This document shows, in pieces, positions 1 through 64,000 of a stretch of 64,000 bases of DNA. The notes beneath the pieces were generated by a model, which searched no databases, had not been told where the DNA came from, and saw nothing but the letters and a program-made list of their open reading frames with translations. A program made the translations under genes and the position numbers. Source of the DNA: Rosa chinensis (lineage: Eukaryota; Streptophyta; Magnoliopsida; Rosales; Rosaceae). The stretch is taken from NCBI RefSeq assembly GCF_002994745.2, contig NC_037089.1, forward strand, positions 87,258,347 through 87,322,346, read 5' to 3'. Every line of letters starts with the position of its first letter. Position 1 is the first letter of the stretch.

Positions 1-1931
1 TGGATAAAATCAGTGAAAATTTTGGCTTTAGCAGCAGATGCATGGGCTTGAGAAAGGCTTGTAATAAGAACTTTGGTTTGACTTCAAACATATCTCTATT
101 TTGTTACTGTAGTGAAAATTGTACTATGCAGGGAAAAGTTGGTTTAATAAGGGCTTGAAATAGTTGGTTTGATTTGATATCAAGCTTATTTGATCTTGAA
201 TAGTTGGTTATTGCAAGTGAGGTTTTGGTTACTGCGTTGAGGGCTTTGACTCTGATGGTTGATGTTTTGGTTTGAGCTTTGACAGCAGGCTTATTTAGGT
301 ACAAAAGGAGGAGAATTTGGAAACTGCAATAGTAGTTTTAGCTGTGACATAATCTACTTTGGTTTGAAGAGGCTTGTAATAAGAATTTTGCAAACTATAG
401 CGGAGATTGTTGCTATGGCCTGATTTTGGCAATGGGAATGAAATATTTCACCATAGCTGTGAATACTTCCTTTTGGGAATGCTAGAATCCAGTAAAGCAT
501 GAATGGATTAAGTCTTCATTTTGGCATGAATATAAGTGAATGATCCTGACCATGATTTGAACCTTCACCCTTCAGCCCCCAAGTTCATTAGCATGAATAC
601 AGATGTAGTTTTAGGTATACTTAAATACAATTCAACATTGTACATCACAAGGATTGCAACCCCTAATCAAGCTTGTTTGCATGGCTTGAGTTGCTATTGT
701 GAACTATAGCTGCAGGTGTTTTACTGCAGCAATACAAATGCTTCTCTTCTGAGAGTCATCGAGCAGAAACAATATTTGCTCGTCTGCACTGAGTATAATA
801 GATTAACTAACAAGAAGATCTTGTTTGTTGCACATTGCTTGTGTGTTAAGCTAGTCTGTATTTTGAAATACAATCTACTGTAGTGCAATGCTATCACAGT
901 AAAAATACAATATGCATGCTATGACAAGAGAGATTTCATCCAGATTTTGGTGTACTGGTTTTTATTGCGGTAGGGGATTTGGCTAAGAGGGTAAAAACTT
1001 TGGATAGGCATTGAAAGTTTTAGATATGAGAAAAGTTTGTAACAAAGATTTTTGGTTTGAAACATTTTCGAATATGGTAATAAATTTTTTTGTTATTTCT
1101 GTGAAGACTCATGCTTTGGCAGGGAAGGGCTGAATATTGCGACTGCTACAAATGAGATCTTAACTATTGCAGTGGAAACCTTGGCTCTATAATGAATGTT
1201 TTAGTTTGTGAAACATTTGCGGTAATGATTTTGGTATTGCACAACCTTATTTGGCTAAGATGACAACCTTTTCGTCTAGAAATATACATTGGTTTAAAGA
1301 AGGCTTGGAGTAAATGGTCTTAACTGCAATGAGGTATGGTTACTGCAGTAGAAGTTTTAGCAATGCTTGCAATGGACATTTTGTGTTAACTGCAGTAAAT
1401 GAGGGCTTGAATACGAGTGTGAATTGATGGTTACTTTAGCTTTGGCTATGGTTGTGAATGCTTCTTCTAAAGAGGGCTTGAATGTGGTGACCATGAATAG
1501 AAGAAAAACTCATTCTGGCATGAACATAAATTGATGGTTGTAGTGGTCAATAATTGAACCTCTATCTAGATTCATTAAGAAAAGGCATGTATTCATAGAC
1601 CACAAGTATGTTTGTTTGTCTGTATACATTGAGTATAGCAGATTAACAAGATGCCTTACAAACTGCATAGAACGTGATGTCAAGCATGGTTGCGTCGCTC
1701 TAATTTTAGAAACGAAAGACTACTTGCTGCGGTGCTTTGCCACCGCTATAAATTCTTGTCTCCAGCTTTCATAGTTGAATTCCCCAGTCTTCAGTTGAAT
1801 ATGAAATTGTATTGAGTAAACCATATTAACAGGGGAGCCTCTGCTAATTGCATCCAACAATAATTGTGAATAACACAAGCATGCTTCAATTGAAGAGTTG
1901 CAGCACAAACATATTATCTGAATCACAACCT
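1..1931 (-). mobile_element. Internal region of an LTR-retrotransposon relic (minus strand)
   Basis: This stretch follows the primer-binding site at 1932-1951 when read on the minus strand, so it should be the leader or internal region of the element whose LTR lies to its right. No gag, protease, reverse transcriptase or integrase motif was seen, and reading frames are short and broken. The region contains two diverged copies of one module. Phrases around 445-545 and 775-815 recur around 1440-1530 and 1610-1655, including 'gagtatagcagattaac'-type sequence and 'ttctggcatgaa' type sequence. The left part of the element lies outside the window. Assignment rests on position relative to the PBS only. 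Confidence 0.45.
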
Positions 1932-1951
1932 AGTCCCCAGCGGAGTCGCCA
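1932..1951 (-). other. Retrotransposon primer-binding site, Tat/Ogre type
   Basis: On the minus strand this reads TGGCGACTCCGCTGGGGA, three bases after an LTR end in CA at 1955. As I recall, this PBS, complementary to a tRNA-Arg 3' end, is common in Tat/Ogre-type plant Ty3/gypsy elements. It fixes the orientation: LTR on the right, internal region on the left. Confidence 0.6.
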
Positions 1952-1954
1952 AAA

Positions 1955-2790
1955 TGTAAGGGTTCTTTTTGAATTAAGCAAGACCAGGCCAAAATTAACT
2001 CAATAACTTGATGTTAGTGAGAGAATTTTGTGCGTGATTCAGATACCGAATGAGGCTTGACAGCATGAGGATGGTGTGGGAGCTAGAAACATACTGTGGT
2101 GAGAGAATTTGGGGATTGCATCAAATTTAGGTTTCTGGAAGATGAGTTTGGCAGGGAGGCTTGGGAGAAAAGTGCTAGGAACTGGGTTTTGTGTTTAGAG
2201 GCCTGGAAGCTTGAAGAATTAGAGGCTTTTTGATGTTTCTAAGTTTTCTGGGTTGTTGCCTCCTCTTCCTTTCAGTTTCAAATATCTCATTTTATAGGCT
2301 CAATCGGAGGGGTGTTATGGTGGCTCAAACCCTTTGGTTTTCTGGGTAAGACGTTCCTCCTTTAGCTCATGTAGGATTTCTGCCTTAAGATTTGGGATAT
2401 CAGAGCTTACTTGGGATATGGAGTCTTGGAAACAGGGGAGGATTGTTGCAGCCGTGCGCAAAAACTGCAGCAGAAACAGCTGCGGTGACAGAAAATATGG
2501 AACGATGTTGAAGGGGCAGCTAGGGAGCTGTGAACTCATCATTCAAGAGGAAAGGGGATATCTGCTTACCAGTTAGAAAGTTTCCTCCTTGCCAACTGAC
2601 GGAGGGAATCGATATTTCTCCTGGGTATTTGGGTTGAGTTGCAGTGTATTTAGCAGCTGCGGGGAAAGAAAAGGGAGATAGAAGAAAACGATGTAAGTTG
2701 AGCTACCCTATGTCTTTTGGTTTGGGCTTTTTCCTTGGGCTTTGGATTTTGAGTAAAAAAAAGGGTTGACCCAAACCTCATTTTCACCAA
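1955..2790 (-). mobile_element. LTR of the Tat/Ogre-like relic
   Basis: The minus-strand 3' end of the LTR is clear: it ends CCTTACA at 1955, just before the PBS. The other end is uncertain and lies roughly between 2750 and 2900. A candidate minus-strand TG start lies near 2782 (TGAGGTTTGGG). No second LTR is in the window, so length and target duplication cannot be verified. Confidence 0.45.
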
Positions 2791-2879
2791 TTCGCTATAA
2801 GTTTAAATTATCGGGCTTGGATCTCGAGCCCAAGATCGAGACCACCGATGACGTTAAACTAATAGGCGAGCATCATATG

Positions 2880-5843
2880 TTTCCGTAACCTTCCACACCA
2901 TACCCACTTCTGCAAGCCCCAGAAATGCGTGGATATGGCTTGGGTCCACATCTAGGGCATGTTTGCTTGGCGGGTTAAAGCCGAGAGATGGATATAAAAT
3001 TCCATAGTTTACGGAATTTTATACAAATTGCGTGTTTATGCTAAAACATGTCGTGACGACATATTTATTTTGCCGCGTGATTTTTCGGGTACCAACACCT
3101 ACCCTCCAGGGTACAACAACCTTGATCCTTGTCACAATACTCGGATCGTATCAAACAGCTTGAAGCTTTCTTTTGGTGAAATAGATAAATTAAAGGAAAC
3201 ATATGAATACTTTGAACTCGGAAAGGAAACAAATGAGATTGAATTTCTTGTTGTTTTGATTTGGAAAGCTAGAGATTATATAGGGCAAAAATGATTAATG
3301 CAATAATCATTTGTTAATAGCAATTAAGCTTTGTAACTTATGTAACATAAATGAATATAATAACATTGATTAGGAATAATCAAAACGGAAGTGTATCAAA
3401 TAAGGAATAAACCAATATAATTACAGAGTTAACGAAATTAATTATCCAAACTGATGAAATCTTTGGAATAATCACAATAAAAGGGAGTTAATGACATAAA
3501 AAAAAATTAATGACTATTACTATATACAAATAACGGTTTAAAAGAAGTTTAAAAAATAGTAGGTATTTTAAAATATTCTAATTAAATTCCAACATTCAAT
3601 CGCTGAATCATCAGGGTTTTCATACTATTGCCATAGATGTTTGCTTCCATATTTAACACATGCATGCATGATAGATCAAGTGATAAGACCGCATATTCGT
3701 ACTACTGTGATTGACGGTCAAAATTTTCAACTTGAGAATTTTGGCAGAAAAAAGCTAAAGAATAAGCCGAATGGGACGAAACGATATTGAAGAAATTTGT
3801 ATTTATGTAATTACGTTCATTGGAAGTTTGTAATTATGTGCGACAAGAAAACTACGTAAATACATCAATCAGAGTCATTAATTTTGTCATGAGTTTTACA
3901 CCTTTTATTGTTTACATTGCATTTTGAAATTTCAAAAAGTCTTATTTGTTTAAGGAAAACTGAAATTGAAAGAGAATTGAGTTGTGCTTTCATTGATAAT
4001 AGAGGTTTATTTATATAGAGGATTACAAACATAGAGATAAAGTTGTACAATGAAACATAATCGTACATTGATTGGATATTTACTAAGATTCTCTGAGATT
4101 ATCTCTAACTCAAACCCTATTTCAACTAAAGCAAGTAACCTCGAATTTGAGCCAAAGACATATTTTGAATTTGGTTGAACATTACTTTCATTATCAAGTT
4201 AAAGTGATAATTTTAAAAGTTAATTAGATTAAGGTCCAAAAACTAGACTCCATATTGGTTGTAGTCTGCATCAATTTTTCTTGTTAATTGGGGTCCAATG
4301 ACTTAGTTGCCACCTCAAATTTATTTCATTTTCCATCGTGTTGACTCAATCGTTATTGATTTTTCTTTTTTACATGAATAATATGTCCTTATTGAATGTC
4401 TTTGCACATAAAAAGCAAGAATTAATATGATTAAAATTAGTAATCTGATTAGTAATTTAATATCATATTTGATGCATATTTTTCTTAAATTATTCTTATT
4501 GATTTGGTATAAAATAATGGAATTGGTATGAAATTGAATAAGATATTTAATGTAAATCATTCCTAAAATTGTTCTAACTTAAAAGATGTCTTCTATAAGT
4601 TAAGAATCTTTCTAAAGCAATATTTTGATAATGTTTTTCTTCAACACCAATGGTTCCATGGTCATGGCTCTTATATGTAATGTCAAGTATTTTATGAATG
4701 TGGTTCTCCTTTTTTAGCATTAAGCTTTCTATGGTCAAGGTATTTTCTTGTAAATCATTCCATCGATGGTCAACGATTGTGGTCATTTTGGTGTAAATCA
4801 TTCCATCAATGGTAGCTATTCTTCTTCTTCTTCTTCATTTTTTTTTTCACATTTCCTTCTTAACTTACCTTTAACTTGGAAAAGAACATGCGTGTGTGTG
4901 CGTATATTGTTGGTTGACAAACCACTATTGATTCTTATTCTAAGGTAAACATTACGTAATTTTTGTAGTATATGTATTATGAGCTCAAAATTTCAGTATT
5001 CCTTATATTAGGTATCTGCATATTAGGTATAGTATGTGGCTAAATTTTTACCTTTGTTTTAGACATATATAGTGAAAAACATACCTCTTTATGAGGTGAA
5101 AATAATTATACCTCTATATGAGGTCTAGATTTGCATATTATTTTTTTATGTTGATTTCATGTTCTATAATTATATGTACCTTATAGGTAGGTTTATTTAA
5201 TATTCTTCACTTTCCACCTTTTAGTTAGGTTTATACTAGAATACCATATTTTCTCTTTGTGAGGTAAAAATATATGCCTTTCTATGAGGTAAAACACTCA
5301 TGCTTGCATACTTTTTGGTTAAATTGATTTCAAGTTCTTTAATTATACCTCGTAGTTAGGTTGACTAGCTTGACGTTTTAAGTTTTATATTGTTTAGTTA
5401 TATTTATTTTATATTTATTCATGTTTTTTGGAATGATTATGTATAATTAATAATTTAAATTTCAATCTTTGAAAAATTAAAAATAATAATAATGAAAATT
5501 TCGCAAAATTAGGTAATTTAAAATTGTTTCCTTTCTTGACTTGAAGGGGCAAATTTGACAGAACAAATAGTCAATGGACCGCAATTAACAAAGAAAAAGT
5601 GACCAGACTGCATCTACTATTGAACTACGAAATTAGACCTTGATTGAAATATCTCTTAATTTTAATCCAATTTGCTAGATGTTTGATATGGCTTGAGATT
5701 GTTTTTCTTTTTTTATGAGGTATCAATTTGCAAGATCCCCTGTAATGTTAAGATTGTTAGAATATTTGTAATGATACTACCTAAAGTCTTTTTATCTACT
5801 CATTGTAATCGTCTATTGAAACTGACTTTCACTATTGCAACAG
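2880..5843. other. AT-rich intergenic DNA, no gene recognised
   Basis: No coding exon or known motif was found. Minor structures are a palindrome at about 2993-3023 (ataaaattcc / ggaattttat arms), a short phrase 'gtaaatcattcc' occurring near 4552, 4751 and 4793, and repeated 'tatgaggt' phrases between about 5075 and 5300. A frame at 3028-3294 has no recognisable similarity and is not called a gene. Confidence 0.5.
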
Positions 5844-7697
5844 GGTATCTAGACAAATGAGATGACACCATTCCATTGGCAATTGCTTTGATTGATTATG
5901 CTCGAATGCAGCACATAAAGGATCATCTCTCTGCCATCAAAGAGGCCATGAAGTAATTGCATTCCAACATATATATAAGGGCTAAATATTGTTTAGTACC
6001 TTGTGGTTTGTGTCCAATATCAATTCAGTCTCTCACTTTTCAATTTCATCAAAAACACCCCTGCATTATCAAATCTCGTCAAATTGATCCTTCCGTCATT
6101 TCTCCTTCAACTGCAGCCATTAACTTGCTGACGTGGCGTGCCATGTCAGCAAAAGTAGGGCCCACATAAAAATCAAGTTTCCAAAATGACCCTTGCTCTT
6201 TAATGTCTTATTCTGACTCCCTCGCCATTCTCTCCATTCTTTTCTTCTCTTCTTCTTCATTTCTGCTCAAGCTCAGAGATGGCTGTTCAGCCCACCTCCG
6301 CCTCTCCCCACCGACATTATGCGGCGCGACCTCGTTTGCAAAGCCATCCAAATCATCCTCGTCTTCTCTGCCTCCGATCCTCAAATCACTAAACGCCGAC
6401 GCAGACCTCGCCCTCCCAATTTTCGAAACGACTCTGCTCCGTCAAGGACATCTCGCAGATTTCTGGGACCAAGTCGAAGTTGCACCTCCACCATTAGCTT
6501 CCTCACTGCGAAGTGAAGCGGAGCCCGGTCCTCCCTTCTTCGAACTAGCAGCGATGACGGCTGGAAGAAACCCAAAAGCTTCTCGGGGTTTCCGGTATAT
6601 TTTTCAACTCCAGCCGTAGCTTCAAGCTAGACCGATGGCTCTAGCTTCGTCTTGGTGAGGTGAAGAAGTTATGGTACCTTCTTTTCCATCTGTCAATTTG
6701 GGAGAGAGAATCGAAGAGGAGAAGATGGTTGAGTTTTCCGGCAAATTTCCATGTTTTCTAGCAACGTTTGGTTTCAACTCAGGTTCAAACTTGTTTCCCT
6801 TGCCGAGCTCTACCTCGCTATATACTTGAATTAAGTTAGGAGGAGATTAGCAAAAATCAAATTTTTGGAGTTACTGAACCACCGTGGTTCACTGTTCACG
6901 GTGGTGGTTTTGGCTTCCTTGACCAATTTTCCACCATGACATGATACAGTGAGGAGAAATTGATGATTTGATGTTTATGGAATCGTTGAAGTTGTAGAAT
7001 TGGATATGCAAAGTTAGGCTGCAAACGTTTTGGGTTTTCTGGATATTACTAAGTCATTTGGTTTGATTTTTGAGATATTACGGAGACAGTGGAGCTCGCA
7101 GCCACCAGCAGTTGGCGAGGGAGCTTCTTGAACTTATCGGAGATTGACCGTCCATATTTGCATAACTTGGATTGCTGAATTGAGAACTGAATCCCAAAAT
7201 CTTGTCGAGACTTTGTTAATTGAGAGCGTATGGAAGGAGAGAAGAAACCGGAGTGTGGTGATGATGATGGATAATGAAATTAACTTATTTTAATACCAGG
7301 GTCATTTTGGTAACTTGATTTTTATGTGGGCCCCACTTTTGCTGACATGGCACTCCACGTCAGGGAGTTAACGGCTGCAGTTGATGGAGGAATGACGGAA
7401 TGATCTATTTGACGAGATTTGATAATGCATGGGTGTTTTTGATGAAATTAAAAAGCGAGGGACTGAATTGATGTTGGACACACACTCTCAAAACCTTATG
7501 GTCCAATTATGTTTGATTGTGAGTGCAGCACGGGAACAAATGTGAAGGGTCACTTGATGTGGGCACTGCTGGACTACCTGGAGATGGGATCGAGCTACCA
7601 AGTTCGATTCAGTCTCAATTTCACAGATTACCTTAACAATTTGAGCCGAACTGCCAAGAAGTCCGCCGGCTGGCTCAAAACTTCCTTGCTTTCCTAG
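5844..7697 (+). pseudogene. Beta-glucosidase (GH1) remnant: last two exons only, disrupted
   Basis: Positions 5844-5952 match exon 11 of the two intact beta-glucosidases in this window (DDTIP..., ARMQHIKDHLSAIKEA). Positions 7529-7697 match exon 12 (MWALLDYLEMGSSYQVRF..., KKSAGWLK) and end in TAG. The upstream exons, including both catalytic glutamates, are absent. Exon 11 has an in-frame TGA near its start, in the place of the ARDD segment. The intron between the exons is filled by a 1.5 kb MULE. The acceptor and donor sites of the intron are still visible. This is a third, dead member of the local beta-glucosidase array. Confidence 0.9.
5979..7505. mobile_element. Non-autonomous Mutator-like element (MULE) in the pseudogene intron
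   Basis: Terminal inverted repeats of about 200 bp: 5979-6200 (gggctaaatattgtttagta...) is matched in reverse complement by about 7280-7505. Shared blocks include 'gtgtccaa(t/c)atcaattcagt', 'tttcatcaaaaacaccc' and 'gggcccacataaaaatcaag'. The outermost 25 bases of the right end have diverged. I could not define a target duplication. The core (about 6240-6660) is clearly richer in G+C than the flanks and may be captured host sequence, but no protein family was recognised. No transposase is present. Confidence 0.75.
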
Positions 7698-7911
7698 TAA
7701 AGTATTTACGGAAGCTCTGAGCATTTTCGAATTCCCTGGCCAAAAGAAAAGAGAGAATTAATTAAGCATCTCTGTATAAAAGTTAAAAGCAAATTTAATA
7801 AGTGAAGCCATTTAATTAAGGGTACATTGGAAATTATCATACAATAATGCCTCTTTGTTTTCAATAATGGGTAAAATGTATCCATCATGTATGTCAACTA
7901 TGAGAGATAAT

Positions 7912-10535
7912 GGCTATGTTTGGTATGGCTGTTCCTTGAGAAAAAGCTGGCTTCTGCTTATTTCTGAGAATAAGTGGCTGAAAAGCAAAGCTGCTGAGTG
8001 TTTGGTAAACTGGCTTTTTATAAGGGTTGTCAGTGGCAGAAGCAGTGGCAAAGTGTTTGGTAAATCAAACTGGCTTGTGCTTTTTATTTGTGGAATGACC
8101 GAATTGGACATGAGAGATTATTTTGTTTAATTAATTGTATATAAAACAATATTGTTCAAATGATCTTGTTATTATTTTTAATCTTTATTATGTCCGTATT
8201 AATTTTTGTTAACTTTGAATTTTTATAAAGCATGGTGACTATTTGATTAATATTGGACAATATGATTATAAATCATGGTGACTATATTATTATAAATCAT
8301 AGTTTCTAGTTCACATCAAATGTTCACGTTATTACGCGCATTCATCAAACTTTGAGTAATGTTATTTCTTATTGCTTCCATTTCTTGTGCACCGTGACCA
8401 TGATATTCTTCTTGTACATCATCATCTATTTCTATCTCACCACTTGACCCATAACCTGTAAAATAAAGAAATGTCAAATTTTAACAAAACTTCATTCAAA
8501 GCATCATAAAATTTGATCTAAAAATAAATATAGTTACCTAGTGGAGGTTTAGGAAAATTCATTTCGGGATCTCGAAGTACCGATAGAAACTACATGATAA
8601 AGGATAGGAATAAATCCTAAGATGATTACTTGATTTGCCAAGATAATTATAAACCAACAAATGGCCGTTTTCATGAGAAAGTTATTTTCATTTAACTAGA
8701 GAAGTTGATAAGCAAACAACACAGTAAATGCATTTAATCGGTAACAATAAAATTATCTGCACTACAATTAAAAAAAATGACAGCAAGGAAACAACTGAAA
8801 TGATCATATATAAACAAAAAATAAAAACTAAAAATTAGATCAAACAGTAACAAATTGATAATCATGTGATTAGTCTCTCCATTCAAGACATAAGCTTGGC
8901 AACAAATCATACCTATCTACTAAGAGCAGAGACAATGATAATAAGTTTATGGAACAATTACATCCTCGAATAATCATAACGCCGTTCCAAAGACCTGCAG
9001 ATTGTAAAAAAGAATGATAGTTAAATTCTCAGGCTCATAACAAAGAGAAACAAAACTACCAAACAAAGCTGGAACAATATAGAAAAGAGGGTGGAGGAGG
9101 TACAACAAGAGGCTTCTAGACCTGAAAGACAACCTTCTGGACAGAGGATGCTTGAGGGACAAGAATTACAAATTTGGAGACAAATGAGGGACATAAATGC
9201 AGCATTTGGAAACCGGCGAACTAATGGAAATTTAACTGCATCAAGGCAAGCCAATGTTCCAAAAATCTGCCTCTCCTGGAGCTCGGCATATGAATAATTT
9301 CCCCATTCAGAAAAAGACGAAGGTAATGCCTAATCTGGGCAAGTTTTTTGGGGGGTAAGAGAATTGCAAAAGATGTGTGAGCTGTTTCAAGTTTATGCGA
9401 AGCCTAGTCCACTTTAGTAAGTGCTCCTCAATAAAGCTTTTGGTTTCCAAAAATATGTACTCTGAATGATCTAGTAGTGTGAGAGAGTATCCATGTACAA
9501 TAATGACATAGCTGTGAAGGTTTCATGTCTGTAATACAAGAGATTAGAGTTGTAAGCATGCGAGTCATAATCATACAGCAAGCACGCGTTCTTCAACCTC
9601 TAATTATCCGCTTGTGTAAGCATGCGAGTCATAATCATACAGAAGCAATCAAACCCGAGATGCAAGATTATAATGTATCATACACGAAAACCAGATCAAC
9701 TTGCATACCAAAAGCTTGAATACTAAATACAAGAGCTTGAATACCAAAACCATAGAAGAGGAATTAAACCCATCAAACAAAATCACAAGCACATGAAGTC
9801 TGAAAAACAAATTCAACCAAATCGTACGTTTTGCTGCCCAGAAATCAAACCCAAGTTTGTAAATCACACACATAATCTTGAAATTGAAATGAATACTAGA
9901 GCCCAAACAGGTTTTTGAAATTTTATTCAACCAAGCTGAAAGAAAAATTGATTTGGGAGATCGAAAATCAAGAGAGACAAACTAGCTTTTCCTCACCAGG
10001 ATGCATTCTGTAGTAAAGAGAGGATGAAGAAATCTGGCTTCCCGATCTGAAATTGGGGGAGGATGTGGGTTCAGGTCATGAAGTGATTGTGTTTGGTTCG
10101 ATTTCTCTGTGCTTGGGGTTTTCGTGATGAGAGGCTGAGGCGGCGTCAGAGGGAGAGGGAGGCGGCGTTAAAGGAAGAGTGAGGCGGCGTCTGTGATGAG
10201 AGCCCGGCGGCGTCAGAGGGAGAGTGGAGATGGGATAGAGATGAAAATGCTATGCAGCCTCTGACCTCATCTCGAAGGGGCTTGATGGCAATCCGTAATT
10301 GCCTCTCCCAAGGAAGGATAGAATCTGTCATTTTGAAACATTCATTTAGCTACAGTAAGTACCGCTACAGTAGCTGCTGGCTTCTGGCTTCTGAAAGCTG
10401 GGGTCAGGCAGCTTCTCCTTTTGGAGAGAAGCTGCAGTGGCTTTTCGAATAAGCTGAGCATAAGTCAGCTAACCAAACGCATAGTCCTCTTGTGCTTATA
10501 AGCAGGGGAGCTAAAAAGCCCCCCCAAACATAGCC
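7912..10535. mobile_element. PIF/Harbinger-like element, deletion derivative
   Basis: The ends are inverted repeats beginning GGCTATGTTTGG (7912) and, in reverse complement, at 10535. They are flanked by a 3-bp duplication AAT (7909-7911 and 10536-10538). Subterminal zones of about 200 bp on both sides share 'ggcttctgctt'-like and 'agtgtttggtaaa'-like sequence. A piece with the look of a Harbinger transposase C-terminus lies at 8316-8455 on the minus strand. A short plus frame around 9091-9297 is of unknown nature. No complete transposase remains, so movement would need help in trans. Confidence 0.7.
8316..8455 (-). pseudogene. Possible Harbinger transposase C-terminal exon fragment
   Basis: On the minus strand an acceptor site (…ttttacag) at 8456 leads into a frame of about 46 codons reading GYGSSGEIEIDDDVQEEY..., then EMEAIRNNITQSLMNA, ending in TGA at 8316-8318. 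A final R/E-rxNI-type helix close to the stop is typical of PIF/Harbinger nucleases. The catalytic DDE part is missing. The assignment rests on a short motif plus the context inside a Harbinger-type element. Confidence 0.4.
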
Positions 10536-10607
10536 AATATAAGGTGAGAACTAAGATCAAATAACCTATTTCTTGCTCAACTTATAATCATTAATAGTAA
10601 CATGTTT

Positions 10608-10867
10608 TTTTTTTTTTTTAAAGGAGGTACTGGGAAGGACCACAAGGAGGCACGCAATGGCCTTTTTTACCCGAAGTCCAGCACAGTGCCGCGCCAAAGA
10701 CGCAGCGACACCCCCCCCTCCGGGCATCGAGTACACCAAATAGGTGGGCTTGCCCTCCCCGCATAGTCTTTTCCATACACAAGGCTCGAACTTGAGACCT
10801 CTGTCTCAAGTCCCTCAACTTGTTTAAGGAGCACAGTCAACTTGCCAACTGAACTGGACCATGTGGG
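10608..10867 (-). mobile_element. tRNA-derived SINE
   Basis: A perfect 20-bp direct repeat (tcattaatag...) lies at 10588-10607 and 10868-10887. The insert starts with a T-run on the plus strand, which is the A-tail of a minus-strand element. Near its minus-strand 5' end are pol III promoter-like boxes: box B-like AGTTCGAGCC and an upstream A-box-like TTGGCAAGTTGAC. Length is about 260 bp. Confidence 0.75.
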
Positions 10868-10887
10868 TCATTAATAGTAACATGTTT

Positions 10888-12213
10888 GAAACCACACTGT
10901 TCCATTACAGATTTCTACACTAAATTTGCAAATCATGCGCACTCATTTCAGAAGGCCCCAAGGCCCATGATGCATGTTCTTTTCCTGCAATGGCTGGTGC
11001 GGGAATGACCCCACCGAGTAGGCGAAACACACAGTACAGATTGTGGGATTCAGCTCCTCTGCGGTGAGAAACCATGCAGTTAGCTAGGTGAATTTCATTT
11101 AATTTGGACCATCACTATGATCCAACGGTTTTGGGAGCAGCCACATCATCCAACATAACTTATTGCGTTTTTAGTCGCTAGTTAACGTTCTCTTACCCCG
11201 TCCTCTCTCTATTGAGTCTATTCTATTCCCATCTTCATAATCATTTCTTTCATGAGATCAATGATTTTCTTGCACAAGGTTGGATTTTAATGGGTTCTTC
11301 CTTGACCCGTATTTATTTGGCTTCTGATGGTCGTAATGATATATGCATAGGGGGAATGGGGGATAGTTATCCCAACGTAGACTTGAAAAAATCGAAATTC
11401 TAGTTGATGAACTGAACTATAGAGAAAGGCGCGCACAAAGGGGTCGATGTCGTCAATTCTATCAGATATTCTCTTAGAGATGTTTGTATTCATTTTGGTT
11501 CCCATTTAATCTCAATTGCAGAAACAAAGAAAATAACATACAGAAAAGGAGAAGAACGAGGCGGTGAATTAATCGAGCAAAATGAGGAATTCGAGAAGTA
11601 AAAGTGGAAAATTAACGGTGGAGTACTCAAAAGAGTCATATAATAATAATATTTTGAAATAGAAAAAATAAAATTATTTAACATGGCCTAATAAGGAGCA
11701 TTGGATTTTATTTATGGTTTAAATTGGACAAAATTCACATAAATTCATGATTTTATTAACTTTAGAGGACCCAAATTCTAGATTATAATTCTTATGCAGG
11801 GTATGTTCTAGGAAAAACATGACAGTAGTTACTCTTGCCCCTCAATTTTTCATGGACACCCTATAGGCTTAATTCACTTGTGTAAACCGTAATCACGTGC
11901 ACGTAGATTAATCTGGTTCATTTTATGTAATGGTATTTTTTTTTTTTTTGGAAAACAATTTATGTAATGTTTTTGGCAAGGTAAATTTTGCGTCTTCAAA
12001 ACTAGAGGCTGGGGTCATTATTTTTTCGGATCAATTGGAGATGAAATCATTCATTTTTACGATCAATAGGAAAATGAACTTGTTCCATCTAGAAACCATG
12101 CTTTAACAAAATTTTGATGTCAACACTTCTAGAAAAGTGAAGATAAAAGTGACGGCGATCATATTTTCAATGAAAATTGTTTAATTAACTTTGTATATAG
12201 AAGTACTTTATCG
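10888..12213. other. Intergenic, no gene recognised
   Basis: Mixed AT-rich DNA with short poly-T runs. No exon, RNA gene or clear transposon end was recognised. Confidence 0.4.
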
Positions 12214-12690
12214 AATAATAGAGCAGCTATGCACGATAGAATAAACGGTGCATGTTTCACGTTTACCCAATCATGGGGGTGGAGGCACTGGAGTTGTTAT
12301 AAGATAGATGATCGGGAAGTTCAAGTGGTTAGAATTATTTCTCTGCCCAACTATTCCTATCACTATATGCAGTAGTTGTTTTTAGTAGTAGAGTTTGATG
12401 CAACTACTACAAAAACAATGCTCATGGTGGAAAATAATAGAGCAGCTATGCACGACAGAATAAACGGTGCATGTTTCACGTTTACCCAATCATGGGGGTG
12501 GAGGCACTGGAGTTGTTATAAGATAGATGATCGGGAAGTTCAAGTGGTTAGAATTATTTCTCTGCCCAACTATTCCTATCACTATATGCAGTAGTTGTTT
12601 TTAGTATTAGAGTTTGATGCAACTAGTACAAAAACAATGCTCATGGTGGAAAATAATAGAGCAGCTATGCACGACAGAATAAACGGTATA
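12214..12690. repeat. Tandem duplication, 219-bp period, about 2.1 copies
   Basis: The phrase 'gagcagctatgcacga' starts at 12221, 12440 and 12659, giving a constant period of 219 bp. The first two units are nearly identical (for example gat/gac and agta/atta changes); the third stops after about 30 bp. One unit has an open frame (12376-12594, with SWGWRHWSCYKID) that I do not recognise. Confidence 0.85.
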
Positions 12691-13526
12691 AAAAAACTAT
12701 GCTCATGGTGGACCTGGACTAGAGGTAGATCTAATATAGAGTTCACATTTAAAACCAATTGACAATGGATAAAATGGCCCGAACCCTTATAAACTAACAA
12801 GCAATATCCTATTTTTTCCATGTGGGATATATATACTCTCAACAAAGCGTACATATCTAGGACATAGATAGAGATTTCATCGTGTTATAACTTTTCTATT
12901 TTCGGAGATATAGTAATAACTCTTCCTTAATTATTTCTATATGTTCAACGTGTGATCATTTTGTGTTTTCCTTCTGGACCTTTCGATCTCTTATAGTTTC
13001 GTTTCGTTTCGTTCAAATTATTCTTTTCTTCCGAATTTGAAATCTCTTTCACTATCACACAGAGAAAGACTATTGCTGCAGGAACCAGGCTAGATCTGAC
13101 CCCTTATATGATACATTGATACATAACATGACGTACATCTTTGGTCCATAATCAACAATCACTTGCTAGCACCGAACAAATGATCGTTTTTAACATCATC
13201 GTTCGATATTGTTGATTTTCTTCTATTTAGTGCGGCCCGACCTCATTGCAGACGAAAACGAACCGACTTGTGATTCCAAGCAGTTTCAATTTCTCAATAC
13301 GGTCCACCTCAAACACCACTACGTCAAGTTGATCACAGTACACACCTACCCTTGTTTTATTGGGATAATTATCGTCTGCATATTATATTGGACCAGATGA
13401 TAAAAATAAATACCTACAGAGGGCCAATACACATCCTAGGACCATGTGGTGAAAATAAAAAAAGATAACTGGTACGTATTATATTTGACCATGCGTGAAA
13501 TGGACAAAACAAAAGATAAGAAACTA
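12691..13526. other. Intergenic, no gene recognised
   Basis: AT-rich sequence without recognisable exons or transposon ends. Confidence 0.4.
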
Positions 13527-13542
13527 GACAGCTAATCTTTTC

Positions 13543-14687
13543 TTTTTTTTTGAGAAAAAGGAAATTCATTAAAAAACAAGTATGTTACATTGAACGGGAG
13601 TACCCATCTGTGGACTCAAACCACAGCACCCCTCCCAAACCAGAACAAACTGGAACCATAGTGGCGGAACTGCCAAAAAACCGGCCTCTGTGAGCCAAAC
13701 AAGCCCAACATCCAACCACCTACAACACCCAAACCTGCGGACTACTAAGGGTAGCATCCAACCTCTAGTGTAGAGATACAGCCCTACCACCAATATAATG
13801 ATAAATCGCAACTCCCTCTCAAGCACCGTGATCCAAAACCGCCGGACCCCGTGCGAGGGTAATTCATCATCACATCGATAAATAGGCGGCACGGCCACCA
13901 GACCGAGCCATAGAGATAGCACTACCGACCAACCAAGATACCAAAACAATGGCATCGAACAACCTAAGAACACCCAAACCCCCGCTCAACAGAGGGGGAC
14001 ATATTCTGAACCAAACAACAACAGAAACAAATAACAACAAACCAAAAAGAAAACAAAAATAAACTCCAAAGAGGACCAAGAAACAGTGGCCCGGCCCAAG
14101 ACCCCCATCCCCCCGCACAGGCCCAATATTGCAGCCACCCACACCCGCCGCCAGCAAGCCCCATCGCCACCAGATCGCCGCCCTACCGCAACAAGCCGCC
14201 GCTCCGACTCCGCCATTGCAGCACAGAAATGTCGCTCCAGACCCAGCCCCAACACCAGGCAGCCCACCTCAGTACGAATCGAGACCAGATCGGAGCCCGA
14301 ACCCTTTCGAGATCACCTCTGCCCCGATCCGAACTGAAACTCCACGATCCGATCGATGACGCCAGAGACCGCCATCGGATAGCCGAAGATGACGCTGCAG
14401 TACCAAACCTTCGCCCCGGATCCGAGAATGCCAGATCGAAATCGATCCGTGCCGCCCGAAAACGGAGAATCACCCCTCTCCCAGAACCACACCACTGCCC
14501 CACCAGCCCCCAACACCTTCAAACCATCAGTCCTCTCCCGGGCCAGAACGCAGAGGCCAGAAGGCCTGCCGTGTTCGGCCGGGAGAGACGCTCCCACCCT
14601 CCGGTTTTTCCCTTTTTTTTTTCCTAGGCGCGTGAAGCGCGTTCTATAAAGACCCCCCCCCTCTACTTGTCACCCACGTAAATATTC
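13543..14687 (-). mobile_element. LINE-derived retroposon (minus strand), no reverse transcriptase
   Basis: A 16-bp direct repeat gacagctaatcttttc flanks the insert (13527-13542 and 14688-14703). On the minus strand the element begins with a G-run and a GC-rich leader and ends 'aatgaatttcctttttctc' plus an A-tail. That is the 3'-end style of plant L1 elements. Only about 1.15 kb is present and no endonuclease or reverse-transcriptase motif was seen, so it is an internally deleted or non-autonomous copy. The proline/arginine-rich open frames on both strands between 14086 and 14650 are by-products of the GC-rich leader. Confidence 0.7.
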
Positions 14688-14703
14688 GACAGCTAATCTT
14701 TTC

Positions 14704-16781
14704 AACAACAAAAAATGAAGGAAAAAAAAAAGGAACAACTAGTAAAATCATGCGACACATTCATCTCTCTTTTGTAGTTTTGTGAATAGTTTACTCATGC
14801 CTTGATTAAACTGGCCGAGTCTCTAGATTAAAATAATACCACGTGTGTAGTTTTGTTAATATTTTACTCACGTCTTAATTAAACTTAGATAGTCCCTTGA
14901 TTAAAATAATATCATGTATCCTAAACATATGTATGACATCATCAAAATCTGGATCATCAAAATTACCCTTTAATCTAAAAAATAAAAAATTCATAATGCA
15001 TTATTTAAATAATTTATTTTTTGAAAAGTTTAAATAATTTATTTTATTACAATAAAAAAAAACATAAGAACATAAATGAAAAAAAGAATTAAGGAAGTGA
15101 TAATTGAACAATAAACACATGTGCATTACATGGATGAGAGGCTAGTTGTAATAACAAGCTCGATCACGATCTCCTTAAATGTCAAGCAATTTGACCAAAA
15201 AGAATTCATATATCATGAAACAAATGCATGTGACAAGCTTATAAAATGGTGTTAAAGTAATTTTTAGGGCAAAAAGTACCAAGTTTGGCCAATTTTTTCC
15301 CCAATCAATTGATGAATGAATGATATTTACACACGTTTGCCAAAACTATTGTCAATTTAATAGTGTTAACAAATAATAATATATTAATTAAACTCTTAGT
15401 TTTAAAGGTCACATTATTGATGAAGTTTCAGTAATTTAATATTTTTAGTGGGTATTTTGTGAGGCCGGATGACAATAAAGTTGAACATTACGTAGCAATA
15501 GAAGCTTAAAAATTAGTCAGTTTTTTCTTTGTTAACAGTCAGTCGAGGCCTCCTTGACTTCATCAGTATGTCAGTATGGACTTTCAAAGTGAAGTCTAGT
15601 GTAGACAAGGATCTAGGTACCTCTACATTCTTGATGAGTGATTGTAGTTATTTGACTCCATAACTCGTTGTAATCATTTCATTATTAACAAAGTTATCTT
15701 TTGATTTAAAAAAATAAATAATAAATAAGAAATACAAAAATAAAAAAAATTTCTTAATTCATGGATATTGAATAGTAAACTAATCTTGTTTAAAAGATGA
15801 TTAGGTACAATTTTTTATGCTAAGATTCTTCAAAATAGATATAACTTGCACCAAATTAAGCAGTTTCATAGTTTAAATGTAGCTATCCATCCATATACAG
15901 TAAGACGGAACTTATGCTCATAATTTTACCATTTTTTTTTGTTTGTACGTCACTTAATGTAACAATTTCCTCGTTGAAGGACCATGAACTTTTACCTAAT
16001 TGTTTGGCCGGATTCATCATTCAAGAAACACATGATGGTGACTGGTGAGAGAGAACCTTCTCCACATTATGATAATGATTAGCCATTACAGCAAGATAAA
16101 TTATTGGATCGAGTTTTGAAATTATTGTCCTTTGACTGATTCCACGTTTAGCACACCGTGAATTGAAATGATCGAGATTCGAGATAGACTATTCTGTTTC
16201 AAAAAAGTGCTCGGACGGGTCTCACACTCTCAATTAATGTCTAGTAGAATAAATAATTCAATATCACAACATACACGTTGCCATAAGTCTATCAACTCCA
16301 CGCAGCCACGCTAATAATCCAGGGAGAGGTCCCATTAACCCTGTGCCAATAAAAATTTGCCATCTGTCCTCCCACTTAATGAAGTTAACTCCTTAAATTT
16401 GTGTTTAACATAACTGTGCTTTTAAGAAAAGTTAATTTTTGTTTATATCTTATAATAAGTGGCTGAAAAGTAGTTATTGAGCCATGAGCCATTGAGCCCA
16501 TGACATATTGAAAAATTATAATTACTGGAAAATTTGATTAAAGATTTAAAGGTGGAGATGCAGGGTTAATGAGTAATAGTTAATTTAAGGAGGATTTCCA
16601 TAGATGATAACGATTGCCCTTCCAATTAACAAAGTAGCTTCAGAAGATGAATGAATCGATAGAAACAAAAATATGTTAAGGTAAATTTGGAAATTCAAAG
16701 AAGAATTATTATAATATTATGAAGGGAGTGTGGTTTGTAATTTACGGAGTGTAAATTTCCTTCCCCTTATAGAATGACTAA
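14704..16781. other. AT-rich intergenic DNA with a 73-bp tandem duplication
   Basis: No gene recognised. A degenerate tandem pair with 73-bp spacing begins at 14774 and 14847 (gtagttttgt(g/t)aat..., then gattaaaataat). The rest is AT-rich without recognisable structure. Confidence 0.5.
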
Positions 16782-17131
16782 TTTGAACATGAGAAAATTT
16801 CAGCCTAAGTTCTCAAACTATGCTGCCAAGGCCAATTTGATATCTAAACTCTCAAAAGTATCAATGTGATACCTAAAGACTTAAATTAGCATCAACGTGA
16901 TACTTCCGTCTAAAATGTCTAACGGCGTCGTCTGTTTGCTGATGTGGCAAACATGTGGGAAAAAAAAAGGGGCAAAAATGACTTTTTACCCTTTTTTGTT
17001 AATTCTTTTTTTTTCTTTTCTCTTCTTCTTCTTCTTCGTCTGGGATTTTCTTCTAGCCCAAGACCAGTCCGACGACGACAATGACTCTCTCCCAAGAAAT
17101 TTTTTAAAAAAAGGCTTCTTCTTCTTCTTCT

Positions 17132-17272
17132 TCAACCTCACTCTTCTTCTTATTTTCTGTCCTCTCCTTCTCCTCTGCCCAAACCATCACTAACGCCACC
17201 GTGATCCTCTCCAATTCTTGCTACAAATCCATCTCCCTCGCACTCCTCTGGATTAACCACGATGTTACATGA
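17132..17272 (+). pseudogene. Captured fragment: fasciclin-like protein N-terminus
   Basis: The frame reads a signal-peptide-like run (STSLFFLFSVLSFSSA) followed by QTITNATVILSNSCYKS and ends at TGA. A secretion signal followed by NAT..LSN.GY.S is the start of plant fasciclin-like arabinogalactan proteins. The piece is cut off before the conserved FAS1 H1 box. There is no start codon in frame that would make a meaningful gene. Confidence 0.5.
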
Positions 17273-17784
17273 TAGGAACAACAACCAAAAGAAATGAAAA
17301 AGGGCTGAGTAGCAATTAAGTGAGAGAACATTTTGGAAGAAATTGCAAAATGATTCACGAATCAATCTTGAGTCCAAATCAAGAGTTTAAAAATCATAAT
17401 CTTGATCATCTTCACCCTTCTCCAGTTCATCATCTTCACCCCTACTCAATCCCGAAGCTTTGTCTTCATTCCTATGATCAAATTTAACCATCTTTAATCC
17501 ACCATCTTCAACCATGTTGTCAACTCTAACATCTTCAACCATCTGATTTTAAATAGAGACAAATCACAAATTAACATGCCCAAAATTGCAGAGAGAGAGA
17601 GAGAGAGAGAGACGTTGTACCAAGACCCAAATTAGTAGGCTACGCTTGCAATTTGAGGAAAAATCAAACAGCCCAACAAAACCCAAGCTGAAGAAAAGAA
17701 ACTGATTAAAGAGAAGGCACCAGTTCGCTGCACACCAAATTCCGGCGAACCCAGCTCCACCAACCACCTCCTCCCATCGCTTTC

Positions 17785-17983
17785 CCTATTCGATCACTCA
17801 AGTCCCTCCCGTTCGGCGCCAAAATCGCTACCTTGCTCGACGGCCTTTCTCTCACGGTACCTTCCGGCTGACCACCTCGTCTTGCTCAACAACTTGGCAG
17901 CCCCAATTTACGTCGATGGGTCGTTGATCATCTCGGCACCAGCAGGTTCTTCGACCGGTATCGGGTTCGATTGGGAGCTTTAG
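17785..17983 (+). pseudogene. Captured fragment: fasciclin-like protein C-terminal part
   Basis: One frame gives SLPFGAKIATLLDGLSLTV up to a stop near 17870. The next frame continues LLNNLAAPIYVDGSLIISA to a TAG at 17981-17983, so a frameshift splits it. P.G..I.TLL.G..L.V followed by IYVDGSLII is the usual order late in a plant FAS1 domain. It is probably from the same source gene as 17132-17272, with the middle lost. Confidence 0.5.
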
Positions 17984-18316
17984 CCCCAATGCCCAAGCTG
18001 CTTGGCGGCACGAAACCCTAAGAAGAAGAAGAAGAAGAAAATCCCAGAAGAAGAAGAAGGAAGAAAAAGAAATGAAAAGAAAAGGAAGAAAAAAAAAGAA
18101 TTTAAAAAAGGGTAAATTGGTCATTTCACTTTTTTGGGCTCACGTGCTTGCCACGTCAGCAAACAAACGGTATCGTCAGATATTTTGGACAGAAGTATCA
18201 CATTGATGCCAATTTAAGTATTTGGGTATCACATTGATACTTTTGAAAATTCGGATATCAAATTGGCTTTGACAGCATAATTTAGGAACGGTAGCTGAAT
18301 TTTTCTCTTTGAACAT

Positions 18317-18497
18317 AATGTTAAAGTACTTCTGGCTTTAACTATTTGGTAATCCCTTCATTCTTTGGGTATATTGTTAATGAAAGAACCAAAGTATTCC
18401 CAATGAAATTCCAGCAAGAGTCATGAAGCAGCATCCTTAAGCTTACAAAAGATATATTTAATACACATTTCAAAAAAAGAAGAAGAAAGAGAGAGAG

Positions 18498-18547
<50 letters not shown>

Positions 18548-19053
18548 CCAAACACATGATAAATTGCTCTCATCTTGCATAGTTCATACGTTACCAATAA
18601 TATGTGTTTTCATATTTATCAATTGAAATAATAACAAATAAAAGAAAAAAAAATCTAAGCACCGTCTACAGAGGTGCTTTCTTTTAGAAATTGTAATATT
18701 GATATTTTTTAATATTTATGACTATATGTCTTCTTTAAGAACAAAATTTACGTTTGTTATATGCCTATGTCTAAATAATTATTGTGTGGTCTTGAACTAC
18801 CACGTGTATATAATTAATAGCAAAAGTTAGTGAGGTCTAGCTCTTCATTTGGGTGGAGAATAAGCAAAAATAACAAAAAGATAAAAAAAAAAAACAAAAA
18901 AGTACAATGATTTTGATAATTGAATTACTTGCTGCAAAAATTTCTTGATTCTAGAAGACTAAGATTGAAATCGATTATATGTATAGAGACAAGCAGCAGC
19001 ACCAAGACAAACTATGATGTTTATATTGATTTAAAAAAAAAAAAACAACCTGT
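18317..19053. other. Intergenic, no gene recognised
   Basis: Apart from the microsatellite, only AT-rich sequence with A-runs was seen. Confidence 0.4.
18488..18545. repeat. Compound microsatellite (GA)n(CA)n(TA)n
   Basis: Uninterrupted GA, then CA, then TA dinucleotides. It makes a spurious isoleucine/tyrosine-rich frame on the minus strand. Confidence 0.95.
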
Positions 19054-19062
19054 TTGGAATTC

Positions 19063-20380
19063 GGGAAATGATCCTCTCCTAAGCTATTATAATACCTGAG
19101 CTACCTAAGCTTTCAAGTAGATTGAAACACGTGTCTTTGGTTAGATCTAATGGTTTACAATTAATTTGATTTTCATTTTTCTTCTAAAGTTCAGTTTTCC
19201 GTTGCCAATACTCTTTTTACTTCTCTCTCTCTCTGTCTCTCCGGCGCACTCTTCCAATTTGAAGACCAAGAGCGTCAGTCTGAGCCACCGCGAACTCCAA
19301 TCCGCATGTAGCATCAGTGGCGGCTGCTCGAGGAAGACGAAGAAGCCGAAGAACAAGAAGAAGTGCGCCGCCGCCGGAGTTTCCGAGAGCGGCGGAGGTG
19401 GTTTGGTTTCGTCTGGGATGACTGCGTTTGGGATTGCGATGAAGACGACGAGTGACAAGAATACCCAAATCAAAAGACAAATGAAATTTAGCAAAAGCCA
19501 AAGATTCACGTATTCACGTCCAAAAAAAAAAGAAGGTTCACATATTTATAAAATAAGATAGGAAAATAACCGAAAATTTGTCCATTTCCATAAGCCTTAG
19601 GAGATTGGAAGGAGAAGGCAAGAATGGAGTCATTGACCAGAGACTTTGAAAGGGAACTCTGAAACACCCTACTGTAACTACTACATGCTTATTATTTCAT
19701 CTTCATTATTAATTAATTGAAACCCAAATCAACTTCTTCATCATCATCATCGCTTGGATTTCTGAACCTTCCCCCAACTTTGAGCGAGACCCATATATAT
19801 CAGTTTTGCAGCCAAGTAAGAAAACCCAGGTAAGTTTTAGTGTTGGCCGGTTTTCTTTTGCTTTGGATGAGAAAGTCATCGTCTTTCTTGGATTCTAGCA
19901 ACACCCGTTTCGTCTAGCATGGATTTGTAGTGAGGAGGTCGGGATTTAAGAGAGATTATTCAGAGCACCGCCGTGCACTTGCACCAGCATAAATGAATGG
20001 TTAGATTGCATTAAATACACTTTTTGTTTATTAAAAATAAAGTTGATAATAAATATCAAGGGTTGAGATTATTTTATAAGAGTTGGGTCACTTACACCGT
20101 CGGTGCATAGAATAATTTCCAGGGATTTAATTGTTAGCAGCAGATATGTGTATTTGATTTGATGAAGAAGAGAGAGTAAGAGACTCGGAGCTGACGAGTG
20201 GAAGAGTGAGGAAGACAATCAGAAAGAATAGAGGAAGACAAAAACTGAATGGGTATTATTGTAAAATCGACAACCCGAAGAGTTATAGACCATTAGATAT
20301 GCCACTGGCCATGTGTCTTCATCTGCTTGAAAGCTTCGATAGCTCAGGTAAAATAGTAGATTAGGAGAGGATCTTTTCCA
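19063..20380. mobile_element. Second non-autonomous MULE, upstream of beta-glucosidase 1
   Basis: Inverted ends share gatcctctccta and 'aagctttcaag(t/c)agat' (about 19063-19160 and, in reverse complement, 20290-20380). The flanking 9-mers are TTGGAATTC (19054-19062) and TTGGAACTC (20381-20389), a 9-bp duplication with one mismatch. The interior around 19220-19420 is GC-rich and may be captured host sequence; frames exist on both strands but none was recognised. A small MITE is nested in it at 19950-20121. Confidence 0.7.
19950..20121 (+). mobile_element. Small MITE, copy A (nested in MULE)
   Basis: A 172-bp insert with imperfect inverted ends (attattcagagcaccgccg / attattctatgcaccgacgg). It is flanked by the 9-bp duplication GGGATTTAA at 19941-19949 and 20122-20130. 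The 9-bp duplication suggests Mutator-type mobilisation. Confidence 0.75.
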
Positions 20381-20418
20381 TTGGAACTCAACCTAATGGA
20401 AAGACAATTACGTGTGAT

Positions 20419-20589
20419 GGAAATTATTCTATGCACCGATGGTGTAAGTGACTCAACCCTTATAAAATAATCTCAACTCTTGATATTTATTATCAACTTT
20501 ATTTTTAATAAACAAAAAGTGTATTTAATGCAATCTAACCATTCATTTATGTTGGTGCAAGTACACGGCGGTGCTCTGAATAATTTCTC
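20419..20589 (-). mobile_element. Small MITE, copy B, inverted relative to copy A
   Basis: About 171 bp, the reverse complement of copy A with few changes. It is flanked by TTACGTGTGAT at 20408-20418 and 20590-20600. It sits 150 bp upstream of the TATA box of beta-glucosidase 1. Confidence 0.8.
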
Positions 20590-20739
20590 TTACGTGTGAT
20601 ATTTATTTATGTAGTTTTGTTTGATCACTTATCCATATATTGGTATAATCAGAGATTTGATGAGTTATGTCATCATATTTACGCAAGTAGAAGTTCAGAA
20701 AAGAGATTCTCTGGATCGAATAGTGACTTCCAATAACTC

Positions 20740-20747
20740 TATAAATA
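20740..20747 (+). promoter_or_regulatory. TATA box of beta-glucosidase 1
   Basis: TATAAATA in the context ctCTATAAATACTTGC, 98 bp before the start codon. The same block with similar spacing precedes beta-glucosidase 2 (37605), so it is conserved between the duplicates. Confidence 0.8.
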
Positions 20748-20844
20748 CTTGCTTTATGTAAAAGCATTCTCCATCCCGCTAAACACTCTTGCCCCCTTCT
20801 AAGTAGCTACTCGATCTCACTCACAAACACACCCAGAAACCACC

Positions 20845-24293
<3,449 letters not shown>

Positions 24294-25103
24294 TGTCAGT
24301 ACGTAGCTTTGGATTAGAAGAATAAGACAGAGCTTATGGCAAGAACTTCCTTTCCTTGTGAAATGCGGAATAAAAGTAGCTATAAGTTAAGAGTGGCACA
24401 CCATGCGCATGTGATGCCTTGCCTTGCCACTTGAACCCATGAATTTGTCGATTTTCAAGCAGGCCTTGCTTCTATTTCAGGATATTTTTCTTGTGTTTCT
24501 TGGTGTGATTTTTGCACTTAATTACTGGATATTTCAAATGACATGGCCTAAATATTGTCATTTTCATTCATATAATAAAATATCAGCTCTGCAAGCATGA
24601 TTAAAGCTGTAGCCGTACCTACTTCTTAGAGCCAATAATGGGTTCAACCCTGTCCATTCCTTATTCCTTTAACGTGTCGGGCCTTGTTTGTGTCGAACCC
24701 ATAAGCGGGTCGTGCTGTGTTCATTTCGGGCCAAAAATTAGAATCAATTAAGAGCAAATTTATAAATATAAGTTGCGACTCATATACCACTGGTTCCACT
24801 CTCAAAGTCACAGGTCTCAACTATACACAATCCAATCACAAACCAAAATAATAAGTGACAAATTCTTTTGTTTAAAAAGCAGTTGACTTCATCATCAAAG
24901 TAATAAATTTTGAACAAAAATGTCTAAAGAGGAATCCAAATTCACACTCAAATATATATTATCTTTATATGTAAATTTGTCGTTTACACTCAAATATAAG
25001 TTTATTGTCTATAAATATATATTATCTTTATATTATAAAGAAAAAAAATTAAATTATAGAAACGGGTCGGATCGCAGGCGGAAATATGTTGTGCTCGGGC
25101 GTG
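24294..25103. other. 3' flank of beta-glucosidase 1 and edge of an older repeat
   Basis: 24300-24640 is similar to the 3' flank of beta-glucosidase 2 (about 40700-41030), for example catggcctaaatattgtcat in both, so the duplication includes this DNA. From about 24670 the sequence becomes a GGGCC/CGGGTC-rich repeat. It resumes at 28037-28104 and again at 36482-36580, so this older repeat is interrupted by the two LTR insertions. Confidence 0.6.
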
Positions 25104-25108
25104 CCTAT

Positions 25109-28031
25109 TGTGAACCCTGAAAAATTTATTGAGTTTAATTGAGATCGTCTGTAGTTATTTATTTACGATCTCGGTAATTATCAAAGGTGCTCGAGAATAT
25201 TTTTCAGAAATTCTCAATGGGCAATCCTCGATTTAAGAGTTGGATAATAAAGTACAAGACATGACGATTTTGTGGAAATTTTCGATACCCGAGATAATTA
25301 CTATGAGTTTTCAAAGTTTTGGAGTTTGGAAATTAATTAAAAAGAAAAGGAATTATCTCGGGGCGATATGGGCTGTCCATTTTCTCCACTGGTTGGTTTG
25401 GGCAGTTCATTTCATTTTAAAGGGAGGGGGACCAGATCATATCTATCAGAAGGCTCAAAGAGAAGCATCAGAGCTTCTGACCCGGAACGCTGACCCGACT
25501 ACCCGCGAGGAAACCCGGCCACAACTCCAGCGTCCGGCCACCCCACGAAGGCGAAATGGCACTGTTCTCTTCGTCTTGCTATTGCCGACAAGCATGTGGT
25601 GGTGGATCTTCCATGCACGGATGGTGAAGGGAGATTCGAAGCTCGAAAGGTTTGAAGATTTCCGGTGAAGTCTTCTGCAAATTCCGGCAACCGATTTACT
25701 TGCATGTGGTATGAAAGTCAATCATCTCGTCAAGTTCTACACTCTAGTGTAATTGGTTTTGGAAATCGATTAAGTTTGAATGATTGAGTTTATGGGGTTC
25801 GACGGAGCTACTGACGATGGCTACTTTTCGGCCATGTTTGTTTCACAGAATCTGGACATTGGGAAATGAAAGTCTTTCCTTTCCTGCGTTTGGGATGGCC
25901 AACGAAGGGAAAATGATTCCCAAAGGAAAGGAAAAAGAGGAGGAAACTGGTTCCCCCCCACCCACCTCAGGAAATTGATTTCCCCCCCCCCCCACGGCCT
26001 CACCCACTTGCAAAATTATATGACTAAATTGTTCCTGCTCAAAATCCTTATTTGCTAATGTACAGTTGTTTGTATGATTTTTGCATTACCCCTGCAATGA
26101 AAACTAAAATGTGTATTCTGACTACATTCCTAGTCTTTCCAAACACGGGAAATGAAACTTGTTGGGAAATGGGAAATTGCAGGGGTAAGGAATTGATTTC
26201 CTTTCCTTTCCTTTCCTCGAACCAAACGCGGCCTTCGGGTTTTCTAGGTTCGTTTCCAACAGCCTTGAAGCATGAATTGAGGTATGCTAGAGCTTAGTTT
26301 CTTGAGAAGGTTGAAATGGTGAGTGGGTATGTTCTGCCACCGCAGCACCACCACTTGTGGTGGCTACCTTGGTTTATTCCTTCTCTTAATTTGCGTTATC
26401 AATTACACGTTGACGTTCGATTATGGTTAAAATTTCCAGAATTTGCGAAATGGAGGGATGCTTGGTTGTGCACAATTGAAGGAATTGAGAAATTGTGTGA
26501 AGGGTGAGCTCGACAAGGAGTTTTCCGGTGGCCATGCGATAATTTACTGATTTGGGATACCTCCTGGCTCTTGTTTAATAGTTAATACAAAGGTCAGTCA
26601 AGGTTCTCCTTGAAAGTTCTGGAAATCGCATTGTTGATGTTCTGAAATTGTGATTTGCTCGGGTTTGCATGTTCCACGTGAATTTATGTTACATGGTATG
26701 GTTTACACTTTACTAGAATATATCTCAAGATGGTTTGGTATTCGTGGAAATTGGATATCAAATTGACTTGGTGTTTGGTTTGCGTTATGTTGAGAGCATA
26801 GTGAATATATATTGAAATGATTGTGAAAAATTGGATATTTGGTGTTCTGTCAGATTCCGGAATGGTATTGATAGGTGTAAATCGAGTAAATGGTATAAGA
26901 AGTCTAGTAATTGAGACTTTATGAGATTAGTCGTGATTGGTCAACTTCATTCTGTCAAACTTTGGTCAAATCAGGAAAAGTTGGTCAAACGATTAGTTAT
27001 TCGTCCAAAATTTAAATATTTATTCGACAAATCATTAACGTTAATTATGTTGGAATCTAGGACTCCAGTTACCCGAGGAATCACCTCGGACAACGTTAAA
27101 GGTTAAAATATCTGAATCCTGGTAGGGGACTCAGGACTCACTCGGTTAGTTGTTTTCCGTTTGTAATCAAATGTTAATGCATATTTGAGTTGCATGGTTT
27201 GGTAATTGATGGTCTAAGAGTGAGTGAAACATAACGATTCCTTGGGCTTCGATCCCCTAAACCTCTGGAGGGGCCGTATGGACGGAATGGTTTCTGACAT
27301 CCTATGAGGTGTGGCACTATTTTTAGGTGATATGGCGTAATTGGACACTCTCGCTACAATTACCTAGTGATGACTTTATTTGAGGTAAGGTCGTGTAATT
27401 GGTCCATGGGACCAGCCATCAGGTAATTATATATTCGTTTGAGTTCCATGCATTGGATTTTGAGTCTGAAAATTATTTGAAGTTTGTCGTTTTTTGAAAT
27501 ATTTGGTTTAAGCATGTTTTCATACTGGGCAGCCCAAAAATTGAATCATTTGTCGCTTTTCAAACCTAGACGGGTGAAACTCCTATTGAGCTGTGAGGAC
27601 GAAACCTCTCCCTTACAATATTGTGGATTCAGGTACTGTGCACTGGTAACGAGATTAGAGCGGACGGAGCTGGGTGTGCCGATTTTGATAGTATATCTGA
27701 ATGGAAATCAGATTCCGGGTTCCAATGTTATTCTTGTTCCTTTAAGTTGTGTTTTCAGAACTTGTCGAAATCTGGTTGTTTTATGCTAAGTCTATCATAT
27801 CTTGATTGTTTGCAACGTTAAGTCCTGGACGAACATTTGAATTTAAGGTTTTAGAACGGTTTTCACCTCAAAAGAATTTAAAAGCTTCCATTGTGCGTTT
27901 TGTGAAAAATTTATTTTAAACAATTTGCCTAGTGGATTTCTAGAATGTAGATCATATCTTCGATTTATGTTCTAGAGACTCACAGCACTATAACGTACTT
28001 AAGTTGGTGAGGTGCAGTTTGGGGTGTTACA
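25109..28031. mobile_element. Solo LTR of a Ty3/gypsy-type retrotransposon
   Basis: The unit starts TGTGAACCCTGAAAA and ends GGGGTGTTACA. It is flanked by a perfect 5-bp duplication CCTAT (25104-25108 and 28032-28036). No PBS, polypurine tract or protein domain lies inside and no second LTR is present, so it is best read as a solo LTR left by LTR-LTR recombination. A 404-bp MITE inserted in it later, making the bare LTR about 2.5 kb. Apparent reading frames inside are not genes. Confidence 0.75.
25830..26233. mobile_element. Harbinger-type MITE nested in the solo LTR
   Basis: Ends GGCCATGTTTG (25830) and, in reverse complement, GGCCGCGTTTGG (26233). It is flanked by the 3-bp duplication TTC (25827-25829 and 26234-26236). 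Inner sequence is rich in ggaaaggaaa / tttcctttcc and holds a C-run near 25981-25994. Confidence 0.7.
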
Positions 28032-28109
28032 CCTATAACGGGCTCGGGCCAAGTTGGGTTAATGGGCTCATATAACTCGGCTTAGCCTGACCCGTTAGAA
28101 TAATGTGGT

Positions 28110-29759
28110 TGATAGGAGCATTTTAATGCGGTATTTTAATAGTTAATTCCTCACATTTTGCTTAGTTAATTCCTTAACGAATCGATTTTTAACTCAATTT
28201 CTATTTTCTTAGGTACATTGGAGTAAATGATGGTGAAATGAGCATTATGTCCACACTTACCTACAAATGGTGGAGATAAAATTGAAGTAAATGAGTAGGA
28301 AATCCATCATCATCATCACCCAAAAACATTCCATGTTTTAGGATGTAATCATCATGTTTTCTCCATCATTTCTCACACTAATCCACCATCATCATCACCC
28401 AAAAACATTCCATGTTTTAGGGTGTAATCATCATGTTTTCTCCATCATTTCTCACACTAATCCACCATCATCATCACCCAAAAACATTCCATGTTTTAGG
28501 GTGTAATCATCATGTTTTCTCCATCATTACTCACACTAATTTACTCCATCTTTTCCAATTTCACTCTTCTTTCTCTTCCCTATATAAACACATTGTCCTC
28601 TCATTCTAAAAAATATTCCTTCATCCATTTCATCTCCTTGTCTCTCCATTTCCTTTCCATTTTCCTTAGTCACCAATTCTTTCATCCATTCCATCTTCTT
28701 TGTCTCTCCATTTCCTTTCCATTTTCTCTCCATCCTCTAGTGCATTCAACATTTCAAGCAAGGCCAAGGGAGAAGAAGAATTGCCGTGAGCATCATCCTC
28801 CATCACCATCCTTGAAGCTTGCTTTCGAGATTCAAGAGACCACATCCATCTCACGGTGTAATCCGATTCTCCTTTGTAACCTTTGCTTTGATTTCGTTGG
28901 TTTTGTTCTAGTTGACATATGTGTTTGAATGAATATTAATTTCTGGAATTTTATGATTAATTGAGAATTTTCAGATTCATATTATTGTGATTCGAAGGTT
29001 GCTTATGTGGGTTTGTTTAATTAAATTTGCGTTATAGATAACTTTTGTATTTTAATCTTATGTGGTTGCAAACACTTAGGGTTTTGATATGAATGGTGCT
29101 AGGTTTAAGAACATGAAATCGACTTTTCGTTTTGTGTAAACTTGAATCAAAGTAGTAAAGGTTTTGTGCAAAGACCGAATTTAATTAAAGAGAATTGCAA
29201 TTAGGTGGACTTTTCCATACTAAGTTGTACACTTGAGTTGATAGCCTTTCACTATGTGTAATGCGTTAAACATGACATGATTGACTAGCTTTCTAGGGTT
29301 TGATTGCATGTTTGATAGGATTAATCTAGGTGCTTTCGCTTAGGTTAATTAGCATTGAAAAGTAAAAAATGGGAATTCATTTGCTTTCGAATGTTTCACA
29401 TGATCAACTCCTCTCTCATGACATTTAAAATCAACTATAGGAATTGTAATTGGATTTCTTGCATATGGATGTGGTTTTGATCTTTGTTCCTTGCGATCCA
29501 CCCTTGTATATATGTTTTTACATTTTCTTTATTTTATTTATCTTAATTTTCAATTCTATAATTCTTAAACCCCCCTCCCTTTTTATTTTGTTACTTGTAT
29601 ATATTTCTATTCTTTTATTTTATTTTTGTAAATAATACTTTTCTTTATTTGTTTCACAATTACAAGTGTACCCTCAATCCCCGGATAGAACGATCCCTAC
29701 TTACTTATACTACTAACGACATTTCAGGGTTAAATTATGCGCTTGCTTTGAGCGCATCA
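28110..29759 (+). repeat. 5' LTR (1650 bp)
   Basis: TGATAGGAG...GCGCATCA. It contains three tandem copies of a 79-bp unit (28304, 28383, 28462; ccaccatcatcatcaccc...) shared with the 3' LTR. A TATATAAA lies near 28580, a likely element promoter. Confidence 0.92.
28304..28540 (+). repeat. Three 79-bp tandem repeats inside the LTR
   Basis: Unit starts at 28304, 28383 and 28462. Each contains cccaaaaacattccatg and ends ctcacactaat. They sit just upstream of the LTR TATATAAA, a usual place for LTR enhancer repeats. The 3' LTR has the same array at about 35000-35236. Confidence 0.9.
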
Positions 29760-29764
29760 ATTTT

Positions 29765-29782
29765 TGGCGCCGTTGCCGGGGA
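29765..29782 (+). other. Primer-binding site, tRNA-Asp type
   Basis: TGGCGCCGTTGCCGGGGA, five bases after the 5' LTR. It is the complement of the 3' end of plant cytosolic tRNA-Asp (…CCCCGGCAACGGCGCCA) and sets the element direction as plus. Confidence 0.9.
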
Positions 29783-30549
29783 TTGAAAAATCACTTGCTA
29801 AATTGTGTCATTTATTGTATATATTTGTTGTTTAAAAATTGTTTGAAACTTAGTTTAAATTAACTAGAATATTATTTATATTATTGAACACGAATTTTAA
29901 TTGTAGGTTGTAAATTGAGAGGAATAGGTGAAGTCTCTTTTATTAATATTGGCCTAAACCCCTTATTGGTACCTAGCTCAGGTCCCTTAAGGTTGAGGGC
30001 GGCCTTTATTAACACTTGTTGAACTGTCTTCACACTTATGAACTTTTTCATCTTAGTAAGTATAGCCTATGTGGAATGGTGTCTAGGAAGGGGACAACGT
30101 TCATGACGGGTTTTTGAATCCAGAAGTGCTTGCAAATGGGCCTAAACCACAATGTGGGAGTAGCTCATGCCAAAATGGATTTTTCCTCTCGTGTTCGCCC
30201 TCCCCCACCTGGCCATTTCAGTAAGGTTGCCCAAACGATTTGAAAGGGAGTTTGTGTCTAGGCGACTATACTTGGGCCGCACGTCCACTTGATTTACCGC
30301 TTGGAATTTGATTCGATATCAATAATGTTTATAATAAAAGAAATACTTGTGAATACTCTATACGTGTAAATTATTTTGTTGTTTCACACTTTAAACTTGT
30401 AAAAATACTTTTCACGTTTTATACTCACTTGAGTACTTAACTTGTGTCTTATGTACATTATACTTGTTAATACTTGTAGTTTGTAATTAATAGTTATACT
30501 TGTTTTTATTTTGTATTTCTTTGTTAATTATAGTTACTAACTTTATTTA

Positions 30550-30795
30550 ATGTAGGTACCGTCTGGCTGCAAGACGTAAAATACAAGCGCTACTTGGGAG
30601 GCAACTCAATTCAGAATATAATCAGATTTGCTTTCTCTTTCCCTATTTCTTTTTATTTTTCATTTTTTCTCTATTGTTTTTATTTTAGGATTTGTTTTCG
30701 TAAATGTCTTCTATCTATGCTTACTTATTTCATTGCATGTTTTTAATTGATTACATTGAGGATAATGCAATATTTAAGTGTGGGGGAAGGGATTT
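30550..30795 (+). repeat. First copy of a duplicated 3'-type module
   Basis: Contains aagcgctacttgggaggcaac, then tgctttct, then 'cattgaggataatgc', then aagtgtgggggaagg. The same order recurs at 32820-33060. In related plant elements these blocks lie between the last coding region and the polypurine tract, so a duplicated copy here marks internal rearrangement. Confidence 0.65.
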
Positions 30796-30869
30796 ATATT
30801 TTTGTCTTTCATTTTGAGTCCTACATATTTTATATATATATATATATATATTTTTTTTTTTGTCTTTTA

Positions 30870-31010
30870 TTTTTGAGTCCTATATTTAAAAAAAAAATTA
30901 AAAAAAAAAAAAAAACTGCATTCATTCAGTCTTATTAAATTCAGCTATTTACAAAAAAAAAAAACAAAAAAAACAAAAACAAAAAAACAAAAAAAATAAT
31001 AATAATAATA
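30870..31010 (+). repeat. A-rich tract at the 3' side of the WUS-like gene
   Basis: Runs of A interrupted by C (aaaaaacaaaaaaaac...) and a short (aat)n. On the WUS-like coding strand this is T-rich, so it is not a poly(A) tail of that transcript. Confidence 0.8.
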
Positions 31011-31017
31011 CTCTAAA

Positions 31018-31668
31018 CTAAGCCATGTCTGCATCTTTGTAGGAGTTGAGGCTGAGCTCAAGGGAAATGCGAGAGTCATCGCCATAGCCGCTACCTCCCT
31101 CGGAAGTAGTCTTCATGTTGCCAAAGATGTCCTCACCATGCATGGGGAATAGTGGAAGGGTTTCAATCTCCTGGTGATCTCCTCCTCGTTGTTCCATGAA
31201 AGATTGTCCTCCTGTTGTGCCAAAGGAGGTAGTACTGGTATTAGTGTTGAAGGGTGAGGAGGAATATGGGTCAACACCATAGCCGACACGTGACCCAAAG
31301 TTTAGATCAATGGATCTACCATCATCAGTAGAACTAGTGGATCCAAAATTGAGATCGAGAGATCCACCAACCGGAACGTTCCGAAATTCCTTCAACTTCT
31401 GCCTCTCACGAGCCTTGAGGTTCTGGAACCAAAAGAAGACGTTTTTGTCCTCGATCTGCCCATACTGTTTTAGATGAAGGCAGATCTCTTGAATCTGCTC
31501 TGGAGTTGGGTACTTAAAACCCTTATCATAGTAAAGGCCCTTGAGGATTCTTAGTTGAGGCGGTGTGGGAGCCCACCGGTTATTAGTCCCGGCTGCTTGG
31601 TTGTTTCCTCCATCCTCGATTTGTTGCTGGGTCTGTTGCTCCATTAGTTGCAGAGTTCGTGGTTCCAT
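31018..31668 (-). CDS. WUS: WUSCHEL-like homeobox protein, intronless, inside an LTR retrotransposon (216 aa)
   Basis: Homeodomain transcription factor of the WUS clade of WOX proteins; WUS itself maintains stem cells in shoot meristems. The homeodomain is about residues 29-93 (NRWAPTPPQLRILKGLYY...KNVFFWFQNLKARERQK), with the long WOX-type spacing. WUS-box TLPLFPMH at 170-177 and an EAR-type LELSL at 203-207 are intact. Two extra SLDLNF/SIDLNF motifs lie at about 103-124. The helix-3 motif usually WFQNHKAR is WFQNLKAR here. Length 216 aa against about 290 in Arabidopsis WUS. No introns, whereas WUS genes normally have two, so this is a retrocopy. Start chosen at MEPR, 110 bp after a TATA box; the frame stays open upstream to 31938, but that part would precede transcription. 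It lies antisense to the element. Expression and function are unproven. Confidence 0.88.
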   Translation of the reverse strand: MEPRTLQLMEQQTQQQIEDGGNNQAAGTNNRWAPTPPQLRILKGLYYDKGFKYPTPEQIQEICLHLKQYGQIEDKNVFFWFQNLKARERQKLKEFRNVPVGGSLDLNFGSTSSTDDGRSIDLNFGSRVGYGVDPYSSSPFNTNTSTTSFGTTGGQSFMEQRGGDHQEIETLPLFPMHGEDIFGNMKTTSEGGSGYGDDSRISLELSLNSYKDADMA

Positions 31669-31778
31669 GTTGATGAAGAAAGGATTTGAGTTTCGAAAGA
31701 AAGGCTGAAGGGTTGAGAGAGAAAGGCTGGAACTCGGAAGAATTTTCTTTTGGAGTGAACAGTCGCTCAGAATGCACC

Positions 31779-31786
31779 TATTTATA
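31779..31786 (-). promoter_or_regulatory. TATA box of the WUS-like gene
   Basis: On the minus strand this reads ctcgttCTATAAATAGG, a near-ideal plant TATA box, about 110 bp before the MEPR start codon. It implies that the gene has its own promoter inside the element. Confidence 0.7.
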
Positions 31787-31893
31787 GAACGAGTGAGCAG
31801 ATCTCCACCGTTGGATCGACGACCTCTGAGATTAAATCTACGCGTTGGATTAAAGTCACCCGCAAACACGGAAAAGCTGTTGCCGCGTGGAAG

Positions 31894-32095
31894 ACACGTG
31901 AGGGAACCAAACGAATCTCGAGGAGCTGTGACAGACAAGCTACAGCAGAAAGCAGGTTTAATTGCCGTGAATCAAGGAAAAGAAAGGACGCGTGGGGGAA
32001 TCAAACGAATCTCGAGGATCCGTGACAGACAAGCTATAGCCGAAAGCATGCCATAAATCCAGGAAAAGAAAGGAATATTTACACGTGGGGGAGTT
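31894..32095 (-). promoter_or_regulatory. Tandem repeats with G-box-like cores upstream of the WUS-like gene
   Basis: Units start at 31894 (acacgtg), 31988 (acgcgtg) and 32081 (acacgtg), spacing 94 and 93 bp. The first two are full copies sharing 'caaacgaatctcgagga' and 'gtgacagacaagcta'; the third is partial. The first and third carry CACGTG, a G-box. Position upstream of the TATA box suggests promoter elements. Confidence 0.65.
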
Positions 32096-32270
32096 TCTTG
32101 GGCCGTGAACTATCATAACTCTTCTCCTTCCCGGAGAAGCTTTGTTCAAACCGTGTGTTTGTTGAGATTTCTACCCTATTTTGTGCTTCATATATACATC
32201 CTTTTTTGTCTCCTCCAGATTTTACTAAGGTTTGTCTAAGCGTGCAGTTTCAAATTCCTTCTACTTCCTC

Positions 32271-32801
32271 ATGGCTCAAACCAAGGTAACCCCTCGCAGG
32301 GGCGTCAATCAACGCCGTGTTCTCTCTTTGGAAGAAGAAGGTCGTCAAGCGGCCACTAGAGCTGGGCTTACTCGTCCATGGGACCATCGTCCTATCCGTG
32401 AGCGTACCCGTAGTCCCCCTCCTCTGCCTCGTCGCTCTCCCAGACTGCATCCCGGAGAGTCTTCTTCCTCACCAGCTGCTCGTGCTCCTCGGCCTATGGC
32501 CACCCTGGAAAGCTTGTCGGATTCGATTGATGATTTGCGTTCCTCTCTCCGCGATGGTATTATGGTGACAGATTGGAGAGTCAATTGCATGATCGATTAC
32601 ATCTCTGAGATGAACTGCTCTTTGATCCGCTGTCACACTGCAATAAACAAGCTTGCTCAGGAAGTCAATAACTTGCAGAGTTATCCTCCTGGGTTTCCTC
32701 GCAAGGACGCTACTGCATCACACCATGAGGACCCTCCTCAGGAAGCTGAAACCAGCAAGAGGGCTGCCACTCGCCCGCATACCGCTCCTCCAAAGGAGTA
32801 A
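32271..32801 (+). CDS. Unknown 176-aa protein of the retrotransposon, sense strand
   Basis: Starts MAQTKVTPRRGV, with an Arg/Pro/Ser-rich N-terminal half (RSPPPLPRRSPRL) and a predicted helical middle (SLSDSIDDLRSSLRDG..., INKLAQEVNNLQSY). It ends ...TAPPKE. No zinc knuckle, protease or polymerase motif was seen. It lies head-to-head with the WUS-like gene, about 600 bp between their start codons, and is followed by the aagcgctgcatgggaggcaa block. It may be a shortened gag-like or envelope-position protein of the element. It is intact but not recognised. Confidence 0.5.
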   Translation: MAQTKVTPRRGVNQRRVLSLEEEGRQAATRAGLTRPWDHRPIRERTRSPPPLPRRSPRLHPGESSSSPAARAPRPMATLESLSDSIDDLRSSLRDGIMVTDWRVNCMIDYISEMNCSLIRCHTAINKLAQEVNNLQSYPPGFPRKDATASHHEDPPQEAETSKRAATRPHTAPPKE

Positions 32802-32819
32802 ATGGAGGTACAAGTCTAG

Positions 32820-33065
32820 GCTGAAAGACTTTAAACATTAAGCGCTGCATGGGAGGCAACCCATTTCAACAGTATCTGTGGAGGAGCCATCAAACGCAGA
32901 TTTGCTTTCTTGAACTCTTCCTTCTATTTTATTTTCATGAATTTTAGGTTGTTTTAGGTTTTGTTGTGTTAACTCTCTTCTATGCTTGATTTATGCTTTG
33001 CATGCTTTATATTTGTTTATACATTGAGGACAATGCATGAATTAAGTATGGGGGAAGGATTATTG
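32820..33065 (+). repeat. Second copy of the duplicated 3'-type module
   Basis: Same block order as 30550-30795: aagcgctgcatgggaggcaa, cagatttgctttctt, cattgaggacaatgc, aagtatgggggaagg. The two copies bracket the WUS-like gene and the 176-aa frame. Confidence 0.65.
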
Positions 33066-34805
33066 CTTTATTGTGTTTTTAGTAGTTAGTATATATATAA
33101 AAAAAAAAAAATAGTTGATGTTGGATTGTGTTTTTAATTGATGTTGTGATACACTAAGGTATATTGGATTAAACATAGTCTTGAAAAAGGGTAGCTGTTT
33201 CAGTCCCATTGCACATCGAGACTCCCTGTTCCCGTACCTAAGTGTTGAAATTAAATTAATTTAAAAAAAAAAATGTTGGTTTTAGAGTGTTTTTGTGTGT
33301 TTGAGTCTTAGGATACTCCTAACGTCTAGGATGAACATGTCTCTGAATTCATGGCTGAAGGTTTTCACAATCGAAATAGGACTTAATTGAATTCTGTGGT
33401 TAATCGACATTGTGATGCTTGTATGAAGATTTGAGATAGGATTGTAACTTGGTTCATTAAGCATGCTAGGATTAAGTCTAATTCATTTGACCCTAAGTGA
33501 GTTGTTGAGCTAAAATACTTTCTTTTCGAGTGCTTATTGATAAATTCAGAATTTCATGGCTGTATATGCAAAACCTCATCTTTCTTTGAAAATCCAATGA
33601 TCATGTGCCATAGATTTTAATGGACTAGAGAGTACTAGAACTCGGCTGTTGTGACTGTCAAAACTTGTATGCCATAATATGCACTGATCCTGGATAGGAT
33701 AGAAGGCATTAGGGTAACCACCAAAGCCAAACAAGCTTGTGTCCCCAATTGTGCCCGTCGTGGGACTCCTTAGAATGAACCCCTTTGAGCCTACGTTGAA
33801 AACCTTTGTTTCATCACCCTCACTACCCTACCATGAGCTTAGTACAGGATATCTCTACCCTTGTCTTAAGGACTTAGTAGAGCATGACATAGTATGTAGG
33901 GGTGACGATGAAAGACAAGTGTGGGGTGGGGAAAATCCAAGAAGAAAAAAAAAAAATTTGCCTTGAAAAAAAAAAAAAGAAAGAAAGAAAGAAAAGCGGC
34001 AAAAGAGAAAAATTGAAAAGAAAACTCTTGGGAAAATGTTGAAGCGTGGTTTTGGACTTGCAAATTTGTAGAAGGCTCAAAGTTGAAAATTATGCCTTTG
34101 TCCATTCCCATGTTGGTTAGAGTGAAGGTTTGGCCCAAAACAATGATATTTGGTCTACAAAAATGATGACATAAGGTGGTCCTTATATGCTCTGCTAGGT
34201 CCTTAGGATTTTTTTGTATCCTTAATCTTCATTTCGAAAACCCTAGCTTAGCCCCATTACAACCTGTTTTAAGTGCTAACTTGATCCTTGAGATGGGCAA
34301 TCTTTGGTTAGTGGAGTCAGTTACACAGTCGAGCTTATGGTTTAGGTCCATTTGTGCACTTAGTCATTTCATGAGGTCTTTAAAAATTTCTTCACAAAAT
34401 GTGTTTATTGATGAAATATGCAAGCTGTTTGTCGCCTTACAATTTGTTCTCTTGCATATACTTGAGTGTGAAGCTTTTAAGCATAGCCATTTCTGAGAGA
34501 AAAATCGAGAGTATGCCCTGTGAGTTTGGATTGGACTTGTTCGAAACATGCTATCATTCACTGTATAACTTAAGTTCTCCATATCTTGCTTAGTCATATG
34601 AATGTCACAGGTTTATTAACCATGGAATTATCTTTGTGATTTTGATTAAGTGTTTAACGTGAAAGCCATGAGTTTGGAGTCTCTGAGACAACAGTTAGGA
34701 GCAATAGAGTCATTTACTTGCTTTTTGTCAAGTCTTTGTTCTGTTTTGGATTTTTTTTTGTTTTGTTTTGCTAAGGGACTAGCAAAAGCTAAGTGTGGGG
34801 GAATT
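33066..34805 (+). other. 3' non-coding part of the retrotransposon, with polypurine tract
   Basis: No open frame of note. A/G-rich runs lie at about 33940-34020. The element ends with aagctaagtgtgggggaatt immediately before the 3' LTR; the gtgtgggggaat part is the polypurine tract that primes plus-strand synthesis. Confidence 0.7.
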
Positions 34806-36476
34806 TGATAGGAGCATTTTAATGCGGTATTTTAATAGTTAATTCCTCACATTTTGCTTAGTTAATTCCTTAACGAATCGATTTTTAACTCAATTTCTAT
34901 TTTCTTAGGTACATTGGAGTAAATGATGGTGAAATGAGCATTATGTCCACACTTACCTACAAATGGTGGAGATAAAATTGAAGTAAATGAGTAGGAAATC
35001 CATCATCATCATCACCCAAAAACATTCCATGTTTTAGGATGTAATCATCATGTTTTCTCCATCATTTCTCACACTAATCCACCATCATCATCACCCAAAA
35101 ACATTCCATGTTTTAGGGTGTAATCATCATGTTTTCTCCATCATTTCTCACACTAATCCACCATCATCATCACCCAAAAACATTCCATGTTTTAGGGTGT
35201 AATCATCATGTTTTCTCCATCATTACTCACACTAATTTACTCCATCTTTTCCAATTTCACTCTTCTTTCTCTTCCCTATATAAACACATTGTCCTCTCAT
35301 TCTAAAAATATTCCTTCATCCATTTCATCTCCTTGTCTCTCCATTTCCTTTCCATTTTCCTTAGTCACCAATTCTTTCATCCATTCCATCTTCTTTGTCT
35401 CTCCATTTCCTTTCCATTTTCTCTCCATCCTCTAGTGCATTCAACATTTCAAGCAAGGCCAAGGGAGAAGAAGAATTGCCGTGAGCATCATCCTCCATCA
35501 CCATCCTTGAAGCTTGCTTTCGAGATTCAAGAGACCACATCCTCAATTCGTTCATCTCATGTCCATCTCACGGTGTAATCCGATTCTCCTTTGTAACCTT
35601 TGCTTTGATTTCGTTGGTTTTGTTCTAGTTGACATATGTGTTTGAATGAATATTAATTTCTGGAATTTTATGATTAATTGAGAATTTTCAGATTCATATT
35701 ATTGTGATTCGAAGGTTGCTTATGTGGGTTTGTTTAATTAAATTTGCGTTATAGATAACTTTTGTATTTTAATCTTATGTGGTTGCAAACACTTAGGGTT
35801 TTGATATGAATGGTGCTAGGTTTAAGAACATGAAATCGACTTTTCGTTTTGTGTAAACTTGAATCAAAGTAGTAAAGGTTTTGTGCAAAGACCGAATTTA
35901 ATTAAAGAGAATTGCAATTAGGTGGACTTTTCCATACTAAGTTGTACACTTGAGTTGATAGCCTTTCACTATGTGTAATGCGTTAAACATGACATGATTG
36001 ACTAGCTTTCTAGGGTTTGATTGCATGTTTGATAGGATTAATCTAGGTGCTTTCGCTTAGGTTAATTAGCATTGAAAAGTAAAAAATGGGAATTCATTTG
36101 CTTTCGAATGTTTCACATGATCAACTCCTCTCTCATGACATTTAAAATCAACTATAGGAATTGTAATTGGATTTCTTGCATATGGATGTGGTTTTGATCT
36201 TTGTTCCTTGCGATCCACCCTTGTATATATGTTTTTACATTTTCTTTATTTTATTTATCTTAATTTTCAATTCTATAATTCTTAAACCCCCCTCCCTTTT
36301 TATTTTGTTACTTGTATATATTTCTATTCTTTTATTTTATTTTTGTAAATAATACTTTTCTTTATTTGTTTCACAATTACAAGTGTACCCTCAATCCCCG
36401 GATAGAACGATCCCTACTTACTTATACTACTAACGACATTTCAGGGTTAAATTATGCGCTTCCCAAAGGCGCGTCA
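34806..36476 (+). repeat. 3' LTR (1671 bp)
   Basis: Collinear with the 5' LTR. It has one A fewer near 35307, 22 extra bases near 35540-35561, and a different last 15 bases (cccaaaggcgcgtca against gctttgagcgcatca). It still ends in CA and is followed by the GTGGT duplication. Confidence 0.92.
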
Positions 36477-36584
36477 GTGGTCGGGTCATGTCGGGCTTCT
36501 AACCGGCTTGACTCAGGTCGGGCAGCTTTTAAACGTGCCGGACTAGTGTCGTGCTCTGGCCTAGCGGCTCGTTTGCCACCGTTA

Positions 36585-36652
36585 TTTTGGAGTAGAATGT
36601 CATGCACCAAAGGCTTCATCTTTACATCCACCTACCCATTAGTTTTCAACAC
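36585..36652 (-). pseudogene. Orphan fragment of the SYN2-like last exon
   Basis: Similar to the 5' part of exon 13 of the intact cohesin gene A (41234-41313), including 'tacccattagtt(t/c)tcaacac' and the following acceptor site. It has small deletions that break the frame. It lies downstream of beta-glucosidase 1 as the intact gene does downstream of beta-glucosidase 2, so it is the broken end of the duplicated unit. Confidence 0.8.
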
Positions 36653-37604
36653 CTGATCGACATATATAAACAAAAGATATAAATACACAACTGCCAAGTT
36701 TTACACCTATTTTTTATTTTTTTTAATCAAACAGTTTATTATATTAATGAAACCAACCAAATCATTAGAATAGTAGAACTCATTACAAATTTAAGCTTGA
36801 CTGAGTCTAATGCAGAGCAAAAACAACTTTGCCCTCGGAGAAAAATTGATTAATAATCATCCCCCGCTAAGCACCCCATTGTGGTAAAAATAACTAATAT
36901 TTATAAGAATGCTCATAAAAGAGCTTCTGCTAGCAACAAAGAACAGAATCTTAGGACCTTAGCAATGAACATCTCCTTCCTTCTCGAGGAGGAGGAACTT
37001 GATTTTCTTGAGAAAATGGAGACACAACGGCGTTGTGAAAACATAGCTAATTATCATGGGGCCCCACATGTAGAGGACTGAAGCCCATAAATGAATTGTC
37101 GGGATTACGAACCCAATCCAAGACTACTGGATAATTTTTCCTATACCATGGCCGGTAGTTAATGATGAAATTGGACTGTCTTGAAGTAGTTGTGATTTAT
37201 CCTATGCTCAAAGTCTTTCTTGCTTCAAGGCTGGTGCCTGGTGGGCACTGGGTACTACGTTAACGTGGTTAGAGAACTTCCAACTCCCTTTTTTTATTCT
37301 TCAGCCATGCAAAAGACAAGGTCGCTCAAAATATCGCTCATATTTTTTAATCATCAGCCACGCAGTACACGTTAGAATGTTAGATAAACTATGACGTTGA
37401 TACAGTGTTGTTTAATTATGTGTAATATTTATATAGTTTTCTTTGATCACGTATCCATAATATTAATGTTATTATAGACACGAGGTGTTCATGTTAAAAA
37501 AAAATTAAGAAATATGAGGAGTTATATCATCAGATCTACACAAGTAGAAATATAGAACAGATTTTCTGGATCGAACAGTAGTGATTAGTGACTTCCAATA
37601 ACTC
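36653..37604. other. Intergenic and promoter DNA upstream of beta-glucosidase 2
   Basis: No gene recognised. The last about 200 bp are similar to the beta-glucosidase 1 promoter (tagttttctttgatcac, ttctggatcgaa, gtgacttccaataact). The MULE and MITE insertions of promoter 1 are absent here. A frame at 36881-37081 is of unknown nature and is not called. Confidence 0.5.
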
Positions 37605-37612
37605 TATAAATA
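37605..37612 (+). promoter_or_regulatory. TATA box of beta-glucosidase 2
   Basis: TATAAATA in ctCTATAAATACTTGC, 92 bp before the start codon, in the block shared with beta-glucosidase 1. Confidence 0.8.
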
Positions 37613-37703
37613 CTTGCTTAATGTAAAAGCAATCTCATCCTGCTAAGCTCTCTTGGTCCCTTCTAATTAAGCAGCTACTCAGTAAAAACACCCAGAAACC
37701 ACC

Positions 37704-40692
37704 ATGGCTCTCAGTCTAAGCTTTTCGTTGCCAGCGTCGGCAACAAGAGCACCGGTCAGCTCCTTCAGGAGACTACCGAGCCGTACTCCAACGGTGAAAG
37801 CCGTAGGAGTGTTCCCATCTAAGAGAATTGATCATAAGAGGGCCATTAGAATTAGACCATGCTCTGCATTGGGAGATCTTACTTCAGCATTAACAAGTGC
37901 AGTTACTGATACTGCCGCCGCTGTTGTTGACGCTGCGACCACGATTGTTGATACCGTGACTGCGGTTGCTGATACCACAACCACAACTGCAACCACAGAA
38001 GTAACCAGGGCTGATTTCCCCACTGAATTCAAGTTTGGTTGCGCCACTTCCGCTTTCCAGGTTGAGATCGATATATCCATGATCTTTCTAATTTTTCTCA
38101 TGTCCAACTAGCTTGTCTCGTTTTAATTTTACAAATAAAGTCAACTTTGCAAAAGAAGTTTTATTTACGTGTTTTTCGTAATGCAGACAGAAGGATCTGG
38201 AACTGAAGGAGGGAGAGGACCAGCCACGTGGGATACTTACATACAAGATAACGCACTAGATGGCACAGAAATAGCCGTTGATTCCTACAACCGCTACAAG
38301 GTAATATATGCGCGTGACAAGAAGCTAGTATGTCCATTTATGTGACCAAAAATTAATGTCGCAGGCATTTTTATTGTATCCCTTAGGACGACGTGCAACT
38401 GCTGAAGAACATGGGAGTGGATACATACAGATTCTCTATTTCCTGGTCAAGAATCCTACCTGGTATACTTCATTTCCCGGCATTATTTTCAATATTACAA
38501 GTTTAGTTATATAGTTAGATCAACAAGATTTACGTGTTGCTGGGATCAATTTGTAGATGGAACCCTTGACAATATAAACCAGGCTGGTATCGATTTCTAC
38601 AACAACTTCATCGACGAACTGGTAGCAAATGGTATGCATGAAATATGAAACAATATGTTCACATGATAGCTTAAGTATGGGATCAAGTAGTGATTTGTTT
38701 TTGTATATAAATGTGCAGGGATAAGTCCATTTGTGACACTGTTCCACTTCGACTTGCCCACAGCTCTGAATACTAAGTACAACGGCTTCTTAAGCATTGA
38801 CATTGTGTAGGTCTCAAATTTCTTAGTAATCAAATCCGTTAATTATCTTTAGAGTGATGAGTTCTAATTCATTATGTTTATTAGGGAGGATTTCAAAGCA
38901 TATGCTGATTTATGTTTCAAAACTTTTGGCGATCGAGTGAAGTACTGGGCTACTATCAATGAGCCACAAGTGTGGGGGCAATACGGCTTCACTAACCCCG
39001 CCGCAGATGCAAATGCTGCCACCGATCCTTTTGTCTCTGCGCATAACGTCATATTAGCCCATGCTGCAGCAGCCAAACTCTACAAGACTACATACCAGGT
39101 TATAAGTCATTACTTAACAATCAGGATCTCATTTGGTTTGCAGATCAGAAGCTTCAGAATGGGAAAGTTTTCAGCTCCTTTTGGGTTGCTTTCCCATTCT
39201 CCTGCGAAATTCATTTCATTCCACAAACCAAACAAGCCTCATTTTTCGGTTCCTTAGATTATACTGCATACATTCACCACTTACCTAATTTGTATGCCTG
39301 CGTAGCCAACACAAGGAGGAGTGATCGGAATCCCGTCAGTGGTTGAATGGTTTGAGCCATACGAAGACACCGCGCAAGATAGAGATGCGGCCCGTAGAGC
39401 ATTTGACTTTAAGACAGGATGGTAATTAGCACTACTAAACTAAAACTAAATATTGATCCAAGTAGCTGCCATTCTGAGTGTGTGAATACCATTACTATGT
39501 ATATCGATCTGTCTCAGTCTTGGCGCAGCTCTATATTGATCTGTTTTTGTTTCCCTACTAAAATGAACTATTACTTACTAGGTTTGTGGAGCCCCTAGTA
39601 TATGGTGATTACCCATTTATCATGAGAGCTTTGGTGGGGGATGCACTTCCAGAATTCACAGATGAGCAGAAAGAGTTGGTAAAGGGCTCATATGATTACA
39701 TTGGGGTGAACTACTACACTGCCAGATTCACGATTTCTGTACCAATAACAAGCGATGATGTCTACGATGCGATGGATGATTACAAGCACGCTACCGAGTC
39801 AAGTACTATACTCATTTTGTTAATCCCTAGCTAGTACTACTTTCTTAAGAAGTAACAGATTGATCATAATTAATGATTATTGAAAACTCATAATGAACGA
39901 TTTCTATTTGTGTTTGTCACAGAGGTAGGACCAGATGGGGAGTACATAGGCGATGCGGTAAGTTCATTTCCTCCGCTAATTAATTTGTTAATTACAGTAA
40001 TTAGAATCCCAAACATGCTTTACTTACTTTAGTCTTATTTGGTAATTAGACACCAGGGAGCACCGAGATCTTCGTCTATCCAGATGGGCTAAGGAAGGGA
40101 TTGATTTTAATGAAGGAACTTTACAACAATCCCAAAATCTACGTTACTGAGAATGGTTAGTCATTTTGTTACTTGTTAATAATAGTCTTAACAAAAGCAA
40201 AATGTAGTACTAGAATTACTTCGCAGTTTACACTGGAATCTTTATTACCTTGCTCTTTCAACAGGATATCCGGGCGCACGAGATGACACCATTCCAATAG
40301 AAGAGGCTTTGATTGACGATGTTCGAATTCAGCACATCAAGGATCATCTCGCCGCTATCAAAGATGCCAGAGCGTAATTACATAACAATACATCTTGCAA
40401 ATTAAACTCCAAGATTATTAATCTGCTAATTATTTTAACAAGTATACACTGGAACCTGGACTAATGGACGTGTGCTTGACATTGTGATTGCAGTGCGGGA
40501 GTAGATGTCAACAGTTACATAATGTGGGCACTGATGGACTGCCTGGAGATGGGATCCCTATACGCAGTTCGATTCGGTCTCAACTACACTGATTATCTCA
40601 ATGAATTGGCCAGAACTCCAAAGAAGTCCGCCGCCTGGCTCAAAGATTTCTTGGCTTCAACCACTTCAACCACTACAACCACTTCCACTTGA
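37704..40692 (+). CDS. Beta-glucosidase 2, GH1 family, plastid-targeted type (12 exons, 569 aa)
   Basis: Tandem paralogue of beta-glucosidase 1 with the same 12-exon structure: 37704-38060, 38187-38300, 38387-38462, 38557-38631, 38719-38806, 38885-39098, 39306-39421, 39582-39802, 39923-39957, 40050-40155, 40265-40373, 40494-40692. The frame is continuous. The transit-peptide region is longer than in copy 1: an Ala/Thr-rich stretch with repeated AVxDxxT units precedes the GH1 domain. Acid/base E263 (TINEP), nucleophile E466 (VTENG). It shares the unusual HFD, DCLEM and shortened post-TINEP loop. Differences include one codon fewer in exon 4 and one more in exon 10, and LYAVRFG for GYQVRFG near the C-terminus, so a conserved glycine-tyrosine pair is altered. 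The substrate is unknown. Confidence 0.93.
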
Positions 40693-41166
40693 TGTGGGCG
40701 GCTTTGGATTCGAATAACAAGACTCGCATAAGATCTGAACTTCCTTTCCTGGTGAAATGGGGAATAATAAGTAGCTATAAGTTAAAGAGTCCTTGCGTAC
40801 ATGCCATGCATGTGATGCCTTGCCTTGCAACTTTGAATGCATAAATTTGTCGATTTTCAGCACGCCTTGCTCTTCTATTTCAGATTTTTTTTTTCCGTGG
40901 TGTGAAATATGCAATTACTGGAAATTTCACATGACATGGCCTAAATATTGTCATCTTCGTTCATATAATAAAATACCAGTTCTGGAAACATGATCAAAGC
41001 TGTAGCAGTACCGCTTCTCAGAGCCAACCATGGTCTCTCATCATCTTTCCCTTCGATCTCATCCTATACTACAACCAGAACTGTATCATTCCTAAACCGA
41101 AAGCTACTACAGTATGATGGCATTCTGGCATACAAAATGTATACAGGATTCCTGATTTCCTGTTAG
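40693..41166. other. Convergent 3' region between beta-glucosidase 2 and SYN2-like A
   Basis: 3' flank conserved with that of beta-glucosidase 1 up to about 41030. The two genes converge here with 474 bp between stop codons. Confidence 0.6.
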
Positions 41167-44100
41167 CTATGCACATGAATCCATAGGTTCGAAGCTGTCT
41201 CTGTTGACCGTATCGTCTTCCCATGTTTGATCCCATTTGTGGAGCTTACGGAGTAGAATGTCACCATAGGCTTCATCTTGCTTCACATCCACATACCCAT
41301 TAGTTCTCAACACCTGACATATAAACAAGAAAAACAAATAAATGTGTTATAACACAACAGTCAAAGTTTACACCCATTATGCTTTAAGGTTAAATACCAT
41401 TCACAACAGGGGAAAGAGGATGCCAACGTAAAGTTTCCGTTACATACTAAAATAACTAAGAGGCAGCTCGTGCAAATTATGCACAAGCAACTCAATCTAA
41501 ACTCTGAGAAAAAAAGTCAACTATATAGAAGAGATTGGTTCAGATATATCATACCAGTGTCTCATAGAACAACCTTGCACTTTCTTTCTTGGTTTTTCCT
41601 TCTGAAACCTGCAACAAGTTCACTTCCTCCTCTCCTCGATTTTTACAATTTGTGAATTCTCTATGCAAGTACCTTGCAACCACTCTGTAACCAACAAGTC
41701 GAAAGATGAATAAAATTCTTAGAAGAAAAAATTAACCCTGAAGATTACCAAAAGATTTCAGAAGCCAATCCACAATACCTGGTTCTCTTTGACCACCCAT
41801 CTACAACAGAGAAAAGGTTTGAAGTCAAACATGAGTGACACATTAATAGAGTAAACAAGTCAAACAAAAGTAAGCTTAATGAAATCAATTTAGATTCTTA
41901 CCCAGTTCAGGGTTAACTCCCTCACATAAATCAGGTTCCTGAGGCAAAAAAAAAAAATGAACATAATCAAATAAAAGAGAGGGATGAAGAATAACTTATT
42001 CATTCCAGAAGCAAAAGAGAAACAGATGGTGTCATCTACATGTCAATCAATAACTTATCTTTTATTCTTTCCTTTACAGACGAACTCCAAAGTAATCAGT
42101 ACTTACCTCATTCAATAAATTGAAATCATGCTCTTGAACCTTGTCCAAAGATGGTACTTCTACACTTTCAGATGGGTAAGCTTGTTCATTTCCCATAGAT
42201 GGCTCTTCCTCTATCCTTCCGGATGGCTCAGGTATCACCATATCCATATCACGAGCTTCGGGGCTCTTTGGACTATTGAATGATTTCATTGATGTTGAGT
42301 GAAGGACAGGCGTTCCTGGTGCAATTTCTATTTTCTCAAGGATAGGGGTTCCAGGCTCAATTTCTATTTGCTCAAGGACAGGTGGCCCTGGTGAAGTTTC
42401 TACTTGCTCTGGTCTACCAGTACTTGGAGGTTCTAACACATCTAGCTTTTCTGGAGGTTCAACAGTTTCAGCAGATTCTATTATGCTTTTGTGGAAGAGC
42501 GACCTAAGCTCCTCTGAAACACCTGATGAAGATATGGTCAGAAATAGTTTCAAAACTAGTGAAGAAGCAAATAATGACAGCAAACTTACTAGGTATCAAT
42601 GGTTCCAAGAAATTCCGGGATAGGTTTCTAAGCTGACAGGTTTTCCAGGCAGCAAGGGCAGTTTCAGGAACCTTTCTTCTTTTTGAAACCAAGTCACTCG
42701 CATCATTTATGCTTCGCTTGATTACCCTGTAACATTTAAGTGTTGTTTCTCATGCCTTGCTCAACTGATAATCCATTATGCAATCATTAAAATCCGACGT
42801 TCCATCAGAACTATAATGATGGATGCACCAAACATCATTATACTTGCTAAAAAAAGGAATGTAGAAAATCACTAGCGTCTAAATGGGTAAAACAGGAAGA
42901 CTTCAACTAAACGTAAAGGAGAAGTAAACCATGACGTACGTATTAGGCAGCACTACCATTTCATCAAAGGTACATTTCTTTTTCCTTTTCCTGGAGATTT
43001 GAGTAGCCTTCCTCATAGCTGGTGTGGGAATAACCCTCCTTAACTTTGGTGTAGTAACAACTGCACATCAGGAGAAACTATTTAGAACAAAATTGTCACA
43101 CAAGTTAAAGTTTCAGTTCAGATATATATTAAAAGCATATGATAAAACACAAAAGAGTGTTACTAAGCAGAAAATAGTAACAACTCTGAATATTAGAGTG
43201 CTAAAGCAACGCCATGGGTTGAACAATTATACCAATTGAATATGTAAGATCATATAGGAAATGAGATATTTTCACCTAAAGCCTCTGAATCTTTTCCAGC
43301 AGTAATTTGACAATTCACATTATCTGGTGGAATCGTGTCCTGTAACTTTGTCGGCTCTCCATCCTTATGATTCTCTTCCCCATATGAACAAACAGGTTTT
43401 TCAGGTTTCTTTAAGTCACAAGACTTATCAAGGTCCATGTTCTCTTCTAGAGCAGGTGTACAACTTTTCAGGTTTCCCCTGTCAGCTTCCAAGTTGCTTA
43501 GATTGTGGTCTTCTCTTGTAACTGGACACATTTGATTTTCTGATTGCATGATAATCTCCTCTCGAATAATGTGGTGATCTTCACCAGATGATGTAACATG
43601 ACAGGAAGGTTCCAGGCTTGCCTCTTCTTGAATTCCATCAACAGACTGGACTACAGCAGGAGCCTTTATTTGCTCCCCATTAATTTCGTGATCTTCACCA
43701 AATGGTTCAACTTGGTTTAGGGGCTCTTCTTCAATGCCAAAAAATGTTTCATGGTTCAGACCTTTTTCCTCAGACCTAAGGTCTGGAAGCTTTTCCTGCC
43801 TTGCTTCTCCTAGAGTCCCACCTTCAGACAATGCTATATCCGGAACCTTTATCTGTTCTCCATTAGTTTCTACTTGAGAGAACCTACTCTCTTGAGGATT
43901 CTCCATGTTTACTTCTGGGTTAGCTCCACTCCTCGACGTCCTTAACTCCATATCCAATTCCATCCCGTCATATGAAAGTACACTGAAGACAAAAATACTT
44001 TGTTAAATTACATTAATGGAAAATACAGAAATACTGAAAAGAAGATTGGATGTAGAGAATTTACAAGTTTTCAGGATCCACAGAAACATACTCTCTGCCT

Positions 44101-45877
44101 GGAATGTAATTGGCAGAAAAGATACCACGGCAGGGACCAAATTCCTCGTAATCATACTGCACATACACAAAATGACATGTTAGGGGAATAAATGTGATGA
44201 AACTTGATTAAACCAATAAACATGCCAATAAGGAACTTGGAAACCATAAAGAACTGTTTGTAATGAGAAAATGCAAGACTTGAAAAGAGATGCTGCTTAG
44301 GACTGAAAAGGAGAAAAGAGACCCTGATGACAAGTTAAAGAGGACAAGATATTATGCTAAAGGAAGATGACAAAATAGTCAATGAGCATTGGATTTACCA
44401 TATCTGATGAAAATTGTCCTACATTTCCCTTTGGACAATCTGTTTCACATCATGCTGAACTGTTAAGATTATATTCAAATAGAATAATATAAAAAGAACA
44501 TTCAAGACCACAAATCAAATACCTTTAAGTGTGATAGCTTCGTAGGATACTTCATTTCCTCTGAAAAGCAAGGGAAAATTACATGTTAATTACAATGACT
44601 AGACACAGAATATCACTGATTACATGGTTTTAAGTTACATATCTTACCCACTGACATCTTCAGGAAGTCCCAAATCAAATGCATCAAGTTCAAACCTCTC
44701 TGGTAGGGTAACAGAGTCATAAGGCGCACAAAATGTATCTGTGTCTCCCTTCTCTTTTGTGCTAACAACAAACTTGTTGATTTCAGTTAGCACTTCGTGG
44801 CAGTCATCAAAAAGGTATTCAACTTTTTTTGAGTATATTCGAACAACACCAAGAAGAAGGTAGGCTAGTACCCTATATGCGATGACATCCCAATCATCCT
44901 TCAAAATTTTATCTGCACAACAGAATATGAATATCGGATGCTTAAGGTTAGCCAGTACTAAATAGCATGAAGTGTTACTTTCAATATCAAAGCCAATAGA
45001 AACAAAGTAAATGTCACGTCACGTTGACGATACAGACACCATTAACGACAGCATTCCAAAAGCGCCACTCTAAATATAAAAGCAAAAACAAAATCCTATC
45101 AAGTTGACAGAGTATATCAAAACATTCTTACTGTTGAATTTTAATAGTCTTCAAAGTTTTCTTTCCCATTTTCCTACTTCCCAGCAAAGCAAGAGCATAT
45201 GCTACCTAAGCAATTTAAATTTTTCAAAGTCCAATGAGTGAACCATCTTCAGTATAAGTGAAAACATTAAACGGTCATAAGTGAAAAGTTATAAGAATCA
45301 AATAAATTCTCCACAAGCACCAAAAGAACATAATTTCCCCTCAATTTCTGTCGTCTTCCTAAATCTTCATATGAAAGAAACTCTTAATAACACAACTAAA
45401 CACACCTCTAGATTCTGCAAACAACCAATTATTTCCCCTAAGCTTTCCAAGTCTACCATTCACAGAATACACAAGAAACCAGCCAAATGATTGATCACAG
45501 TAGCAAATGACAAACCCAGAAACAAGGTGACAAAACTGAGATGACTACAAATGAAACATGAAGTGATCACCAAATATGGAACATCTAAGCAAGTGATAGT
45601 AAATGAAACACACAGAGTAATCCAAACAGATTATGGAGAACAAGTTAACAAGAACTAGGCTCTCAAATTATCTAAACAGAAAACCCATGTAAAAATCTAT
45701 GCTTTTGTTGAGAAAAGATGAAAAAGGTTTCATCTTTGAGAGAAAAAACGAACCAACAGAGGCTGAAATGTCAGTTTCAGCGACCTGGGCCTTCTTGAGC
45801 TTTTTGAAACAATAGGCAGCAACCCATATGGAGCCTAAACGCCCTTTTCTTGATAAGAGACACTGTGAGTAAAACAT
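41167..45877 (-). CDS. SYN2: Sister chromatid cohesion protein (RAD21/SCC1 kleisin), SYN2-like, copy A (13 exons, 758 aa)
   Basis: Alpha-kleisin subunit of cohesin, which closes the SMC1/SMC3 ring and is cut by separase. Exons in coding order: 45754-45877, 44648-44912, 44523-44560, 44399-44439, 44065-44156, 43276-43982, 42940-43060, 42590-42726, 42107-42522, 41902-41938, 41779-41800, 41555-41684, 41167-41313; frame closes throughout. The N-terminal Rad21/Rec8 domain begins MFYSQCLLSRKGRLGSIWVAA and includes RVLAYLLLGVVRIYSKKVEYL; the PERFELDAFDLG segment is typical of plant SYN2/RAD21.1. The middle (exon 6) is acidic and holds two NGEQIK(V/A)P units. A basic ISRKRKKK stretch could be a nuclear signal. 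The C-terminal winged helix contains ARYLHREF, SARLFYETL and YGDILLRKL. Arabidopsis SYN2 is about 810 aa. Confidence 0.9.
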
Positions 45878-47192
45878 GCTTTGGTTTTTTCACTTCAACC
45901 TTTCAAAGTTTGAAACTTTGAGTCTGCTTGTGTTTCATAGAAGCAAATGCAAATTTGGAGAATTGCAGGAAATGAAAAACGGAGTTGGGGGAGGAGAAGA
46001 AACGGTCGAGTGGGTTTTAGTGTGCCCTGTAAGTTTCAGGAACTCCATAGGAGACAAAAGACATAAATAGACAAACCCAAAATTGGAAAAGTCAAGAGGC
46101 CAAGGATGGATTATATACCTATTTATGGTTTCATTTTGGAATTTGGAATGTGATTTTGAATTCAAATTCTACCTTTCCAAATATTGAAGGATACTATATG
46201 ATCGTGATTTGAAACATACCCTATGTATTTTATTTTTTGTAGACAAGCCACTTCGATTATGTTAGTGAGTTAGAGTTCGTAATACACTCACGTAATTATT
46301 CGGATCAAGGTCTACGAGAATATCCTAGTATAACCAGACTGATTTTCTACACTAATTTTCCACAACAGGCGCGCGAACTTGAATGTCCCTCAAACGTGCC
46401 GGTTACAAACTAGTGAGATTTGAGACTCGTACGCTAGACAATGAAATTTTATGTTAAGTTAGTTGATCAATCTTATCAGACAAATTTTTTTTTTTTTTTT
46501 ATGTATTTAGTAGTTTTCATTATGTCTTGTTTAATTTTAACTCTTTTTCCATAACTCTAATTTGGCTTTTATTGCATTAAGAACATTGTGTAAATTTACG
46601 CCAAGTTCTTTTGGTATATTTGTGGGTTGTCTTGCCAGTTTTTTTCTTTGGTAAGGAAAAGGGCCATTAATGTAATTCAAGATGACAAAAGGAAAGTATT
46701 TGAATTTGAAATGACTAATTAAACGCATGTAAAAAATGCCACCTCAAAATTGTTGTTGTGCTGGATGTTAATCATCATGGACGCGTGTAAGGACAACAAA
46801 TTGACTGCGTGTCACTTACCAGGTGTTTTCAATGAGATAAATTGTCTAGAATACCCAACAGACCATTTTGATTCCCATGCATCCCAGTAATCCTACAAGG
46901 CTACAATGAAAATAGCAGAGCCCTAATTAATGTTGTCATCTTCATAACTTCAATCACATGATAACACCGTTTCTGGTAACAAGAGAAGCAGTACTAACAT
47001 TTTCAGACCTAACCTACCGTATATTTCCATTCCGTCTCAACCTATAGCTACCATACAACCAGAGCTAGTTAAGTCGAAGCTGGGCATGAACGATCTGTTA
47101 TAGCCCCTGTAGCTCTCTTTACATTGCTCTAATGCGATCTAGTCTACGATGGTGGCAATGTGGAATATCAGTCGCGCAGTTCCTAATTCTAG
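45878..47192. other. Spacer between the two SYN2-like genes
   Basis: Holds the promoter of copy A (right of 45877) and the 3' flank of copy B. No gene recognised. A T-run lies near 46485-46500. Confidence 0.5.
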
Positions 47193-50100
47193 CTATCGAC
47201 ATAGAGACATAGTTTCAGAAGTGACTCTATGGGAGGTATCATCTCCCCACATTTGATCCCATTTGGGAAGTTTCCAGATTAGAATGTCGCCATAGGGATC
47301 AGCTTGCTTCACATCCACAAACCCTCTAGTTTTCATCACCTGCAAACCAAAGAAGAAAAAAAAGTATTATTGTGAAGACACTCAAAACTTTGCGGTTAAC
47401 ATGTTTGAACTGCAAGGTTAGATAAAAGTTGCTAGATGCGTCTCTGCTTGACAATATTGAAATAACTAAGAAGCATGAATATGCATAAGCATGGTTATGG
47501 TATCGAAAGTCAAGTACTACAAAATGGCTTAAACAAATCCAACTAAGTTTATACGTTACAAAGATACACTACAGGTGATGGGAATATAAAAGAAGAGACG
47601 AGAGCGAATGTTTTCTCCCTATGCAAAAGGTACAGAGAGATTCACAGATCCTACCAGTGTCTCATAGAATAGCCTTGCACTTTCTTTCTTGGTTCTTCGT
47701 TCTGCAACCTCCAACAAGTTCACGTGGAGACTGTTGCAAATTGTAAAGTGCCTGTGCAAGTATCTCGCCACCTTTCTGTATGCACAAAAGTTTAACAAGA
47801 TGAAGATCGGGCTTACAAGAAAAAAATTACCAATGTACATATGCCAAAAGAATCTCAGGAGGCGAATCCACCGTACCTGGTTCTCACCGAACACCCATCT
47901 ACAACAAAGACAAGTTCCAGAGTTCACACATTAGTGCCGCATAAAGAAAAATACAAAAATCAAACAAAAGTCAGCTAATAAAGACCCTTGAGTTCGTACC
48001 GAGTTCAGGATTAACTCCTTCGCAAAATTCAGCTTCCTGAAACATATGAAAGATTCTTTTTAAAAAAAAAAAATATGTTAACTATTTGATTCCAGAAGTA
48101 AATGAGCCTTAAGCAGCATAACATATAGCAGCATCTATATTATTCATATTAGCACACCCTCACTTGTTCACCCATAAGGCCAAGTCATCTTAGTTTTCAA
48201 ATGAGGAAACTCTATTCAGTACTTTACCTCACTCAAAAAATTGAAGTCATGCTCGTCATCCCTATCTAGAGATGGTGGTACTTCTTCTACACTTCCAGAA
48301 GGGAAAGTTTGCTCTGCTCCCATAGACGGTTCTTTTTCTATCCTTCCAGATGTCTCAGGTCTTACTAGATCCATATCAGGAACTTCAGGAACTTCAGGAC
48401 TCCTGGGACTATGAAATGATTTGATTGATTTTGAGCGAAGGACAGGTGTGTCTGGTGCAATTTCTGCTTGTTCTAATCCAACAGTACATGGATATTCTAA
48501 CACATCCAAGTCTTCTGCAGGTTCAACGGTTTCTGTATGTACAACCTCCATTTGCTCTGATATACCAGTCCTTTGACAGTCCAACAAATCTAACTTCTCT
48601 GGAGTGATCTTTAATTTCCTCAGTTTCCTTTTGCATAAGAGGGATCTAAGCTCTTGCGAAATGTCTGATATAATCATAGAAATAGGGTCATGAATGATTT
48701 CACAACTAATGAACCAGAAAGGAAATAATGACGGTAAACTCACTAGATATCAATGGCTCCAAGAAATTCTGGGCAAGATTTCCAATTTGACAAGTTTTCC
48801 AAACAGCATGGGCATTTTTGGGAACTTTTTTTCTTTTAGCAACCAAATCACTAGCATCATGTATGCTTTGCCTGATTACCCTGAAACAAATATACAGTTT
48901 TTAATTTCTTGCTCAACTAATAATCCATTGTAATTCTAAAATTTTGAAGTGTTCCATTAACTACAATGGTGGATGCACCAAATATTATTTGAATTTTCAG
49001 GCAAAACAGGAACACTTCAACTTAATATATCTAAAGGAGCAGTAAACCATCACTTACTCATTAGGCAGCACTACTATATCATCAAAGACACATTTTCTTT
49101 TCCTAGAAAACCGATCCGATTTCTTGGAAACTGGTCTGGGAACAGCCGTCAATTTTGGTGTAGTAATACCTGCATTAGAGAGAAAATTTAGGAAAAATTA
49201 CAAATGAAAGCTGCAATCAGAGATGTATTGAGAAGCATAACACAGAAATAATCATAGGAATTGAAAGACTAATACGTTAAATAAAATTGAGAATATTCAC
49301 CTAGAGCATCTGGCTGCTTGGTGTCAGGACTGCCATCATATGCAACTGAAAGGGGATCTGGATCTTCTTGTGGAATATTTTTCATGGTATCTGGTGTTAT
49401 GTCCTGTAACTTAGTCGGCTCTTCATCATTATGATTCTCTTCTCCATATGAACAAACAAGTTCTTGAGGTTTCTTGGCCCCAGAAAGCACATCAAGGTCC
49501 AGGGATTCTTCTTGAGAAAATGTAGCATTTTTCCTATTCTCCATGTCAGCTTCTAAGTTTCTTAGACTATGCTCTTCTTTTGTAATCTGAAAACTCTGAT
49601 TTTCTGGTTGCACCAAGTCTATTTCCATCATCTCCTCTCGTTCACTTTGATGATCCTCACCAGTTATCACATGGCGGGAAGGTTCTATATTATTCCCATA
49701 AATGATCTCATGCTTCTGAGTCTTCTGACCATCTTCCTGAATTCCATCTTCAGGCACTGCTATATCTGGAGTCTTTATCTGCTCTCCATTGGTTTCATTA
49801 TCTTCACCATGTTGCTTAACTTGGTTTTGAGGCTCTTTCTCAATGCCAATAAATGTATCAATGTCGGCACATTCTTCTTGAGAGAACCTATGCCATTGAA
49901 GCTGCTCTATGATTTCTTCCGCATTAGCTCCACTACTCGATGTTATTAACTCCATACCAAAGTTCATCAGGTGAGATGAAAGTACACTGGAGATAAAAAT
50001 TACTTGTCAAAAAAAAGACTAAAGGAAGATATTGCAAACAGAATACATGATGTCAAAAATTTATTAAACTTTAAGCATAATCAAATGGTTTTACATACCT

Positions 50101-51851
50101 TCTGACTGGGGTGTAATAAGTTGAGAAAATACTGTGGCAGGCACCAAATTCCATATGATCATACTGCATAAACACAAACTGACATCTCAGGCATATCACT
50201 GATAAAGCTTAATCATAACAATGAAAATGCTAATAAGGAACTCTGGATATTATTAACAACTAGTGTCTCTTCAGTTCTTGAAAGGAGAAAAGTAAATTAT
50301 ATGAAAAAGATTTCATGACAAATGAAATAGAAGTAGAATGGATGTATATTAGGCTTAAAGGAGCTGACAGTATAGTTGAGCATGAACATGAGTATGTGAC
50401 TTACCATTTCTGATGAAAGTCGTCCTATTCCATTCCACTCTGCACATTCTGTTCCATATCATGCTGAAATTGTGTGAAATTGTACAAGCTAAAATGAAGT
50501 AATGAAACATCGAGGACCACAAATTTAATACCTTTAAGCGTGATTTCTTTGTGAGACGCCAAATGTTCACTGAAATGTAATGAAACATATATGTTAAGTA
50601 TGATTACAACATACAGGGAAATTGCTGATTACACATGCAAGATATGTAACTTACCCACTGACATCTTCAAGGCTCCCCATATCAAAGGCATCAAGCTCAA
50701 ACCTATCCGGTATGATAACAGAGTGATCAGCCGCACACAGCATTTCTGCAGGTGCATTGTCTTTTGTGCTAAACACAAATTTCTTGATGTCTAGTAGCAC
50801 TTCATTGCAGTCATCAAAAAGATATTCAACTTTCCTCAAGTATATTCGAACAACACCCAGAAGTAGGTAGGCTAGTACTCTATATGCGACACCATCCCAT
50901 TCATCCTTTAAAATTTTATCTGCACAACAGAATAAGAATTTAGGATATCCAAGGTTAAGTCAGTGTCATCAAACATCCCACTTGCCAACCCCAATTGCTT
51001 TCACTTTCAATAAGATACAAACATCATCGAGGACCACATCCATAAAAAAAATTTGATTTCACTTCTTCTAGTCTTCAAAGTTTTGGTTCCCATTTTCAAA
51101 TATGACATCCACTTCCCAGCCATATAGCACTTCGTCATAGCAAACAACCAATGATACTAAGTAATCATTACCAGTCTACCTCATAATAGCAAAAGTCATT
51201 TACAGAGCAACTAAGAAACACAGCTAAATGATGGATAGCATTAGCTAATGCCAAACACAGAAAAAAGGTCTCCATTTAATGTACTTTTTTGTTACACTAA
51301 ACCAATCTATTTAAATATTAAAAAAAAAAGGAAAAGGATTAAGCCACCAAATCTGGAATATCCATGAAGACAAAATACTAAGTCCGGAAATTTTCCTCTT
51401 CCTAACATTACAATCATTACACCACCCTAAAATCAAGAAATTGTCTACAAGAAAATGACAACAAAACCACATACCCACATTACAAATTTCAATTAAAAAA
51501 ACAAAATAGCAGAGCCCCAAATAAAAAAGGCGCACACACAGTAACCTTCTGTTTGGTGATTGAGGAAACAAGTACAACCGGAGAACAATTAACACCAACT
51601 AAGTTCTCAAACACGTTCTCAGAACCAAACCCATTTCAAAGATTTATGCTTTCTCTGTGATTTTTCCCTCTTCTTTTTCAAAACCCAAATCAAAAACATT
51701 GAAATGTGAAGAGAAAGCAAAGTATACCAATAGCGGCCAAAATGTCAGTCTCTGTGATCTGGGTCTTCTTGAGCTTCTTGAAACAGTAAGCAGCGACCCA
51801 TATGGCGCCCAAAGGCCCTCTTCTTGCTAACAAGCTCTGTGAATAGACCAT
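47193..51851 (-). CDS. SYN2: Sister chromatid cohesion protein (RAD21/SCC1 kleisin), SYN2-like, copy B (13 exons, 744 aa)
   Basis: Head-to-tail tandem duplicate of copy A with the same 13 exons: 51728-51851, 50655-50919, 50532-50569, 50405-50448, 50099-50163, 49301-49986, 49058-49169, 48744-48880, 48228-48664, 48000-48036, 47877-47898, 47655-47775, 47193-47339. The frame is intact. It starts MVYSQSLLARRGPLGAIWVAA and keeps the Rad21/Rec8 N-domain and C-terminal winged helix (ARYLHRHF, SARLFYETL). Exon 5 is 27 bp shorter and exon 12 is 9 bp shorter than in A. Only one NGEQIK unit is present. In exon 11 the conserved GWSKRT of copy A is GCSVRT, changing a tryptophan at the start of the kleisin C-domain. 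The acidic middle is strongly diverged, so the duplication is not recent. Whether both bind SMC1 equally well is open. Confidence 0.9.
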
Positions 51852-52371
51852 TGTAAGTAAAAAGCTTTGAACTTTACTCTTTTCTGGGTTTCACTTTCTG
51901 TCTCTGATTTGGGTTCTCAGAGATAAAATTCAAAACTTGAGGAAAAGAATGAAAGAATGAAATGGGAAGCAGTTTTGATGAAACGGTCGACTGGTTTGGT
52001 GTGCTAACTGCTAAGTCTCAGACCCCAAAATATACAAAATATAATAGGCCATGGATTATAGCTATTTTTTCTTTTTAAAGGGTACCCAAAAAAAGAAAGA
52101 AATTTCTTTTGGGTAAATTCAAATTTTGCTTCTTTAGGCAATTATGTAAGAAAACTGAAAAAGGGGAAGTGTTTAAATTTATATAGTAAAATAATTTCTA
52201 CCGAATTTGTGAATTAACTGAGTGTTAAAAAAATTGGCCAGCTGAGGCACTATTGTCACACTGTACGGTATGTAGAAGGATTCGCATGTTCAGGTGAAGT
52301 TCAAATTTTACCGCCTGTCGGTCAACGGTACTTTTAAGTTTTTAACCCAGAGGGACCATAACTAGATCTCC

Positions 52372-52457
52372 AAACCTAGGATGAACAGCACATGACTGGA
52401 TCTTCCAAATGAGGAAACCTAGGATGAACAGCACATGACTGGATCTTCCAAATAAGA
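52372..52457. repeat. 43-bp tandem duplication
   Basis: aaacctaggatgaacag... starts at 52372 and 52415; the two units are nearly identical. Confidence 0.9.
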
Positions 52458-52545
52458 TGAACAACACGACTTTAAGTTGGGAAAGAGATGAAGTAAAAAC
52501 CATAAAGTTATATAAACTTGGCTTTTCCTAATTAGACAATGCTTA

Positions 52546-53798
52546 GGGCGAGTTTGGCCCCGAGGTGATTAATTTAAAATCAGCTTTAGCTGTGCTGTGA
52601 GAATAATCAGCTGTGCAATTAAGTAGCTGGGTGTTTGGTAAACTGTGCTTTTAAAAGTGCTGTGAGTACAAAAGCAGTGTTTAAGTGTTTGGTAAACTTT
52701 AGTATAAAAGTGCTGTGAGTTTAGAAAATGACCAAAAAGGACATAATGTTAAAATGGTGTTACTTATATATATTTTTAGAAATAATAACATTTATTGTCT
52801 TTATAATTTATACTCTATTCATTCATTTATCGTGACTTTATGAAGTTCTGGGAAATTTTCGGAGAATTTTTCTAATACCCGGACCATTTATCTTGACTTT
52901 CCGAAGTTCTGGAGTTTTGAAAATTTATTTAAGGAAATAGAAATCAAGTGGCGCGATCTCAGCCGTCAATTTCCTCCACCATCTAATCTGGTCCGTTGAT
53001 TTGGATTTAAAAGGAAAGGAAACAGACAGATTGGGCCACAAAGCTCGAGAGAGGGAGCTTGTTCTGACCCGAATGGAGGCCGTCGACCCCGAAGAGAAGC
53101 CAGACCGGAACTTTCACCTCCGCCCACCCCACGACGGCGCACGGGCACCATCTTCTTCGTCTCCTTGTACCCATCACGCCTATGGTCTTTGATCGTCCAT
53201 GCACCGGACGACGAAGAAGAATCGATGGTGAGAAGGTCCGACTGCTCCGGTGAGTGTCAGCGAATTCCGGCGACTCCAGCCACCGATTGGCTTGCATGTG
53301 GTATGAAACCTCATCTTCTCGTCATGGTCTACATGCCTGTGTGATTAGTTTCATAATTCGATTAGGTTATGATGATTTTCGTTGTTGGGAATTCTCGGCT
53401 CCGTCGCGGTTCCTCGACTCCGGCGACTTTTCCGGTTCTTCTCAGCTTAGTCCTGGCTTCGTTGCCTCTGTAGAAGAAAGCTGACCATGATTGGAGTTGG
53501 AAGTCACGAACTTGCTGGGTTGTAGGCATTGAATCCTCTGTCCATCTTCAACCAGTTTCGGCAGTGTTGGGAAACTGAGTTCGGGGCTGGAAAATGGATG
53601 AGGGCAATATAGGTAAATGATCTCAACTTTTGAAATCTCTTAATCTAAAGCATCACTTTTGCAACTTGTGGATTATAACATTGGGAAGTGGGAGATTGAA
53701 TTATAATCCATAATCTCTTGTTTTACCAAACACCTCATCCAGCTTAAATTACTGAATAAGCAGCTTAAGCTGCTTAGACCTCGGGGCCAAACTGGGCC
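52546..53798. mobile_element. Harbinger-like non-autonomous element containing LTR sequence
   Basis: Inverted ends GGGCGAGTTTGGCCCCGAGG (52546) and, in reverse complement, GGCCCAGTTTGGCCCCGAGG (53798). They are flanked by the 3-bp duplication TTA (52543-52545 and 53799-53801). The interior from about 52850 to 53480 is similar in order to 25300-25800 of the solo LTR ('cttgcatgtggtatgaaa', 'attccggc(g/a)a', 'tctcgtca'), so LTR-derived DNA is carried between Harbinger ends. No transposase is present. Confidence 0.75.
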
Positions 53799-53801
53799 TT
53801 A

Positions 53802-54477
53802 GAAAAAGATTGACATTATTATATTCTTAGAAAGACTTTGTTTTATTTATAAAACAAAAAGACTTCGTTTTAGTCAAGGTTGAGCTTAATATTTTACATC
53901 ATTGTATAATCCATCTCACGAAGCAGCCCTTTACATTTAACAAAAAGAAAGTACATCATTTAGATCACAGGAGAATACAAGTAAATGGTTAGGGAAATGA
54001 AGTGGACTCATTTCAATTACAATGTACAACAAAATGTGATCCACCAAGTTCCCTAAATCACACTATCAACAGCAGTGCAGAATAGGAAACCTGAAAACTC
54101 CACAGGGCCATGTAAGTTCCCCTTAAAAATTCCCACTTACAAAAGTATATCCTAAGTGCATCATGTGGAAAAAAAGGTTATATATATAACCAGCACATAC
54201 AATAAGTTTTCGAGGTAGCCTTACGAACAAGGCAGATGTTTCATCATTCATTTTCGAGGATGTCATTCTGCAGCATATTTCTCTTCTGAAGCTTCAAAAG
54301 TATAAGACTATTCCAATGCCTCTTGTCTGCAGCTACTGCTCAGAAGAATCATATACAGTATCCAAGTTCCGAAGCAATAAGTCATCCCATTGCCAAAAAG
54401 CATCTAGTTTTAGTTTCAATGTGGCAATTGTACCGGAAATGTGCTTCCCGAATCGTTATAATACTTGCACACAGGTT
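53802..54477. other. 3' flank of the mTERF gene
   Basis: No separate gene recognised. It probably holds the 3' untranslated region of the minus-strand mTERF gene. Confidence 0.5.
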
Positions 54478-56755
54478 TCATATTTCAACGTCTGTGTCAG
54501 GATCGTCACCATTGGCAGCAGCCACTTTCTCAATTTTCTTTTTAAGAGCCTTATCAAAGTTAGCAGCCGATAGTGATAACAACTGGTTCAATAGTAACAT
54601 CACTCCACATTCCTTCATAAGTGCATATCTTGGTTTAATCCTTTCTACCAAACTATAACCAAAGTATTGAGGGAATTTAACCAGCTCTGATTTTGAATAA
54701 TCCATGGTCAAAAAGAACTCCCATTTCGGCATCAAGTTCTCTGTCAAGCTGAAAGTATATAAAGCTCCATACCTTGAAATCATGGTTCCAATTTCCTCCA
54801 TAGTATATCCCCTTCCATAGAAAAACTCTGTCACAGGCTTCAAGTTGGCCTCAATACTAAGGCCAAAAACTGTGGGAGATCGACTTAGAAGAACACCAAC
54901 ATCCACCCCCAGTGAGCAAAAGTACTCAGCTGTGGGCCGTAACTTCTCCTCGACACTGTAACTTATAATGTTCGGGCACCTCGTCAAAACCTTACCTATG
55001 ATCTCTTCTGAAAGGCCCATTTCATAGAGGAAATCCACTGTTGTTTTCACCTTCTGCCTACTATATGTGAGGAGGGCTGGAAAGCGGTATATCACTTTTG
55101 CCCACTGTTTCTTGTCCACACCTAGGTTTTCTAAGAATCTCATGGTGGGCATAATATTTTCATAAAGACTGATTCCGCACAGCTGAGGCCTCTTAAAGAG
55201 GATTGTAGGAATATCAGATTTTGGGACCCCAAGATCAAGGAGAAACTCGACAGTTGGTTTTATTTTTCCCTCCAAACTGTAGTAGGCAAAAGATGGAAAT
55301 CTGCGTGCAATACCCTTTATTTGATCAAGATCCATTCCAAGCTCTAAAAGGTATAGGATGTGAGGTGGGAGCTTCCCAGCTGGGCCTATCTCACTTACTC
55401 TAGATATGGCTCTCAACTTCTTTAAGTCAACAGATGACTGAGATTTAATAACTGGTGCAGCTGGCTTTGCTTTAACTGGTGCATCTGGAAAGCTTTCCAC
55501 CACATCTACCATATAAATTCCATGCTCCTCTAGAAGGGATTCAAGGTAAGGGATCAGAGCCTCCCTTATCTCAAGCGTGGTTAGCTCCCGTCCTGCAAGA
55601 GAATTTGATTAATCAGATTTCAAACATTTAATACCTATGTCAGATGGATCCATGAAGAAGCAGTAATATGGTGAATTCGAACCTACTAGATACCGGGATT
55701 TATGAACAGAATGAAGCCTAGCGACAAGGTGATCAATGAAAAGCTCCGACTTGTTTATGGTTCTCGCAGCAATTGTATGGCTGAGACCTTGTTTCTTCAA
55801 GAACAAGGTTAGGACAGCTTTGGCTTCTTCTTTCTCAGCCGCCAAAAGAGCGGGAGATACCAGCTTTAAGCTAAATGACCCTTCCACCCCAGAGTCCGCT
55901 GCATAAATGGTAACATATATTGGTTAAGTTTTCATGAAAATAGACACATTGGTTTATACGGATGTTGCCATTTAAAGTTCAAAAGCCGTATCACAGGAAT
56001 GTGTAACTAATTGCTTACCAAACCTCGCCCGACAGATAAATAGCTTTTGAGGGAAAGCAACTCTCGTCCTGGAGAAAACCAACCCAAATCAGTTTCGGTC
56101 TCATAACAAGTACACAAAAGAGAAAACACAGACAAATATGCATATTCAGTCTCAGAATGCCTTGGAGTTTGCCAGAAACTAGCTAACAAATAACACCATA
56201 ACTCCAGCCTATCAAAATCTAATCACTCTTAACAGATAACCACATCATTTTATCCTATTAAAATCCACTCGATCACTAAGGACAGTTCAAGTTGGCCATC
56301 CCAAAATACCAAAATCACAACAATGAAACGATTTTGCTCCCTAGTCTCCTTTCCACCATTAACAAATTATTCCACAAAACCAATATATCAATAATTTCTT
56401 CTTTCTCTTCTATATATTCATTTCTACTGGTGCCAATTTATCAACAATACTCATTATTTATCACAATCCCCAATCTATAATCCATTTGAAAAACCAAGAA
56501 CTATGAAGAAAGATTAAAGCTTTAACCTCACAAACTTCAGTGGGTAGTGATACGTCAACTTGAAGCTTGAATCATTCACATTGCAACACCTACAGATGCC
56601 AATAACGATTATGAGATAAAATTTCAACTATGTTCTTCCCCAAATTAGGGCCAAAACCATAAACCCAGAAATGAGAGAGTGTACCTTCCGGTGCTGAATA
56701 AGACTTGTAGAGGAGAAGCAAAGTCGGCGACCCGTATGGCGCAGAATGCTTTCAT
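54478..56755 (-). CDS. MTERF5: Organellar transcription termination factor (mTERF) family, MTERF5/MDA1-like (5 exons, 504 aa)
   Basis: Helical-repeat nucleic-acid-binding protein of chloroplast or mitochondrial gene expression. Exons in coding order: 56685-56755, 56527-56589, 56019-56068, 55683-55898, 54478-55592; the frame is continuous and ends ...TDVEI. The N-terminus (MKAFCAIRVADFASPLQVLF, then basic) looks like an organelle transit peptide. From about residue 180 onward there are at least seven tandem mTERF motifs of about 35 residues (xxPPHILYLLELGMDLDQI, PTVEFLLDLGVPKSDI, PTMRFLENLGVDKKQW, TVDFLYEMGLSEEII and so on). The wording resembles Arabidopsis MTERF5 (MDA1), a plastid factor, by memory only. 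It is divergently oriented to the mitochondrial RRF gene with 940 bp between start codons. Confidence 0.88.
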
Positions 56756-56929
56756 TTTTCAGCTCAGAATTTATTTATTTTTGAGGCTCCAGCTGAAACG
56801 AAGAAGAAGAAGAAGAAGAAAGCGTCTTTGGAGTTTGGACTATTAGAGGGTTTTGGATATATGCTACTTTCCCCCAAATATCTGCAAATAAAGCTTAACA
56901 ATTCCCCCAATTTAAATTAACCATGCGAC

Positions 56930-57655
56930 GCCGTTTCCATGTTGACATGTGAATAGCATTCTAGTTTATTTTGGGTTGTACTTAATCACCTGGTGCAGTA
57001 AGGTCGGTCGAGAGGGCTAGTATGGAACTCCTAGTTTTCAAATTCGTGCGCTTGTAATGACAGAGGATTAGTATCACTTTGTTGGAATTTTCTCGTGGAC
57101 TTTGGTCCGACTATTAACTGTGGGGTGTGTTACTGACTTTATAACGTAATCGTGGTTTGCTACATCATCTCCACTAAATTAGTGAAACGTCGTCATTTCT
57201 TCTTCGACATGTAAATAGCATTTAGTGTCTTTGGGCCATACTTTAAAAGGCCAAATCTCAGGCTTTCACTGGAATAGATGATTAGTCTGATTTTGTTGGA
57301 ATACCTTCCTAAATCTTGGCATGAGTGCTAACTGAATAGTGTGCTACTAACTCATCAACGTAACCATGATTTGCTACCTCATCCCTACTAAATTAGTGAA
57401 ACATTGTCATTTCTTCTTTGGCATGTAAATAGCATTCAGTGTCTTTAAGCCGTACTTAAAAACCCAAATCTCAAGCTTCCACTGCTACGGAGGATTAGTG
57501 TGACTTTGTTGGAGTACCTTCGTGGATCTCGGTCTGACTATTAACTAAGTGGTGTGTTACTAACTCGCTAACTTAACCTGAACTTTTTACCTCGTCCCTA
57601 TTTAGTGTCTTTGGGCCGTACTTAAAAGCCCAAATCTCAGGCCTCCACTGCGCGG
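56930..57655 (+). repeat. Degenerate tandem repeats in the shared mTERF/mRRF promoter region
   Basis: The phrase 'catgt(a/g)aatagcatt' occurs near 56948, 57210 and 57422. The phrase 'ccaaatctca(g/a)gc' occurs near 57252, 57464 and 57631. The phrase 'ttgttggaatt/tacctt' also recurs. Unit length is about 212 bp with internal deletions in the last copy. Each unit carries a TTTGGGCC/TTAAGCC block. The array ends about 40 bp before the mRRF start codon. Confidence 0.8.
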
Positions 57656-57695
57656 GGTTTATCAAAATCTAAAACCCTAAGAGAGCTCACCAGCC
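57600..57695 (+). promoter_or_regulatory. mRRF proximal promoter: GGCC site and telo-box-like motif
   Basis: tttGGGCCgtac followed by aaAGCCCAaatc at 57610-57635, and AAAACCCTAA at about 57671-57680, 15 bp before the ATG. GGCCCA-type and telo-box motifs are typical of plant genes for translation and organelle biogenesis. No TATA box was seen. Confidence 0.55.
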
Positions 57696-57882
57696 ATGGC
57701 GGTCTTTCTCCGACGCGGATTCTCAATCCGAAACGCGCTTCTCCGACGAAGCTCAGCTCTGTACGGCTGCGATCTCCCGCTCTGCAACTCAGAGACGCCG
57801 CAAAGGATTCTCTGTCCTCCGGCTCTTGAATTTCTGAAAGAAAGTCGCAGAGGCTTCGCCAAAGGCCGTAAATCAAGTACTA

Positions 57883-57958
<76 letters not shown>

Positions 57959-59638
57959 CTTAAAGATTACTTTTTGAAATGTGATTTTGAGAATTTGGTT
58001 CGTTTTCTGAGCTGGGCTTTTCGCAATTGTAGAAGATGAATCGTCTGGAACTACAATGGAGGTTTTACCAGATATGGGACCCATCATCAAGGCCAATGCG
58101 ACCTCACATATGGAGGCTGCAATTGCAGCATTGTCAGTAGAACTGAGCAAACTACGCACCGGAAGAGCATCACCAGGTGGATTTGTCAGTTCTCATTTGC
58201 CGAGTTTTCGTTCTTTTTTTTTCGGTCTTGTTCTGCATAGATTTCATTGTCTGTAATAATTTTTGCTGACTGGTTGTGTGAATTTTTGGAAATGTTTGTG
58301 TGTGCAGGAATGCTGGACCACATTATTGTGGAAACCAGTGGGCTGAAGCTGCCCTTGCATCAGATAGCGGTTGTTTCGGTCATGGATTCAAAAACGTTAT
58401 CGATCAATCCGTTTGATCCAAATGTAATGAAATTGAGCTCATTTCTTGAAGTTTTTTGTTTATCTTTGTTTTCTACTCCATCAGCGTGTGATTTTTAATT
58501 TACACTTTGTTTGTCAGATGCTTGTTTTTAAACATGAAAATGCATCAGCTGTAGTCTTATGCATTTGCCATGTAATGAGCTTTCAAAATGAATCTAGTTA
58601 TGAGATTAAGTATTTCAATTTGGGGACTAAGCACAGCTCCTGAATGTCCTTGCTTATGAAATGATACTACTTCATTCCTCTGAAAGTATATCAATAAACT
58701 TACTAATGTTGCAGGCCTTGAAAAATATAGAGACTGCCATTGTTGAATCTCCCTTGGGTTTAAATCCTAAAACCGATGGGGAGCGATTGATTGCTGCTAT
58801 TCCTCCGTAAGTACTATACTCAATAATTGCAACTCATAGTTTTCATTATTAAACTTCTTAGTCCTCAATAATCACTCAAAAGTTTCCCATGCTTAACTCT
58901 AACTGTTCTAGGTGTGTAATTGCTTAACTAATTTACTATTTCTCTTTTGTAATGGCCAGATTGACCAAGGAGCATGTTCAGGTGAGTAACTACTTTCCCC
59001 TTTTTCTTGGTTTTTACACTTTTACCATCTGATAACCTATATGTCTTATCAGTAAACATATTTTACCAGGCTATCTGTAAAGTGGTTAACAAGTCTTGTG
59101 AAGATGGCAGACTAAGCATAAGAAGAGGTCGCCAAAAGGTAAGAGATGCCAATTCTTTTTCTGCTAGTCCTATTTGGATAACAGTACATTTGAAATATAT
59201 GACGTTTATCAGCAGATATAGTAACAGTAGTACGGAATCTGGCCTGCTAGAGGTGGGTTGCTCTCCTGAAGAATTGTGCCTCTACTAGTATTGAAGATCA
59301 AAACAATTTAAGGCTGTAGAAGGATTAGCTGTGAAATGTTAGCTCAGGTTTATTTCCAATATGCTTCTGAATAGGTTGTTGGTTTCTTTTACAGGCAATG
59401 GATACAATTAAAAAGCTATATTCAAGCTACCCTAAGGACGACTTAAAAAGACTGGAGAAAGAGGTGAGTAACTACTTACAAGCTAACGGCTCTTCAAAAA
59501 ATACGATGAAAAAGCTTTCTGTTGCTCATTTGATTTCCGAATGGTTACATATTCCAGGTTGAGGAGCTGACTAAAAAGCATATCAAGAAAGCGGAGGACT
59601 TGTGCAAGGCAAAGGAGAAGGAGATTGCTGGTGGTTAA
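57696..59638 (+). CDS. Ribosome recycling factor, mitochondrial (8 exons, 257 aa)
   Basis: Splits post-termination ribosomes together with EF-G so they can start again. Exons: 57696-57876, 58033-58176, 58308-58423, 58715-58806, 58960-58981, 59070-59138, 59395-59463, 59558-59638; the frame is continuous and ends ...EIAGG. The N-terminus (MAVFLRRGFSIRNALLRRSS..., FAKGRKSKD) is a basic mitochondrial-type presequence of about 70 residues. The RRF core then shows LSKLRTGRASPGMLDHI, SINPFDP, IETAIVESPLGLNP, LIAAIPPLTKEH, IRRGRQKAMDTIKK and a final coiled-coil (EELTKKHIKKAEDLCKAKEKE). The RTGRA and P-L-T-.E motifs are conserved throughout the family. A polyadenylation-like aataaa lies at about 59816. 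It shares its upstream region with the mTERF gene. Confidence 0.94.
57886..57954. repeat. Microsatellite (CT)n(TA)n in mRRF intron 1
   Basis: About 17 CT units followed directly by about 17 TA units. Confidence 0.95.
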
Positions 59639-60374
59639 GGTGGGCGGTTTTCCTATGTATCTTGATTGCCGGAAGACCCCGCTCCTTTTTGAAGGAGCTA
59701 CACCTGAAATCATTTTTGCAGAAGAGTCCCAGAGTCCCGTAGTTACTTTCATCATTATATGTTATAACCTAGTTATTTCTCCAAAGTTATATGCATTGTC
59801 GAAGTTTCATCGTATAATAAAGCAAGCTCTTGTGAAAGAAGATATTTAACCACAGACAATACGGATCCGGTTAAAGTTGTGATTCAAAATACTTGGGTGA
59901 GTTGCAGAAAGGGGTTTCTTTGAAGAAAAACATTAGTAACGATATTCTTCCCATATCTTTGAAAAAACATGGACCTTCTGTAAAGAGTGCCATACATTAT
60001 GGTAATTTTTCCCAAGAGATAAAAGGTTTAGGCTACAATAGATTCTCTCCTGTGAAGTAGGTCCTGTTGGGGTAATGAGGATAATGTTTTGGATAACTTG
60101 AAGGAGATTAAAAAAACGTGCTCTCTGCTGTACATGAAGCCATATGGTAATCAATCAAAGAAAACAAAAAGCTGTGGAATGCTTGATTTCATTGTCCCTT
60201 ACGATGAGAAGAGATTTACAGCTGCAGGATCAAAACCTTTACACTACAAAATACCGAATCTAAATACTTCAAGATGAAGTATTCCTGAAATCATCTATAC
60301 ACCACCCTACTTCACTAGCAGTCTAGCATTACTCTCACTAATCATCAGTCATCACCATTGATGACTCCATCGGA
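59639..60374. other. Convergent 3' region between mRRF and the ankyrin gene
   Basis: Contains the mRRF 3' untranslated region with an aataaa signal near 59816. No other gene recognised. Confidence 0.5.
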
Positions 60375-63190
60375 TTACTGAAAATAGCCAGCCTCTTTGG
60401 TCACAAGTGTTATACCCCTCACCCAAAGCTCGGCCATTTCAACCCCACCTTCGCACACAAAATGCACCTCCTTGTTTTTGGTAGTCACAACCCTAAACAC
60501 TCCAGCATCATTGACATCACTCTTGCTCCCCCTGTTCCTGATAAAAGCCGGGCTAGCTCTCACCTCAGCCTCTCGGCATATCACATTTCTCTGATTTGAC
60601 TTGCCCCATCGCAGCACCCCTTCACTCCCCACCATTCTCAGATCTTTCTCATGAGGACTTCCTTTCCCGCCCTTTGTGTGCTTGAGAACCCGAGCCCCAC
60701 GTAGCACCAGCATGCGAGCAAGTTCATCCAGAATCACACGCTCAGCATCATTTTTCAAACCACCCCTTTTCCTTGCAAGTGAGAGTGGCGTTTCGCCTTT
60801 AGCATTCATGACCTCTAGCTTGGCCCCATGAGAGATCAAGAGTTCACACATGGTACCATAGCCTTCCCTGGCTGCTAACATGAGAGGTGTGTAACCATCT
60901 CCATCAGGGACATTTACATCGTAACCCCTACCTGTTAACAACTTGGCTGCATCCATGTCCCCACGACGTGCAGCACAATGTAGAGCATAGAAACCCCCAG
61001 CATAGTGATTACCCTTTTCGAGTGCAAATTCAAGCATCACCTTCTCAAATAGGTCACGGTTTTGGCTTAATGCTGATAGAGTAATTGCAGTCTCACCAGA
61101 TTTGTTGCACAACTTTACATCAGCTCCTGCATAAACCAGCAACTGGAATGCTTCAACGTGGCCCTCCAAAGCAGTGATCATGACTGGACTAAAACCTTTA
61201 TCATCCTGATAATCAATCTCAAATTCTCCTGAATCAACTATAGCTTTCAAGGCCTCAATATCACCAGCTTGAGCGACAAACATCAGGGGAGAGAAAACAG
61301 AAAAGTTGCTGGATTTAGGTATCTTGCCGATTCTTATTATATCTACCAATGCCTCCTGAAAACCAAGGGACCACCGGTTTGTGACAGCAATTGAACTGAC
61401 AGACTGAGCAGCAACATTGACCAAGCCAAAATCAGCACCAGCCATGGCCAATACTCTGAGACACTCTTCATGTTTATATTTTGCACAGATCAATAGAGCT
61501 GTCTCACCAGAGTCTGTCTTGGAGTTTATATCACAGCCAGAATCGATCAAACATTGAAGGACTGCTGACAAACCAAGGCGGGCGGCCATGTGTATTGCAT
61601 TGAACATTGTCTTCCCAGTTGTTTTAACAGGCGATTCTACATTGGCACCACAATGTAGTAGCGCACGCACAGCTCCTACATTGCCACATAGGACGGCATG
61701 GTGCAGGAGAGTTCTTCCGCAATAAGGGGTATTAGGGGAAATATTTTGGAGGAGCAAGTGCAAGATTGAACCACTAGCTTCAAAGTATTCCACTGCACAC
61801 CAAGTAATGGGATAAGGTTCAGCCAGTCCTGCACCAACGCGCAACTCTTCCCCTGTAGCTATGTCCCATGACCATGCTCCCAGCCTCACTTGGACATCTG
61901 TCCTTGCACCAGCCTATTTAATTTGGGACAAAAACAAATGAGGTTGGTTAGTCATGTGGAGTAAAAGAATACAGATAAGCAAAGTAATTTTCAAAGATGA
62001 AACAGTAACAATTCTACTGTTGCATCAGAAACAAAGAATCCGAATCATTTTTTGTTAAGATCTCACTGCAACAATTCAAACTTGTACCATTGTGTACCAA
62101 TTAAAATGTACAAATCCAGCTGTCACAGTTGCATTATTATGACACAGGGGAGGAAGGGGCCTGCCTACTTATATTGGATTCTCAGACGATTTTTTTTTTT
62201 TTTTTTGGGTACTTTTCCTGATATAGAGATTTCAGACAAATATCTGATGATTTTTGTGTTATTCGATTGTACATTGACAGAACCCAAGGATGGTGTGAAA
62301 CTTATGATATATTATCCAAAACCTAAGCTCAAGAGTTCAGGGAAATTGACAGTAAAGCAACTGGAACTTATCTCTATGAGCACGATCATTACTTCATATA
62401 AATAAACTGAAAGTGATGAGTAAATCACCTTTAGCAGCAAACGGACAGTAGCAACCTGCCTGCTAACAACTGCAGCTACCAGTGCACTACAGTCGACATT
62501 GGTGTGCAGAGAAGGCTTAGATGACTGAAGCAGTATCCTATCGACTGCACTTGCATCGACACCACACTGCCATTATAAGAAAGAAGAAAAATGTGAGCAT
62601 ATTAACAAGGCTTATAAAAGGACCCTAATAGGGCTGTGCTCTTAATAACCTGCTAATCAGGAGCATTTTAGACTTTTATCAATGTTAATTTATGATTCAT
62701 TCAGCAACTAATAAATTAGTCCCATGATACCAATGTGCATTTCCGCAACTAAGAGGAGCATTTTATGATTGCTCGTATACAGGACATCTTTTCACTGATG
62801 TTAAACAACAAGCAATTATAAACTGCAGTGTCCAGTTTTATCAAAATATGGTGGCATTTAAAAAATTACTGTTGAACAACAGTTGAGTAATATTCATTGA
62901 AGATAATACTTTACCTTCATGAGAGTGTCAACCACATCCACAAACCCCCTGCAGCATGCTATGACAATAGCATGTACAGCAAGATGGGGCCGGATCAAAT
63001 CAGAGGACATGAGCAGCTCCACGTTTTTAGCATTTCCATGACAACTTGCCTCCAACAGAGCTTCCTCACAAGCTGGTTGAGATGCTCCAGCTTTAAGTAG
63101 GATCTTGAGAATCTCAAGATGGCCCTCTCTTACTGCTGCTGTTGTCGCGAAGCCACGGAAGAGCTTCTGATTCACATCAGCTCCAATGCT
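60375..63190 (-). CDS. Ankyrin-repeat protein, 5' part beyond the window (3 exons seen, 650 aa)
   Basis: Exons in coding order: 62915-63190, 62429-62566, 60375-61913; phases are all 0 and the reading ends in TAA at 60375. The first seen exon starts in mid-repeat (SIGADVNQKLFRGF), so the start codon lies further right, probably beyond 64000. At least ten ankyrin repeats are visible, such as GRTLLHHAVLCGNVGAVRALL, GETALLICAKYKHEECLRVL and GYTPLMLAAREGYGTMCELL. The last about 90 residues follow a basic linker and end AGVFRVVTTKNKEVHFVC..., MAELWVRGITLV, which resembles a small PH-like fold. No RING finger, kinase or membrane segment was seen in this part. It is probably a cytosolic scaffold; the specific partner is unknown. 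Confidence 0.9.
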
Positions 63191-64000
63191 CTGTCATTTA
63201 TGAAAAAAGCCAATCCTTAGTACATTGCAAATCCAGAAATAATACTCCAAAAGCAGACATTTTAGGGTTTCATCCTTCTAATCTTTTCTTCCCCTAAATG
63301 GCCTTATAATCTTTACAAAAGTTCAAGAAGAAGAGATAAAAACTAGTACATTGGTAGGTATCTTGGTTTCTTCATTGAGTACAAAAGGTGATGGCCACAT
63401 ACAGACAAAAAGGGGGGAACAAAATCTGATGTGATGTTGTCAACAAGCAGATTATTAATACGAGGGCAAGGGGGATGCATAATACACAGGCTTGGAACAA
63501 ACAGTTTAAGACAGCTAGGAATGGGCTTTTAAGAGTCCACATAATACATATTAAAGTAAGCTAGCTTACAAATACATGTATTATTAACTCTGTAGCCATA
63601 TTATTTTAGCAGCTCCAGCATTTTAAGAATACGCACAAACGAAACCCCAATATCCAACTAAGCAGGACACAGAACAATATTAGTAAAAAGTAAATTATGC
63701 ATTTTTGCTCAGATAAAATTACATTAACATACATGAAACACAGGTTTTCACTCAAGCAAAATACACAGATCAAAATACTAACAGCCTTGAAGCTTAACGT
63801 CTAGAATTTGTGAATACATCACGAATGAAATACAAAAAAAGTTTACTTTTAGTCACTTGAGTTTCAAAGTGATTAACCATATCAGAAACAGAAATCCTTC
63901 AAGTTATTGCTACAATGCACCAAAAAAAAAAAGTTATAGTTCACCGAAAACTCCCGAATGCTGGATCATGAACAACTTCGAAAACGCTTCTAAAGAGTCC
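63191..64000 (-). other. Intron of the ankyrin gene (probable)
   Basis: The acceptor …aaatgacag at 63191 opens the exon to the left. No preceding exon was recognised up to the window end, so this is taken as intron. Confidence 0.55.

What the first reader, a model, noticed from the sequence alone, without database searches (positions are those of the whole stretch)
31018..31668. Intact WUSCHEL-like retrogene carried antisense inside a young LTR retrotransposon
The sequence shows an intronless 216-codon frame with a WOX homeodomain, a perfect WUS-box (TLPLFPMH) and an EAR-type LELSL. It lies between two near-identical LTRs that are flanked by a 5-bp target duplication. Normal WUS genes have introns and act as dosage-sensitive stem-cell regulators. 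Preservation of every known functional motif despite strong divergence elsewhere suggests that the frame has been kept, not merely carried. If the element has many copies, it would be a vehicle that multiplies a developmental regulator.
Basis: partly seen in the sequence, partly recalled or inferred. Interest (0 to 1): 0.93.

Follow-up and report, generated by a model that had tools for sequence, protein, structure and literature searches.

The report
Rose jumping gene carrying stem-cell regulator
In roses a retrotransposon has picked up a spliced copy of the plant stem-cell gene WUSCHEL and spread it through the genome, and the working parts of the protein have been kept by natural selection, which probably explains rose's puzzling excess of "WOX genes" and suggests that the element uses the protein.

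Summary
Window 31018-31668 (-) encodes an intact 216-aa WUSCHEL-type homeodomain protein, antisense inside an 8.4-kb LTR retrotransposon with a GTGGT duplication and no gag-pol. The host is very probably Rosa chinensis. Its genome has at least 161 matches (681 candidates, 150 scored). All 30 loci inspected, the window's own included, share the element's surroundings; 8 of 8 complete elements have 5-bp duplications, seven with LTRs at least 99.5% identical. Of 70 frames read, 64 are intact and none is frameshifted. pN/pS is 0.05 in the homeodomain and 0.04 in WUS-box plus EAR, against 0.5 in the linker: the protein is under selection. A second LTR element with different ends carries a diverged WUS frame, also antisense; frames of that type give 0.37, though 9 of 22 are broken. 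Native rose WUS has two introns; an old copy lacks both exactly, so the source was spliced mRNA. Rose copies gained DLNFG motifs absent from 54 of 54 non-rose WUS proteins. A 2024 paper counts 381 rose WOX genes, suspects genome duplication and never mentions transposons. Function is inferred: a corepressor-recruiting factor serving the element, perhaps in stem cells.

The parts
28105..28109 (.). left target-site duplication GTGGT
   Evidence: same five bases at 36477-36481
28110..29759 (+). 5' LTR (1650 bp, TGATAGG...GCATCA), with three 79-bp tandem units at 28301-28540
29765..29781 (+). primer binding site TGGCGCCGTTGCCGGGG (tRNA-Asp type: recalled, not tested)
   Evidence: the exact 17-mer is in 28 of the 30 loci L001-L030
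29921..30297 (+). about 375-bp block shared at about 92% with the second WUS-bearing LTR element
31018..31668 (-). WUSCHEL-like frame, 216 aa, intact, antisense to the element
   Evidence: 70 copies read, this one included
31396..31578 (-). WUS-type homeodomain (residues 31-91)
   Evidence: model matches the WUS-HD crystal structures
31291..31362 (-). two SxDLNFGS repeats, a rose-specific EAR-like (DLN) gain
   Evidence: native Rosa, Argentina, Fragaria and Prunus WUS have HNFGS here
31138..31161 (-). WUS-box TLPLFPMH
   Evidence: exact in 70 of 70 copies read
31048..31065 (-). EAR-type motif SLELSL
   Evidence: 68 of 70 copies read
31669..32270 (-). putative antisense promoter: TATAAAT at 31786 (read down), 62-bp duplication 31893-31954 / 31987-32048, two CACGTG boxes (4 counts over both strands)
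   Evidence: CTATTTATAG present in 27 of 30 loci
32271..32801 (+). ORF2, 176 aa, unknown, sense strand
   Evidence: 6 homologues in the protein search, 2 named Rosa chinensis, 4 without an organism name; 150 of 150 scored genome candidates match, 2 with a stop, 693 candidates in all; pN/pS 0.49 in 26 loci
34795..34803 (+). polypurine tract core GTGGGGGAA
34806..36476 (+). 3' LTR (1671 bp, ends GCGTCA)
36477..36481 (.). right target-site duplication GTGGT

Best explanation
Shown: in the rose lineage, spliced WUSCHEL mRNA was reverse-copied, and a descendant sits antisense inside a non-autonomous LTR retrotransposon family (F1). The captured gene lost most of the middle of WUS. It kept the homeodomain, WUS-box and C-terminal EAR, gained repeated DLNFG motifs, and was multiplied to well over a hundred scored copies. 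A diverged version sits antisense in a second LTR element with different ends (F2; one element examined). In both kinds the protein sequence is under purifying selection. Inferred: it is transcribed from its own antisense TATA promoter and makes a small nuclear factor. That factor binds WUS-type DNA sites through the homeodomain and recruits TOPLESS-type corepressors through WUS-box, EAR and DLN motifs, in trans. The most likely benefit is that it keeps or puts expressing cells in a stem-cell-like state, or represses host genes that restrain the element, so that new insertions reach the germ line, which in plants descends from the shoot stem cells. Confidence: retrogene capture and LTR spread about 0.97; selection on the protein about 0.9; a DNA-binding, corepressor-recruiting factor about 0.65; the meristem/germ-line benefit about 0.3. 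The score below is for the whole up to and including selected protein function.
For: Copies: 161 matches, 681 candidates of which 150 scored; 12 of 150 listed rows with an in-frame stop. 30 of 30 loci (the window's own included) carry LTR end, PBS region, 5' internal DNA, frame and at least part of the promoter region; 28 match ORF2, 24 with the full 176 aa. 8 of 8 complete elements have a 5-bp duplication. 64 of 70 frames intact, 0 frameshifts. pN/pS over 70: homeodomain 0.047 (0.015-0.143), WUS-box+EAR 0.040 (0-0.196), linker 0.54, all 0.50 (0.31-0.82); tree counts 31 silent to 9 replacement in the homeodomain, 13 to 2 in the motifs. F2-type frames, 21 in frame: 0.37 (0.24-0.58), homeodomain 0.19, motifs 0.17. 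Native versus F1 homeodomain: dS 1.12, dN 0.147. Native WUS with two introns, old copy without either. A supported branch (97/87) puts native rose WUS with all copies in the tree, apart from Argentina and Fragaria WUS. [DN][LI]NFG in 52 of 66 rose-type proteins, 0 of 54 others. The model matches WUS-HD bound to TGAA, TAAT and G-box DNA.
Against: No transcript or protein was tested here. The 70 frames were chosen from the best protein matches, which lowers apparent replacement; this cannot easily make the sharp contrast between regions, but an unbiased sample could not be fetched. On the tree the terminal ratio (0.31) is below the internal one (0.61), against a simple picture of selection followed by decay. 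Part of the C-terminus is unconstrained (1.77 pairwise, 1.22 on the tree). At the protein level the contrast of functional parts with the rest is clear in the F1-like set of 27 (p 0.0001) and in 51 rose proteins (p 0.0045), but not in five R. rugosa proteins (p 0.47) nor nine basal ones (p 0.08). Across subfamilies the homeodomain changes 0.86 times as fast as the rest, against 0.09 in 54 native WUS proteins and 0.22 in eight native Rosaceae ones. 9 of 22 F2-type frames are broken, and many older copies listed have stops. No enrichment of TAAT or TGAATGAA in the LTR, so no support for direct control of the LTR. One published root series found 359 of 364 rose-only WOX genes almost silent (PMC11405225). 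A trans-acting protein does not obviously favour the copy that made it.
Confidence: 0.85

Rival explanations
1. Passive cargo: the element happened to transduce WUS, and the copies are intact only because they are young.
For: LTR pairs are almost identical, so the insertions read are recent. The review of extra ORFs describes gene transduction into LTR elements as an ordinary event that leaves the gene in one or a few copies (PMC7264820).
Against: Silent sites have changed (pS 0.041 in the homeodomain of 70 copies) while replacement sites have hardly changed (0.0019). Native-to-F1 homeodomain dS is 1.12 with omega 0.13. F2-type frames repeat the pattern. Youth alone gives a ratio near 1.
Confidence: 0.07
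2. The antisense transcript, not the protein, is what matters: it makes double-stranded RNA or small RNAs against host WUS or against the element itself.
For: Antisense orientation with its own TATA box. Antisense RNA roles are discussed for such elements (PMC7264820).
Against: RNA complementarity would keep silent sites too, but these change much faster than replacement sites in homeodomain and motifs. Native WUS and the F1 homeodomain differ at over half of silent sites (21.5 of 37), poor for targeting there; the WUS-box block is closer.
Confidence: 0.08
3. The host, not the element, benefits: rose has domesticated the copies as a WOX gene family.
For: Copies are annotated as WOX genes; a few are expressed (5 of 364 in rooting, PMC11405225; 32 WOX genes on chromosomes 2 and 7 fall in virus-infected roses together with RNase H/reverse transcriptase genes, PMC12423424).
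Against: The copies read lie within recently inserted elements and are very many, unlike a retained gene family; selection is seen across copies that differ in site and LTR type.
Confidence: 0.1
4. A native WUS locus that merely received flanking LTRs.
For: None found.
Against: Native WUS with two introns lies at C2:11.71 Mb; the window frame repeats elsewhere with the same element around it.
Confidence: 0.005

Closest known systems
Rose 'RcWOX' family, clades I-V (Duan et al. 2024, PMC11405225)
   Same: The same kind of gene: their clade IV motif YGQIEDKNVFFWFQNLKA is letter for letter in the window protein, and their clade V motifs contain TLPLFPMHGEDI and ISLELSLNSY. 381 genes in R. chinensis, 170 in R. 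multiflora, 105 in R. rugosa.
   Different: They treat them as ordinary genes, suggest whole-genome duplication, find 0 collinear pairs and ask for further evidence; 'transpos', 'retrotranspos' and 'LTR' occur 0 times in the main text. I did not map their 381 genes one by one onto elements.
Antisense extra ORFs of plant LTR retrotransposons (Grande gene23, RIRE2, Retand; reviewed in PMC7264820, PMC11963269)
   Same: Antisense frame in the internal region, own promoter in Grande, present in most copies, importance for transposition suspected.
   Different: The review says no clear similarity of those proteins to other proteins has been described; 97% of Retand clusters encode TRP28 (PMC11963269, passages), absent here. 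Here the ancestor is a named developmental gene.
Orchid Ty3/Gypsy elements with an m6A demethylase (PMC9289625)
   Same: Host-type functional domain fixed in an LTR lineage.
   Different: Enzyme domain in 25-kb elements; their angiosperm domain screen mentions homeobox and Rosa 0 times, though it does report a B3 DNA-binding domain in Aegilops. Here it is a homeodomain transcription factor.
Bs1 of maize (host-gene transduction; named in PMC7264820)
   Same: LTR element carrying host coding sequence.
   Different: [quoted passage not shown] here antisense, well over a hundred copies, under selection.
WUSCHEL (Arabidopsis; native rose WUS)
   Same: Homeodomain with the WUS extra residue, WUS-box, EAR.
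   Different: 216 aa against about 300, no introns, central region lost, two DLNFG repeats gained, homeodomain diverged.

Membership tests
LTR retrotransposon | paired LTRs with TG...CA ends | tested here: met
LTR retrotransposon | short target-site duplication of constant length | tested here: met
   8 of 8 complete elements, 5 bp each, all different
LTR retrotransposon | PBS after 5' LTR and polypurine tract before 3' LTR | tested here: met
Autonomous Ty3/Gypsy element | gag-pol coding region | tested here: not met
   only two ATG-started frames of 120 aa or more inside the window element; Pfam finds no pol domain in either
Athila lineage | lineage by reverse transcriptase tree | not testable with these tools
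   no pol in the element; the tRNA-Asp PBS is a recalled hint only
WOX family, WUS member | WUS-type homeodomain with the extra residue | tested here: met
   gap-free with AtWUS, one gap with STENOFOLIA; structure match 6ryd/6ry3/6ryl/6ryi
WOX family, WUS member | WUS-box and C-terminal EAR | tested here: met
   window protein; 70 of 70 and 68 of 70 copies read
WOX family, WUS member | descends from WUS in a tree | tested here: met
   native rose WUS groups with the copies against the other natives, 97/87; no other WOX class was put in the trees
WOX family, WUS member | stem-cell function | not testable with these tools
   no expression or genetic test available
Retrogene | introns of the source absent | tested here: met
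   both native introns exactly missing in L104; window frame continuous
Retrogene | 3' poly(A) tail with its own target duplication | tested here: not met
   A-rich DNA at 30880-31000 lies on the wrong strand for the gene; L104 leaves WUS homology before the stop codon; a duplication around the frame was not searched for systematically
Retand-type antisense ORF | TRP28 (PF04195) domain | tested here: not met

The most novel reading that the evidence does not exclude
A selfish element that carries a stem-cell master regulator for its own spread: a plant counterpart of a retroviral oncogene. The retrotransposon encodes a WUS-derived, multiply EAR-armed factor that biases the cells expressing it towards stem-cell fate (or switches off host restraint there), so that its transposition happens in cells that found the germ line. 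Two LTR elements with different ends carrying the same captured module would be exchange of a winning weapon, and the module may interfere with native WUS in roses.
Probability: 0.28. Interest if true: 0.97.

Novelty: new variant of a known kind. Interest (0 to 1): 0.88.

Why it matters
It very probably explains the reported excess of rose WOX genes by transposition rather than genome duplication, so such gene counts and 'WOX' expression results in rose need re-reading. It gives a case, uncommon in plants as far as the papers seen here show, of a captured host transcription factor kept by selection inside LTR retrotransposons. It makes testable whether plant transposons manipulate stem-cell fate to enter the germ line, and whether antisense extra ORFs of unknown function in other families do similar work.

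Tried and rejected
Native locus with accidental LTRs: rejected. Passive cargo: disfavoured by pN/pS. Direct autoregulation of the LTR through known WUS sites: TAAT and TGAATGAA are not enriched; ATGATGG is, but only because of the tandem repeat. WUS relatives in viral contigs: none confirmed. ORF2: no Pfam family (best 0.095), low-confidence helical model (mean pLDDT 59.6), nothing further learned. An autonomous gag-pol partner was not found: 40 of 3530 LTR candidates were scored, and the pairs that can be read off the list are 4.3-7.2 kb apart. One search used wrongly oriented loci and was replaced; a note of mine gives 87% of matches on C2, which is wrong: it is 76 of the 116 rows tabulated. 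Papers: PMC11405225, section 3 (part 1 of 2) and section 4 read, plus abstract and passages; PMC7264820, parts 1-2 of 3; PMC12423424, one section plus passages; PMC11963269 and PMC5501002, passages; PMC9289625, outline with abstract, and passages. Literature searches that could have shown a link between rose WOX/WUS and retrotransposons; searches gave no paper, and no other listed paper makes the link in its title or the abstract start shown. The library holds no preprints and few subscription papers.

Full report
What is there. The minus-strand frame 31018-31668 encodes 216 residues without a break. Its only Pfam domain is a homeodomain (7.1e-11), and by sequence its nearest solved structure is the WUSCHEL homeodomain (6.6e-22). 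An AlphaFold model is confident only over the homeodomain (10-residue blocks at 89-95) and poor elsewhere (mean 55). That part matches WUS-HD crystal structures bound to TGAA, TAAT and G-box DNA. TLPLFPMH and SLELSL are exact.

The element. Two LTRs, 28110-29759 and 34806-36476, are flanked by GTGGT, with a primer site and purine tract in place. Outside the last 25 columns they have no substitution; gaps total 23 columns. Inside are only two ATG-started frames of 120 residues or more: the WUS frame, antisense, and ORF2 (176 aa, sense). Neither is gag-pol by Pfam, so the element must depend on another for its machinery. A TATAAAT box lies 118 nt upstream of the WUS start on its strand, in a region with a duplicated 62-nt unit and two CACGTG boxes.

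The host and the copies. The window lies at 87.26-87.32 Mb of an 88,556,329-base contig. That length, and the 70,290,800 bases of C7, are contig lengths given for Rosa chinensis proteins; four other main contigs differ by a few kb from named lengths, so the host is very probably R. chinensis in some version of its assembly. In the protein database, 66 of the best 120 hits are rose proteins or, in four cases, unnamed but rose-like. In the genome, 161 matches were found among 681 candidates, of which 150 were scored; 12 of the 150 listed rows show a stop. Of the 116 rows I tabulated, 76 are on C2; the published count has 226 of 381 rose WOX genes on chromosome 2 (PMC11405225). In all 30 loci fetched with that search (L001 is the window's own) the frame sits in the same surroundings: LTR end, primer-site region, 5' internal DNA, promoter region at least in part. 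ORF2 is matched in 28, and 24 have it full length. Eight elements, the window's among them, were complete within their stretch, and all eight have a 5-bp duplication: GTGGT, AGGAG, ATCAA, ACAGC, ATGGT, CTGGC, CACCC, GCGCG. A ninth stretch, L031, was cut off. LTR pairs are at least 99.5% identical in seven of the eight (the window's 7 substitutions all lie in the last 25 columns); L036 is 98.9% identical.

Selection. I read 70 frames: the 30 loci above and 40 of the 86 further rows I had tabulated. Lengths are 588-678, always a multiple of three; 64 are intact and six have one stop. Four of those six stops are CAG to TAG. Pairwise pN/pS is 0.50 overall (0.31-0.82), 0.047 in the homeodomain (0.015-0.143), 0.040 in WUS-box plus EAR (0-0.196), 0.54 in the linker, 0.75 in the N-terminus and 1.77 (0.51-13.4) in the rest of the C-terminus. 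Counted on a tree: homeodomain 31 silent and 9 replacement changes, motifs 13 and 2, linker 45.6 and 72.4. Silent divergence in the homeodomain (0.041) is like that of four noncoding stretches in 20 to 29 of the 30 loci (0.020-0.056). ORF2 in 26 loci gives 0.49 (0.29-0.87), two of the 26 with a stop. The frames were picked by protein similarity to the window; this biases replacement down, but the regional contrast and the separate F2-type frames speak against an artefact. Terminal branches (0.31) are lower than internal ones (0.61), which I cannot fully explain; recent insertion and mosaic exchange are candidates. A protein-level test gave the same contrast in 27 F1-like rows (p 0.0001) and 51 rose rows (p 0.0045), but not in five R. 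rugosa rows (p 0.47) or nine basal rows (p 0.08).

A second carrier. A search with a more native-like rose protein found 261 matches on all seven main contigs (684 candidates, 150 scored). One of these frames, 193 aa, lies antisense in a different LTR element on C5: LTRs of about 1.24 kb, about 99% identical, beginning TGTTTGG and ending CCAAACA, GCCGA duplications, and a different primer site and purine tract. Only this one element of the kind was examined for LTRs; no LTR pair was found within the 8 kb of L079. Twenty more frames of this type were taken in list order. Of the 22, 13 are intact, eight in-frame ones have one to three stops and one is shifted; the 21 in-frame ones give pN/pS 0.37 (0.24-0.58), homeodomain 0.19, motifs 0.17. 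The two elements also share a 375-bp block at about 92%.

Origin. The native gene is at C2:11.71 Mb with introns of 86 and 335 nt. A copy at C2:65.62 Mb continues straight across both exon joints (three aligned pieces at 93, 97 and 97%), includes at least 75 nt of 5' leader, and departs from WUS in the last codons; it carries three TAG stops. So the source was spliced mRNA. Whether that old copy itself lies in an LTR element was not tested. In a tree of 27 proteins, native rose WUS has a zero-length branch and groups with all copies apart from Argentina, Fragaria and four other natives (97/87). An earlier tree of 65 proteins, from which 14 truncated rose rows and 42 of the 54 native rows were left out, placed the natives on one side (100/99). 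The capture is therefore in the rose line, before R. chinensis and R. rugosa parted if both inherited it.

What changed in the protein. The centre of WUS was lost. Native Rosa, Argentina, Fragaria and Prunus WUS have HNFGS where the copies have SxDLNFGS, often repeated. At least one [DN][LI]NFG occurs in 52 of 66 rose-type proteins and two or more in 39; none in 54 others. Of 70 F1 frames, 68 have exactly two; of 21 F2-type frames, 20 have one. This resembles the DLN class of EAR motifs without its proline (recalled), and would add corepressor contacts. Across 53 rose-type proteins (14 truncated ones left out) WUS-box and EAR change 0.31 and 0.16 times as fast as the rest but the homeodomain 0.86 times; in 54 native proteins the homeodomain rate is 0.09, in eight Rosaceae natives 0.22. 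The homeodomain core is nonetheless fixed: W, F and N of WFxN are invariant in all 53. Silent divergence from native is 1.12 in the homeodomain but 0.14 around the WUS-box, so the gene is a mosaic and its tail was probably refreshed from a native-like copy.

How it probably works. Shown: a selected protein in a moving element. Inferred: transcription from its own promoter, nuclear entry, WUS-type DNA binding, corepressor recruitment. The benefit to the element is the least certain step; I favour action in stem cells, from which the germ line comes. Expression is hardly documented: in rooting cuttings 359 of 364 rose-only WOX genes were almost silent (PMC11405225), whereas 32 WOX genes on chromosomes 2 and 7 fell in virus-infected roses together with RNase H/reverse transcriptase genes (PMC12423424). 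That those 32 are element copies is my inference.

Place among known things. Antisense extra frames, in Grande with its own promoter, are known, but without a recognised cellular ancestor (PMC7264820). Captured host-type domains are known, as in orchid elements (PMC9289625). A WUS-derived transcription factor kept by selection in LTR elements was not found in the searches listed under Tried and rejected. The genes themselves are in print as 381 RcWOX, with genome duplication suspected and no word of transposons in the main text.

Noticed in passing
window 29745-29759 and 36462-36476; L034: The last ~15 bases of the two LTRs of one element differ (GCTTTGAGCGCATCA against CCCAAAGGCGCGTCA) although the rest has no substitution; in L034 five of six LTR differences lie in the last 25 columns. 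Similar end types occur as matched pairs in other elements (L032, L038), which looks like a template switch or exchange at the U5 end.
   Followed up: partly
window 29921-30297; L080 2682-3061: A 375-bp block is about 92% identical between the two WUS-bearing elements, more alike than their WUS frames; it may be a shared module or a recent exchange.
   Followed up: partly
window 20651-24635 / 37508-41027 and 41164-45856 / 47190-51830: Paralogous blocks (about 85% and 77%) lie around the element, which inserted between the first pair; minus-strand frames in the second pair (43250-43963, 49269-49967) have no Pfam family.
   Followed up: no
G000:C5:82.33-82.45 Mb and 85.31-85.73 Mb: Clusters of WUS-like frames (some aligned over 249 aa, some with stops) at tens of kb spacing, suggesting local duplication of early captured copies.
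   Followed up: no
G000:C2:81602658-81607603, 73845237-73855329, C7:2534414-2540319: LTR pairs of this family only 4.3-5.3 kb apart, three LTRs in a row at 73.8 Mb: shorter derivatives, perhaps without the WUS frame.
   Followed up: no
window 54478-55512 (-), 60375-61607 (-): Ordinary host genes: an mTERF protein and an ankyrin-repeat protein.
   Followed up: yes
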